From NCBI GenBank assembly GCA_024220505.1, contig JAKZZE010000020.1:1031880-1095879 (forward strand): DNA of 64,000 bases, in the 5' to 3' direction. Positions 1 to 64,000 of the stretch are shown piece by piece. The translations under genes and the position numbers were made by a program. The notes beneath the pieces were generated by a model. The model did not search any database and was not told the DNA's origin. It was given only the letters and a program-made list of their open reading frames with translations. Each line of letters starts with the position of its first letter. Positions within the stretch are counted from its first letter, which is position 1. Source of the DNA: Rhizopus arrhizus (lineage: Eukaryota > Mucoromycota > Mucoromycetes > Mucorales > Rhizopodaceae).

Positions 1-11
1 CATTTTTTTGA

Positions 12-1242
12 ATGAATTCTTCTATTAATCAATCCCCTGCCAAAAACGTTGAAAAGGATTCAGCTGATGAAGTAGCTAAGTCCTTGGATAGAATGGATCT
101 TGAAACTCTCGAAAGTAGAGCATCAAACTCATCCATCCATCCTCGTGATGATGCATCCATTGAAACTGATGTTGAGATGGATGAAGTTACTGACTCTTCT
201 CCTGCTGTTCCTTCTTCGGACCCTTCCAATTACATGGAGAGGTTGATGGCTCAAAAAACTATGTTCTTTGATTTAATTGAAAAATTAAACAATAATAAAG
301 CGAGTTTTATTTTAAATAATAAGCTACCTTTACTTGAAGAAAACGAAAAGCAATTGAGCTATGCTGTATCAGTGTGTTATCTCGTAAGAATAAAAAGACT
401 ATAAAATTCAACGAGACTTAAAAAGTTATATTTTTATTTAATATTATTGTATCTGGTATTTATATCCTTTTCATGAAGATTCAATTAAATCCTTTTCAAG
501 ATACTTTAATTAATTATAGCTGTAGATCTAGCATGAATAAATTTTAGTATGAAGACCTGTTCCTGGTTATGCAAGTGGACTGTTTATAATTATTTAAGTA
601 GATCTATTTTTCATTTATGTCTCATTGCATCAGGAGCTATATTAAAACAACTTGTATTGAGTTAAAGGAGTGGAATTAGTTATGACCGAATAATAGAGAA
701 AAGACTGTAATAAATCTTTGTAAAGCATTCACTACTCTGATTTCTTATAAATTGAATATGAATCATGTTTAAAGTATGTTGGGATACGACAATCAGCTTT
801 AAATGATGTTAATGCTCTTATTACTTCCCAGTTAGAATTGCGTAATTATGAGTTGAAGGGCAATGAATCTAAAAATTCATCACCCAACGATAGACTTATC
901 CCAAGCCGTGAAATCCCAAAATTCAACGTCAACCCTACCGCTAGTGCTCTGTATCAGCTCACTCTTCGCGAAGGTGATAAAAACGTCAGACCAAGTAATG
1001 AACCATCTTTGGATATGTTTATTAGAGATTTCCAAAGAAAATTCTTGGATTATGATGTATCTGTAGAAGATCATTGGTTGCACTACCTGGAAGTTTCTTT
1101 TGAAAAGTCTGACAGTGATACCGACCATGACTGGTTCGAAAGATTCATCAAAAGACGTTGTATCGATAAGAAAACCGCTTTGAATTGGGATCAGGCAAAA
1201 GAAGTCTTGAAACAACGCTTCGGAGTAATATCTCAATTTTAA
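12..1242 (+). pseudogene. Retrotransposon gag fragment split by a solo LTR
   Basis: Two coding pieces, 12-372 and 797-1242, read as one gag-like frame once the LTR at 373-791 and one copy of its 5-bp target duplication are set aside. The first piece is acidic and Ser/Asp-rich. The second contains a gag-type helical region with the string DHWLHYLEVSF and ends in an ALNWDQAKEVLKQRF-like motif typical of Ty3/Gypsy capsid. The frame stops at 1240-1242 as it enters AT-only DNA. No protease or RT follows, so this is the 5' part of a broken element. The start at 12 is the first ATG in the window and may not be the true start. That it is a gag relic is inference from composition and motifs, not a search. 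Confidence 0.6.
373..791. mobile_element. Solo LTR (LTR-I) inside gag fragment
   Basis: A 419-bp insert begins TGTGTTATC and ends GATACGACA (TG...CA). It is flanked by perfect 5-bp duplications ATCAG (368-372 and 792-796). Setting aside the insert and one duplication rejoins the gag reading frame, which independently supports the boundaries. No coding capacity. Confidence 0.8.
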
Positions 1243-1552
1243 CAAAAATAAAATATAATATGTTAATAGCACGAATTATGATTAAAATTATTTATTTTAT
1301 AGAAACCTAAGAATTTTAATTAATAATAAAAATTTAATTAGTAATATATATTTAAAACAATGTAAGATAATATTTCAGAGCAATCATTAAAAATAATCAT
1401 TCAGTATTATATAATGATAAATATATTAAAAATATTAATTTTTTTAATAACAAATGTTTGAAATATAAAAATAATTATCAATCTTTTAAAAAATACAAAA
1501 ATAAAGTGAATATTACATTTAATAATAATATGTTTAGTCAATAGTTTTATTA
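1243..1552. other. Very AT-rich spacer
   Basis: About 310 bp with almost no G or C, no ORF and no recognisable repeat end. It separates the gag relic from TcA. TcA interrupts the TcB transposase on its other side, so the missing TcB 3' part should lie here but does not. Origin unknown. Confidence 0.5.
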
Positions 1553-1554
1553 TA

Positions 1555-3214
1555 CAGTAGGTGGAAAAATGGTCCGGATGTTTTTAAATTATTCACAAAT
1601 ATCGCTATAGCTTTACCAAATCTCAATCAAATTGAACAGAACAAACATTATTTTGAAGAGAAAACATTACTTTATCTTTAGTAAAAATTTGATATGTCAC
1701 ACAAAAGTTCAAAGGGAGCTACAAAAGATCAAATATTTCAGCAACATCCGGACCATTTTTCAGGGTGCCCTATAGAATTTTAATTACCCAGATTGTTCAA
1801 TGCTGCTGACTCAGAAGCCGTCAGTTTTGTTTCAGATGATTAATAATACATTAGACTCGTATTAATAATCAAAAAAAAAATATAAATATCTACTTTTTTT
1901 TGCTGATTTAGCACGTCTTCTTCTTCTTTCGTTATTATTGCTGTTTTATACAAATATGGTTCGCTCTTTGCCTTTGGATGTACAAGATAACATCAAGTCT
2001 TTACTCAAATCTGGTCATTCTTACTCATCCATTATAAAACGAGTGCCAGGAGTCAAGAAAAGCACCATCAGCGACTATAAGCGAAGGTGGTTTCCTAACA
2101 TGGGGCCCCTTAAATCAGGCCGCAAGTCCGAAATTACTGCTACAACCAAGTCCTACATCAGACGGTCAGTCATAACAGGTAAATTAAAGACGGGGGAGGA
2201 TGTACAACGATATTTATGTGATGTTGGATGAGCAATTGGCTACTCTGCTTGCTTAAAACTTTTAAAATCGATGGGATTCCAGGCCCGTATTAAGAAGCGC
2301 AAGCCGTTTTTAAAGGCTATTCATATGAAAAAGCGACTTGCATGGGCCAACGCCCACAAGGATTGGACAAAAGATGATTGGCGTCGTATGGTATTCTCTG
2401 ACGAGACGAAGGTAAACGTTTGGGGATCAGACGGTGTGAAGTACTACTGGAAGAGAGTAGGTGATAAGCTTCGATTCCACCATCTTGACTTAACAGTAAA
2501 AGGAGGTGGAGGCAGCGTTACGATGTGGGGCTGTATTACATACGATGGTCCTGGGTATGCTGGTCGTATCTATGATGGAACAATGAAGAAAGAGGATTAT
2601 GTACATATATTGGACACAACTCTAATGGACACCCTAAATTACTACAATTATGACCCTAAAAACATCTACTTCCAGCAGGATAACGATCCGAAACATACGT
2701 CAAAGGTCGCAAAAGCTTGGTTTGAAGAAAACAACTTCGACAGCAAGTCTATTTACAGTTGGCCAGCTCAGAGCCCTGATCTAAACCCGATTGAACACAT
2801 TTGGCATCACCTGAAGCTAAGGTTAAGTGCGTATGAAACCAGAGCTAAAGGCGTACATGAACTATGGGATCGAATCGAAGAACAATGGGCGAGATTTACA
2901 AAAGATGATTGTAGAAATTATATAGACAGTATGCCGGATAGAATCAAGGCTGTTATTCAAGCAAAAGGGGGATATACGGACTACTAGCAGATATTATGGA
3001 GCACCCTGAAAAATGGTCCGGATGTTGCTGAAATATTTGATCTTTTGTAGCTCCCTTTGAACTTTTGTGTGACATATCAAATTTTTACTAAAGATAAAGT
3101 AATGTTTTCTCTTCAAAATAATGTTTGTTCTGTTCAATTTGATTGAGATTTGGTAAAGCTATAGCGATATTTGTGAATAATTTAAAAACATCCGGACCAT
3201 TTTTCCACCTACTG
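1555..3214 (+). mobile_element. TcA, Tc1/mariner element with 214-bp TIRs
   Basis: A 1660-bp element flanked by TA dinucleotides (1553-1554, 3215-3216). Its ends read CAGTAGGTGGAAAAATGGTC. The terminal inverted repeats are 1555-1768 and 3001-3214. Each TIR ends on its inner side with an inverted copy of the outer motif (GGTCCGGATG outside, CATCCGGACC inside). It sits within the TcB transposase gene after the sequence encoding LNPIEH. Only one in-frame TGA spoils the transposase. Confidence 0.9.
1956..2987 (+). pseudogene. TcA transposase, one in-frame stop
   Basis: Tc1-type DDE transposase (cut-and-paste, acts in the nucleus on the TcA TIRs). An N-terminal helix-turn-helix (STISDYKRR) is followed by a catalytic core with SDETK, QQDNDPKHT and SPDLNPIEH. 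About 37 residues separate the second Asp and the Glu, three more than usual for Tc1. The frame runs from ATG 1956 to TAG 2985-2987 and is open except for TGA at 2229-2231, in the linker between the HTH and the core. The downstream part (from 2271) is uninterrupted and ends GGYTDY. Either a dead copy with one lesion or a readthrough stop; a simple nonsense mutation is more likely. Confidence 0.85.
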
Positions 3215-4085
3215 TATGCTCTATAGGATTTAGGTCTGGGGACTGAGGAGGCCATTCCAATACCTCGAATGGCTGCTGGTCAATCCATTCTTTCACTACC
3301 TTCGATGTATGCTTGGGATCATTATCCTGCTGAAACACTATTTTGGAAGAATCCAAGCCATAACTCTCCATTGTCTTCAGTAAGTCATCTTTTAAGACCT
3401 CAAGATAGGCCTCGCTATTCATACGATGACCTACATCAACTATCCACCCAACGCCTTCCCATGTAATGCAGCTCCAGACCATAATATTGCCACCCCCATG
3501 CTTGACGGTTTGCTGTACATGTCGCGAGTTCAACTCCTCATGGGGTAGTTTCCATGTATAAGCCTTTCCGTCGGATGCAAAACGATTTATTTTGGTCTCA
3601 TCTGAGAATATGACACGTTTCCAGTCGTCCACAGTCCAATGTTGGTGCGATTTAGCCCATTGAAGGCGTTTAATGATGTTTTGCGTTCGCAGCAATGGTT
3701 TTTGAGGCTTGACAAATGCTATAAAGCCAGCTTTTTTAAGGACGCGGCGTACGGTACTGTCACTTACAGACATTCCAAATTCTTCTTTTAGAGCTTTTTG
3801 GATCTCTACAGCATTATTTTTTCTTCCCAAGGTGACTAATCTCCGGATGTAGCTTACCATGCGTTGACTAATTAGAGATGGACGACCACCTTCATCAACA
3901 TTTCCACTCATCTTCAGAGATGAGCGGTACTTCAGAACAGTAGTACGACTAACACCAACTTGTTTTGCTATTTTGCTGTTTGACTTCTTGGATCTTAGCA
4001 ATGAGGAAATGCTGTTTACTTTGTCGGTTGAAATTGCGCGCATGTCGAATCTGCAATGGTGCAATTTCTTAATGGGGTGTCGCAA
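3215..4085 (-). pseudogene. TcB transposase, 3' end missing
   Basis: Tc1-type transposase. The likely start is the Met at 4043 (MRAISTDK); upstream codons to 4085 are also open. An HTH with SRTTVLKYRSS, a second HTH half (SDSTVRRVLKKAGF), SDETKINRF, QQDNDPKHT and SPDLNPIEH (DD34E) are all present. Reading then runs into the TcA TIR, so the last 40-50 codons (WxxLKxRL region) are lost. All key catalytic residues remain, so the truncation is what inactivates it. Confidence 0.85.
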
Positions 4086-4418
4086 TGTAGCAAAAAAAAC
4101 ACTTACATGTAAACAATATTATTATAATAGAAGAAAGAGAAGAAAAAAATATAAAAAATTTACAATTAAGTCACATTTTTGTGACTATATTATGTCACTT
4201 ATAAACGCCGTCAAAACTGGTCGCATGTACCGTCGGACTTTGAGGGCCAGTTATTACCGATACACTGGATTTACTGCAATATTTGTACTACCACTGAGTT
4301 ACCCAGAGTTTGCTCTTTCGAATGGTGTATACTACATTGCTATAAACTAAGAAATGAAGTAGATCGCAACGTGTATAGGCAAAATATGAAAACATGCGAC
4401 CAGTTTTGACGGCAACTG
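3215..4418 (-). mobile_element. TcB, Tc1 element truncated by TcA
   Basis: Only the 5' part of this minus-strand element is present. Its outer terminus, on the right, reads CAGTTGCCGTCAAAACTGGT inward from 4418 and is followed by TA at 4419-4420. An inverted copy of the motif (CCGTCAAAACTGGTCGCATG) lies 213 bp inside, at about 4207, the same layout as in TcA, TcE and TcF. The 3' half and the other TIR are absent from the far side of TcA. Confidence 0.8.
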
Positions 4419-4587
4419 TATAAGCCTATCCATAGGCATAAACATAGTGAGCTATGTGTAAAAATAGCTTTGTGTGATTTATAGAGCAAATGGGGTGCAC
4501 TTAGTGTTGGTTATCACTCCGCTTAACTTTAGCCATAAGCCAAAGTTTAGCTATAAGCTTAGCCATAGGCACCAAAATAGTGGGCTA
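4419..4587. repeat. Non-coding repeat unit, first copy
   Basis: Positions 4452-4531 contain the strings GTGTAAAAATAGCTTT and TAGTGTTGGTTATCACTCCG. A diverged direct copy lies at 4931-5001, on the other side of the solo LTR. The rest is rich in AGCCATAGGC / GCTATGG-like short inverted words. No coding potential. Possibly a degraded MITE or an older LTR. Confidence 0.45.
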
Positions 4588-4928
4588 TGTCATGTTTTGA
4601 CATGTCAATAAGATACAGTCTTATCATTCTGGACTAAATCTTTACAAATGAGTTTGAATAAGAATAGAACCTGATAATTATCACTGCCCTAAACAGCCAA
4701 GTTTCACTTTCATCTCAACAGTTGATTATTAACATCAGTCTATAAAATTTTTCTTATACATGTCAAATCATATCGGTCGTAACTATTTTTGTCATCTAAT
4801 CTCAGGTCTTGCTCAACTAATATAAATAGCCTTGAAATCTTTCTTTAATAAAAGTATTCGACTTTAGAACTATTGTTCGGTCTCGTTAATTCTTCTTTAT
4901 CTTATTTTTGAATACTTAAAACACTTCA
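4588..4928 (+). mobile_element. Solo LTR, 341 bp
   Basis: Starts TGTCATGTTTTGACATG, ends AACACTTCA, and is flanked by 5-bp duplications GGCTA (4583-4587, 4929-4933). It holds a TATA-like box (AATATAAATAGCC near 4820) followed by AATAAAAG, the same promoter layout as the GyC LTR, which gives plus orientation. Confidence 0.8.
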
Positions 4929-5130
4929 GGCTATGTGTAAAAATCGCTTTATCTCGTCTATATGCCCAGTGGGGTGCGCCTAGTGTTGGTTATCACTCCG
5001 AAAAGTAACCGGACAACACTGGATTTTACTTTTTCGCTATAGCCGTGACTTTAACTTTAGTTATGGTCACGAAAAATGCCCAAACCACAACTCTGAAATT
5101 AAGCGGGCAACCACAGGATTTTGGGGTTTA
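4929..5130. repeat. Non-coding repeat unit, second copy, with diverged internal repeats
   Basis: Contains the second copy of the 70-80 bp unit noted at 4452. It also holds a pair of diverged ~30-bp direct repeats around AAAATCC(A/T)GTG and CCGGTTA/CCCGCTTA, read on minus. It ends where the GyA coding sequence begins. No gene seen. Confidence 0.4.
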
Positions 5131-6680
5131 ACCACCAGTTCATCCATTCTTGGTAACGGCCATGTGTCTTTTCTTGTCACCGCATTGAGCCCACGATAAT
5201 TAGTACACAATCGCATTGAACCATCTGGCTTTGGGACCATGACCGGAGGTGAGCATCAAGGACTGTTGCTAGGCCTGATAGCCTTGCCCTCAAGCATCTT
5301 CTGCACTTCTTCATGTAATGCCTTCGACTCCTTGGGTGAGAGCCACCTCCCTCTCTTAACAATGGGTACAGCATTACCTGTATCAATGCAATGCTCAACT
5401 GGTGCGTTAGTAATGGACTGCATTGAATCTGTATTAAAGATACTAGGATATTTCTCTCTCGCTGCTTTAATCTCTTCAGGAAAGTCTTGAATTTCCTCTG
5501 CTTGCATATTCTGGGTCTTGACACCGGCGTTTCTATATATAAACGATTTGCTGACTGGGACGAGTAACAAATTGGTCTCCACAAAGAAGTCCATACCCAG
5601 AATGATTGGCACGTTTTGCCTTTTCACCACCAAAAGCTTATAAACAAAATCATTGCCGCCAATGTTGAGGTGAATCGACACTGACTGTCTTGCTACTTCC
5701 TTGGTCGCATTTCCATATTCAATCCATACTTCATTTTCATCGTCTTTCTTTAGTGCCATGTCTTCTACCAATTCCTCATTGATTGTACTGATCATCGAAC
5801 TTGTATCAACAAGTACAGACACTTGTTGTTCTTCTACTTTGGGTGCTACAGAAAATCTGCGAGGATCAGTCTCGTAATCAATTTCGGTCAATGAGTTGCG
5901 AAGTAGACACTCTGGAACTTGTTGAGCAATAATTTTCTGAGATGATAACTTGTATAGATGTGTAAAAAGGTTGTTTTCTTCAATCTCTTCGTTTGACTCT
6001 TCTTCTACTTGGCTTGATGATCCCACTTGCTGCTGATTTTGCTTGTGCGTCTTGTTCTTGTAATTGTTGTTGCCTTTGAAGTGATCATTTCTCTTGTAGC
6101 AATCTTTAGCACGATGCCCTGCCTTACCACAAACATAACAATTGTCTTTGATCATTTTTTTGCTCTTATTCGTATGTTGCATGTTTATAGCACCGTGTAC
6201 GATACCTTCCATCGGTTGAGCGCTTGGGAGATCGGCCACCTGAGCCCTAGACTCTTGACCTTCCTCACCATTGTTGAGAATAATGGGTTGTTTGGGAGTC
6301 AAACCTTTCCCCATCTGTCTTTCTCTAGCATTTCTCTCCAACCGAACCGCGTAGTCGATAGCTTCACGCAAGGTAGATTGCTCCTTTGCAGCAGCTTTGT
6401 CAGCCAACTTAGAATCGATGGCACGATAAAAGCAGTAAAGTTGAGTATGATTTTCTTTGGTGACTCTATTGATTTTGATGAACAGTTTGGGGCCGGATGA
6501 GACCATTGACTCTTTGTTTTGCTTGAGGTTATCAATCGAGGCCAATGCACTGCTTTGAGCTGCCGCATCTCCACCAAAGAACGCCGTGAACGCCTTCTCG
6601 GCATTTTCGTAAGTGCCTCTTTCCAGCTCGTCCTTTTGGGAGTTCCACCAAAGTCCAGCACTGCCTTGAAGCGCCATCAT
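5131..6680 (-). pseudogene. GyA: truncated Ty3/Gypsy gag-protease-RT
   Basis: Minus-strand retroelement polyprotein fragment. In order: the end of capsid (ALQGSAGLWW), a CCHC zinc knuckle (CYVCGKAGHRAKDC, about residues 182-195), a protease-like segment (VLVDTSS, where the usual DTG/DSG is DTS), an ILGMDFF flap region, and the RT entry region. The frame meets TGA at 5256-5258 where a Trp codon is expected. It then continues in the same frame through VPKPDGSMRLC and YRGLNAVTRKD to about 5131, where homology ends. The RT palm, RNase H and integrase are missing and no LTRs flank it. A dead 5'- and 3'-truncated copy. Confidence 0.8.
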
Positions 6681-7109
6681 TGTTTAGGAAAGGGGAGTTT
6701 TAAGTTGAGATATTTGCAGATAAAAGTGAGAAAAAAGAAAGGAAATAGTACTTGAAAACTAGTGAATGAGTCTCTATGTAACCTCTTTATTAGATTTCAA
6801 GACGAGAGAGAGAACCCATTTAATCAAACTACGCCTTTATAGAGGAAATGAAATTATTCAGGACCGAAGTGAGTTCAAGGTCAATTTTAGTATTGAGCTT
6901 GAACAATATAAACATTGTATATGAGCTTTTAAGGAATATGTAATAAGTAATATTATGTCTTCAGTACTTGTTATTTCTTATATAAGATCTGAGTAATCTC
7001 ATACGAATAATAGTATTTAATGATGTAAATACGACACACTAGGTGAAACAAAAGTCTAACCTTGGTTGGAACTGGAGAACATTCAGTAGAACATTTGAAA
7101 AACGTTTGC
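6681..7109. other. Spacer without recognisable feature
   Basis: 429 bp upstream (in GyA orientation) of the GyA fragment, up to the CAC-1 terminus. No ORF, repeat end or RNA gene recognised. It may be the decayed GyA 5' region. Confidence 0.4.
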
Positions 7110-8192
7110 CACTGCAAATAATTGGAGATTTTCAACGTTATCAGTCATTGACAGTCACTGCTAACATCAAAATTTCAACGTTCTAAATAACTTTGAATAA
7201 ACCAAAAAAATTAAAATGCTTTGTATTGCACCTTTTTGAATTTTAAAAAAAGATTTAGATGCGAAAGAAATAAAGAAATTTAACAATTTTATTATTTTTT
7301 TGTGGTGTAAGTATTCATAGAGTTATTCATGTTTTAAAAAAGTGTCTTTTTTTTTCAAATAATCTCTTTTTGGAAAGCCTGTTCTCCTCTATCGTTGAAA
7401 GACCGATATTTTCTTTTTTTTATTTTTGAGGGCAAAATGCGGAAATCAAAAGCACATTGTGATTATTTTGATCAAAAGAATACATATTAGGAAGGTAGTC
7501 TGTGATCTTTAGCTTAGTTCATTTGAAGCGTGTAACAGAACGTAACAAAATAGTTGCGTTTGGGAAAAAAAAGAAGCTGAAGAATTAAAAGTAAAAAAAA
7601 AAAGACAAAGTCAAAAAAAGACCTAGTGAAAAAAAAAAAAAGAGAGCATAGTAATAAAAAGTTCCTTATTCAAATGAAAACAATAATCTAAGAGCAAATA
7701 TGTTTTATAAAAATACAAATGCTTTTACATTATAACAAAAGAATACGTGTATATTCTAAAAAGAATAAAAAAAAAGAAGCTTTGTTAACATCTTGTTACA
7801 AGGCAATTATAATTAATACAGTAAGGGACAAAATCAGTCCGTTTTTTGGTTTTTTCGCAATGCCTCGCCAGGAATTAAACTTAGGGCTTCGCTTTGCTGA
7901 CGAAACATTTGCACGCAAGCTAGACAAAATTATTGGTGTAACCTAATTGCTTCTACCACCATTTTCTCTGTAGTTATGGCGGAAAAAGTGATTTTCCGTG
8001 ATTGTTGCTAACGCCCGATTTTGCATTAGACACCATATCTCCAGAAACAGTCACTGGACTGACTTGAGATTTAGTTTGGTACGTCTTATGACGTCAGTGA
8101 ACGCTAACGTGTTCTCATATTTTAGCTTCTTTTATTTTTTTACATTTTTTCTTTTTCCTCATTTACCTCATCTCAGATTAGCCAAACACGCC

Positions 8193-9214
8193 ATGACAGC
8201 AAAGAATGCCGACAAACATGCCCAAATTGAAAACATGTTGAACCACTCCATTCCATGGGATGTAATTAAAAAAAAGTAGGCTGTGGAAAGTCCATGATTC
8301 GAAGAATTTCAAGGAAAACCAAGTTGCAGTCAAAAAATAGCGCGGGTAGACATCGTTTACTCACACCTAGGGAGGAAACTAAAGCAGCTAGAGACATAAG
8401 ACTTGGCTTATCTAAAAGCGCAGCCGATGCTTCCTTTGGCGTTAAAAAACCAGATCAAATGGTCAATCCAAAAACAATTGCTCGTACTTTGAAACGCAAA
8501 GGTCTAAAATCGACTAAGAAAAAGACGGTACTTCCACTTAATAATGACAAGCAAAAGGCACGATATGATTGGGTAAAGGCTCATAAAGACTGGTCCGAGA
8601 CTGATTGGGAACGCGTTGTCTTTTCTGATGAGACAAAGATCCAAAAAAGAGGGTCTAATGGCCTAGAATACGCTTGGAAAGAGGATAATGCACCTTATCG
8701 AGACCATCACTACAAAAAGAAACATGCTTATGGAGGAGGCGGGATCATGCTTTGGAGTTGCATAACTATACATGGAGGGGGCTACATGTCCTGGCTACAA
8801 AGTAATGTAAATGGTGAGCTATACACGTCAGTACTTGAGGAGGAATACAAGGAGACATTGAAGTATTATGGCCTGCAAAGTAAGGACATGATCTTTCAAC
8901 AAGATAATGCAAGCATCCATTGTGCTTCAGCTCCTTCAAAATGGTTCCAAAAGAACAAGATTAAGCTCCTGAGTTGGCCAGCATACTCCCCTAACCTTAA
9001 CCCAATTGAAAATGCATGGGCCATGCTTAAAAAGAAGGAACAGATGACAAGACCACCTTCTTCTGTGGTTGAGACTGACCAAGCATTTTTTGACCGGGTT
9101 TCGAAGCTTTCGTATGACCTAGCAACTCCAGAGTACTGTAGAAACCTTATTCACTCTATGCCCCGTCGAGTTCGGGACGTAATCCAGCGTAAGGGCCGCG
9201 ATACCAAGTACTAA
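8193..9214 (+). CDS. TcC transposase in two overlapping frames (candidate -1 frameshift)
   Basis: ORF1 (ATG 8193, stop TAG 8277-8279) encodes MTAKNADKHAQ... up to WDVIKKK, the first half of an HTH. ORF2 carries the rest in the -1 frame (KVGCGKSMIRRISRK onward; first ATG 8294) to TAA 9212-9214. The core holds SDETK, QQDNASIH and SPNLNPIEN with 34 residues between Asp and Glu (DD34E). Joining the frames needs a -1 shift at A AAA AAG, immediately before the ORF1 stop. TcC-2 has the same heptamer and stop. ORF2 is otherwise undamaged. Either programmed frameshifting or an indel fixed before the copies spread; the sequence alone cannot decide. Confidence 0.8.
8270..8276 (+). promoter_or_regulatory. 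Slippery heptamer AAAAAAG before TAG
   Basis: In the ORF1 frame the codons read ATT AAA AAA AAG TAG, so A AAA AAG is phased as a -1 slip site with the zero-frame stop next to it. After the slip the frame enters ORF2 directly. The same eight-A run is present in TcC-2 at 42326-42333. Confidence 0.5.
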
Positions 9215-9566
9215 TCGAAATTCAAAAAAATAAAAATACATTATTTTCAATATATCTTCTTATAACATGGCGGAAAATAAAAAATACCATTTCCGACAAA
9301 TATTGTCAACTTTGTTGAAGGAAGAGACAAATTTTTCGTCAGCAAAGCAGAGCTCTAAGCTTAATTCCCGGCGAGGCATTGCGAAAAAACCAAAAAACGG
9401 ACTGATTTTGTCCCTTACTGTAGATACAAGCACAATTTTTTTGTTTTTCAAGTAAATAAAGTGCTTTATTATTTTTTATGACAAATAATATAAAAGAATA
9501 TGTGTTTTTAAGCTTATATTAGTTCATTACTTACTTTATGTTTGCACATGGGTGTAATTTGCAATT

Positions 9567-9596
9567 AGCCATTAGCCATTAGCCATTAGCCATTAG
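9567..9596 (+). repeat. Short tandem repeat (AGCCATT)n in CAC-1
   Basis: About four tandem AGCCATT units. CAC-3 (near 52463) and CAC-2 (near 34540, minus) carry two to three degenerate units at the equivalent place, so the tract is an element feature with variable copy number. Confidence 0.6.
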
Positions 9597-10965
9597 AGAT
9601 GTTAACATTGCCAACTTCCTTTATCAAAAAGGGCTTTTTAACAACAAGCAACAATATAAGTTTGATAGTCTTATAGTTTTATCGTGTTAAAACGAACAAC
9701 TTTGCTCATGTGGCTCATGTTCGTCATCCGAATGTGTCCCATTAGGAATTCCTAATGTAAAAAAAAAAAAAGAAACCGACATTAGACTTGGTTGTTATTA
9801 CTTTTTTATAAGCTTACATTTGACCAGTGCTTGAGCTTCCCTTTTTTTTGTTTTGTGCCTTTGGCATCTAGTGTATTCCATGAAACAAAACAAGGGAGAA
9901 AAAAAAAAGATATTGTTTTACTGCTATAATTTGTTAAGATACCGACTTTTTTTTTTATTTCTAGTAAAAATAAAATAAAATAAAATAACGACCTTCCTCC
10001 TAAACATATTGCATTCAAGTAATAAAACTTACTCAAGCAATGTATTAGTTATCTTTTGGGATACCATTAAATGTAAACTGTATGAAAAGCAACAGTTTTT
10101 GATTTCTAATATGGATAGACATTGAATAAGTGTAACATTGGTAAAATAAGGCTACAAAAAAGTACTTTTCTTTTTTTTCTTTTTTTTTCTTCTCTTTGTT
10201 ATAAAAGGTAAGTTCTTAATATTATATAAATTGTATACCTGTTCTAACGGTACTTGTACTTTAGTAATATTGTATTGATTGCTTTCTTTATGTTTTAAAT
10301 GGTCTTTATAAAGTCTTTTTCCCAGGATTATCATTGCTTCTTTTACTTGTTGGTATAAGCTTGATTGGTGTCTTTTTCTTTTCCTTTTTTTTCATGGTCC
10401 ATCTAAAGCAAGGTACTATTACTTTTACTACATACACTCAACAGCTAATAATTATTATAGATGCGTGCTGCTTTTTAGTCTTTTGTATACGCTTAGCTAG
10501 TTTTCTTCCCATGGTCTATCTAAAGAAAGGTACTATTACTTTTACTACATATACACGATAGCTAATAATTGTCATAGATGAATGCTGCTCTGTTTTGGCC
10601 TCTTCTATCTCTTTTCTGTCTTTGCTTTGGTTCTTAAGTACTGATGTCTTTTCTTTTGCTTTGAGTGCCCAAGTCCTTGAATTCTTGAATCCTTATGTCT
10701 TTGAATCCTTGGGCTCGGCTTTTTTTTCCTTTTTTTTTTTGAAAAATTTTAAAGTTCCACGAGATTAATTGATGTATTTTTAGATTAGATGCTGCTGTTC
10801 TGGTGACATTAGGTAAGTCAAGTACACTTTTAAAACGCTACAAGCAAAGAAATATCATATTTTGTTATTATTATTTTATTCAAATAAAAAAAAAGCTATT
10901 TTTTATAAACAAAATCCCTATTTTTTTGTATATATAAAGCAATATTTATTGCAATATGAATGATC

Positions 10966-11140
10966 AATAAAGAAGTATATAAGCTATATAAGTGGTCAAT
11001 AAAGAAGTATATAAAGCAATATGAGTGGTTCATAAAGAAATATATAAGGCAATATGGGTGGTCAATAAAGAAGTATATAAGGCAATATGAGTGTTCGATG
11101 AAGAAGTATATAAGGCAATATGAGCGGTTGATAAAAGAAC
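10966..11140 (+). repeat. 33-bp minisatellite in CACTA 3' subterminal region
   Basis: About five imperfect units of the type GTCAATAAAGAAGTATATAA followed by GGCAATATGAGTG, period near 33 bp. CAC-3 has only two to three units at about 53860-53940. Such subterminal arrays are where CACTA transposases usually bind; that function here is inference. Confidence 0.65.
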
Positions 11141-11404
11141 AAAAAGACATATAAAGTAATGTTTTAAAACGTATCATTCGTTGCTCAAACGTTGACTAGT
11201 ATTAATTGAAACGTAAAAAATGCTTTGGTAAAAGAACACTAAATGACATCCTCTTGCTTGCGTAAAAGTTATTTAACGATTACTGAACTGCATCGAAAAT
11301 CGTTTAAAAGAGCAATAAAATTCCGCGGATTTGCGTTAAACTTCGCGTAGTTGCGCTCATTTATGCTAAAAAACTACGTTTAATATCTCCAATTATTTGC
11401 AGTG

Positions 11405-12079
11405 TTGGCCAACAAAATTTGTTTTTGCATATTATGATTAGAAGGATTCCGGTGATTGTAACGGAAAGCAATATGCACTCTTGCGCTCTGATCTCTTTGT
11501 GAGAAAAGGTAAGATGTAACCTGCTTAAAGCTCATTATGAAATTGCTTGTAAAGTATGAAGTTTTTCTTCGTCCGGTCGATGTCTGATTTTATATCAAAT
11601 TTATATGTTTTTTAGGAGAAAGCAAAAATAAAAAGTTGTTTTTTCATGCATCATGGAATAATTGCCTTCCTGATGATTTTGTTTTATAATAACCATATAC
11701 ATCCATCTATTACTTTTTACTGTATAACGATAAACAGTTATCACACTTATCTTTATCTTAATATACAAGATTGAATTTTACTAAATAAAAAAATGGAAAC
11801 TATCAATGTTAAGGATAACTTAGTAGGAGAATATCAAATTTTAACAAATAAATACTTGAAATTCTTAAATTATGGTTGATTAATAATTAGTCAAAAAAAT
11901 ACTTGAAGGAGAAAGACCTACTCCTATTAGTAAAATTGACGAAATTAAAATATTCTGTTTGAAAAACCAATAACAATATCAGTTTATTTCTTTTTACTTA
12001 TATTATTTGGTGTTCAGGATTATAAGGAGCCATATAATGCTTTAGAAAAAGGCTTATTGATATTATACTTTATTATGGT
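11405..12079. other. Inter-element spacer with a possible gene relic
   Basis: 675 bp between the CAC-1 right terminus and LTR-B2. No element terminus recognised. Apart from the relic noted at 11793, nothing can be called. Confidence 0.4.
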
Positions 12080-12128
12080 TGTTGTAAACATAGTTATTTT
12101 CTATATGATATCAGTTGTATTAAAATAA
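11793..12128 (+). pseudogene. Possible decayed membrane-protein fragment
   Basis: An ATG at 11793 opens a short frame (METINVKDNLVGEYQ) that breaks. Later frames read RPTPISKIDEIKIF and then a hydrophobic stretch (ISVYFFLLILFGVQD, then GLLILYFIMVVVNIV) running into the first bases of LTR-B2. Two or three frame changes would be needed. It could be a decayed host or element gene with one or two membrane segments, or a chance effect of AT-rich DNA. Confidence 0.2.
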
Positions 12129-12252
12129 ATAACGATACACAAAAAGATTAAACTATGATTGAACAATTCCACACTTTTCCAAATATAGAACAATAAGATC
12201 AATATCTGTCATCCTAGAGAGTCTAATCAATTGTCAACCCCAAAAGTAATTA

Positions 12253-13891
12253 CAGTAGGTCAAAAAATTGCTGCAAGGAATCCATTTTTCTCAATTTTTG
12301 TAGCGTACATCCTGCCACAATGGTACAAACTGCCTCTGTTTCCACATAGTAGATTTCCTACATGTCTTGAAAAGTCCGAAAGAGTTTAAGCCCTATTGGA
12401 TAAGTATTGAAGGAAGTATGAGGCGCGCAATTTGAAAATTTGAAAAAACGAAAATTTGAACGCAATGAATTTATTTATTAATATTTAGTTGATCCTCCTT
12501 TTCTATTAATAACCTCTTGAATTCTTACCGGCATGCTATCGATGTACCTTTGGCAAAGTTCTTTATCAAATCCATTCCATGCTTTTTGTACTCGTTCCCA
12601 AAGCTCATCCGTATTCTTTGCTCTACGTTCGTAACAGCTGAGCTTTAACTTCAGTTGATGCCATACATGTTCTATTGGATTTAAGTCCGGACTCTGAGCT
12701 GGCCAATCGTTAATATAACTCTATTGGTGACTATTCAACCAGGCTACTGTAGATTTTATCTTGTGCTTTGGGTCATTATCATGCTGAAAGTAAATGTAGG
12801 ACCAGTCGGAATTATAGTGCTCCATAGTATCACGAAGCGTGGTGTTCAAATTATGCTGGTAAACATCCGAATAAATGCTTCCATCGTAAATTTGGCAGTC
12901 ATATCCTGGACTTCCGCATGTTATACAGCCTCACGTCATCAACTTGCTAGCTCTATGCTTGACTGTAAATTTCAGGTCACGATGTTGAAAAAGACCACTT
13001 GGCCTTTTCCAATAGTAGTTACCACCATCAGATCCCCATACATTGATCTCAGATTCATTAAAGAATACCGTTTATTGTCAGTCGTCTACTGTCTAATCCT
13101 GATGATCGTTGACACATTCTAACTGATGCTACATATGTGCTTTTGTCGGAAATAGCTTCTTTTTTTCTATTGAAAAATGGAACTCCATTGATTTCAGTAC
13201 CTTAATTGCTGACTGGTATGAGATATCATAGCCAAGTTCAGCCAGCTCCCGGCATACCTCTTTGGCAGTATTTGGAACCCCTTTAACGAATTTTCTTTTG
13301 CTTAACCGCTTCGTCACTTTGGAGTTTATTGTAGGTCTACCACCTGTATTTATTGTCCTGTTTAAAAACAACCTTCTAAAGTAACTACTAACAGTTGATT
13401 TATGTACTCCAGTCTCCTTAGCAATAGCGTACGCTGATGTGGGCTCAGTTAATGCTTGTTTGAGATTGTTTACTTTCTCGTTTGATAGTCGTTTAGGCAT
13501 GTGGTTGATGATAGGGTAAAAAAGATAAATAGTGCAAGCAAGACAATTTAAAATTTAAAATAAAGGAATTGCAAGCGTCTTTATATACTGCTAACATTCT
13601 TACGATGTCAAGGATGTGAATTCATACGATAACAATCGGCTGGGTCGTATTAAAATTCGTTATTCCAAACATATGTAAACAAGTAAAAAATGCCAGATGT
13701 TTATAACATTCCCTTTAACTATATTAAATTCCGCCAATAACCATTGTCCATATCAGATAATCGACGAATAAATGCCCTTTCTAGTGAGGTACAAACGATC
13801 AAAGTTTGAGATAGTTTGGTGCAGTATCCATAGACAACCAGCTGTAAAACCGGTATTTTGCAATTCCTTGCAGCAATTTTTTGACCTACTG
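12253..13891 (-). mobile_element. TcD, degenerate Tc1 element, 1639 bp
   Basis: Flanked by TA (12251-12252, 13892-13893). The TIRs share CAGTAGGTCAAAAAATTGCT and a few more bases, about 29 bp. LTR-B1 (near 25745-25765) and LTR-B3 (minus) show the empty target AAGTAATTAGATCAAAG, confirming the insertion point. Confidence 0.88.
12478..13500 (-). pseudogene. TcD transposase pseudogene
   Basis: The N-terminal DNA-binding half (13500 to 13129) is open: MPKRLSNEKVN, HTH with HKSTVSSYFRR, GGRPTINSKV. The core then decays: the first catalytic motif reads FNESEIN (Asp to Asn), there is a stop before it, and TVKHGGG-like and DWSYI regions carry stops. QHDNDPKHK, SPDLNPIEH and an intact C-terminus ending GGSTKY to TAA at 12478-12480 remain legible. 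Same overall design as TcA (both end in a KGG-T/G-Y tail). Clearly inactive. Confidence 0.8.
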
Positions 13892-14180
13892 TAGATCAAA
13901 GTTAATTGACTGGTTATTATTTCTATTGTTCAATTTCAGATGCATATATTAGAACATCGACAAGCTTTAGCTTAATCATTGGTTCTTCAGCACGACATCG
14001 TGACCGAGTCTATATCTTTTATATCTACGCTCACAAAGAATATAAATAGATGCCAACTTTTTATCCATAAAGCGAGGCCTTTCGCAATATAAAGAAATCT
14101 GCAATAAAGAAGGATTTTAATTTTATATTGCTGCTATTGTTTTTTTGTTTAATTTTTTATTTAATCTTGCGATTAAAACA

Positions 14181-15207
14181 CATAAAGCTCGTTCATGCCT
14201 TTTGGTGCGGTTTCATAGTCATTAAGTCTCCTTTTCAGCAATGACCACATATTTTCGATAGGGTTTAAGTCCGGAGATTGTGCAGGCCATTGTAAAACAG
14301 TATAAGATTGTTTTTGGAGGTACTCCTTTACTACTTTTGATGTATGCTTAGGGTCGTTGTCATGCTGGAAAATCACCTGGTGACGTTCGAAGCCTAATTT
14401 ACTGACACCATACTCAATTGTACGCTCCAGTTCATCCTCCAAAATCTCTTTATACAATTCTTTGTCCATATTACCATTGATTTTGCACATCCAACCGACT
14501 CCAGCATAGGTAATAGCACTCCACAACATAATACTGCCTCCACCGTGTTTAACAGTCATCTTCACATGATGAGATTTTAGGCTTTCCCCTGATCGAATCC
14601 ATGCCCAGGTGCGTCCATCCGAATTAAATCTGTTTATTTTTGTTTCGTCTGACCAAATAACACGTTTCCAGTCATCTACTGTCCAGTCCTTGGGAGTAAT
14701 ACACCAAGAAAGTCTGTTTCGGATATTCTTCGCGCTAAGTAATGGCTTCTTTGGCTTCTCAATCGCACCTAAGCCTGCCTTCCGAAGGGCTCTACGAACT
14801 GTTTCGACACCTACTTTCTTTCCAATATCGTTTTCAAGGCATTCGGTAACCTTCACAGCACTAGGAACACGATTTTTGGTGACCTGGCGTACACAGTAAC
14901 GTTCATCGGCTGCAGACAACACCTTGGGTCGGCCCATGTTTGGCTTCATAACACCAGCGCAATGGGTTTTTCGGAGTCTCCCAACCGTACTCTTGCTTAA
15001 ACCCGTCAATTCTTCCACCTCCCGAACCGACTTACCTTGTTTAAGGAGAGAAATAGCTTGAAATACCATATCTTGGGGGACTTGTTTCATATTGAAATTT
15101 AATGAGCGAGTTATAGCAGAGTAGGAGCTTAAAACTTCAGCAAATGATAATTTGGACATCAGATACGTTTGCGAAGCTAATATATGCAGTTTGGTGATTG
15201 TATGCAA
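14181..15207 (-). pseudogene. TcE transposase, C-terminus cut off
   Basis: Tc1-type DD34E transposase. Probable start Met at 15087 (MKQVPQDMVF); the frame is open from 15207. HTH (SKSTVGRLRKTH), GRPKVLSAADERY linker, second HTH half, WSDETKINRF, QHDNDPKHTSK and SPDLNPIENMW are intact. Reading reaches MNELY and then enters LTR-B2, so the last ~35 residues (LWDRI... tail) are missing. The catalytic triad is undamaged. Confidence 0.85.
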
Positions 15208-15463
15208 GTTGTGGGTGGATATTTTGTAGATATTCCGATTTTTTCAATATGCTCCCAAAAGTGTCCCAATGCACCGCTCGTTTTGTATATGATTTATCTC
15301 CGCCTGCGCTACATCAATTGAGACGTAACTTGTATCACGTACATCTACACTACCGTAGCTTTCAAATGAGGTACAACAAGACATATTTTATGCAAATAGC
15401 AATAGCACCAATGACAGTGAAAGACAAAATTACAAAACATTGGGACACTTTTGGGAGTCACTG
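14181..15463 (-). mobile_element. TcE, Tc1 element truncated by LTR-B2
   Basis: Only the right (5') part remains. Its terminus reads CAGTGACTCCCAAAAGTGTC inward from 15463, with TA at 15464-15465, which is also the target TA of dMar-1. An inverted copy of the motif (GCTCCCAAAAGTGTCCCAAT) starts at 15251, giving the 213-bp TIR layout shared with TcA, TcB and TcF. Confidence 0.82.
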
Positions 15464-15465
15464 TA

Positions 15466-17095
15466 CAGTAGCGGACAAAACTGGTGCACAAAACTTTTTT
15501 TCAGCTTTTAACTACCATTACCTGCTCATGGTAGTTGCAATAGTCATGAAACTGTACTAGAAGGAGGATATACTAGTCATTGTAATCTATGTATGTTCTA
15601 AGCATGACATTGTTAAAACTGAGCGATAAGCGTGCTTTAAATTTATAAAATTTTATATTTTCTAAAAACCGCAAAAGTGGCTAAGACCTTAGACTTTATA
15701 TAATCATCTCATCTCTTGATATCATCGGATGTTCTTCTTTGCATATGCTAATAATATGCGTGTATATCATTTTCAATAAAAGAACCCGGCTCTTTAACTA
15801 CTCTTTTCCAAAGATCATCGACCCTTTTTGATCTAGTGTCGTATCATCATACCTTTGCCATCAATTGCCACCTGGCATGCTTAAGCGGACTTAGGCCGGG
15901 ATTAGTGGCGGCTAAACTTGTAGCACAGAGGCGCTGTTATCAAATATTGAGTTTGTGACATGCGTTGACTTGTGCCTTGTGTCATTGTCATACTGAAACG
16001 AGAGATTACGACGTTTTAGACTACTATACGCTAGGCTTTTGTGGTATGAAGTAAGCGAAATATATGTGTATATTTATGAGTTCATTATACCATCATATAC
16101 CTGACACACATATTCTGGTCCTCAATATCTAATACAGCCTTAAAACATAACAGAGCAGCCAGCATGCTTCATTGTTTGATCACCGTGAAAAAATCGCTAA
16201 GGTTGCTCGACTTGCTTTCAATATTAGTGTATACTGTCTGCATCCATAATGTTCATATTTGTTTCATTGCTAAAGATAGCAGACTTCCAGCCCTCTATAG
16301 TATACAATGGCTTGTCGTGATACCACATTCATCGCTTTTTCCGACTTATACAGCTGATGAAATTCTTCGATTCCTTACTTCCAGACTCAAAATCTAGCTT
16401 CCTACTGTGCCTTTAGACTGACAGTCTGCTAACACTGTATCTTAAGGTCCTCAAAATGTGCTGAGCATCAGGAACTGTGTGTAGCGGACCTTGTCCAAGC
16501 TCTAGGTTGATGACTGAACTAATAACTTTTCAGGCTAATAGCGGAATACCTTCATGATCACAAGACATTAAGTTTCTTTCTTCCCTCTTTCTCCTGTTGA
16601 TTGTCCATTTAGAGATTCTTGTTACTCTAGGAATATCTGTTGTCGTACGAACTAAGTGTATTCGAGATCTCAGAGTTTCATTTTTACAGTTGCTTATTTT
16701 CTTAAACATATAAGACTAGTACTTTGTTATAGTGAATAGGGTAAAAACAAAAGGGGGGACTCAATGGGAAATACAAAATAAGTACAGTTTTATATATTTT
16801 TTAAGAGCTACTAAGATTTACTAATATGCTGTGAAATCTGAAAGCAAACGGGAGAGATATGGGGAAAATTGAAAGAAGGCTAGACAAGCACTACATTTTT
16901 GGCGAAAATTGAAATATGCAAAAAATCACTAAAAATGACCTTATGCCTGGGGGATGTCCGGCACAGTTCCGGTTTACATAACGTAATGTATATTTTAGAC
17001 TGTCTTTCAGATGGTATATACCACAAAAGTCGCAGACATATGGCGGAGATACAATGTTAATTTTAAGTTTTGTGCACCAGTTTTGTCCGCTACTG
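15466..17095 (-). mobile_element. dMar-1, 1630-bp defective mariner-like element
   Basis: Ends CAGTAGCGGACAAAACTGGT... (28-bp TIRs), TA on both sides (15464-15465, 17096-17097). Fossil transposase on minus. It shares private variants with dMar-5 (for example AACTTAAAATTAAC at one end), forming a subgroup distinct from dMar-2, -3, -4 and -6. Inserted at the TA next to the TcE terminus within CAC-2 subterminal DNA. Confidence 0.92.
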
Positions 17096-17097
17096 TA

Positions 17098-18196
17098 TAT
17101 ACAAAAAAATAGGGATTTTGTTTATAAAAAATAGCTTTATTTTTATTTGAATAAAATAATAATAACAAAATATGATATTTCTTTGCTTGTAGCGTTTTAA
17201 AAGTATACTTGACTTACCTAATGTCACCAGAATAGCAGCATCTAATCTAAAAATACATCAACTAGTCTCGTGGAACTCAAAAAGTTCTCAAAAGAAAAAA
17301 AAAAAAAAAAAAGCCAAGCTCAAGGATTCAGAGACACAAGGATTCAAGAATTCAAGGACTTGGGCACTCAAAGCAAAAGAAAAGACAACAGTACTTAAGA
17401 ACCAAAGCAAAGACAGAAAAGAGATAGAAGAGGCCAAAGCAAAGCAGCATTCATCTATAACAATTATTAGCTATCGTGTATATGTAGTAGAAGTAATAGT
17501 ACCTTTCTTCAGATAGACCATGGGAAGAAAACTAGCTAAGCGTATACAAACGACTAAAATAGCAGCAGGCATCTATAATAATCATTAGCTATTGAGTGTA
17601 TGTAGTAAAAGTAATAGTACCTTGCTTTAGATGGACCATGAAAAAAAAAAGAAAGAAAAAAAAAAGACACCAGTCAAGCTTATACCAACAAATAAAAGAA
17701 GAAGCAATGATAATCCTGGGAAAGAGACTTTAAAAAGACCATTTCAAATAGAAAGAAATCAACCAATACAATTTTACTAAAGTACAAGTACCATTAGAAC
17801 AATAATAGAGTACATATAATATTAAGAACTTACCTTTTAGAGAGAATGTTTTGTTTTAAAAAAAAAGAAAAAAAAAGGAAAAAAAAAAGGAAAAAAAAAA
17901 AGTACTATTTTATAGCCTCATTTTACCAGTGTTACAGTTACCCACAATCGATTAAAAATAAGTCTTCTTTAATACTGCTTAACTATTGAAACATTCAGAG
18001 AGACTATTCATAAACAGTTTAAACTTTTTCTTCTTTTTTTTTATTTAAATGTAATATCTTTAACACCAAAGGCTTTTTTTTTCTTCGCTTTTTTGTAAAA
18101 TAAATGAGTATCACCTTGTTTTGTATTCATCTTCAATTTATTTTGTACTCCTGTTTTTTTTTTTTTTCTTCCTTTTTATATAATTTCTTTTAAAAA
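17098..18196. other. CAC-2 3' subterminal region and accessory-gene promoter
   Basis: Reverse complement of the 3' part of CAC-1 (about 10050-10930) and CAC-3 (about 53000-53830), A-tract rich. From about 17990 to 18196 the sequence is unique to CAC-2 and must hold the accessory-gene promoter and 5' UTR (long T tracts just before the ATG). Confidence 0.6.
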
Positions 18197-18298
18197 ATGT
18201 CTCGTCGTGCTGCCACTCCCATCAACGTTCCCAGCAATGCTCCCAAGAGAGCAAGAATTTCCGTGAGCATTGCTGGATCATCATCCACCGTTGTTCCT

Positions 18299-18334
<36 letters not shown>

Positions 18335-19471
18335 ACTTCTGCTCCTGCTCCTACTCTTGCTCCTGCTCCTGTTTTCGCTTCTGTTCCTGTTGCAGGCTTC
18401 AGTAGCTTTACAGCTCCTCGCTTGGAGAGCCCTGTTGGTACTGAAGCCATCAGAGCAGCCTCTGGTGCCGTACCAGAGATAATAGCTGCTCAGATACAGC
18501 AATTCCAACAATTGCTGCAGCAACAGCAACAGCAGCAGGAACAGCAACAGCAGCAGCAACACCGAGCTTCAGAAGCTGAGGTCGACGCGGCCAAAAAAGA
18601 ATGCAGTGTAAGTTTAGGACATATTTATTAAATTAGTAATTGTAATTTAATAACTATATTTTATACCTTTCTGTGTCATATAGAGCTATTTAGCAGAATA
18701 CTACCGTGATTACGTTGTTGGTCGCAGAAGCGAATTTGACTTGGACGTTACCTTCGCCCATAAAAATAACAGAAAAGTCAAGGCATTGTTGTATGAGCAA
18801 GCCAGAAAGCACCATCGTTTTGATTTGCTCACCACCTCACAAGTAAATGCAATAATTAGGAGCAAGTATTCCTACATGATGAGCAAGGCCAAGGGGAAGA
18901 CAGTTGTTTCACCAAAAACTACCTGTCGTAGCCGTATAAATACGGTGAGTATTTAATATTTTTGAAGGTTATACTATAAAATATAGAAAATACTTACATT
19001 GATACCTTACGATAGAAACTCTCTAACAGGAGATCTGTTTATATGGCTAACCCTTCCGCGTTCGACGCCCGTTTCCCGTTCGCTGGTAAAATTCTGACTG
19101 TTGACTGGACGTCAGATGAAGAAGATGGGCCAGAGGACGAGAACGGCCGTACGTTCGTGGTCAAAAGGCCATCATTTAGAAGCAACGAAGTAAGCAAAAT
19201 GTTGTTGACAAGTTTCATCTTCTAATATACCTTAATTAATCTATAGGTGGTGCAATTCCACGAAGAGTTGCAAAAAAGATACAAGGAGTCGATGAAGAAA
19301 AAGGGGGCTCCACCAACTATTAGAAGAATAATAGAAAACGTTGAGGTGGAGTTCCCCGACAAACTTGATGATGCCGATTTTCCTTCCTGGGCTTTTTCTT
19401 CTTCTGCTCTTGGTTTTCCAACCTCTGTTTCTGCTTCTTCCTCTTTTGCGACTTCCAGTTCAATGCAGTAG
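18197..19471 (+). CDS. CAC-2 accessory protein, four exons, function unknown
   Basis: Exons 18197-18607, 18684-18944, 19016-19189 and 19247-19471 are joined in frame by GT-AG introns of 76, 71 and 57 bp, giving 356 residues. The N-terminus is Ser/Pro/Ala-rich with Ala-Pro repeats, then a poly-Gln tract (about residues 97-122). A compact basic/aromatic domain follows (SYLAEYYRDYVVGRR, FAHKNNRKVKALLYEQ, DLLTTSQVNAIIRS), then an acidic patch (DEEDGPEDENG) and a basic coil (FHEELQKRYKESMKKK). It is convergent to the transposase gene inside the same element, so a TnpA-like DNA-binding partner is plausible but unproven. For the third exon I chose acceptor GATAG at 19011-19015 because the later acceptor breaks the frame. 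CAC-1 and CAC-3 have lost it. Confidence 0.65.
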
Positions 19472-19632
19472 GCATTCTTCCCCTTTTTTTTTTCTTGGTT
19501 TGTTGTTTCTTCACAAATTGAATAAAAATTTTTAAAAAAAAGTCTATTGAATGATTCTTTAGTAAAATATATAATAAAACAATAATAATAATAATAATAA
19601 TAAATGAATGAATGAACGCTTCGACATAGTTT
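19472..19632. terminator. Convergent 3' ends with AAT microsatellite
   Basis: 161 bp between the stop of the accessory gene and the stop of the transposase gene. AATAAAA at 19521 follows the accessory gene, and an (AAT)n / (AATG)n tract at 19579-19618 could serve the opposite transcript. Confidence 0.5.
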
Positions 19633-20092
19633 TTACATATAGATCCGTCTTGGGAGAGAAAGTGTAAGAATATGATTATCTAAATATGACTTCACTGCTA
19701 CTGGATTGTGAATTTTGTGAACAGGAAGTATATTTTGTTGTGAGACTGGGTCAAACTGGTTTTTCCACACTTGAATGCCAGTATCATCAAAGGAGGGAAA
19801 GTGATGGGTCGCATGGCTGTACCAATTGACAAATGCAAAGTAATGAGTGTAGTTGTTAAATGAATGTGTGAAAAAATAAGAAATTTGACCAATGTGTATT
19901 TCATTGTTGATAATAGCTTGGATAATGCAGGAGGATGAAGAAGTTGAATTATTATTTGATGACGTATATTTTTGTCCAAGCAAGTTTATATTTTTAAATG
20001 AATGAATAATATTGCTGATAAATGTGCCAGGGATGAGTGCATAGGTATAGGTGTAGTAATTAATCAATTGTTCATAGTGTTCTGGGCATATA
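19633..20092 (-). CDS. CAC-2 transposase exon 4, 3' part
   Basis: Continues from 21725 across dMar-2. Encodes CICPEHYEQLINYY through HYFAFVNWYSHAT and VWKNQFDPV to the C-terminal PRRIYM, stop at 19633-19635. The equivalent place in CAC-4 lacks the insertion. Confidence 0.75.
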
Positions 20093-21722
20093 CAGTAGCG
20101 GACAAAACTGGTGCACAAAACTTTTTTTCAGCTTTTAACTACCATTACCTGCTCATGGTAGTTGCAATAGTCATGAAACTGTACTAGAAGGAGGATATAC
20201 TAGTCATTGTAATCTATGTATGTTCTAAGCATGACATTGTTAAAACTGAGCGATAAGCGTGCTTTAAATTTATAAAATTTTATATTTTCTAAAAACCGCA
20301 AAAGTGGCTAAGACCTTAGAATTTATATAATCATCTCATCTCTTGATATCATCGGATGTTCTTCTTTGCATATGCTAATAATATGCGTGTATATCATTTT
20401 CAGTAAAAGAACCCGGCTCTTTAACTATTCTTTTCCAAAGATCATCGACCCTTTTTGATCTAGTGTCGTATCATCATACCTTTGCCATCAATTGCCACCT
20501 GGCATGCTTAAGCGGACTTAGGCCGGGATTAGTGGCGGCTAAACTTGTAGCACAGAAGCGCTGTTATCAAATATTGAGTTTATGACATGCGTTGACTTGT
20601 GCCTTGTGTCATTGTCATACTGAAACGAGAGATTACGACGTTTTAGACTACTATACGCTAGGCTTTTGTGGTATGAAGTAAGCGAAATATATGTGTATAT
20701 TTATGAGTTCATTATACCATCGTATACCTGACACACATATTCTGGTCCTCAATATCTAATACAGCCTTAAAACATAACGGAGCAGCCAGCATGCTTCATT
20801 GTTTGATCACCGTGAAAAAATCGCTAAGGTTGCTTGACTTGCTTTCAATATTAGTGTATACTATCTGCATCCATAATGTTCATATTTGTTTCATTTCTAA
20901 AGATAGCAGACTTCCAGCCCTCTATAGTATACAATGGCTTGTCGTGATACCACATTCATCGCTTTTTCCGACTTATACAGCTGATGAAATTCTTCGATTC
21001 CTTACTTCCAGACTCAAAATCTAGCTTCCTACTGTGCCTTTAGACTGACAGTCTGCTAACACTGTATCTTAAGGTCCTCAAAATGTGCTGAGCATCAGGA
21101 ACTGTGTGTAGCGGACCTTGTCCAAGCTCTAGGTTGATGACTGAACTAATAACTTTTCAGGCTAATAGCGGAATACCTTCATGATCACAAGACATTAAGT
21201 TTCTTTCTTCCCTCTTTCTCCTGTTGATTGTCCATTTAGAGATCCTTGTTACTCTAGAAATATCTGCTGTCGTACGAACTAGGCGTGTTCGAGATCTCAG
21301 AGTTTCGTTTTTACAGTTGCTTATTTTCTTAAACATATAAGGCTAGTACTTTGTTATAGTGAATAGGGTAAAAACAAAAGGGGGGACTCAATGGGAAATA
21401 CAAAATAAGTACAGTTTTATATATTTTTTAAGAGCTACTAAGATTTACTAATATGCTGTGAAATCTGAAAGCAAACGGGAGAGATATGGGGAAAATTGAA
21501 AGAAGGCTAGACAAGCACTACATTTTTGGCGAAAATTGAAATATGCAAAAAATCACTAAAAATGACCTTATGCCTGAAGGATGTCCGGCACAGTTCCGGT
21601 TTACATAACATAATGTATATTTTGGACTGTCTTTCAGATGGTATATGCCACAAAAGTCGCAGACATATGGCGGAGATACAATGTTGATTTTAATTTTTGT
21701 GCACCAGTTTTGTCCGCTACTG
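20093..21722 (-). mobile_element. dMar-2, 1630 bp
   Basis: TA at 20091-20092 and 21723-21724. Same orientation as dMar-1. Inserted in the last exon of the CAC-2 transposase between codons for NRTQL and CPEHYEQ. Belongs to the dMar-2/-3/-4/-6 subgroup. Confidence 0.93.
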
Positions 21723-21724
21723 TA

Positions 21725-22382
21725 AGTTGGGTTCGATTGTCGAAATTTAAAGGAAAGGATGTGGGTGGCAGAGGCTCACTACCAGTTATTGTTGAATTGA
21801 ATAAGCTAGGTCCGTCTATGAAACGAGAGTAATCAAATGGCGTTAAACCACTCTCGTCATTCGTAACCTCACCTATCTTTTCTATAAATTTAATTAGTAG
21901 GAGTATGTCTTCGTTTGTTGAATTGATAAAGGAATGTAAAGAATATACTAGATCTTGTGTGTGAACATTTTGAATGAACATAGTAGCATAAGTTGTTTCA
22001 AATCCAGTCTTAAAATTGATGTTTATATGTTTCATATCGCCATTAAGACGTTCAAAGCCATAAAGCCAAAAAGAGTATGATGGACCAAAGTCCAGGAAGC
22101 TTTCTTTCAAATGGAGATGCATATGCATATTTGGAGTGGGCATAGATTCACCATACAGCTCGACACAGGTCTTGCCAAAGTTTTTCATCAATAGATGTGC
22201 GGTATCTATGTCTTCTACTGTGATGGAAGGGCCAGTGACCAGCTTCACAGCATCGACATACCGCAACCAGTTTGTAAAATGTTCACCTGCCAGTTTTTGT
22301 TTGAGAAGGAAAGGTGACAGCACAACAACCCAAGTTCTCCACTCATCTGATTTCATATTAGCAAAAGCACCAGAGATTTTTC
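21725..22382 (-). CDS. CAC-2 transposase exon 4, 5' part
   Basis: The acceptor AATAG precedes 22382. The exon opens GKISGAFANMKSDEWRTW and includes HLKESFLDFGPSYSFWLYGFERLNG-type sequence with the likely catalytic Glu, then DESGLTPFDY and GPSLFNSTITGSEPLPP. Interrupted by dMar-2. Confidence 0.78.
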
Positions 22383-22455
22383 CTATTTTTTTTGAAAAAA
22401 AAGAAAAAAAAATAAGTATTTTGCTCCACCATGAAATAAAGCTTTATTCCATGTA

Positions 22456-24085
22456 CAGTAGCGGACAAAACTGGTGCACAAAAATTAAAATCAACATTGT
22501 ATCTCCGCCATATGTCTGCGACTTTTGTGGCATATACCATCTGAAAGACAGTCCAAAATATACATTATGTTATGTAAACCGGAACTGTGCCGGACATCCT
22601 TCAGGCATAAGGTCATTTTTAGTGATTTTTTGCATATTTCAATTTTCGCCAAAAATGTAGTGCTTGTCTAGCCTTCTTTCAATTTTCCCCATATCTCTCC
22701 CGTTTGCTTTCAGATTTCACAGCATATTAGTAAATCTTAGTAGCTCTTAAAAAATATATAAAACTGTACTTATTTTGTATTTCCCATTGAGTCCCCCCTT
22801 TTGTTTTTACCCTATTCACTATAACAAAGTACTAGCCTTATATGTTTAAGAAAATAAGCAACTGTAAAAACGAAACTCTGAGATCTCGAACACGCCTAGT
22901 TCGTACGACAGCAGATATTTCTAGAGTAACAAGGATCTCTAAATGGACAATCAACAGGAGAAAGAGGGAAGAAAGAAACTTAATGTCTTGTGATCATGAA
23001 GGTATTCCGCTATTAGCCTGAAAAGTTATTAGTTCAGTCATCAACCTAGAGCTTGGACAAGGTCCGCTACACACAGTTCCTGATGCTCAGCACATTTTGA
23101 GGACCTTAAGATACAGTGTTAGCAGACTGTCAGTCTAAAGGCACAGTAGGAAGCTAGATTTTGAGTCTGGAAGTAAGGAATCGAAGAATTTCATCAGCTG
23201 TATAAGTCGGAAAAAGCGATGAATGTGGTATCACGACAAGCCATTGTATACTATAGAGGGCTGGAAGTCTGCTATCTTTAGCAATGAAACAAATATGAAC
23301 ATTATGGATGCAGATAGTATACACTAATATTGAAAGCAAGTCGAGCAACCTGAGCGATTTTTTCACGGTGATCAAACAATGAAGCATGCTGGCTGCTCCG
23401 TTATGTTTTAAGGCTGTATTAGATATTGAGGACCAGAATATGTGTGTCAGGTATACGATGGTATAATGAACTCATAAATATACACATATATTTCGCTTAC
23501 TTCATACCACAAAAGCCTAGCGTATAGTAGTCTAAAACGTCGTAATCTCTCGTTTCAGTATGACAATGACACAAGGCACAAGTCAACGCATGTCATAAAC
23601 TCAATATTTGATAACAGCGCTTCTGTGCTACAAGTTTAGCCGCCACTAATCCCGGCCTAAGTCCGCTTAAGCATGCCAGGTGGCAATTGATGGCAAAGGT
23701 ATGATGATACGACACTAGATCAAAAAGGGTCGATGATCTTTGGAAAAGAATAGTTAAAGAGCCGGGTTCTTTTACTGAAAATGATATACACGCATATTAT
23801 TAGCATATGCAAAGAAGAATATCCGATAATATCAAGAGATGAGATGATTATATAAAGTCTAAGATTTTAGCCACTTTTGCGGTTTTTAGAAAATATAAGA
23901 TTTTATAAATTCAAAGCACGCTTATCGCTCAGTTTTAACAATGTCATGCTTAGAACATACATAGATTACAATGACTAGTATATCCTCCTTCTAGTACAGT
24001 TTCATGACTATTGCAATTACCATGAGCAGGTAATGGTAGTTAAAAGCTAAAAAAAAGTTTTGTGCACCAGTTTTGTCCGCTACTG
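22456..24085 (+). mobile_element. dMar-3, 1630 bp, in intron 3 of the CAC-2 transposase
   Basis: TA at 22454-22455 and 24086-24087. Fossil transposase on plus. The insertion lies between donor GTATG (24118 downward on minus) and the acceptor at 22384-22383, so splicing might have tolerated it, although it lengthens a ~90-bp intron to ~1.7 kb. Confidence 0.93.
22880..23830 (+). pseudogene. dMar fossil Tc1/mariner transposase (representative of six copies)
   Basis: Readable only in pieces: an HTH relic (ISRVTRISKWTINR), then GWKSAIFSNETN where SDET is expected (first Asp to Asn). A VMF-stop-GC block stands for VMFWGC. QYDNDTRHKS keeps the second Asp. NPGLSPLKH stands for PDLSPIEH (Glu to Lys). 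A final LWKRIVKE motif follows. Several stops are shared by all copies. Equivalent regions are on minus in dMar-1 and -2, and on plus in dMar-4, -5 and -6. No copy can encode an active enzyme. Confidence 0.75.
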
Positions 24086-24118
24086 TATATATAAATACGA
24101 TCAAGCAGTATTACATAC

Positions 24119-25447
24119 CTTCAGATAGCTTAGCATATTGCTGAGGAACGATGATAGTGGTCGACTCTGCTGCCATTGCTGGAAAATCAGTAGAAACAAG
24201 CAAGCCAAAATCCTGCCAGACTTCAATCATTTTTTTGGGTGTTCCAAGAAACAAGTTATGCATTGGATCGACAGTTACATATCTCACCACATCAAAGTAA
24301 GGAAGTCGATGTACTTCACTCCACTTTGTACCAGAACTTGCCTGTTTTTCTTCTTGTTGTGCCTTGTGCGTAGCAGTCAACCAGTCATACGCATCAAATC
24401 TTTGCTGTTCCCACGTTCTTTGTACCCAGTTTTCATCGTTGAAATCAGAAAAGTTTGGCTTTGAAGACCTGGTACCAGTTGATAGACGGCCAAAAGCAGT
24501 TGAGCACTTGTTACATGCTTTAGTAGCCATGGCGCCCATGTATCCAGCTACTTTTCTTGCTGCAGGCATATCACAATTGATGGACATCAATGCCACACGA
24601 ACTACTTCTCCGTTAGGATTTTGGTAAGTGGGCATTACAACACCATTGTACACTACAAGCAATTCATCTACCAATGGCTTCAAGAAGTTTTGGATTTGAT
24701 CATCATTGGGCTCATGTGGTCCAGGAATAACACCTGCCAAAACGATGTTGGAAAACTTCATACGTGTATTTCTTGGCAGGTTGTTAATTGCAAGGTAAAT
24801 GGCACCACTAGAATGCTTCATGTTGTCACTTGGCTGGAACCAATCCACATTCAAGGATACCATCAATGATCTTGGTTGACTGGTAAAAATTTGCCCGTTT
24901 GAATCCACAAGCTGATTCCAAACTCTGCCATCATATATGTCGAACATGACATCTTCATCAACTGATCTTCTTCTCCATTGCTCAATTTGTTGTTCAAAAC
25001 TGGGTCGCATGAAGAACTTTTTTAAAGTCTCAGTAATTGAGTTGTAGGGATACTCAAGCACTGGCTTTAAACTGCTGCCTACAAAAAGAGCATTTCCACA
25101 TGGTTGTGCTTGTCGATAAGGGTTGTTAGGGAAGCGTACATAACCACAGGAGCGAGAATGCAAGCTTCCAGAAGTGTAAACGCTTCGACAAGCAGAGCAA
25201 ACAAGAAAACGGGACAAACCATTGCTGGCAGTGGAATAATTGACCATAGTACGGGCAGTAGAGATCTTTGTAGGAATCTCCATACCATGGCCAAGAGAAC
25301 GGACAAAGAAGGAAAGAAAGGCCAACAAGTCTTCACCGGCTTTCACCGAGAGGTGCTTTGCTTGAAAAAGCACAATGAACAACAGTAAAAGGTGACGAAG
25401 CTGTTCTTCATTACTCATTCCCTCCTCTTCGTCAACATTCATTTCGT
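24119..25447 (-). CDS. CAC-2 transposase exon 3
   Basis: Acceptor TTAG at 25451-25448, donor GGTATG after 24119. Encodes the acidic start DEMNVDEEEGMS, the Cys-rich block (CSACRSVY, CGYVRFPNNPYRQAQPC), the first catalytic Asp (SLNVDWFQPSD), the ACNKCS pair and the second Asp (VDPMHNLFLG). About 75% similar by eye to exon 3 of CAC-4. Confidence 0.82.
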
Positions 25448-26003
25448 CTAACAAGTTGCAAAATACATTTCAATAAATAAAACCTTTCGTATATTAAATA
25501 CTTTGTTGATTAAAAATATACCTTCAGTTGCTGGCTCAGGAATGGCTGATGAGTATTCGACAGTTTCCTCCCCGTTGTCGTTAGTGTTGTAAGCATAGTT
25601 ATTTTCTATATGATATCAGTTGTATTAAAATAAATAACGATACACAAAAAGATTAAACTATGATTGAACAATTCCACACTTTTCCAAATTTAGAACAATA
25701 AGATCAATATCTGTCATCCTAGAGAGTCTAATCAATTGCCAACCTCAAAAGTAATTAGATCAAAGTTAATTGACTGGTTATTATTTCTATTGTTCAACTT
25801 CAGATGCATGTATTAGAACATCGACAAGCTTTAGCTTAATCATTGGTTCTTCAGCACGACATCGTGACCGAGTCTATATCTTTTATATTTACGCTCACAA
25901 AGAATATAAATAGATGCCAACTTTTTATCCATAAAGCGAGGCCTTTTCGCAATATAAAGAAATCTGCAATAAAGAAGGATTTTAATTTTATATTGCTGCT
26001 ATT

Positions 26004-26426
26004 TGTTGTATCCACACAACTAGTAAAGTGAACATTCATGGATAAACGAGAGATCTCCGCAATAGCCAACTCTGCCCTGTTGTCCCTATCGGCGTTCCCA
26101 CGACTATATCGGAATCTGATTACAACAACGGCAGTTCAATCCAACCTTATTCGATAATTATCGCTAGATCAATAATTTATCTACTTCATTGTCCCTTGAT
26201 TCGTCAAGAAGACAGCGGCTATTGATTATCTACTATCTTTCCTTTATCTTCCCATCCTTCCCACATTATTCTTTTAACCGATCAATTGAAATAGCGGTAA
26301 AGATCCAGACATCCAAAAAGTATAAATAGCCTCAAATGTTTTTATTAATAAAGCAATATATAATCTTTAGTTTCACAACTATTGTCTTTTTAGTTTTTGT
26401 CTTTTATTTTAATACTTGGCAAAACA
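26004..26426 (+). repeat. GyC 5' LTR
   Basis: TGTTGTATCC...GGCAAAACA. TATA box AAAGTATAAATAGCC near 26320, followed by an AATAAAGCAATATA element likely to mark the transcript start and polyadenylation region. Confidence 0.92.
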
Positions 26427-26501
26427 TTTTTTTTTGTGAATTCTTTATTGACTTTATTTTTAAAACAACCCTTTTTTATTATTACTACCTACCTTACCAA
26501 T

Positions 26502-29500
26502 ATGTCAAACACAAATGACTTCAACTCTGCTGCTGCTGGTTCTTCCAGTAGTAATGCCAAAACTTATCCTGATAACGCTCGTCGTATGTCAGATGTTTCT
26601 ACTTTATCTTCAGAAGCAGAGTCCTCTGGAATGACCACTTCCGCAGTTTCTTCTGGTTCTCTTGAGCCTAGAATCGCAGCCCCATCCATCCACTCTTCCA
26701 TTGAGGAGTTGGATTCCACCATCATCGGTGCCACCCAAGTTATTCTTAACTTGTCTGTTCGTCTCCTTTCTACGACTCCTGAGTCAGAGGAAGACAACAT
26801 GGTGCGCGCTAAGTACGAAGCCTGTTCCAAGGATCTGGAGAGACTAGTTCATACTAGGGATCTCCTCCAGCGAGCCATGAACCATGCTGTTCCCACCGCT
26901 TGGACTGGTTCACCTAAGGTTGCGCCTGCAGCCTTGAATGTTGTACCTCCAAACCTACCCCTCATGCAGTGGAAGGGTGCGGTCTTTGACCCATCTGCCC
27001 CTGTCTCTGTGGATGTCAAGCACTGCTTGAAAAAATTTCAGGACGTAATGTTCGCACATGGTCTTGATCTTGATCAGCACTGGCTTCGTCTTCTCCCTCC
27101 TTGCTTGTCATCGAGTCAACGTACTTGGCTTGATGAGTACCAAGAAAAAGAGGATGTCCATACGTGGAGTCAGTTCAAAAAAGCTTTTACTAGCCATTAT
27201 GGTGTTGGATCGGCTGAAGAAAAAGCCACGTCTACAACGGAGTTGTTACGCATCTCCATGACCGCTGCTGAAACTGTTGACCAGTATGTTGAACGTTTCA
27301 ACAACCTCCGTCGCTTGGCACAGATCCAAGATCGCTGTGTCTTGACTCGTTGCTTTCTGATCGGTCTTCAGGCCGATATCTACAAGAAGGTGGTCGTGTC
27401 CTTAGCCAATTGTACGGACGCGGAAAAAGAATCGGTCGACTACGTTGTCAAGTTGGCCAAGACTTTGTACCATTCGCTGTACAAAGTTCGTAAAGTGGCT
27501 AACGCTGCTCACACTCCTGCTGGCCCTTCGATGGTCAATGACTCTTCTTCTTCTGGTCGGAAGAGATCTTCTGCTTTTGTCTCTGGTTCTGCTGTTCGTT
27601 CTGCACCTTATCCACAAGCTTCTAGGAAGTATTGCAGATTCCACAAGACCACCAACCATAGCAATGATGAATGTCGTGCTATGAAGAAAGCTTCCTCTTC
27701 TTCTCCTTCTTCGGGTTCAACCCAAGATGATGTCTCCTCTGGTTCTGCTGCCTCTCAGTGGAATCCAAGAAACCAACCTTCCGGTTTGGGACGTCCGTGC
27801 CGCTCTTGTGGTGCTGACAACTGGCGTCCTGGTCACCGATGCAAAGGAAAGGGCCGTTCAACCGGTTCCTTGGCTGACGATTCTGCCGGATCTTCTCATA
27901 TGTTCCGAGCAATGAGTCGATCCCCTGCTTCTTCCTTGTCTTCCGTTGCCTCTTCTGGTAACGATGTTTCTGTTTCTGTTGGTTCTTCTGCCACTGCTGC
28001 TTCGGGTAGTAGTGATGCTTCTCCCGGTCGTAAGACTGATGCTGCTGGTCCCGTTGTTCCTGTTCCCGATTCGTCGGATGATATGGACATTGATGTTGCG
28101 GAAGCCCTTACTGTGGCTGAAGCTGCTCAGGCCTGTAAGTACATTACACATCACATCTTTTCTAAATCGCCTTCAAACACTAATACGCTTTATGTTCCTA
28201 TTATTATAGAGCACATCAAAACATGGGCCATGATTGATACCGGTTCGTCTTTTTCGTGTGTGTCTCATTCGTTCTGTTCGACACTTGGTTTAGTTCCAAC
28301 ACCTAATCCAGGATCGATCAAGTTAGGACATAATAGTTCAAGTACTGTAAGCCGGTTAGGCATAATAAATCTTACTGTTTATTATAACCAAATCCGTTTG
28401 TCATATGAATTTGAAGTGTTTGATTTTAGCAGTGATGTTCCCATTTGTTTAGGACTTGACATTTTGCCTAAACTAAGAATAGGTTTAACAGGATTAGCCA
28501 CTTCTTGGTTAAATTCTAATATTCCTAAAATACCTGATCCAGTTAACCCTGATGATTATAAGCCAAATGAAACTCCTGTTGGCACTATGCAGGAAAGACA
28601 ACGTTTGATGAGCACTATTCAACCTTTGTTAGATGCTAATACGAGTATCCCCATGTCTTCTCATTGTAATTTACCTGGTGCTATCATCACTCTTGATACT
28701 GAACCCAATGCCTTTGCTTATCGAAGACAACCCGATATTGCTATTGCTAATAGAAAGATCATGGAAGACCAAATTCAAACTTGGTTGGATGATTGTGTCA
28801 TTGAACCTGCTCCTTCCAATACTCGCTTCAATAACCCTATTTTTCTTGTTGGAAAAAAGGATGTCAACGGATTATACACTAAGAAAAGAGCAGTTATTGA
28901 TCCACGTCTGCTTAACCAACTTGTAAAGAATGTTGATAGAATGCCTTTACCTCTAATCAGCGATCTTCATCAACGTATGGGTTCTGCTACTATATTCACT
29001 ACCTTCGACATACGAGCATGCTTTCATCGTTTTCTTATCCAAGAATCTGATAGACCCAAAACCGCATTTACTCATCCATTTACTGGTATGCAGTATCAAT
29101 TTCGTCACTGTCCTTTTGGCTTGACAAGCACCGGTAATATTGTACAGCGTGTTCTTACAAATTTGTTCGCAGATCTTCCTTACACTGCACTCTATATTGA
29201 TGATCTATGTGTCTTCAGCTCTGGTGACATGAATCAACATATTGAGTATGTCCGTGAAGTGTTGAAACGTCTTACTGCTGCAAATTTAATTATTAATGTT
29301 GAAAAGACGCATTTTGCACAAAGTTGTGTAAATATTCTCGGATGGACTATTGGTAACAATGGTTCTCTAATCCCTGATCAACGTAAACTGACAAATATAC
29401 ATTCTTGGCCCCCACCTAAAACTGGTAGACAAGTCATGAGTTTTCTTGGGTTTGCAAACTATTTCCGTAATAGTTTACCAATGTTTTCTCGCTTGACTGC

Positions 29501-29804
29501 TCCACTTGACCGGTTGCGATCTCTTAATTCTTTAAAAGGAATTTGGAATGAAACCCATGAATGCAGTTTTCGTAATATTAAGGATGCCTTAGTGAATGCC
29601 CCAGTTATTCACATCCCTGACCTTAAGTACCCATTCTACGTTGCAACAGATGCTAGTGCTTATGGTATCGGCGGTGTCGTTTATCAAGTCATCGACCAAG
29701 ACATTAAATATAACGCCTTTGCTGCAAGATCTCTTTCCCCTACCGAACGTCGTTATCATACAAACAAACGAGAGTTGTTAGCGATTGTATTCATGTTTGA
29801 AAGA
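26502..29804 (+). CDS. GyC gag-pol, 5' part (gag, protease, RT, start of RNase H)
   Basis: Start chosen at ATG 26502 (MSNTNDFNS), just 3' of the LTR; upstream codons are LTR-derived. Gag spans about residues 1-400 with capsid motifs (WLDEYQ, FKKAFTSHYG) and a Cys/His segment (CRSCGADNWRPGHRC) that may replace a zinc knuckle. Protease is AMIDTGSSFSCV. RT has FTTFDIRACFHRF and the active-site LYIDDLCVF. RNase H starts PFYVATDASAYGIGG. The frame is uninterrupted until dMar-4 enters after FERY. Gag and pol are fused in one frame. Confidence 0.92.
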
Positions 29805-29806
29805 TA

Positions 29807-31436
29807 CAGTAGCGGACAAAACTGGTGCACAAAAATTAAAATCAACATTGTATCTCCGCCATATGTCTGCGACTTTTGTGGCATATACCATCTGAAAGAC
29901 AGTCCAAAATATACATTATGTTATGTAAACCGGAACTGTGCCGGACATCCTTCAGGCATAAGGTCATTTTTAGTGATTTTTTGCATATTTCAATTTTCGC
30001 CAAAAATGTAGTGCTTGTCTAGCCTTCTTTCAATTTTCCCCATATCTCTCCCGTTTGCTTTCAGATTTCACAGCATATTAGTAAATCTTAGTAGCTCTTA
30101 AAAAATATATAAAACTGTACTTATTTTGTATTTCCCATTGAGTCCCCCCTTTTGTTTTTACCCTATTCACTATAACAAAGTACTAGCCTTATATGTTTAA
30201 GAAAATAAGCAACTGTAAAAACGAAACTCTGAGATCTCGAACACGCCTAGTTCGTACGACAGCAGATATTTCTAGAGTAACAAGGATCTCTAAATGGACA
30301 ATCAACAGGAGAAAGAGGGAAGAAAGAAACTTAATGTCTTGTGATCATGAAGGTATTCCGCTATTAGCCTGAAAAGTTATTAGTTCAGTCATCAACCTAG
30401 AGCTTGGACAAGGTCCGCTACACACAGTTCCTGATGCTCAGCACATTTTGAGGACCTTAAGATACAGTGTTAGCAGACTGTCAGTCTAAAGGCACAGTAG
30501 GAAGCTAGATTTTGAGTCTGGAAGTAAGGAATCGAAGAATTTCATCAGCTGTATAAGTCGGAAAAAGCGATGAATGTGGTATCACGACAAGCCATTGTAT
30601 ACTATAGAGGGCTGGAAGTCTGCTATCTTTAGCAATGAAACAAATATGAACATTATGGATGCAGATAGTATACACTAATATTGAAAGCAAGTCGAGCAAC
30701 CTGAGCGATTTTTTCACGGTGATCAAACAATGAAGCATGCTGGCTGCTCCGTTATGTTTTAAGGCTGTATTAGATATTGAGGACCAGAATATGTGTGTCA
30801 GGTATACGATGGTATAATGAACTCATAAATATACACATATATTTCGCTTACTTCATACCACAAAAGCCTAGCGTATAGTAGTCTAAAACGTCGTAATCTC
30901 TCGTTTCAGTATGACAATGACACAAGGCACAAGTCAACGCATGTCATAAACTCAATATTTGATAACAGCGCTTCTGTGCTACAAGTTTAGCCGCCACTAA
31001 TCCCGGCCTAAGTCCGCTTAAGCATGCCAGGTGGCAATTGATGGCAAAGGTATGATGATACGACACTAGATCAAAAAGGGTCGATGATCTTTGGAAAAGA
31101 ATAGTTAAAGAGCCGGGTTCTTTTACTGAAAATGATATACACGCATATTATTAGCATATGCAAAGAAGAATATCCGATAATATCAAGAGATGAGATGATT
31201 ATATAAAGTCTAAGATTTTAGCCACTTTTGCGGTTTTTAGAAAATATAAGATTTTATAAATTCAAAGCACGCTTATCGCTCAGTTTTAACAATGTCATGC
31301 TTAGAACATACATAGATTACAATGACTAGTATATCCTCCTTCTAGTACAGTTTCATGACTATTGCAATTACCATGAGCAGGTAATGGTAGTTAAAAGCTA
31401 AAAAAAAGTTTTGTGCACCAGTTTTGTCCGCTACTG
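29807..31436 (+). mobile_element. dMar-4, 1630 bp, inside the GyC RNase H region
   Basis: TA at 29805-29806 and 31437-31438. Nearly identical to dMar-3 and dMar-6 over the full length. It is the most recent layer of the CAC-2 / LTR-B1 / GyC / dMar-4 stack. Confidence 0.94.
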
Positions 31437-31438
31437 TA

Positions 31439-33191
31439 TAATAAATGGTTATACAACCGTCATTTTACCTTGACAACTGATCATAAAGCCTTGATTTATA
31501 TCAAGAAGCAAGTTGTTCCAAATGCTGCCATGCTTGTTTGGTTTGAAACAATTTTCGAATATTCATTTGATATTGTTCATTGTCCTGGCATTAAGAATAT
31601 TATCCCAGACGCACTTAGTCGTTTATTCCCAGATGACAATAAACTGGAGGGGGGTAACAATGTCAACAATGTTGCCATCTACAATATCCGTGGTAAAGAA
31701 AAAGAAAAAAGAAAACCAACTTTTAAAGAAAAATCTAAAAGTTATGAAACACAAACATATGCAGTCACTTCTGCAACATCATCATCATCATCAAAACCCT
31801 TATTGCATCGCGCTTTGCAATATGAAGATTATATCACACCTCCTCCTGAGGAAAGAAAAGATATAATATTGAAGGCTCACTTATTAGGTCATTACGAAAT
31901 TAAAGCCATAGAACAAACCATTCATGGTGATAATCTCCACTGGACTAATTTACGTCAAGATATTCAGGATGTCATATCCAAGTGTCATGAATGCAAAATG
32001 TTTAACATTGCCAAAACAGGTTATCATCCCCCTAGAAGTATCCTACCTGACGGACCTCTAGATCATTGGGTTATGGACCTCGGCACTTTTAATATAACAT
32101 CTACGAGCGGAAATAATTTCCTTCTTGTCATGGTTGATTTATTTTCTCGCTTTACTATCTTGAAAGCCATTCCTGATAAACAAGCTCTTACTATTGCCAA
32201 ACAGCTTGTTGATATCTTCTGTACATTCGGCTGGCCTAAGGTCATCGCTAGTGATAACGGAAAAGAGTTTACTGCTACCATCGTTACTGAACTTATTAAT
32301 AACAGTGGTATCGATAAGAGAGTGTCTAACCCTTTTAATCCCCTTGGTAACTCAGTCAATGAAGCATTTGTAGGAATTGCTAAAAAGACTATCGTTAAAC
32401 AGTTACAAGGAAGAAAAGAAGATTGGGATCTATATGTACCTGCAACCCAATATGCTATGAATCTGAAATATTCCAGACTTCATAAGAGTAGACCATACAC
32501 AGTAATCTTCAATAAAGTACCAAATGATATGAAAGATTATTCTCATATTAAATCCACTCTTAGAAGTGATGCTGTAGATCCTAAAGCAATAGAAAACAGA
32601 CTTAAATATGCTACCGAAGTTGTTATCCCTGCTCTGGCTAAACGCATTAAGGAAACTCAGGATGTAGACAATGCATATTTTATGAAAACAAACAAAATCG
32701 TTCATACACCGTTTCCACTCCATAGTGAAGTCATGATTAAAAATGTGAACAAGGAAAACAAAACTGATCCGCATTATGAAGGACCTTTTTACATAAGTGG
32801 AATGACAACTAATGGCAGTTACATATTAGTTGATAAACAAAATAACCTCTTATCAAGAGATGTACCCACTTCACACTTAAAACTTATTGCATTACCCAGT
32901 AATAAAAGTGCAGAATCAATCGATGGCCAACATTATGAGATTCAAGCAATTATACAACACAAAGGAACTCCAGGTAATTACCAGTATCTTGTTCATTGGA
33001 AAGGATACGATGATCCTACAGATTACACTTGGGAACCTACTTCTAGCTTCGATGATCGATCTTCAATTGAAACATATTGGGCTCGTCGTCAAGCAGGTAA
33101 CAATACTGCTGTCTCAAAGAAAGCAAGACTACCTAAACGTACCGTTCCTACTCGTGATCATTACAGTAGAAGCAAGAGATCAAGACGTTAA
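31439..33191 (+). CDS. GyC gag-pol, 3' part (RNase H end, integrase, chromodomain)
   Basis: Continues the frame after dMar-4 (LTTDHKALIYI, PDALSRLFP). The integrase has an HHCC zinc domain (HLLGH ... CHECK-like CHECKM) and a core with MDLGTF, ASDNGKEF and SVNEAFVG supplying D, D and E. A C-terminal chromodomain (IIQHKGTPGNYQYLVHWKGY, then TWEPTSSF, about 65 residues before the end) would tether integration to modified histones. Ends with a basic tail, TAA 33189-33191. Confidence 0.93.
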
Positions 33192-33417
33192 ATTGTCTAA
33201 GTAGTTAACCGTCTTTTTCCCTAAGACAATTTTTCCTAAAGAAGGTTTTTTTATTATCAGGTTTTTATGACAACTTACTACTACGATCTATCCTCAATTA
33301 TACTATGTCTATTTAGCTACCCTATGATCATTACCGCACTTATTGTGTATGACCTTTGCTCATTTCTGAATCTTCACTTTTCCTTTTTACCGTTTGCTTC
33401 AAACTAGAAGGGGGCAA

Positions 33418-33840
33418 TGTTGTATCCACACAACTAGTAAAGTGAACATTCATGGATAAACGAGAGATCTCCGCAATAGCCAACTCTGCCCTGTTGTCCC
33501 TATCGGCGTTCCCACGACTATATCGGAATCTGATTACAACAACGGCAGTTCAATCCAACCTTATTCGATAATTATCGCTAGATCAATAATTTATCTACTT
33601 CATTGTCCCTTGATTCGTCAAGAAGACAGCGGCTATTGATTATCTACTATCTTTCCTTTATCTTCCCATCCTTCCCACATTATTCTTTTAACCGATCAAT
33701 TGAAATAGCGGTAAAGATCCAGACATCCAAAAAGTATAAATAGCCTCAAATGTTTTTATTAATAAAGCAATATATAATCTTTAGTTTCACAACTATTGTC
33801 TTTTTAGTTTTTGTCTTTTATTTTAATACTTGGCAAAACA
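33418..33840 (+). repeat. GyC 3' LTR
   Basis: Matches the 5' LTR across its length. Preceded by the polypurine tract at about 33402-33417. Confidence 0.92.
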
Positions 33841-33974
33841 CTATTGTTTTTTTGTTTAATTTTTTATTTAATCTTGCGATTAAAACAGTTAGCTTCAGAT
33901 ACTCTTCTTGATTCTATTTTTTTTTTTTTGAACATTAGCACATTTGGATTTTTATTAAAAAATAAAACAAAAAC

Positions 33975-34104
33975 CTCTATTTCTAACTCTGTCGATAAGT
34001 TCATGGCCTCTTACAGTTCTCTTTGCAAGCATTCTAAATCCATTGGGATGGTTGCTGCATTCAGAACAGGTGCAAATAATTTTGGTGGCGTTGAAGTTGT
34101 TCAT
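33975..34104 (-). CDS. CAC-2 transposase exon 1
   Basis: ATG at 34104-34102. Encodes MNNFNATK then CTCSECSNHPNGFRMLAKRT and HELIDRV, paralleling MNATNNK / CQCTKCSKCPEGF in CAC-4. The cysteine spacing suggests an N-terminal metal-binding finger. Donor GGTTTTTG follows 33975. Confidence 0.72.
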
Positions 34105-35845
34105 GTTTATATTTTTTAAATTTGGAAATAGTAAAGAAAATAGGTAGAAAGAGAAAATATGCCTGATAAAAAAAAAAAACGTTAAATTTAAAAAACAAAG
34201 TCGGTGCTTAAAGTAACCTTTTTTTTTCCCTTGTTTTGTTTCATGGAATGCACGAGATGCCCAAGATACAAAAGATACAAAAGAAAACTCAAGCATTGGT
34301 CAAATGTAAGTTTATAAAAAAAATAACAACAACCAAGTCTAATATCGGTTTCTTTTTTTTCTTTTTTTCTTTTTTTTACATTAGAAATTCCTAATGGGAC
34401 ACATTCGGATGATGAACATTAACCTCATGAGAGAAGCTTTTCTTTCCAACATGATAAAGCTATAAGAATATCACTTATATTGCTGCTTGCTGCTGAAAAT
34501 CTCTTTTTAGTAAAGGAAGCTGCCACTGCTAACATTTCTAATGGCTAATGGCTAATTGCAAATTACATCATGTGCAAACACAAAGTAAGTAATGAACTAG
34601 TATAAGTTTAAAAACATATATTCTATTATATTATCTGTCATAAAAAATAATAAAGCAATCTATTTACTTGAAAAGCAAAAACTTTTGCTTGTATTTGTCA
34701 ATTATAACTGCCTTGTAATAAAATGTGAGCAAAGCTTCTTTCTTCTTAGAATATACAAGTATTCTTTTGTTATAACATAAAAGCATTTGCATTTCTATAA
34801 AGTATATTTGCTGTTAGATTATTGTTTTCATTTGAATAAGGAACCTTTTTGTTTTAATCGCAAGATTAAATAAAAAATTAAACAAAAAAACAATAGCAGC
34901 AATATAAAATTAAAATCCTTCTTTATTGCAGATTTCTTTATATTGCGAAAAGGCCTCGCTTTATGGATAAAAAGTTGGCATCTATTTATATTCTTTGTGA
35001 GCGTAGATATAAAAGATATAGACTCGGTCACGATGTCGTGCTGAAGAACCAATGATTAAGCTAAAGCTTGTCGATGTTCTAATATATGCATCTGAAGTTG
35101 AACAATAGAAATAATAACCAGTCAATTAACTTTGATCTAATTACTTTTGGGGTTGACAATTGATTAGACTCTCTAGGATGACAGATATTGATCTTATTGT
35201 TCTAAATTTGGAAAAGTGTGGAATTGTTCAATCATAGTTTAATCTTTTGTGTATCGTTATTAATTTTAATACAACTGATATCATATAGAAAATAACTATG
35301 TTTACAACACTTTTATTGCTATGCTCTTTTTTTTTTTTCACTAGGTCTTTTTTTTAACTTTGTCTTTTTTTTATTTTTCAGCTTCTTTTTTTTTTTTTTA
35401 CTAGACGCAACTATTTTGTTACGCCCTGTTACACATTTCTAATGAGCTACGCTAAAAATCACAGATTGCCTTCCTAATATGTATTCTTCTGTACAAAATA
35501 ATCGCACGGTGCTTTTGATTTCCGCATTTTGCCCTCAAAAATAAAAAAAAGAAAATATCGGTCTTTAAACAATGGAGAGAAATACACTTTCCAAAAAAAG
35601 ATCATTTGTAAAAAAAGACATTTTTTTAAAAACATGAATAACTCCATGAATATCTACCCTACAAATAAAATAATAACATTGTTGAATTTCGTTATTTTTT
35701 TCGTATCTAAATCTTTTTTCAAAATTCGAAAATGATCAATACAGCAAGATTTAATTTTTTTCAGGAAAAAAAATAACTATCCGTTACCCAAAAGAAGAGC
35801 AATCTTGCGCAATCCGGTAACTAATGGGAACGATTATTTGCAGTG
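34105..35845. other. CAC-2 5' region
   Basis: About 1.3 kb of non-coding promoter-proximal CACTA DNA plus LTR-B3. Matches CAC-1, CAC-3 and CAC-4 5' regions, with long poly-A/T tracts. The short frames here begin at TTG rather than ATG and are not conserved as proteins, so no gene is called. Confidence 0.6.
34850..35309 (-). mobile_element. LTR-B3, 460-bp solo LTR
   Basis: TGTTGTAAACATAG at the right, CTTGCGATTAAAACA at the left, read on minus. 5-bp duplications CTTTT (34845-34849, 35310-35314). Inserted in the CAC-2 5' region. The uninterrupted form is seen in CAC-3 near 52155. Confidence 0.9.
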
Positions 35846-35902
35846 GTTCATTTGAGAAAAAAGGCGGCCATGACAAACATAGCACATGTCAAAAATATCC
35901 CC

Positions 35903-35975
35903 GCCTTCTTGGCTCAGATGGCAGAGCGTCTGCCTAGTAAGCAGAAGGTCGCCAGTTCGATTCTGGCAGAAGGCA
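35903..35975 (+). tRNA. tRNA-Thr(AGT)
   Basis: 73 nt with a perfect 7-bp acceptor stem (GCCTTCT / AGAAGGC), discriminator A, A box GGCTCAGATGGCAGAGC, and anticodon stem TCTGC/GCAGA with loop CTAGTAA (anticodon AGT). The T arm is GCCAG TTCGATT CTGGC. No intron. A run of five T at 36010-36014 is a plausible Pol III stop, 34 bp downstream. Confidence 0.93.
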
Positions 35976-36170
35976 CATTAACTCATAAATGGTATACCTG
36001 TGATGTAGCTTTTTGTCTCCAGTATATTTTACTCTTATGTGTTGTGTCACATCTTTTGATTCTACTGTGACGAAAATAGAAATTTTTTCAATCAAACTGT
36101 ACTGTTGTGACGCAGTTGGTGTAACTTTTGCGGAAGAAGGGACTCAGTCCTAAGAGGGACTTAGTCGTAG

Positions 36171-36702
36171 TGTAACGAAGATTACAACATAAACACCAGC
36201 AATGGCTGCGGTTTGTGATTTTTAATTTTGAACCTTATTCTTTTTTTGAACTTTATTTCAAAATCAAACTTTATATCGAAATCAAACCTTATATCAAAAT
36301 GAAACTTTATTTTTCTTTGTCTATAAAATAGACAAGTTTTTATTTTTATTTTACTTCACTTCTCTTGACATATATATTTTAACTTTACTTATCTTAAATA
36401 TATTTTATCCAATAAATCAAGTATCTTTATCCCTGAATCTTTTGGTATAATACTCTTAAAATACAAGCAAGACAAGTCCCTTGAAGTCAATTATCTTCAT
36501 TGTAAACATTCTTAAAACTCTTATCAAGTTACCTTATTACAAGCAAGTTTGATCTACTTAACAAGATCTGGTGGTCACTTACAAACGAATTTAATACCAA
36601 TACTTTACCCAACTCTTATTTTTTTTTATTCACTTTCGTCAACTTTACTCTATTTCAAAACCGTTAACTCTTACAAGCCATTGAAGCAACAAAAAAATTA
36701 CA
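36171..36702 (+). mobile_element. D1, 532-bp solo LTR in LTR-E
   Basis: TGTAACGAAGATTACAAC...AAAAAATTACA with 4-bp duplications GTAG (36167-36170, 36703-36706). TATA-like CTATAAAATAG near 36320. Contains AGATCTGGTGGTCACT near its 3' end. Confidence 0.82.
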
Positions 36703-36749
36703 GTAGGAGGGACCTCAGTCCTAGGAGGGACATCAGTCCCTGAAGATAA

Positions 36750-37328
36750 TGTAACAAAGATTACAACATTAACACCAGCAATGGCTGCGGTTTGTGATTT
36801 TTTAATTTTGAACCTTATTCTTTTTTGAACTTTATATCAAAATCAAACCTTATATCGAAATCAAACCTTATATCGAAATCAAACCTTATATCAAAATGAA
36901 ACTTTATTTTTCTTTGTCTATAAAATAGACAAGTTTTTACTTTTATTTTACTTCACTTATCTTGACTTACTTATCTTGACTTACTTCTCTTGACTTATAT
37001 ATTTTAACTTTACTTATCTTAAATATATTTTATCCAATAAATCAAGTATCTTTATCCCTGAATCTTTTGGTATAACACTCTTAAAACACAAGCAAGACAA
37101 GTCCCTTGAAGTCAATTATCTTCATTGTAAACACTCTTAAAACTCTTATCAAGTTACTTTATTACAAACAAGTTTGATCTACTTAACAAGATCTGGTGGT
37201 CACTCACAAGCGAACCTAATATCAATACTCTACCCAACTCTTAATTTTTTTTTATCCATTTTCATCAACTTTGCTCTATTTCAAAACCGTTAACTCTTAC
37301 AAGCCATTGAAGCAACAAAAAATTTACA
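36750..37328 (+). mobile_element. D2, 579-bp solo LTR in LTR-E
   Basis: Close relative of D1 with extra CTTGACTTA repeats. TG...TTTACA with 4-bp duplications ATAA (36746-36749, 37329-37332). Confidence 0.82.
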
Positions 37329-38193
37329 ATAAACAAAAAAAAAAAGTTCAAAAATAGAAAAACACAAAAAAATGACAATCATATAAATATCCCTTTATCC
37401 TTTCACTTTTCGATTTAACTTCACTTACTTTTTGATATATACTTACTTTTCGATATATACTTACTTTTGATATAACTTACTTTTTACTTTTGACATATTT
37501 TACTTTAACATAAAATAAAAAGAATATCTTCAAGGATCTACATTTAAAGTCTTTCTGATCCCTTACATATACATCAAGTCAAGTCCTTTGAAGTCAAATT
37601 ATCTTCATCGTATCAATTTTATATTCTCTTATCAAGAAAACCTCTTATTACTTTTTACTGTTTGATCTACAATACAAGATCTGGTGGTCACTTACTACAA
37701 GCAAACCAAATTTATCAACATAAACACAAGCCTTTGATCTCAAATTCTTTTACACTTCAAAGAAAAGTCAAATTATTTCTAAACTCTTAAGGCCATTTAA
37801 ACGAAACAATACCTATCACAAGAAAAATTACACTGTAACACAAACAATGATTTAGTCCCCGATACAAACATGTACAATTACAGTTTGGATGAAGAACATG
37901 AACTTTAATTTACAGTTCAGGACAAGAGACAATAGGCACCCCATATTTTTATATAAATAAGATGAATATTTTGAACAAAATAACAGACATTCAATAAATC
38001 ATATTTTCTTGCGCTTAAAAAGCAATTGTTTCTTATTGGGTCACAATTACCTTTTCTTTTCTTTTTATTTTTACTTATTCTTTCTGATCTGATACCTGAA
38101 TTATCACGAATCAAGAAAGATCCCTTTTATTTTTATCTTTTATTAAATAATCTTACTCCTAACCTTATTGATCTATAAAGATCTGGTGGTCAC

Positions 38194-38608
38194 TGATGTA
38201 TCCATCATTCATAACTCGATATGAAAACAGTATTAATAAGCTACATGTAAAATATATCCAATAGATAGGCTACAGGTTAATTCGGATAATCTTCATTAAG
38301 GATAAGATGCTGCGTAATTGCACGGTTAAATTATATTAAATCCAGGAACTAAATCACAGTCAATCGCAGTCAATCATATACGAGTATTCTATGGATAAAT
38401 GCTTATGATGACAAAGATAACAATGGAAGAACACGTAACCATTATCTATTTGTCATCAGTTATATCATACTCATTAATTATTAATCCATAACATGAAATA
38501 TTATCCGTGTATGAAAAGTATAAATAGAGTATCATTTTCTTATTAAATAAAGCAATCTCTTTATCGAGTCTCGTCCTCTCTTGTTCCTTTCTATTCTTGG
38601 ATAAATCA
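38194..38608 (+). mobile_element. LTR-F, 415-bp solo LTR of another family
   Basis: TGATGTATCCATC...GGATAAATCA with 5-bp duplications GTCAC (38189-38193, 38609-38613). TATA box GTATAAATAGAG near 38520 and AATAAAGCAATC, like the GyC LTR. It interrupts the TGGTGGTCACT box of LTR-G. Confidence 0.83.
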
Positions 38609-39289
38609 GTCACTACTTAAAACCAAATTACGATATCAAAAGAACTGTTAAACGTTCAATCAAGTTAATCAAACTCAAGTCATTCAAGGCTTCAAACTTC
38701 AAATTAAACAAATCTACAACACTTTAACACAATCCAAATCCCAAGTACTAACAAGTTACAGTACCACTTGACGAAGAAAGTTCGGACCTGAACTAAGTTC
38801 ATGTCCTCAATATTTTTGATAAACTCAATGAAATTGAATAACTCAACTAAATTCACAATTCAAAGGAAAACACAAAAATCTAAAAACATCACAAAATCAA
38901 GAAAACCAAAAACATATAAATATCAACAATTTATCAAGCATTATTATTATTATTATTTTCTTACCTTATCCAAATAAATCTCCTTTGAAACAAAATACTT
39001 CTTTTATTTTATAAATAGGAAGAACTAATAATCCCTTGAATCATATACTTCATTGTAATCTCTTTTTTATTTTATCTTTTATCTTTCATCTGTTTATTTT
39101 ACTTTTATTCAATTCAGACTGATCTACTTAACAAGATCTGGTGGTCACTCTACTCAAGCGAACTTACAACTCAAATTATCTACTCTTTTTGGATATTACT
39201 TTATCCAATACCTTATTCAATTACCAAAACTTTGCCTCAAAAACTTATATCAAACCTACTTAAACCCGAAAGCCTAACAATCTCACATT

Positions 39290-39307
39290 TGGTGGTCACT
39301 ACGAGGG
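39290..39307 (+). promoter_or_regulatory. Primer-binding site of the LTR-H element
   Basis: TGGTGGTCACTACGAGGG begins 2 nt after the LTR end, complementary to a tRNA 3' end ...AGTGACCA-CCA. The same box follows the GyE 5' LTR. Confidence 0.7.
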
Positions 39308-39402
39308 AAAATCAATTAAAACAGTAAACAAATCAAACTATCAGAAAAACTTCAAAAAGAAAATTATTCAAAATCGACTCTACAATTTCAGAACACTTAT
39401 TA
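39308..39402 (+). other. Stub of the LTR-H element internal region
   Basis: About 95 bp of A-rich leader or gag start before TcC-2. After TcC-2 only 42785-42829 continues before GyE. No 3' LTR of this element was found, so it is a large internal/3' deletion. Confidence 0.45.
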
Positions 39403-40281
39403 CAGTAAGGGACAAAATCAGTCCGTTTTTTGGTTTTTTCGCAATGCCTCGCCGGGAATTAAGCTTAGAGCTCTGCTTTGCTGACGAAAAATTTGTCTCT
39501 TCCTTCAACAAAGTTGACAATATTTGTCGGAAATGGTATTTTTTATTTTCCGCCATGTTATAAGAAGATATATTGAAAATAATGTATTTTTATTTTTTTG
39601 AATTTCGATTAGTACTTGGTATCGCGGCCCTTACGCTGGATTACGTCCCGAACTCGACGGGGCATAGAGTGAATAAGGTTTCTACAGTACTCTGGAGTTG
39701 CTAGGTCATACCAAAGCTTCGAAACCCGGTCAAAAAATGCTTGGTCAGTCTCAACCACAGAAGAAGGTGGTCTTGTCATCTGTTCCTTCTTTTTAAGCAT
39801 GGCCCATGCATTTTCAATTGGGTTAAGGTCAGGGGAGTATGCTGGCCAACTCAGGAGCTTAATCTTGTTCTTTTGGAACCATTTTGAAGGAGCTGAAGCA
39901 CAATGGATGCTTGCATTATCTTGTTGAAAGATCATGTCCTTACTTTGCAGGCCATAATACTTCAATGTCTCCTTGTATTCCTCCTCAAGTACTGACGTGT
40001 ATAGCTCACCATTTACATTACTTTGTAGCCAGGACATGTAGCCCCCTCCATGTATAGTTATGCAACTCCAAAGCATGATCCCGCCTCCTCCATAAGCATG
40101 TTTCTTTTTGTAGTGATGGTCTCGATAAGGTGCATTATCCTCTTTCCAAGCGTATTCTAGGCCATTAGACCCTCTTTTTTGGATCTTTGTCTCATCAGAA
40201 AAGACAACGCGTTCCCAATCAGTCTCGGACCAGACTTTATGAGCCTTTGCCCAATCATATCGTGCCTTTTGCTTGTCATTA

Positions 40282-42057
40282 TTGTATTTTTCAGTAAAAT
40301 TGAGAAAGGCTCTGGAATAAAATGATAAATTTAAAGCCAGATTTGATAAAATATTTTCACTAAAATTGAGAAAAGGTTAGAGCTAAATTGATAATAGCCA
40401 AGAAAAAAATTTGATAAACGCTCAGAAAAAAATTGAGAAAAAGATTGAGAAAATAAATTTATTTGAAAACTAAAGGTTCTTTTCCATTGCTAAACATCTT
40501 TCAAAAAATCTGATAGAATGATGAATCCATCCCTGGCAGTCTTTCAAAGTTACTTTTGAACAGGACTCCATTATTCTTGGTGTCAATGTATCGCCAGTAT
40601 CAAATGGGCTTCTTTTGATACCATACTTTACCTTCGACCAGAATAGCTCAATGGGGTTGAGGAAAGGTGAATAGGGAGGAAGATAAACGCATTTGTATCC
40701 TCTTTTCTCAATAAAATTTCTTACTGTGGCAGGCTTATGAATAGGAGCGTTGTCCATCACTAAGTAAAACCCTTTCATGTCGTTCTTATCCAAGACGTCC
40801 ATTACGTTACTTAAATATGCTAAATAATGTTCAGTTCTCGTTCCAACTCTAGCTGTAGTTTGAATAACTTTTCCGTCTGATTTTCTTTTTTTAGATCCGG
40901 CAACTGTGATGGGCTTTCTCAAAGATATGTCGATGACACCTTGAGATGAAATAGCTCCGAGGATTGTAATGGACGTACCTCTGGAAGCTGGAACTACTGA
41001 CTTTGCAGGTTTTCCCTTTTTCGACCAACCTCGAGTTCGCGTCATATGAAGATTAAAACCTGCTTCGTCTAAAAATATGCAGTTCTTCTCAAAATCAAAC
41101 TCGCTGTCAGCCATCCATTGCATTATAGTATTTTTTCTCTTTAGAATCGTCTCTTCCGAGTTTCTAGATTCGACTATTTTCTCTAGTTTTTTCATAGACA
41201 AAGCACAGTTGTTTCTGGCATGTCTATAAACTGAAGACTTACTAACAGACAATCCAGGGAATTCCTCGTGCAGCATCTCCCACATTTGTGTAATAGTAAT
41301 AGTTGCAAAATCGTCCACAATTTTTGTTAAAAATACTGTGTGCTCTTCTTTTAAATCAGAAACAGTTCCAGCAACACGTCCTCTTTTTTTTGTTTCACGT
41401 ATCTTCCCCTCTTCCGTCCATTGTTTTCGGAAACGGTAAGCTGAACTCAAAACGATACCAGTTCGTAAAGCTGCGTCTTTTACAGGAACCATTTCTGTTA
41501 TCAAGCAGATAAACTCTTCGATTTGTTCCTGGTTATACTTTCTGTACTTTAAAGTTTTCTCATTTTCTTTACTGTTGCTGGCAAGTTTCTTAGCAAATTC
41601 TTCGACAGTGGGCTTTGCTAGTTTATCGTTACTTTCATTCTCATTTTCACTATTATCTTCGTTATAGTTATTCTCTTCTGAGTCAAGAGCTCCCAGTTCT
41701 TCATTAACATCTTCATCGAGATCCATAGCGTCTGAGGAAGGCATAGCGGTTACCCATTTAGATCTCATCATAGACATCATGCTAACATAAATCTCGGTAG
41801 TTTGTCCCTCTTCCTCTTGTTGGAGGCTTAATTCATTCATTTCAAAATCAGTGTTCATTGATATAATATTTTTTTTTTTAGTATTTTAAAAGGAAGACTT
41901 TCTCAATTTTTTTCTGAGCTTTTATCAAATTTTTTTCTTGGCTATTATCAATTTAGCTCTAACCTTTTCTCAATTTTAGTGAAAATATTTTATCAAATCT
42001 GGCTTTAAATTTATCATTTTATTCCAGAGCCTTTCTCAATTTTACTGAAAAATACAA
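40282..42057 (-). mobile_element. IS6, IS630/Tc1-superfamily element, 1776 bp
   Basis: TA duplications (40280-40281, 42058-42059). TIRs 40282-40440 and 41899-42057, 159 bp with about one mismatch, starting TTGTATTTTTCAGTAAAATT. Each TIR holds three spaced copies of an AAATTGAGAAA word in direct orientation, possible transposase sites. The TcC-1 sequence at 8537-8550 shows the empty target. Intact TIRs and ORF make it a candidate active element. Confidence 0.92.
40470..41858 (-). CDS. IS6 transposase (DDE_3 / IS630-like), intact
   Basis: 462 residues, ATG 41858 to TAG 40470-40472. An acidic, Asn/Glu-rich N-terminal extension (about residues 38-80) precedes a homeodomain-like HTH (RKYNQEQIEEF, DAALRTGIVLSSAYRFRKQW) and a second winged-helix-like part (TITQMWEMLHEEF, SKSSVYRHAR). 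The catalytic core has FLDEAGFN, VMDNAPIH and PPYSPFLNPIELFW with 34 residues between Asp and Glu. No lesions seen. More like IS630/DDE_3 enzymes than the other Tc1 families in the window. Alternative starts at downstream Met (MSMMRSK) cannot be excluded. Confidence 0.88.
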   Translation of the reverse strand: MNTDFEMNELSLQQEEEGQTTEIYVSMMSMMRSKWVTAMPSSDAMDLDEDVNEELGALDSEENNYNEDNSENENESNDKLAKPTVEEFAKKLASNSKENEKTLKYRKYNQEQIEEFICLITEMVPVKDAALRTGIVLSSAYRFRKQWTEEGKIRETKKRGRVAGTVSDLKEEHTVFLTKIVDDFATITITQMWEMLHEEFPGLSVSKSSVYRHARNNCALSMKKLEKIVESRNSEETILKRKNTIMQWMADSEFDFEKNCIFLDEAGFNLHMTRTRGWSKKGKPAKSVVPASRGTSITILGAISSQGVIDISLRKPITVAGSKKRKSDGKVIQTTARVGTRTEHYLAYLSNVMDVLDKNDMKGFYLVMDNAPIHKPATVRNFIEKRGYKCVYLPPYSPFLNPIELFWSKVKYGIKRSPFDTGDTLTPRIMESCSKVTLKDCQGWIHHSIRFFERCLAMEKNL

Positions 42058-42829
42058 TATTAAGTGGAAGTACCGTCTTTTTCTTAGTCGATTTTAGACC
42101 TTTGCGTTTCAAAGTACGAGCAATTGTTTTTGGATTGACCATTTGATCTGGTTTTTTAACGCCAAAGGAAGCATCGGCTGCGCTTTTAGATAAGCCAAGT
42201 CTTATGTCTCTAGCTGCTTTGGTTTCCTCCCTAGGTGTGAGTAAACGATGTCTACCCGCGCTATTTTTTGACTGCAACTTGGTTTTCCTTGAAATTCTTC
42301 GAATCATGGACTTTCCACAGCCTACTTTTTTTTAATTACATCCCATGGAATGGAGTGGTTCAACATGTTTTCAATTTGGGCATGTTTGTCGGCATTCTTT
42401 GCTGTCATGGCGTGTTTGGCTAATCTGAGATGAGGTAAATGAGGAAAAAGAAAAAATGTAAAAAAATAAAAGAAGCTAAAATATGAGAACACGTTAGCGT
42501 TCACTGACGTCATAAGACGTACCAAACTAAATCTCAAGTCAGTCCAGTGACTGTTTCTGGAGATATGGTGTCTAATGCAAAATCGGGCGTTAGCAACAAT
42601 CACGGAAAATCACTTTTTCCGCCATAACTACAGAGAAAATGGTGGTAGAAGCAATTAGGTTATACCAATAATTTTGTCTAGCTTGCGTGCAAATGTTTCG
42701 TCAGCAAAGCGAAGCCCTAAGTTTAATTCCCGGCGAGGCATTGCGAAAAAACCAAAAAACGGACTGATTTTGTCCCTTACTGTAAGTCGATTTCAAAGTC
42801 AGTTGTACTGTCCAAAATTTTATAGATGT

Positions 42830-43432
42830 TGTAATTTTTCTTGTGATAGGTATTGTTTCGTTTAAATGGCCTTAAGAGTTTAGAAATAATTTGACTTTTC
42901 TTTAAAGTGTAAAAGAATTTGAGATCAAAAGCTTGTGTTTATGTTGATAAATTTGGTTTGCTTGTAGTAAGTGACCACCAGATCTTGTATTGTAGATCAA
43001 ACAGTAAAAAGTAATAAGAGTTTTCTTGATAAGAGAATATAAGATTGATACGATGAAGATAATTTGACTTCAAAGGACTTGACTTGATGTATATGTAAGG
43101 GATCAGAAAGACTTTAAATGTAGATCCTTGAAGATATTCTTTTTATTTTATGTTAAAGTAAAATATGTCAAAAGTAAAAAGTAAGTTATATCAAAAGTAA
43201 GTATATATCGAAAAGTAAGTATATATCAAAAAGTAAGTGAAGTTAAATCGAAAAGTGAAAGGATAAAGGGATATTTATATGATTGTCATTTTTTTGTGTT
43301 TTTCTATTTTTGAACTTTTTTTGTTTATCTTCAGGGACTGATGTCCCTCCTAGGACTGAGGTCCCTCCTACGACTGAGTCCCTCCTAGGACTGAGTCCCT
43401 TCTTCCGCAAAAGTTACACCAACTGCGTCACA
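42830..43432 (-). repeat. GyE 3' LTR
   Basis: TGTGACGCAGTTGG...AGAAAAATTACA on minus, 603 bp. Contains the hairpin minisatellite (43334-43400) and an internal AGATCTGGTGGTCACT box near its end. Confidence 0.87.
43334..43400 (-). repeat. Palindromic 17-bp minisatellite in LTR-E
   Basis: Four units of the type GGGACTCAGTCCTAGGA. Each unit contains near-palindromes (GGGACT..AGTCCC, TCCTAGGA). Repeated in the 5' LTR at 51283-51349. D1 and D2 inserted in or beside the equivalent array in the solo LTR-E. Confidence 0.75.
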
Positions 43433-44125
43433 GATCCCCCCACCAAGGGAAGAACCGCTCTCGGTTCGAGACAACACCTGACCCCATTGGTCGTGATTTT
43501 TCATTTTTGTAAACAGGGTGCGGTAAACAGTACAGTTAGGAACAATAGTCTTGAGTTGGTTATATTTTGCTGTTTCATACAAGTAAATGTCTCGCTGATT
43601 GTTTTCAGGTCTTTTGAATTTCGAATGAGCCCATTCAGTTGCGTTTTGTGCAAAGTTATCAGCTATGATTTCTTTTTGACGGTTTATCATCGATTGCTGT
43701 TCTAATAACGATCGATATTGCTCAAAGTATTCAGCCAAGCATAGTTCATAGAACCACAAATCATCAGTAGTACTTTGGTAGGTTTGAATCAAAGGTTGAT
43801 TTAAAGTAGCATCATTGTTTTCTTCTCCTTCCTTTTCTTCTTCATTAACCATGCTTGCCTCTTGCTGTTCCATGATTTCGGATTCGATTCGAGTAATTGT
43901 ACTTGCGATGAACTGATACTTGCTCACGATTTGACCATCAACTTGATATGTGTAGTTCTTGTATTGATTCTCATAAAAGATCAAGAAGTTGTCTAAGGCT
44001 TGACAGGCAGCCTCGATTCCTTGTTCGATGTATTGCTTCTTGACATAGTTCTCAACTGTGTCCAAGTAGACAGGTCCTTGAGTGTTAGCAGCAGAGTTTT
44101 CTTGTACTTCTTGAATGTTGCTCAT
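43385..44125 (-). CDS. GyE ORF3, extra protein downstream of integrase
   Basis: 246 codons, ATG 44125, preceded by T/A homopolymer DNA. Soluble, acidic and Gln/Tyr-rich (MSNIQEVQENSAANTQ; EEEKEGEENNDATLNQ; DLWFYELCLAEYFEQYRSLL), with no signal peptide or membrane segment, so not an envelope. The last ~17 codons (CDAVGVTFAEEGTQS) are LTR sequence, so the PPT lies inside the ORF. I do not recognise a family. Its position corresponds to the extra 3' ORF of some plant and fungal Gypsy elements. Role unknown. Confidence 0.6.
   Translation of the reverse strand: MSNIQEVQENSAANTQGPVYLDTVENYVKKQYIEQGIEAACQALDNFLIFYENQYKNYTYQVDGQIVSKYQFIASTITRIESEIMEQQEASMVNEEEKEGEENNDATLNQPLIQTYQSTTDDLWFYELCLAEYFEQYRSLLEQQSMINRQKEIIADNFAQNATEWAHSKFKRPENNQRDIYLYETAKYNQLKTIVPNCTVYRTLFTKMKNHDQWGQVLSRTESGSSLGGGICDAVGVTFAEEGTQS
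43433..43443 (-). promoter_or_regulatory. GyE polypurine tract
   Basis: On minus, GGTGGGGGGATC directly abuts the 3' LTR start TGTGACG; expected plus-strand primer. Confidence 0.75.
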
Positions 44126-44232
44126 TTTGTTTAAATATTTGATATAATGATTCTCTCTCTTTTTTTTTTTTTTTTTTTCATTGATATATATATATGTTTT
44201 TTTTTTTTTTTTTTTTTTTTGTATGTGTGACT
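44126..44232. repeat. Homopolymer spacer between integrase and ORF3
   Basis: Two poly-T runs of about 20 nt separated by an (AT)n stretch. No gene. Confidence 0.6.
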
Positions 44233-45579
44233 TTAATGAAGAAGTTCTTGCGTTTCAGTATCCATTTGGTGTACAAGAATTCGCTCGTTCTCCATGATCC
44301 ATTGCGTCTTGGGGAGCAAATATGCTTTCAGTCGATTCCCATGTACTCTTCTTAATTTGGTATCCCGGATGTCTGCACTCTTGATGTGATACGTGCCTTT
44401 TCCCAATATATGTTGTATGATGAATGGACCTTCCCATTTGTCTTGCAATTTTCCTGACCAAGAGGTGGACATATAGTCTTTAAACACTAATACTAGTTCA
44501 CCTATCTTGAAAGGAGGTTTCAATTCTTTACTCTGGTCTAATATCTTTTTCTCTATAGCTTTCTTTTGAGCATTTTGAGTTTGCTTGATGGCTTGAGTAG
44601 CTTGTTCACGGATCCTATTCAAGTTATGTATTTGATGTGTTGTCCTGTGCCACAGCTTTGCTTCAAATTTGGGAGAATTTTTCTCATACAAGTGGTGATC
44701 TAGGTCAAAAGGTGTTCTGGGTTCGTAACCATAAATTAAGAAAAAAGGAGAATGTTTGGTTGTAGCTTGCTTGATTGATCGGTAGGCAAACAATGTCGCA
44801 GGTAAATAAGTATCCCAGTCTAATTTTTCTTCATAAGAACGTCTTTGTAATATTTGTCCAAGTGTTCGGTTGAACCGTTCTATTAGGCCATTGCTTTGTG
44901 GATTGTAAGGTGTTGTGGTTTTGTGTATTATGTTGTAATTTCTGCACACCTGTCGGATGAGATCACTTAGAAAGGGTTTACCGTTATCTGACACCATGAT
45001 CGTTGGGCATCCATGCCTGCAGATAATGTCTTCATAAACAAACAAAGCTATTTCTGATGCATTTTGAAATCGTAAGGGTCTCGCTTCCACATATTTTGTA
45101 AGATAATCTATAGCAGCAATAATATATCTATGTCCTGATCTTGATGTTTGTACATGTTTCACATCCAAGGCAACCCGATCAAATGGTTTTGCTGAAACTG
45201 CTACGGGATATAATTCTTCTTTTAATGTTTTCTTCCCATGCATTTGGCATCTGTAACATTTCTTGACATAATTCATAATATCTTGAGACATATTATCCCA
45301 GTAGTAACGAGATGATATCTTGTGTAGTGTATTATTGTAAGCCAGGTGACCACCCAATGGATGTTGATGGTATGCGTACATGATTTCTTCTGCTTCTTTT
45401 TTGTTTAATACTTTTCTGATGATCCCATTCTCAGTATTGTATCTATATAAGATGTCTCGGTAGATTGTAACCTTGTTCGCTTCTTTCTTGAGGTACTTCT
45501 TCATTCTAGAAGTTGTGTCTTCAGCTATTTTCATTGTTTGTAGATATTGTGTCAACTGATCGATTTTGTATTGTTCCAT
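44233..45579 (-). CDS. GyE integrase
   Basis: 448 residues, ATG 45579 to TAA. HHCC zinc domain (AYHQHPLGGH ... CYRCQ), catalytic core with ALDVKHVQ, VSDNGKPF and LIERFNRT providing D, D, E, followed by a GPY/F-like C-terminal region (KWEGPFIIQHILGKGTYHI). No chromodomain. It forms its own ATG-started frame because the RT-RNase H part normally upstream is missing; whether the Met is a genuine start or accidental is unclear. No internal lesion. Confidence 0.88.
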   Translation of the reverse strand: MEQYKIDQLTQYLQTMKIAEDTTSRMKKYLKKEANKVTIYRDILYRYNTENGIIRKVLNKKEAEEIMYAYHQHPLGGHLAYNNTLHKISSRYYWDNMSQDIMNYVKKCYRCQMHGKKTLKEELYPVAVSAKPFDRVALDVKHVQTSRSGHRYIIAAIDYLTKYVEARPLRFQNASEIALFVYEDIICRHGCPTIMVSDNGKPFLSDLIRQVCRNYNIIHKTTTPYNPQSNGLIERFNRTLGQILQRRSYEEKLDWDTYLPATLFAYRSIKQATTKHSPFFLIYGYEPRTPFDLDHHLYEKNSPKFEAKLWHRTTHQIHNLNRIREQATQAIKQTQNAQKKAIEKKILDQSKELKPPFKIGELVLVFKDYMSTSWSGKLQDKWEGPFIIQHILGKGTYHIKSADIRDTKLRRVHGNRLKAYLLPKTQWIMENERILVHQMDTETQELLH

Positions 45580-45634
45580 TATGCTTATTGTTTGAAGTAG
45601 GTGTATTGTTTCAGATTTTTTTTTTTTTTATATA

Positions 45635-47264
45635 CAGTAGCGGACAAAACTGGTGCACAAAACTTAAAATTAACATTGTATCTCCGCCATATGTCTGCGA
45701 CTTTTGTGGTATATACCATCTGAAAGACAGTCTAAAATATACATTACGTTATGTAAACCGGAACTGTGCCGGACATCCCTCAGGCATAAGGTCATTTTTA
45801 GTGATTTTTTGCATATTTCAATTTTCGCCAAAAATGTAGTGCTTGTCTAGCCTTCTTTCAATTTTCCCCAAATCTCTCCCGTTTGCTTTCAGATTTCACA
45901 GCAGATTAGTAAATTCTAGTAGCTCATAAAAAATATATAAAACTGTACTTATTTTGTATTTCCCATTGAGCCCCCCCTTTTGTTTTTACCCTATTCACTA
46001 TAACAAAGTACTAGCCTTATATGTTTAAGAAAATAAGCAACTGTAAAAACGAAACTCTGAGATCTCGAATACACTTAGTTCGTACGACAACAGATATTTC
46101 TAGAATAACAAGAATCTCTAAATGGACAATCAACAGGAGAAAGAGGGAAGAAAGAAACTTAATGTCTTGTGATCATGAAGGTATTCCGCTATTAGCCTGA
46201 AAAGTTATTAGTTCAGTCATCAACCTAGAGCTTGGACAAGGTCCGCTACACACAGTTTCTGATGCTCAGCACATTTTGAGGACCTTAAGATACAGTGTTA
46301 GCAGACTGTCAGTCTAAAGGCACAGTAGGAAGCTAGATTTTGAGTCTGGAAGTAAGGAATCGAAGAATTTCATCAGCTGTATAAGTCGGAAAAAGCGATG
46401 AATGTGGTATCACAACAAGCCATTGTATACTATAGAGGGCTGGAAGTCTGCTATCTTTAGCAATGAAACAAATATGAACATTATGGATGCAGACAGTATA
46501 CACTAATATTGAAAGCAAGTCGAGCAACCTTAGCGATTTTTTCACGGTGATCAAACAATGAAGCATGCTGGCTGCTCTGTTATGTTTTAAGGTTGTATTA
46601 GATATTGAGGACCAGAATATGTGTGTCAGGTATACGATGGTATAATGAACTCATAAATATGCACATATATTTCGCTTACTTCATACCACAAAAGCCTAGC
46701 GTATAGTGGTCTAAAACGTCGTAATCTCTCGTTTCAGCATGACAATGACACAAGGCACAAGTCAACGCATGTCACAAACTCAATATTTGATAACAGCGCT
46801 TCTGTGCTACAAGTTTAGCCGCTACTAATCCCGGCCTAAGTCCGCTTAAGCATGCCAGGTGGCAATTGATGGCAAAGGTATGATGATACGACACTAGATC
46901 AAAAAGGGTCGATGATCTTTGGAAAAGAATAGTTAAAGAGCCGGGTTCTTTTACTGAAAATGATATACACGCATATTATTAGCATATGCAAAGAAGAACA
47001 TCCGATGATATCAAGAGATGAGATGATTATATAAAGTCTAAGGTCTTAGCCACTTTTGCGGTTTTTAGAAAATATAAAATTTTATAAATTTAAAGCACGC
47101 TTATCGCTCAGTTTTAACAATGTCATGCTCAGAACATACATAAATTACAATGACTAGTATATCCTCCTTCTAGTACAGTTTCATGACTATTGCAACTACC
47201 ATGAGCAGGTAATGGTAGTTAAAAGCTGAAAAAAAGTTTTGTGCACCAGTTTTGTCCGCTACTG
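45635..47264 (+). mobile_element. dMar-5, 1630 bp, in the gap of the GyE pol
   Basis: TA at 45633-45634 and 47265-47266. Shares variants with dMar-1. It lies between the RT start and the integrase frame, exactly where GyE has lost the RT palm and RNase H. Confidence 0.93.
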
Positions 47265-47300
47265 TATATACTGTTTTTGTAAGATTTTATGAATTTTGTT

Positions 47301-48914
47301 TCAACTACCCCTCCCTTCCTCCATCGGCACTTGATGAAAACCAGCTCGCATATCTAATGCTGAGAAAACTTTAGCTTTTCCTAACGTGTCTAGCAAGTCA
47401 TCAATTCGTGGTAATGGGTATGCATCTTTTTTTGTAACTGCGTTAAGCTTTCGGTAGTCTATCACCATTCTATATTCTCCATTTTTCTTTTTAACTAAGA
47501 TGACTGGCGCAGCCCACGGACTGTTTGAAGGGGAGATCACACCTAGTTTTGTATATTTTTCTAGTTCCTTTTGCAAGTGTTCCGCTTCCAAGGGGCTAAT
47601 CCGATATGGTCGGTGACTGATAGGCAAGGTGCCTTCTTGTACAATTATTTTGTGTTGTAACAACCTTGTATGGCCGATACTGTCATTATTCCAGTCGAAA
47701 ATTTCTTCGTATTTCTTTAAGAGCCTTTTTAGCTTTCTTGTTGTTTTTCTATCCATTTCTCCAACTTCAAGCTTATTGTACTTTTCTGTTTCTAAAGTTT
47801 CTTTGTCTTCATCCAAAGTTTCTTTATCCATTTCGTCGGTCATTTCCATTGTACAAAGTTGCAGGTTTTTTTCAACATGATATGCTTGTATAATTGTATC
47901 CTCTTTAAGGTTAAGTTTTTCCAAGATTCCTATTTCTTCACCTGGGTCCAGAATTATATTATCATTAGAGCGATTGTATATTCGAATTTCCAAGCTTTTT
48001 CTGTTGATAATAAAGTTGTGACAAGGATCAAGAACACCAGATTTTTGTAATATTTTGGCACTGGTTATTTCAAAATTATACATTAATTCTGTAAGTTCAT
48101 CTTTAGGTTTCTTGATTATGATAGTTTTTGATGAGTTTGCTGGAATAATTAATCCATCTGATGAGGCTTCCAGAATGCATTGATCTTTAAGATTTTTTAT
48201 CTGTATGTCTTCCTTGTAGTTGTTTTCAAGCAATAATAGTGAATGTTCTTCATCTTCAGCTTCTTCTTCTTCTTCAGTAGATTCTTCGTCAGTGCTTTCT
48301 TCTGATTCTTCATCAACTTCATCTTCTTCTAAATCTGTTTTATCATCCTCGAAATGCACTTTTTTCGTTTCTTTTGAATTTGTTGAACTGATAGGATGTT
48401 GGTAACTTTGGATGTAACTGGCCATTTTTGGTAGAGGTGTATTCTTACGTAAAAAGAATATTTCTATTTCTGCTTTTTTGTTTTTATAGGACACCTTCAG
48501 GGTTGAACTATTAAAATCAATTTTGGCCTTTGCTCTGTTTAGCCAATTGTTTCCGATAATTAAATGAGTTGGGCAAGATGGTAATACTTCAACAGTGCAT
48601 GGAATAATTAAATCCTCTTGTACTTCAATAGGTACATCGTATATTACTCCCAAAGCAGGTTGTTTAGTGCCGTTTCCTAGGGTAAATACGCTTTCTGAGG
48701 CAGCATCTATTTCTAATCCTAGAGCGTCTGCTAGGGATTTTGACATACACGTCTTGGCAGCACCACAGTCAACAAGTACTTTCACCGTTTTGTCTCCGAT
48801 ATTGATTTTCGAATATACGGCAGTGGTATTGATGTCATCCTCTTCTATTACAGCCATAGTCTCCTTTGAAGCTTCTGTTACAGGTATTCTTTTGGGTTTA
48901 CATGCATTTGCCAA
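47301..48914 (-). pseudogene. GyE protease and truncated reverse transcriptase
   Basis: The pol frame continues upstream of the first Met to about 48967 (ADISVADLIVAAPILRR). The protease reads VKVLVDCGAAKTCM with DCG in place of DTG/DSG, and LIIGNNWL follows. A long acidic linker (Glu/Asp/Ser rich, about residues 190-225) precedes RT entry: ISPSNSPWAAPVILVKK, YRKLNAVTKKDAYPLP, then FSALDMRAGFHQVPME with the first catalytic Asp. It ends at TAG 47301-47303; the YxDD motif and RNase H are absent. One further -1 shift (near 48968) is needed to join it to the upstream linker frame, probably an indel. Confidence 0.85.
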
Positions 48915-48952
48915 ACTCCTTCTAAGTATGGGTGCAGCTACTATCAGATCTG

Positions 48953-49410
48953 CTACAGATATGTCTGCTTTTGATTCATAACATCTGATACAATATCATA
49001 TCTGATAGGTGGAGCCTTCGTTTTCCTTCTTATTGGTTTTGGCTTGATTTCAATAGGGAGATCAGAGTCTACTTCCATATTTCCTGTAGCCTGTATAGGT
49101 TGTTTGGGTACGTTGCTTGTTTCCTTGACTTGATTACGTTTGTTCACACGCTTAGTAACTGAAGTACTACTTGGTTGTTTTCCTTTTTCTCTTGTTATAG
49201 GCTTAGAGTAAGGCTTGGAGCTTAGAACTTCGGGCGGGTGTTCAGGTCTTATAGCAGCATAAAGATCTTGGGCTTGATATGGGTTATCGTATTCATTTTG
49301 AGTAAGTATGGCATTGAGATTATGTTGTTGGTTCTGTTGTTTAATGGGTTTGTTATTATGATGGGTGTTCGATCGACCATTCTTTTGATTATCAAAAGCA
49401 ACCGACCCAT
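48953..49410 (-). CDS. GyE gag-pol linker read after -1 frameshift
   Basis: Open frame directly -1 to gag, beginning LNGSVAFDNQKNGRS and running through NEYDNPYQAQDLYAAIRPEH, EVLSSKPYSKP and IEIKPKPIRRKTKAPP to VMNQK. Composition is protein-like and basic/Gln-rich, so it is a real pol N-terminus rather than chance. It ends at a TAG at 48953-48955, next to the start of the protease frame. Confidence 0.65.
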
Positions 49411-50640
49411 TTAGTTTTTTGATTGTTGGTTTTGATAGCGAGGCTGAGAGGTGCCTTGCTGGGGTTGATTATTATAATTATCAGTTGGCTGATTTGGATT
49501 ACGATTTTGATTGCTATATTCATTTCTTCCATAACTATGATCATAGTTATTTCTGTATCTGTTGTTGCCTCTGTAGGTATAACCGTTGATTTCATTTCGA
49601 TTATATCCATTATTGTAATCATTGTTTTGAGAATTGTTATAGTTATCGTATCTTGGACGTCGATTATAATTTCTGGTAGGTTGTGATGAATGTTGATGTA
49701 GATTCAATTCACTGCGTATAGTTTCTTGAATAAGGTTAACCAAGTCGTGTTGTGAATTGGTATGCACTAGTTGATTGTTATGTCTATTCATCATTGGCTG
49801 TGTATACAAATGACTATTATTTGCATTGCCTTTTACTTCCATGGTGACTAATTGGTTTGGACTTGTGATTAATTCAGAATAAGGAGCAATATAATTACTT
49901 CCAGCATTGTTGCGTAAGTCATTAATAGGTACAGCATGAATATGTCTTTCTTCTGTATCGATTAATTCTACATTATGATTGTTTACTCCATGGTGTCTTG
50001 TATATCTGTTGTCATCATGATATATGAGGGCATTGTTGACGTTTCTTGGAATAAAAGGATTATCCACCATGGCTATTTTGCGTGGACGATTGGCATTCCA
50101 CCATCCATCAGCATGATTGATCCATTCTTGGAATGTATGGGCGCTACTTTGTATGCAGAATTGTTTAATTTCTTTAAGGAGACCAACACGAAAACGACTT
50201 TCAACAACTGCTTCACTTGTAATGTTTGCAAGGTCAGCAGCTTCACGGAGTCTCGCCAAAAAGATTTGTGGATGTTCCTGTTCACCTTGAAACATTTCGT
50301 TAAATTCTAATTCATAGCTCTGAATTAGTTCAGGCGTGATGTAGTGTTGCTTGAGTAATTCCATGGCGTTGTCATATGTGACATTAGGGATTCTCTTGAG
50401 TATTTCTTTCTCAAAATATATTTTAGCAGCTCGACGCAATTGAGACTTGAGTACGATAAGTTTTCTGTCATCACTGAGTGTATTAGTGATTGCAAGGTAT
50501 GAATCAAGTATTTCTTGAAAGTGGCGAAAGTCTTCTCCTTCATAGCCATAAAATTCAATTAACCTTGGGCGAAAACCTTGTGTAAAAGTTTGATTGTTAG
50601 CATTTGCCAACGCGATTTGTCCTGTAGAGTATGAGGCCAT
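49411..50640 (-). CDS. GyE gag
   Basis: Start taken at ATG 50640 (MASYSTGQIAL); the frame is open from 50742. A capsid-like region follows (FYGYEGEDFRHFQEILDSYL, ELLKQHYITPELIQSYELEF, HPQIFLARLREAADL). The last ~100 residues are Asn/Tyr/Arg/Gln-rich (NYNRRPRYDNYNNSQNN, RGNNRYRNNYDHSYGRNE) without any CCHC knuckle, so an RGG-like tail may bind RNA instead. It ends AAA AAC TAA, which forms a -1 slip site. Confidence 0.88.
   Translation of the reverse strand: MASYSTGQIALANANNQTFTQGFRPRLIEFYGYEGEDFRHFQEILDSYLAITNTLSDDRKLIVLKSQLRRAAKIYFEKEILKRIPNVTYDNAMELLKQHYITPELIQSYELEFNEMFQGEQEHPQIFLARLREAADLANITSEAVVESRFRVGLLKEIKQFCIQSSAHTFQEWINHADGWWNANRPRKIAMVDNPFIPRNVNNALIYHDDNRYTRHHGVNNHNVELIDTEERHIHAVPINDLRNNAGSNYIAPYSELITSPNQLVTMEVKGNANNSHLYTQPMMNRHNNQLVHTNSQHDLVNLIQETIRSELNLHQHSSQPTRNYNRRPRYDNYNNSQNNDYNNGYNRNEINGYTYRGNNRYRNNYDHSYGRNEYSNQNRNPNQPTDNYNNQPQQGTSQPRYQNQQSKN
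49414..49420 (-). promoter_or_regulatory. -1 frameshift heptamer AAAAAAC at gag stop
   Basis: Codons TCA AAA AAC TAA place A AAA AAC in exact slip phase with the zero-frame stop adjacent. The -1 frame is the pol linker. A 7-bp hairpin (CTTTTGA TAA TCAAAAG) starts 15 nt downstream of the heptamer. Confidence 0.75.
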
Positions 50641-50780
50641 TTTTAAATTTGATATTTTTGTTTTTGGTACGTTCTGTAGTTCTTGAAGTAGAGTTTTGAT
50701 AGTTTTCTTGACGATTTGTTTTAATTTGATAGATTTTTCCAATTGCTTGTTAATAATGTTTGTAATTTGTTGATTTGTTC

Positions 50781-50797
50781 CCTCGTAGTGACCACCA
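50781..50797 (-). promoter_or_regulatory. GyE primer-binding site
   Basis: TGGTGGTCACTACGAGG on minus, 2 nt after the 5' LTR end. Same primer tRNA as the LTR-H element. Confidence 0.78.
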
Positions 50798-50799
50798 AA

Positions 50800-51381
50800 T
50801 GTAATTTTTCTTGTGATAGGTATTGTTTCGTTTAAATGGCTTTAAGAGTTTAGAAATAATTTGACTTTTCTTTGAAGTGTAAAAGAATTTGAGATCAAAA
50901 GCTTGTTTTTATGTTGATAAATTTGGTTTGCTTGTAGTAAGTGACCACCAGATCTTGTATTGTAGATCAAACAGTAAAAAGTAATAAGAGTTTTCTTGAT
51001 AAGAGAATATAAGATTGATACGATGAAGATAATTTGACTTCAAAGGACTTGACTTGATGTATATGTAGGGGATCAGAAAGATTTTAAATGTAGATCCTTG
51101 AAGATATTCTTTTTATTTTATGTTAAAGTAAAATATGTCAAAAGTAAAAAGTAAGTTATATCAAAAGTAAGTATATATCGAAAAGTAAGTAAGTCTTTCA
51201 AAAGTGAAAGGATAAAGGGATATTTATAGGGTTGTGATTTTTTTGTGTTTTTCTATTTTTGAACTTTTTTTGTTTATCTTCAGGGACTGATGTCCCTCCT
51301 AGGACTGAGGTCCCTCCTACGACTGAGTCCCTCCTAGGACTGAGTCCCTTCTTCCGCAAAAGTTACACCAACTGCGTCACA
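50800..51381 (-). repeat. GyE 5' LTR
   Basis: 582 bp. TATAAATATCCC promoter-like box on minus near 51220. Minisatellite at 51283-51349. Internal AGATCTGGTGGTCAC box near 50945. Confidence 0.87.
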
Positions 51382-51487
51382 ATGTCTTCATCATTCTCGT
51401 TACAGTGTTACATTGTGTTACAGTACAAAAAAATACTTACAGTTTGTCTACTTTCAGTGCATAGTAAAAATAATACATAAAGTATCA

Positions 51488-51560
51488 AGCCCGACGGGGG
51501 GGTCGAACCCCCAACCTTGAGATTAAGAGTCTCACGCTCTACCGATTGAGCTAGCCGGGC
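51488..51560 (-). tRNA. tRNA-Lys(CTT)
   Basis: 73 nt on minus: acceptor GCCCGGC / GTCGGGC (one G-T pair), A box TAGCTCAATCGGTAGAGC, anticodon stem TGAGA/TCTCA with loop CTCTTAA (anticodon CTT), T arm with GGTTCGACC. No intron. Five T on the transcript at 51470-51466 give a Pol III stop. Confidence 0.94.
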
Positions 51561-51614
51561 GGAGATGTATTTGATATGTGCTATGTTGGCCAGCACCGCC
51601 TCTTTTTCTCAAAT

Positions 51615-54273
51615 CACTGCAAATAATCGTTCCAATTAGGTACCGGATTGCGCAAGATTGCTCTTCGTTTGGGTAACAAATTGCTACTTTTTTTCGTGAA
51701 AAAAATTAAATCTTGCTGTATTGATCATTTTCGAATTTTGAAAAAAGATTTAGATACGAAAAAAATAAAGAAATTTAACGATGTTATTATTTTATTTGTA
51801 GGGTAAATATTCATGGAGTTATTCACATTTTTAAAGAAATGTTTTTTTTTACAAACGATCTTTTTTTGGAAAGCGTATTTCTCTCCATTGTTTAAAGACC
51901 GATATTTTCTTTTTTTTATTTTTGAGGGCAAAATGCGGAAATCAAAAGCACCGTGCGATTATTTTGTACAGAAGAATACATATTAGGAAGGCAATCTGTG
52001 ATCTTTAGCGTAGCTCATTAGCAATGTGTAACAGGGCGTAACAAAATAGTTGCGTTTAGTAAAAAAAAAAAAAAGAAGCTGAAAGATTAAAAGTAAAAAA
52101 AAAAGACAAAGTTAAAAAAAAGACCTAGTGAAAAAAAAAAAAAGAGCATAGCAATAAAAGATTCCTTATTCAAATGAAAACAATAATCTAAGAACAAATA
52201 TGTTTTATAAAAATACAAATGCTTTTACATTATAACAAAAGAATACGTGTATATTCTCAAAAGAATAAAAAGTAAAGAAGCTCTGCTCACATTTTGTTGC
52301 AAGGCAGTTATAATTAACAAATACAAGCACAATTTTTTTGGTTTCAAGTAAAGAGATTACTTTATTATTTTTTATGACAAATAATACAAAAGAATATATG
52401 TTTTTAAGCTTATATTAGTTCATTACTTACTTTGTATTTGCAGATGGGTGTAATTTGCAATTAGCCATTAGCCATCAGCCATTAGAGATGTTAACATTGT
52501 CAACTTTCTTTATCAAAAAGGGCTTTTTAACAACAAGCAGTAATATAAGTTTGATATTCTTATAGTTTTATCGTGTTAAAGCGAAAAACTTTGCTCATGA
52601 GGTTCATGTTCGTCATCCGAATGTGTCCCATTAGGAATTCCTAATGTAAAAAAAAAGAAACCGACATTAGACTTGGTTGTTATTACTTTTTTATAAGCTT
52701 ACATTTGACCAGTGCTTGAGCTTTCCTTTTTTTTTGTTTTATGCCTTTGGCATCTAGTGTATTCCATGAAACAAAACTAGGGAGAAAAAAAAAGATGTTG
52801 TTTTACTGCTATAATTTGTTAAGATACCGACTTTTTTTTTTATTTCAAGTAAAAAAAAATAAAATAAAATAAAATAATAACCTTCCTCCTAAACATATTG
52901 CATTCAAGTAATAAAACTTGTTCAAGCAATGTATAAGTTATCTTTTGGGATACCATTAAATGTAAACTACATGAAAAGCAATTGTTTTTGTTTTCTAATA
53001 TAGATAGACAGTGAATAAGTGTAACATTGGTAAAATAAGGCTACAAAAAAGCACTTCTCTTTTTTTTTTCTTTTTTTTTTCTTCTCTTTTTTATAAAAGG
53101 TAAGTTCTTAATATTACATATGTATTCTATTCCTATTCTAATGGTACTTGTACTTTAGTAAAGATGTATCGATTGCTTTTTTTATGGTTTAAATAGTCTT
53201 TATAAAGTCTCTTTCCCAGAATTGTAGTTGCTTCTTCTTTTATTTGTTGGTATAAGCTTGACTGGTATCTTTTTTTTTCTTTTTTTTTTCATGGTCCATC
53301 CAAAGCAAGGTACTATTACTTTTGCTACATATACTCAATAGCTAATAATTATTATAGATGCCTGCTGCTTCCTTTTTTTTACTTATTGGTAAAAGCTTAG
53401 CAAGTTTTCTTCCCCTTGTCTATCTAAAGAAAGGTACTATTGCTTTTACGATATATATACGATGGCTAATAATTATTATAGATAAATGCTGCTCTGCTTT
53501 GGCCTCTTTCTGTTTCTTTCCTGGTTTTTACTTTGGTTCTTAAGTACTGATGTACTTCCATCTTTTGCTTTAAGTGCCCTGGTCCTTGTGTCTTTGAATC
53601 CTAGAATCCTTGAGCTTGCTTTTTTTTTTCTTTTCTTTTGAGAACTTTTAAAGTTCCACGAGATTAATTGATGTATTTTTAGATTAGATGCTGCTATTCT
53701 GGTGACATTAGGTAAGTCAAGCACACTGTTAAAATGCTACAAGCAAAGAAATACTATGTATTGTTATTATTATTTTATTTAAATAAAAAAAAAAAGCTAT
53801 TTTTTATAAACAAAATCCCTATTTTTTGTATATATAAAGCAATATTTATTGCAATATGAATGGTCGATAAAGAAGTATATAAAGCAATATAAGTGGTTCA
53901 TAAAGAAGTATATAAAGCAATATGAGTGGTTTATAAAAGAGCAAAAAGACAAATAAAGTAGTGTTTTACAAAGCGTGATTGGTTGCCAAGCACCATTAGA
54001 TGTCAAATTGATAATAAACAAGAGCCACAACGTAACTGATGAAAGGTCCACCTTGCAAGATCAGTTAACGAAAAAGTCTCCCAACAGTCTCCTGTGTTGG
54101 CCACAAATCTTGCACCATCACATAACCAAAGGGCGAACAATAACTTACACGATTTGTGGCAGAGACAGGAGGCTGTGCGTGGATAAATCTCTTACCTGAT
54201 TGTACACGATTGTAAATTATTTCGCAAGATTGGTAAACGATTTGTTACCCAATTTACACTATTATTTGCAGTG
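51615..54273 (+). mobile_element. CAC-3, non-autonomous CACTA-like element, 2659 bp
   Basis: CACTGCAAATAAT at both ends, 3-bp duplications AAT (51612-51614, 54274-54276) as expected for CACTA. Subterminal words TTGGGTAACAAAT and CAAGATTG recur inverted at both ends. The interior equals the CAC-2 5' and 3' parts with both genes deleted. Starts 54 bp upstream of the tRNA-Lys 5' end. Confidence 0.82.
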
Positions 54274-55618
54274 AATGAACACTGCAAATAATTGGTGATT
54301 TTCAGCGTTATCAGTCATTTGCAGTCATTTCTAACATCAAAATTTCAACGATTTAAATAACTTTGATTAAACGAAAAAAATTAAAATGCTCTGTATTGCA
54401 CCTTTTTGAATTTTGAAAAAAGATTTAGGTGCGAAAAAAATAAAGAAATTTAATAATTTTATTATTTTTTTTGTGGTGTAAGTATTCATAGAGTTATTCA
54501 TGTTTTAAAAAAGTGTCTTTTTTTTTTCAAATAGTCTCTTTTTGGAAAGCCTGTTCTCCTCTATCGTTGAAAGACCGATATTTTCTTTTTTTTATTTTTG
54601 AGGGCAAAATGCGGAAAACAAAAACACATTGTGATTATTTTGATCAAAAGAATACATATTAGGAAGGCAGTCTGTGTTCTTTAGCTTAGTTCATTTGAAG
54701 CGTGTAACAGAACGTAACAAAATAGTTGCGTTTGGGAAAAAAAAAAAAGAAGCTGGAAAATTAGAAGTAAAAAAAAAAAAAAAGACAAAGTTAAAAAAAG
54801 ACCTAGTAAAAAAAAAAAAAAAAAAAAAAAGAGCATAGCAATAAAAAAGTTCCTTATTCAAATGAAAACAATAACCTAACAGTAAACATGTTTTATAAAA
54901 ATACAAATGCTTGTACATTATAACAAGAATACGTGTATATTCTAAAAAGAATAAAAAAAAAGAAGCTTTGTTAACATCTTGTTACAAGGCAATTATAATT
55001 AATAGATACAAGCACAGCGTTTTTATTTTTCAAGTAAATTGATTGCTTTATTATTTTTCATGACATACAATAAAAAGAATATATGTTTTTAAGCTTATAT
55101 TAGTTCATTACTTACTTTATGTTTACACATGGGTGTAATTTGCCATTAGCTTTTAGAGATGTTAACATTGCCAACTTTCTTTATCAAAAAAAAAACTTTG
55201 CAGCAACAAGCAGTAATATAAGTTTGATATTCTTATAGTTTTATCGTGTTGGAAAGAACAACTTTGCTCATGAGGTTCATGTTCGTCATCCATTTGTGTC
55301 CCATTAGAAATCCTTAATATAAAAAGAAAAAAAAAAAAAAAGAAAAACGACGTTAGACCTGGTATTATTTTTGTTGTTACAAACTTACATTTTAACCATT
55401 GTTGAGTTTTCTTTTATATCTTTTGTATCCTCAATGTTAAATATGTTCTCTGAAACAAAACAAGGGAAAAAAAAAAACATTTCTTTAGTACACGTAAAAC
55501 TGTTACTGTTTAGGAACCGACATCCAAATTTAGTATATTTGCTTTAGTTTTTTTTTATCACGCATTTTTTTTTATCTTATTCCTCTACTAAATCCTGAAT
55601 ATTTTTTTTTTTTTTGAA

Positions 55619-58437
55619 ATGAACGCCACTAACAACAAAGTTAAATGTCAATGCACCAAATGCAGCAAATGTCCTGAAGGATTCAAAATGATTGCCAAGA
55701 AAACCGCTAATACTCATAAGCGTATTGACAAAGTTGGAGAAGGTACTTTTTTTTAAAGAAATGCAGAAAGACTAAAGTGCAATTAAAATAGTTTTGAGAC
55801 AAAGAAGATTAGAAAATATCTTCGAGCAACCCACCAGTTCTACCGAAAGAAGCACGTTTGAAGGTATATTTATAAACACACCCTTTTTTTTTATTAAACA
55901 AATTTAGAATTCGACCTTGATGCTGACATGGATGTCGACATGGAAGAAGAAATGACCAACGACCAACAACTGGAGTATCTCCTGGTCCTTTACCTTGTGC
56001 TTTTTCAAGCAAAGCACCTTTCTGTTGAAGCCGGTGAAGAACTGTTGGCCTTTCTTTCTTTCTTTGTTCGTGCCCTTGGCCATGGCATGGAGATTCCTAC
56101 AAAGATCTCCACTGCTCGTGCCATGGTCAATTATTCCTCTGCCAGTAGTGGTGTCTCCCGTTTCCTTGTCTGTTCTCTTTGTAGAAGTGTTTATGACACG
56201 GGAAGTTTGCATACCCGACTATGCCCTTTTGTCAGGTTTGCAAACAACCCCCACAGACAAGAGCGCCCATGTGGTAATTCACTTTTTGTTGGCAGCAGCC
56301 TGAAGCCCGTCCTTGAGTTCCCGTACAACTCAATTGTCGAAACGTTGAAGAAGTTCTTTGTCCGTCCGAACTTTGAAACAGAAATTGAACAGTGGAGAGG
56401 TCGATATGTGGAGGAAGGTGTGTTGTATGACATTTATGATGGTAGAGTCTGGAATGAGATGGTCGACTCAGCTGAGGAGCCATTTGTGAATAAAAGACGA
56501 TCATTAATGGTGTCATTGAACGTTGATTGGTTTCAACCTAGTGATGGTATGCATTACTCTTGCGGTGGTGTATATCTCACTATCAACAACCTTCCAAGGG
56601 GTTTCAGGATGAAGGTTTCCAACATCATCCTGGTTGGTATGATTCCTGGGCCTGGCGAGCCCACGGATGGCCAGCTCCAAAATTTCTTGCGACCAATGAT
56701 TGCAGAGCTGAATACCTTGTACGGAGGTATAATGATGCCAACGTACCAGAACAGAAACGGTGAGATGGTACGTGTTGCTTTGATGCCCGTTAACTGTGAT
56801 ATACCAGCAGCTCGTAAAGTAGCTGGATTCATGGGTCAATCCGCGCACAAAGCCTGCAACAAGTGTTCCACTGTGTTTTCGCGAATCAGTACTGGTGCAA
56901 ATTCAACGAAGCCAGATTTTTCAGACTTTGACGATGAGCATTGGATTCTGCGAAACAATACCCAGCAGCGCCAAGAAGCATATGCTTGGCTCAATGCCAC
57001 TCACATTACACAACAAAGAACCCTGCAGACGGACACAGGAAGTAAATGGAGTGAACTTCACCGACTAGAATACTTTGATGTTGTAAGATTAACAACAGTT
57101 GATCCTATGCACAATTTATTTCTAGGTACGCCAAAACGAATGGTTGAAGTTTGGGTAGATCACGGGCTTCTTCCTACGGCTGATTTCAAAGCCATGGCTG
57201 ATGAATCAGCTTCAATTGCTATTCCTTCACAGTACTGCAGAATCTCCAAAGGTATGCAACAAATATAAAAGAATTAATTATGTGATAATTCTGAACACTA
57301 ATTTTTTGTGTAAAAAAAAAACAAAAAAAAAAAAGGCAAGATTGAAAGTACTTTTAGCAATATGAAATCCGATGAATGGAGAACGTGGTGTGTTGTGCTT
57401 TCGCCTTTTCTGTTAAAACAAAGACTAATCGGTGAACATTTCATCAATTGGATGCGATATGTAGAAGCAGTAAGATTGGTGACTGGTCCTTTGATCACAA
57501 TTGAAGAAATACACACAGCACATTCATTATTCAAGACCTTTGGCAAGACTTGTGCTCAACTTTATGGAAAAACAAGTATAACACCAAATATGCATATGCA
57601 CATGCATTTGAAAGAATGCTTTTTGGACTTTGGTCCCTCTTATGCCTTTTGGCTCTATGGTTTTGAACGCTTGAATGGTGATGTCAAAAAGATAAATATC
57701 AATTACAAGACAGGCTTCGAAACCACTTATGTCACTATGCTTACACAAACAATCCATACACAAGATCTTATACATTCATTACCAACACTCATTAATACCA
57801 ACAACGAAGACATGCTCCTACTACTCAACTTTATAAGGGAAATAGGCGAAGTTACGAATGACGAGAGTGGTCTAACGCCATTTGATTACGCTCAGTTCAT
57901 AGACGGACCAAGTCTATTTAACCTGACAATTACTGGTAGTGAGCCTCTGCCACCAAAATCCCTTCCTTCAAAAATTAACAACAAACAACAAATATTATGC
58001 CCTCAACACTATGAAGCCCTACAAAATTATTATATGGATACCTATGAAACACCTATTATGAATACAATTAGTACAATGATACAATCATTTAAGAAAATTA
58101 ACTTGCTTGGACAACGTTACCAACAATCAGACAATCATTCATCATCATCATACATTCAAGCCATTGTAAATAACCAACTACGAATTGGCCAGATATCATA
58201 TTTTTTTTCACATTCCTTCAACAATACCACTCATTATTTTGCATTCGTCAATTGGTACAGCCATGCGACCCAACATTTCCCCACCTTTGATGGTACTGGC
58301 ATCCAAGTGTGGAAGAATCAATTTGATCCAGTTACAAGCAACAATATACTTCCAATTTACAGGATTTTCAACCCTGTTGCTATATGACCATATGTTGATA
58401 ACCACCTTCTTACTCTCGCTCTGCCAAGAAGAATTTA
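55619..58437 (+). pseudogene. CAC-4 transposase (CACTA/tnp2-like), one late nonsense codon
   Basis: Exons 55619-55742, 55792-55863, 55908-57251 and 57336 onward, introns 49, 44 and 84 bp (GT-AG), all phases consistent with CAC-2. CQCTKCSKCPEGF finger, Cys block (CSLCRSVY ... CPFVRFANN), SLNVDWFQPSD, ACNKCSTVF, VDPMHNLFLG and FWLYGFERLNG are all present. TGA at 58385-58387 replaces a Lys codon of the CAC-2 copy about 20 codons before the end; reading then continues to LALPRRIY where dMar-6 enters. Most of the enzyme could still be made. Confidence 0.8.
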
Positions 58438-58439
58438 TA

Positions 58440-60069
58440 CAGTAGCGGACAAAACTGGTGCACAAAAATTAAAATCAACATTGTATCTCCGCCATATGTC
58501 TGCGACTTTTGTGGCATATACCATCTGAAAGACAGTCCAAAATATACATTATGTTATGTAAACCGGAACTGTGCCGGACATCCCCCAGGCATAAGGTCAT
58601 TTTTAGTGATTTTTTGCATATTTCAATTTTCGCCAAAAATGTAGTGCTTGTCTAGCCTTCTTTCAATTTTCCCCATATCTCTCCCGTTTGCTTTCAGATT
58701 TCACAGCATATTAGTAAATTTTAGTAGCTCTTAAAAAATATATAAAACTGTACTTATTTTGTATTTCCCATTGAGTCCCCCCTTTTGTTTTTACCCTATT
58801 CACTATAACAAAGTACTAGCCTTATATGTTTAAGAAAATAAGCAACTGTAAAAACGAAACTCTGAGATCTCGAACACGCCTAGTTCGTACGACAGCAGAT
58901 ATTTCTAGAGTAACAAGGATCTCTAAATGGACAATCAACAGGAGAAAGAGGGAAGAAAGAAACTTAATGTCTTGTGATCATGAAGGTATTCCGCTATTAG
59001 CCTGAAAAGTTATTAGTTCAGTCATCAACCTAGAGCTTGGACAAGGTCCGCTACACACAGTTCCTGATGCTCAGCACATTTTGAGGACCTTAAGATACAG
59101 TGTTAGCAGACTGTCAGTCTAAAGGCACAGTAGGAAGCTAGATTTTGAGTCCGGAAGTAAGGAATCGAAGAATTTCATCAGCTGTATAAGTCGGAAAAAG
59201 CGATGAATGTGGTATCACGACAAGCCATTGTATACTATAGAGGGCTGGAAGTCTGCTATCTTTAGCAATGAAACAAATATGAACATTATGGATGCAGATA
59301 GTATACACTAATATTGAAAGCAAGTCGAGCAACCTGAGCGATTTTTTCACGGTGATCAAACAATGAAGCATGCTGGCTGCTCCGTTATGTTTTAAGGCTG
59401 TATTAGATATTGAGGACCAGAATATGTGTGTCAGGTATACGATGGTATAATGAACTCATAAATATACACATATATTTCGCTTACTTCATACCACAAAAGC
59501 CTAGCGTATAGTAGTCTAAAACGTCGTAATCTCTCGTTTCAGTATGACAATGACACAAGGCACAAGTCAACGCATGTCATAAACTCAATATTTGATAACA
59601 GCGCTTCTGTGCTACAAGTTTAGCCGCCACTAATCCCGGCCTAAGTCCGCTTAAGCATGCCAGGTGGCAATTGATGGCAAAGGTATGATGATACGACACT
59701 AGATCAAAAAGGGTCGATGATCTTTGGAAAAGAATAGTTAAAGAGCCGGGTTCTTTTACTGAAAATGATATACACGCATATTATTAGCATATGCAAAGAA
59801 GAATATCCGATAATATCAAGAGATGAGATGATTATATAAAGTCTAAGATTTTAGCCACTTTTGCGGTTTTTAGAAAATATAAGATTTTATAAATTCAAAG
59901 CACGCTTATCGCTCAGTTTTAACAATGTCATGCTTAGAACATACATAGATTACAATGACTAGTATATCCTCCTTCTAGTACAGTTTCATGACTATTGCAA
60001 TTACCATGAGCAGGTAATGGTAGTTAAAAGCTAAAAAAAAGTTTTGTGCACCAGTTTTGTCCGCTACTG
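58440..60069 (+). mobile_element. dMar-6, 1630 bp
   Basis: TA at 58438-58439 and 60070-60071. Inserted in the last codons of the CAC-4 transposase. Nearly identical to dMar-3 and dMar-4. Confidence 0.94.
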
Positions 60070-60071
60070 TA

Positions 60072-60444
60072 TATAAGAGTTTCATCCCTCTTATTCATAT
60101 GTGCCTCTTCACTCTTTCTTCTTTTTTTTTTTTTTTCTTTTGTTCATTAGTAACCAAAATAAATCTCCTTTTGTATTAAACAAAGTTTTTTTTTTGTAAA
60201 ATACGACATGAGAGCCGAAGAATGCTTGAAAAGAAAACGCCACGACTCAATCACTTGGATTTCCGAGCTTGTAGGCCAATAGAACTGTGTTTTCGATCTT
60301 TGTTGAAGTTAAAAAATATTGCACTGAAGTTGAAAAAGCATAGTCTTCCCAATTTGTAATCTTGTATGGCATCATGTAGCACAACAGAAAATTATTTATT
60401 TTTTTAAAAAATACAATGTCTTTTTATTCAACAAACATATTATA
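60072..60444. other. CAC-4 transposase 3' flank / spacer
   Basis: T-tract rich DNA after dMar-6 that probably holds the transposase 3' UTR. A 23-codon frame at 60207 (MRAEECLKRKRHD) is too short to call. Nothing else recognised up to TcF. Confidence 0.4.
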
Positions 60445-60446
60445 TA

Positions 60447-62116
60447 CAGTGGCCAGCAAAACCGTTCGCACAAAACGTATTTTTTCCTTTCTACGCCTTT
60501 TACGACATATTACTTCTATTAAGCGCTACCTACAATACATATTGCCTCAAAGTACAAGCTCTTGGCTTTCTGATGACGTATAATATGTCACCCTACACGC
60601 ACCCTAACCAGTACTACGAACAATCGAAACTCAAAGGTACATTCGAACGGTTTTGCGGCCATGTTTTACGTGTTGGTCGATTGCTGTAAACGCAGTCACT
60701 GCACCATCCAATCCTTCCAGAACTTTCGCTGCTTACTAGTTCATCACTGCGCATTATTTTTTTACTTTTTTTCTTTTGTCATTCGTACATTCTCATTTCG
60801 ACATCTCGACATCTACCAAGTAATTAGCCAACATGCAACCATTGACAGAGGATCGCAAGAACACCATTGAGTTTTACCTTCGTCGAGGCTTTTCTTATCA
60901 CAAAATTGCAAAGATAGTCAAAGTATCATCATCTACTGTTCATAAGATTCGCTTAGAATTAGGTTTGCCTGCTAGAAATGACAAGGGTGGCAGACCAAAA
61001 GCGCTCACTAAACGGGAGCAGCAACATCTCGTTCGCGCTGTAACAGCAGATGGACTCGAAAACGCTGTACAAGCACAGCAGTCGTTGGAGCAGAACCTGG
61101 GCAAGTCAGTTTCTGTAGATACCGTACGTAGGGCTTTAAAAGATGCTGGTTTGGTCTCATTTGTCAAGCCAAAGAAACCTTTAATCAATGAAAGAAATAG
61201 AAAGAGGAGGCTCCAATGGGCTCGTCAGCACATTGACTGGACAGTAAACGATTGGATGAACGTCATATGGTCTGACGAAACCAAAGTCAACCGTTTTGGA
61301 TCCGACGGAAAGTCTTATGCATGGAAAGTGCCAGGCAAACCGTTAAAAAAGCATCAGGCTCGTGAGACAGTGAAGCATGGAGGAGGCTCTATAATGGTAT
61401 GGAGCTGTATTAGCTGGTATGGCCCAGGCTATATTGTGGATGTGGGCAAGTGCATGACAAAGGATGTCTATTTGGAAGTTTTACAAGATGATTTGATAAA
61501 GTCTTTGGCTTGGTATATGGAAGAAAGTGGAAAATTTACAGCTGAATTCATCTTTATGCAGGACAACGACCCCAAGCATACAGCTAAAATCGTATCAAAA
61601 TGGCTAAACGAGCAAGAATTTCATGTAATGAAATGGCCACCACAATCACCGGACTTAAACCCAATCGAAAACATGTGGCAATTGCTTAAAAGACGGTTGT
61701 TTAGGAACTATGACTGTCCTCCATGCGGTATACATGAGCTATGGGACCGTATAGGACATACTTGGTACCAAACCACAGCTGAAGAATGCCAAACGTTTAT
61801 TAAAAGTATGCCAGAGCGATGCCGTGCAGTTATTGAAGCTGATGGCCTTTATATTGGATATTAAATAAATCTATTTTAGCACATTTTGATTTCAAAACAT
61901 ATGGCCGCAAAACCGTTCGAATGTACCTTTGAGTTTTGATTGTCCGTAGTACTGGTTAGGGTGCGTGTAGGGTGACATATTATACGTCATCAGAAAGCCA
62001 AGAGCTTGTACTTTGAGGCAATATGTATTATAGGTAGCGCTTAATAGAAGTAATATGTCGTAAAAGGCGTAGAAAGGAAAAAATACGTTTTGTGCGAACG
62101 GTTTTGCTGGCCACTG
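60447..62116 (+). mobile_element. TcF, intact Tc1 element, 1670 bp
   Basis: TA at 60445-60446 and 62117-62118. TIRs 60447-60662 and 61901-62116, 216 bp with about three mismatches, starting CAGTGGCCAGCAAAACCGTT. The inner edge of each TIR carries the inverted motif CGAACGGTTTTGCGGCCAT. Intact TIRs and an undamaged transposase make it the best candidate for a currently active element. Confidence 0.93.
60833..61864 (+). CDS. TcF Tc1-type transposase, intact
   Basis: 343 residues, ATG 60833 (MQPLTEDRKNTIEF) to TAA 61862-61864, the usual Tc1 length. Paired-like HTHs (FSYHKIAKIVKVSSSTVHKI; SVDTVRRALKDAGLVSF) with a GGRPKALTKRE hook between them. Catalytic core WSDETKVNRF, MQDNDPKHTAK and SPDLNPIENMW (DD34E), glycine box TVKHGGGSIMVWSC, C-terminus ADGLYIGY. 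No frameshift or stop. Confidence 0.93.
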   Translation: MQPLTEDRKNTIEFYLRRGFSYHKIAKIVKVSSSTVHKIRLELGLPARNDKGGRPKALTKREQQHLVRAVTADGLENAVQAQQSLEQNLGKSVSVDTVRRALKDAGLVSFVKPKKPLINERNRKRRLQWARQHIDWTVNDWMNVIWSDETKVNRFGSDGKSYAWKVPGKPLKKHQARETVKHGGGSIMVWSCISWYGPGYIVDVGKCMTKDVYLEVLQDDLIKSLAWYMEESGKFTAEFIFMQDNDPKHTAKIVSKWLNEQEFHVMKWPPQSPDLNPIENMWQLLKRRLFRNYDCPPCGIHELWDRIGHTWYQTTAEECQTFIKSMPERCRAVIEADGLYIGY

Positions 62117-62118
62117 TA

Positions 62119-62280
62119 CTTTTGATTATTTTTATAGATTTACAATCTATTTTTTTCAAGCTTTCTTCTGATATAAAAATCAGCTTTCTAACATTTAAAT
62201 CCGAGTTCTCACTCATTTAATAGAATTACCACTATCAAAAAAGATCAACTTTATCAACTTGGATAACGGTGATTGGGTGC
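62119..62280. other. Spacer
   Basis: AT-rich flank of TcF with no recognisable gene or repeat end. Confidence 0.4.
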
Positions 62281-62339
62281 AGTGTGCAATGTCCCGAATG
62301 ATAGGCAGACGCTCTAACCATTTGCACTATCTCCACATA
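62281..62339 (-). pseudogene. tRNA-like relic
   Basis: On minus, GTGGAGA is followed by an A-box-like TAGTGCAAATGGTTAGAGC and GTCTGCCTATCATTCGGGAC, resembling the D and anticodon arms. The T arm (TTCGA box) and a matching acceptor 3' strand are absent. Confidence 0.35.
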
Positions 62340-62340
62340 C

Positions 62341-62360
62341 CCGGGGATGTAGCTCAGGTT
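62341..62360 (+). pseudogene. 5' fragment of a tRNA gene at the LINE 3' junction
   Basis: GGGGATGTAGCTCAGGTT looks like the acceptor and A box of a tRNA-Ala-type gene. It is cut where the LINE 3' tail (minus strand) begins. Confidence 0.3.
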
Positions 62361-64000
62361 AAAGATTTTGTTTTTATTTAATAGGAAGATATTTGCAGGC
62401 GACTAAAAAGTCATTATTGCATCTTCAAGTACAAAGAATAAGAATAAGTACAAAAAAAGGAGCCTGAGAAACAGAAAAACTCCAAAAAAATGATAAAGTA
62501 AAAAGATGAGATTCGCTGCCTACTTCCACAACTTAGCTGACCTACTGTCACAACCCAACGGTAAGGAACTTTGATGGCTTTACTTCCGTGGGGGATCAGC
62601 AGGAGACAGACAAAGAAGGGTTTCAGTCAGAGTTGCGAGAAGAACTTGAATACCAAGAGGCACCAGGAGAAGAGTCAATAGCATAGAAGCTATCAGGACG
62701 GCAGAGACGTTGAATATGCCAAAGCATAAGAAGCAGCGATGACCACCAAGGAGGACAGCGAGCTGAGCGACCAAGAGGCAACGAGGAAAGAGCAAAGTCT
62801 ATAGGGTAGGACCCAGGAGGACAGCGAGGCAGATCGGACCAAAGGAAGGACGGGATCAAATCACACTCGAGGAAGTGACGGCGAGAGCGACGATCACGTC
62901 CACAAGGACAATCTTCAGGCTTACCTGGCAGCCAACCAAGACGCCAACGAACCAAGAGAGAGCGTTCTGCACGGGTTGCAGGAACGTATAGGATGGGATC
63001 AACCACCAGAGCAGGGCGACATGCGCGTAGGAGAACCTGAGTAGTGGAGGTGACGAGAGAGATGACTTGACGCTCACGATACTGGCGAAAGAAGGTCTTG
63101 AGCCGAGCATCGGAGGATGGAGGAGGAGAAGGCAAAGCCAAGAAGAGCGGATTCTTGTCAAGATGGATCTTGATTCGAGAGACAGGCAGCGTTGACGACA
63201 GGAGAGACAGCAAGCAAGAACCAGGAAGCGAGCGAGCACGAAGGCAGAAACGAGTTGTAAGCACATCTATGTGGTGGTGCATAGACGGCAAGGTTGTCAT
63301 ATGTTTGATAACCAACGTAGAGGAGGTGGCAATGACCACCGACCATAATACGAAGGCATCGGTCTTGTAAGCGGTCGATTTCTTTGGCTTGAGCAGTGGT
63401 AAACTTTGAGATCGCAAGGCCGTACTCGAACTTGGGTCTGACAAAGGTAGCATAGATCCGAGCACACAAGAGAAGAGAAAAGCCTTGACGATTCACGCCA
63501 ATCTTGTTAAGAATTCCCATCAGTTGAAGGACACCAGGAGAACGAAGAGGAAGCACCGAAGCAGCAGAGAGACCAGTCTTGACGAAAGGCATACCAAGGT
63601 ATACAAACTTGTCGACCAAGGGCAGTGAAGTACCATAAAGGCTTAATTGGGTTGAACCAGATGACGATGAAGAGGAAGTGGGGTGGTTGAGCACCGCGCA
63701 CTTCAGAGGATTCCAGCGATATCCAAGAGACAGCGAGTGATCCTCACAGAGCTTGAGCATCTCTTTGACTGACTTTGCCGAGCCAATGACTGCGACATCG
63801 TCAGCAAAGAGGAGAGAGTTGACTGGGACCATACCAGCATCAGCAGAACCAGAGGAGGGAACCAAATGTGTGGCAGGAGCAGCGACTTGACGAAGGAGAG
63901 CAGGAAGAGTGTTGATGTACACCGAGTACAAGTGAGGACTGAGAACAGAACCTTGCAAGACACCGGTGACAGGAGAGAATGATGCAGAAGAATGGTGGAA
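62361..64000 (-). mobile_element. Non-LTR retrotransposon (LINE), 3' half
   Basis: Minus-strand element running off the right edge. The 3' UTR (62622 to about 62361) ends in AATAAAAACAAAATC. Base composition is clearly GC-richer than the rest of the window. Confidence 0.8.
62623..63963 (-). pseudogene. LINE reverse transcriptase C-terminal half, one frameshift
   Basis: The first frame (entering from beyond 63963) has QGSVLSPHLYSVYINTLP and the active-site LLFADDVAVIGS, then the thumb region (YATFVRPKFEYGLAI, DRLQDRCLRIMVGG). The second frame takes over near 63320 with HHIDVLTTRFCLRARSL and ends with a CCHC-like motif (CPCGRDRRSRRHFLEC) and stop at 62623-62625. A single-base indel near the GGHCHL codons explains the switch. 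The endonuclease and 5' part lie outside the window. Confidence 0.82.

Follow-up and report, generated by a model that had tools for sequence, protein, structure and literature searches.

Results

Nested LTRs behind tRNA-Thr and a full-length relative

The window analyzed in this study is a stretch of 64,000 nucleotides of the Rhizopus arrhizus genome with a G+C content of 35.9%; for R. oryzae, 35.6% is given in the part of the genome report cited (PMC2699053). Protein matches likewise point to the genus Rhizopus. On its plus strand lies a tRNA-Thr(AGT) gene (35903–35976, detected with ARAGORN), behind which five related long terminal repeats (LTRs), all on the plus strand, are nested in one another at 90, 127, 130, 195, and 238 bp, in agreement base for base with the initial annotation. 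The oldest in the stack, LTR-H, begins at +90 with an initial 37 bp (36066–36102), a start read from the sequence and found likewise at other tRNA genes; its remaining part (38765–39287), with copies of 95–99% identity elsewhere in the genome, is the 5′ LTR of an element and is followed by a primer-binding site (PBS; 39290–39307, plus strand), 16 nt of which can, as read by eye, pair with the 3′ terminus of tRNA-Val(UAC) together with its CCA. LTR-G (initial 3 bp at 36103–36105 and remaining part at 37837–38760, delimited from the sequence) starts at +127 within LTR-H, 37 bp from the start of the latter, and its duplicated target is found at 36099–36102 and 38761–38764. LTR-E, in turn, starts at +130 within LTR-G, 3 bp from its start, and is split into an initial 65 bp matching the LTR start of the element GyE described below (36106–36170), a middle piece between D1 and D2 (36707–36749), and a remaining part (37333–37832) with 99% identity to the 3′ LTR of GyE. 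Two solo LTRs, D1 (36171–36702; +195) and D2 (36750–37328), which are 95.9% identical to each other with gaps not counted, sit within LTR-E at 65 and 108 bp from its start, respectively; the raw distance of D2 from the end of tRNA-Thr is +774, which becomes +238 upon removal of D1 and its duplication. The 4-bp target duplications reported for LTR-G, LTR-E, D1, and D2 (GTAC/GTAC, CTGT/CTGT, GTAG/GTAG, and ATAA/ATAA, respectively) are all perfect, and the chance of a single such match is 0.005 at the base composition here. LTR-H is flanked by CTAC on the left and TTTG on the right and, being a 5′ LTR followed by the PBS, has no right-hand duplication to compare.

A full-length element of the same family, GyE (42830–51381, minus strand), was delimited by its LTR pair and a target duplication (ATGT/ATGT, or ACAT on its own strand) near a tRNA-Lys(CTT) gene (51488–51560, minus strand; ARAGORN). 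Its 5′ LTR (50800–51381, minus strand) starts 107 bp behind the gene, i.e., with 106 bases in between, and in the same relative orientation as the stacked LTRs, as had been annotated. The 5′ and 3′ LTRs (the latter at 42830–43432, minus strand) share 97.8% identity, with 13 mismatches out of 582 plus 21 gap columns, which marks GyE as fairly young. One ORF of GyE covers an aspartic protease and the start of a reverse transcriptase (47301–48914, minus strand; PF13975 at 4.7e-13 and PF00078 at 1.3e-10), and another covers the integrase with an H2C2 zinc domain and a DDE core (44233–45579, minus strand); a 1.6-kb repeat splits the element between these two ORFs. The LTR ends TG...CA, the short target duplication, the order of protease, reverse transcriptase, and then integrase, and the tRNA primer-binding site all bear out the assignment of the family to Ty3/gypsy, as do pairwise and profile matches, and the best solved relative of the integrase by sequence is Ty3 Gag-Pol (7q5b, 3.8e-24).

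The integrase of this family is devoid of a chromodomain; namely, neither the GyE integrase nor ORF X gave a chromodomain match in a profile search up to E = 10, and none was found at E up to 0.1 in 32 integrases (GyE and 31 of 120 listed relatives). The other gypsy element of the window does have a chromodomain. In a structure model of the GyE integrase, no domain was seen beyond the C-terminal strands. ORF X (43385–44125, minus strand) encodes 246 amino acids with no Pfam match below E 0.7, and its assignment to a known domain was hence rejected; its structure model, with a mean pLDDT of 61 and helices except for two short strands, is too weak for interpretation. In an R. microsporus relative (P0037), a sequence resembling ORF X is joined to the C-terminal end of the integrase.

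A tnp2-type transposon on the 5′ side

A different element occupies the upstream side of the same two tRNA genes. The terminal repeat of a tnp2-type DNA transposon end (35310–35845, minus strand) stops 57 bp before tRNA-Thr, and that of a 2,659-bp element with terminal inverted repeats (TIRs; 51615–54273, plus strand) lies 54 bp upstream of the tRNA-Lys start. The tnp2 transposase (PF02992) was found at locus L085 and in the window at 24111–25451 and 55928–57265. TIRs of the En/Spm (CACTA) superfamily start with CACT(A/G), and its target duplications are 2–3 bp long; both the tnp2 transposase and the TIR of the upstream element, CACTGCAAATAAT, conform to En/Spm. AAT flanks the element at 51615–54273 on both sides, and no clear duplication was found at 7110–11404. 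The TIR pattern matched 545 places, of which 100 were covered, and the transposon ends 50–59 bp upstream of eight of the 30 sampled tRNA genes described below. A second element of this genome thus seems, independently of the gypsy family, to be targeted in a Pol III-linked manner.

Position of the family relative to tRNA genes

Thirty tRNA loci, of few isotypes and including the tRNA-Lys of the window, were chosen from 63 scored tRNAs by tRNA score alone, blind to LTRs. Family LTR sequence was found downstream and co-oriented at all 30, amounting to 13,048 bp. The upstream side contained 578 bp on the same strand and 157 bp on the opposite strand, and a further 444 bp lay downstream on the opposite strand; these exceptions stem from family matches at three, one, and one loci, respectively. 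The 3′ flanks of the 30 loci are independent except for one pair. When the tag TGTRAC was used for LTR starts, 49 same-strand tags were found at +1 to +300, spanning 24–298 bp behind the genes, and 33 of them fell at +51 to +150; 28 of the 30 loci had a tag at +50 to +300. Opposite-strand tags were slightly raised at +51 to +300 (11 against 43), which counts against a strict rule.

Starting from the LTRs instead, we compared 121 copies (40 long matches to LTR-H, 39 to LTR-E, and 42 to D1/D2; shorter partial matches were left out) with 159 catalogued sites, a catalogue that is incomplete in that it draws on 63 scored genes and 100 of 135 B-box matches (a reversed control pattern gave 61 matches). 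The LTR-H query and LTR-E of the window were left out, while its D1 and D2 were kept and scored as misses (tRNA-Thr is absent from the site list); the LTR-H copies are without their first 37–41 bases, and their tRNA distances are too large by that amount. Within 500 bp, 22 of the 121 copies, one being the window's own GyE, were downstream and co-oriented, and the other three classes were empty. Shifted copies gave a mean of 0.04–0.06 per set with a maximum of 2 in 2000 shifts, and simple chance clustering was thereby rejected. The idea that LTR elements in general are drawn to tRNA loci was rejected as well, given that the LTR of a chromodomain gypsy element (chromovirus) of the same genome was near a catalogued site in none of 40 cases (40 of 41 matches used).

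Elements anchored by their PBS gave the same picture. Among 99 of the 201 PBS places, covering the contigs up to C20 and with the tRNA-Val gene itself left out, 25 had a catalogued tRNA site no more than 1.5 kb away, and 25 of 25 were downstream and co-oriented; at distances above 10 kb the preference for one orientation weakens (10 downstream in the same and 10 downstream in the opposite orientation, with 2 and 6 in the other classes). Around 37 LTR-centred loci, a tRNA gene was present within 1.5 kb at 18, belonging to ten isotypes and with differing LTR distances, and the LTR was downstream and co-oriented at all 18. Of the remaining 19 loci, six represent 3′ LTRs; at 11 more, a piece of a family LTR with matching orientation occurs no farther than 900 bp upstream (opposite orientation, none), leaving two of the 37 (L059 and L061) unexplained. 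The enrichment downstream of tRNA genes that had been named as the deciding test was found in every sample taken, with a strict side and orientation. Also, the contrast drawn with yeast Ty3, which inserts at the transcription start, holds in that none of the 121 copies lay upstream within 500 bp.

U6 and 5S genes

Fourteen of 18 U6 matches, those above the cut-off, were examined. Behind both copies that combine an intact body with a T10 end lies a family LTR in the same orientation, albeit in a very small sample (n = 2), and the LTRs match those of tRNA flanks in distance and orientation, with distances differing between the loci. None of the other 12 U6-like copies, including a near-intact one with a T5 end (L077), has a family LTR downstream, nor does the sole 5S locus found. 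The two U6 flanks are, by eye, unrelated to each other. The presence of family LTRs at two U6 genes would speak for the Pol III machinery, rather than tRNA genes themselves, as the target.

Discussion

At the level of sequence, the position, orientation, target duplications, and nesting of the LTRs, the contrast with the chromovirus, and the LTRs behind two intact U6 genes are demonstrated. We consider it likely, with good confidence, that this chromodomain-less Ty3/gypsy family integrates downstream of genes under the guidance of Pol III and in a fixed orientation, older copies being pushed outward. The integration complex would be delivered to Pol III-transcribed genes and would insert about 25–250 bp (mostly 50–150 bp) past the 3′ end with the 5′ LTR almost always facing the gene, and a new copy would enter either the flanking DNA or the initial ~110 bp of a resident LTR. 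As this insertion range would be fixed relative to the gene, older copies would be displaced outward into a stack of the same direction. The guidance by tRNA genes or Pol III proposed in the initial annotation is supported by the sampled enrichment and the two U6 genes; as for the host factor and the part of the integrase, we infer that the tether may be a component of the Pol III apparatus (TFIIIC or, given the 3′ side, the elongating or terminating polymerase) and that it may be contacted by the integrase or by ORF X, a sequence joined to the integrase in a relative. This contact may be asymmetric, which would fix the orientation.

All of this evidence comes from standing copies, already filtered by selection, and compact genomes are known to offer refuges beside tRNA genes (PMC5006619, in the sections cited); a similar pattern might hence be left by untargeted insertion if copies survived only behind tRNA genes, where that side and direction are least harmful. 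We regard this as improbable: the chromovirus of the same genome persists elsewhere, GyE is already positioned behind tRNA-Lys despite its fairly young age, and survival would have to assign all 25 near elements to a single class out of four (9e-16 with equal classes) and also yield the peak at 51–150 bp. A more serious, though still unlikely, candidate for the guide is the chromatin of tRNA genes, such as a nucleosome-free gap or replication-fork pausing, instead of a Pol III protein. Indeed, the breadth of the range (24–298 bp) is expected of accessible chromatin more than of one point of contact, but the strict orientation requires a directional cue and the 5′ side shows nothing comparable; the apparent targeting of U6 genes is compatible with either reading.

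Within the window, all four nested insertions fall in the first 3–108 bp of the host LTR, as would be expected if the LTR start itself were the target and stacks grew by self-insertion. This is very improbable, however, because it leaves the copies behind all 30 score-chosen tRNA genes with no explanation, and because the offsets in the host LTR vary (3, 37, 65, and 108) while the tRNA distance stays at 90–238; also, the target duplications differ and the U6 flanks share no resemblance by eye. Units of tRNA and LTR might, alternatively, have multiplied together by segmental duplication or recombination between stacks, as 13 pairs of the 30 loci share upstream sequence (local score at least 75 of 150), partly through the common upstream transposon, four pairs (L011/L016, L022/L025, L028/L037, and L034/L035) resemble true duplicates, and merging the linked pairs reduces the 30 loci to 21 groups. 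Nonetheless, the first 60 bp downstream are common to only one pair (L028/L037), and the LTRs stand at differing distances behind ten tRNA isotypes and U6, with differing duplications in the window, which makes joint multiplication extremely improbable.

Pol III-guided downstream integration, our preferred reading, has parallels in known systems. Skipper-2, a Ty3/gypsy chromovirus of dictyostelids, likewise resides ~100 bp downstream of tRNA genes, with insertions at 7–136 bp in four species (PMC5006619, in the sections cited). It has, however, a diverged chromodomain, which the Rhizopus family is without; many Skipper elements lack a canonical PBS, although Df_Skipper-2 has one (same sections), whereas the Rhizopus PBS fits tRNA-Val(UAC); and 8 copies are given for D. 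discoideum in the source, in contrast to the deep co-oriented stacks here. Membership in Skipper-2 or the chromoviruses was thus rejected for want of a chromodomain, downstream tRNA targeting being a matter of working alike. Ty3 of Saccharomyces cerevisiae, also Ty3/gypsy and the source of the closest solved integrase, is Pol III-guided, as the Rhizopus family would be, but the portions of the literature cited place its insertions mostly 0–20 bp upstream, close to where transcription begins (PMC7175516), with either orientation occurring (PMC5911963), as opposed to downstream in one orientation. DGLT-A, a dictyostelid Ty3/gypsy element that is chromodomain-less and tRNA-targeted like the Rhizopus family, differs in the same two respects, inserting 13–33 bp upstream in either orientation (PMC5911963, as excerpted); three elements of P. 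pallidum with long C-terminal extensions of the integrase are described as having no tRNA-gene preference in the sections cited of PMC5006619. TRE3 of Dictyostelium is a non-LTR element with another insertion chemistry, unlike the Rhizopus family with its LTRs, PBS, and integrase, and employs either box B or an external B box; a search with one motif found nothing resembling a B box in the 500 bp that follow the 30 tRNA genes, and an external B box as the guide, as argued for TRE3, was rejected for want of support. Dada DNA transposons resemble the upstream tnp2 element in being associated with tRNA genes, and are described, in the passages cited, as targeting multicopy tRNA and snRNA genes by insertion into the RNA genes themselves (PMC3706591, PMC8869645), whereas the element here ends 50–59 bp upstream and has a tnp2 transposase. 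It is possible, if doubtful, that two unrelated elements split the Pol III genes between them: namely, the gypsy family on the 3′ side through an asymmetric complex, perhaps via ORF X as a novel domain linked to the integrase, and the tnp2 element 50–59 bp upstream, both in a fixed orientation.

In Rhizopus oryzae 99-880, Ma et al. noted in 2009 a frequent co-localisation of Ty3-like LTR elements with tRNA genes (PMC2699053, in the part cited), and those elements are very probably the same family or close kin. While co-localisation with tRNA genes has thus been known, the fixed side, distance, and orientation as well as the apparent targeting of U6 seem, as far as the cited portions of the literature go, to be new for fungi; indeed, downstream Pol III targeting was described in 2018 as confined to dictyostelids (PMC5911963, as excerpted). 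Our results would extend it to fungi, in a lineage without the chromodomain that is suspected in Skipper-2. The stacks preserve the order of insertion and, together with the fixed distance, log repeated hits at single genes. Retroviral-type integrases act as a near-symmetric pair of ends, and a family whose insertions past Pol III genes nearly always point one way is therefore a natural handle on how the intasome reads direction. If true, orientation-fixed insertion by an LTR-type integrase would be a new kind of targeting, as would the guidance of an En/Spm-type transposon by Pol III to a site next to the gene.

Results

Five related LTRs are nested behind tRNA-Thr (35903-35976, plus strand, ARAGORN) in the window, which is a 64-kb piece of contig C13 of the source genome (50.26 Mb, 41 contigs). 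The oldest host, LTR-H (start 36066, second part from 38765), holds LTR-G (36103, second part from 37837), in which LTR-E (36106, second part from 37333) is nested; inside LTR-E lie the adjoining D1 (start 36171) and D2 (start 36750). Because any later, gene-nearer insertion would add ~500 bp, the start position gives the distance at insertion, namely 90, 127, 130, 195, and 238 bp from tRNA-Thr (the last for D2 with D1 removed); the five distances in the initial annotation are hence borne out by re-reading of the starts and the nesting. The offsets within the host LTR differ (37, 3, 65, and 108 bp), but the distances to the tRNA stay inside a 150-bp span. The 4-bp target duplications claimed for G, E, D1, and D2 are all perfect in the sequence, as is that of GyE, the full-length element of the same family behind tRNA-Lys (51488-51560, minus strand, ARAGORN); in LTR-H, the primer-binding site (PBS) comes next after the LTR in place of a duplication. 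GyE had been placed 106 bp past tRNA-Lys and starts at 107 bp by the present count, with 106 bases between.

GyE (51381-42830) has an LTR pair of 97.8% identity and is interrupted by a 1.6-kb repeat at ~45632-47270. Its ORFs are, in order, one of 443 aa in the gag position with no significant domain, protease with the start of RT, integrase (H2C2, DDE), and ORF X, a free ORF between integrase and the 3' LTR (43385-44125, minus strand). The closest solved relative of the integrase by sequence is Ty3, and its relatives include one 98% match and one from R. delemar RA 99-880 (96% over 44% of the query); those of ORF X are found in R. arrhizus (86%) and R. delemar (81%), and the named relatives of both are mostly from Rhizopus. 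No chromodomain was detected in the GyE integrase or in the 31 of its 120 listed relatives scanned alongside. ORF X gave no significant Pfam match, and its predicted model is mainly helices at low confidence. Similarity to ORF X was found in 9 of the 120 listed integrase relatives, and P0037, a 722-aa R. microsporus protein, has the integrase first and an ORF X-like C-terminal part (5.7e-20 in that set). Given this fusion to integrase, ORF X is, as judged from sequence, a candidate tether or accessory domain; the tether idea is weakened by the P. pallidum DGLT-A elements, which have long extensions and no tRNA-gene preference according to the accessible text of PMC5006619.

The PBS shows a 16-nt pairing with the 3' end of tRNA-Val(UAC), the gene of which has LTR-start tags downstream and a TIR element 56 bp upstream. 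In all seven family LTRs of the window, AGATCTGGTGGTCACT follows a short GATC hairpin (36569, 37194, 37682, 38184, and 39139 on the plus strand; 42980 and 50950 on the minus strand), and its last 11 bases are a copy of the PBS start found behind the 5' LTR. A 1.64-kb repeat is present in six copies in the window, 97-100% identical and in both orientations (15464-17109, 20088-21724, 22443-24091, 29804-31440, 45631-47270, and 58436-60075), which probably represent a recent burst; one copy lies inside each of the gypsy elements, the second of which is a chromovirus (26004-33887) with a chromodomain and LTRs of 98.1% identity.

Genome-wide, enrichment of the family downstream of tRNA genes was present in all four views taken, each on a sample. 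In the tRNA-centred view, 63 tRNA genes were scored and 30, of few isotypes and including the window's own tRNA-Lys, had loci compared against the window LTR pieces. Family matches downstream of the tRNA and co-oriented with it (down/same) occurred at 30/30 loci (13,048 bp), with 578 bp up/same (three loci), 157 bp up/opposite (one), and 444 bp down/opposite (one). As these matches include diverged pieces, down to ~61% identity, the weight rests on the contrast between sides and not on single matches. Six control repeats pooled gave 33 bp down/same, with 922, 337, and 539 bp for the remaining three classes, and the chromovirus LTR had no match downstream of the 30 tRNA genes. Common upstream sequence links the loci into 21 groups, and the downstream 60 bp is common to one pair only.

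The tag TGTRAC was read from the family LTR starts in the window, where LTR-G is broken after three bases. Its same-strand count from +1 to +300 of the 30 tRNA genes is 49 (5, 19, 14, 6, 2, and 3 per 50 bp, then 0, 1, 1, 3, 1, and 0 up to +600), versus five from -600 to 0; 28 of the 30 loci have it at +50 to +300, and in a separate count from +51 to +300 it is found 43 times on the same strand and 11 on the opposite.

Among LTR copies of three sub-families, 22/121 lie down/same within 500 bp of 159 known tRNA or B-box sites and 0/121 in the other three classes. Random shifts of 3-100 kb averaged 0.04-0.06 per set, with 2 the highest value in 2000 trials; this site list is incomplete and includes false B boxes (135 hits, 100 used; the reversed pattern gave 61). 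The chromovirus LTR scored 0/40 near these sites, with none closer than 2 kb to a catalogued tRNA site. The PBS-anchored view is independent of any LTR query: among the matches listed, 25 of 99 PBS places have a known site no more than 1.5 kb away, and all 25 are down/same. Still among those listed, the counts (down/same, down/opposite, up/same, up/opposite) are 10, 1, 0, and 1 at 1.5-10 kb and 10, 10, 2, and 6 at 10-50 kb.

LTR-centred loci had a tRNA within 1.5 kb (ARAGORN) in 18/37, with the LTR down/same in 18/18; in 16 of these the tRNA is within 500 bp, and at one locus there is an additional, divergent tRNA. Six of the 19 loci without a near tRNA are 3' LTRs, and 11 of the 19 have a co-oriented family LTR piece at most 900 bp upstream (none in the opposite orientation); L059 and L061 have neither these nor a tRNA within 1.5 kb. 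Runs of PBS spaced 7.3-8.1 kb in one direction on contigs C9, C16, and part of C11, together with three LTRs in one direction behind a tRNA on C37, suggest full-length elements in tandem behind single tRNA genes.

The genome has 18 U6 matches, and all 14 above the family cut-off were read. An intact U6 body ending ...GAGCAACA plus ten T occurs in two copies (L070 and L075), and both have a co-oriented family LTR downstream: one a G-type LTR from +88 (83% identity across its first 358 bp), the other an LTR with its start judged by eye at about +52 (library matches of just 41 and 43 bp), which contains the AGATCTGGTGGTCACT motif and is followed by the family PBS at +538. The remaining 12 copies, most of them degenerate or without a T run, had no family LTR downstream (0/12); they include L077, near-intact and ending in five T, as well as L083 and L076, which combine an altered body with a T run. 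L078 has a weak opposite-strand 73-bp match at +984. No family LTR was found at the single 5S locus.

On the upstream side, a TIR element (CACTGCAAATAAT) has its end 50-59 bp from the tRNA in 8/30 loci, the same end facing the gene in 8/8, and in four more it lies farther upstream, in one of them (at -614) turned the other way round. At L015, the copy upstream of the tRNA is 7.4 kb long and encodes a tnp2 transposase (L085), and the window holds this En/Spm-type family at 35310-35845, 51615-54273, 54280 onward, and 7110-11404. Among the matches listed, contigs C1-C5 have eight TIR ends no more than 2 kb upstream of a known site, each facing the gene from 56-68 bp away; a further end is 526 bp downstream of a possibly false B-box site, and 17 pairs are tandem copies 1-8 bp apart.

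Discussion

The association with tRNA genes itself is already known for this fungus; in the accessible text of Ma et al. 2009 (PMC2699053), Ty3-like LTR elements make up 8% of the R. oryzae assembly and strongly prefer certain insertion sites, "often co-localizing with tRNA genes (Figure S1)", and the title of that figure refers to "some transposable elements". In the open-access text searched, with subscription papers outside its scope, no paper was found that states on which side, at what distance, or in which orientation such elements insert in Rhizopus. The fixed 3' side and orientation, the U6 matches, and the absent chromodomain together appear to set this family apart among Pol III-targeted retrotransposons.

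The tnp2 family could represent another Pol III-linked targeting system, independent of the first. Dada DNA transposons target tRNA and snRNA genes (PMC3706591 and PMC8869645, accessible text), whereas the element here is of tnp2 type and lies 50-59 bp upstream of tRNA genes; in the literature searched, as far as its text was accessible, no report of an En/Spm element targeting tRNA or snRNA genes was found.

The initial proposal of integration guided by tRNA genes or Pol III is well supported by the sampled bias in side and orientation. Since two intact U6 genes carry LTRs, the guide is, in this small sample, more likely to belong to the Pol III apparatus than to be the body of the tRNA gene. 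With a window past the gene and a fixed orientation, the integration complex would sense both the side of the gene and which element end goes where. Ty3 is delivered by TFIIIB to the start site (PMC5911963, accessible text), whereas the window here is past the 3' end; the tether might therefore sit at the far side of TFIIIC or at the terminating polymerase. Repeated use of one such window would produce stacks of LTRs with no affinity for the LTR itself being needed.
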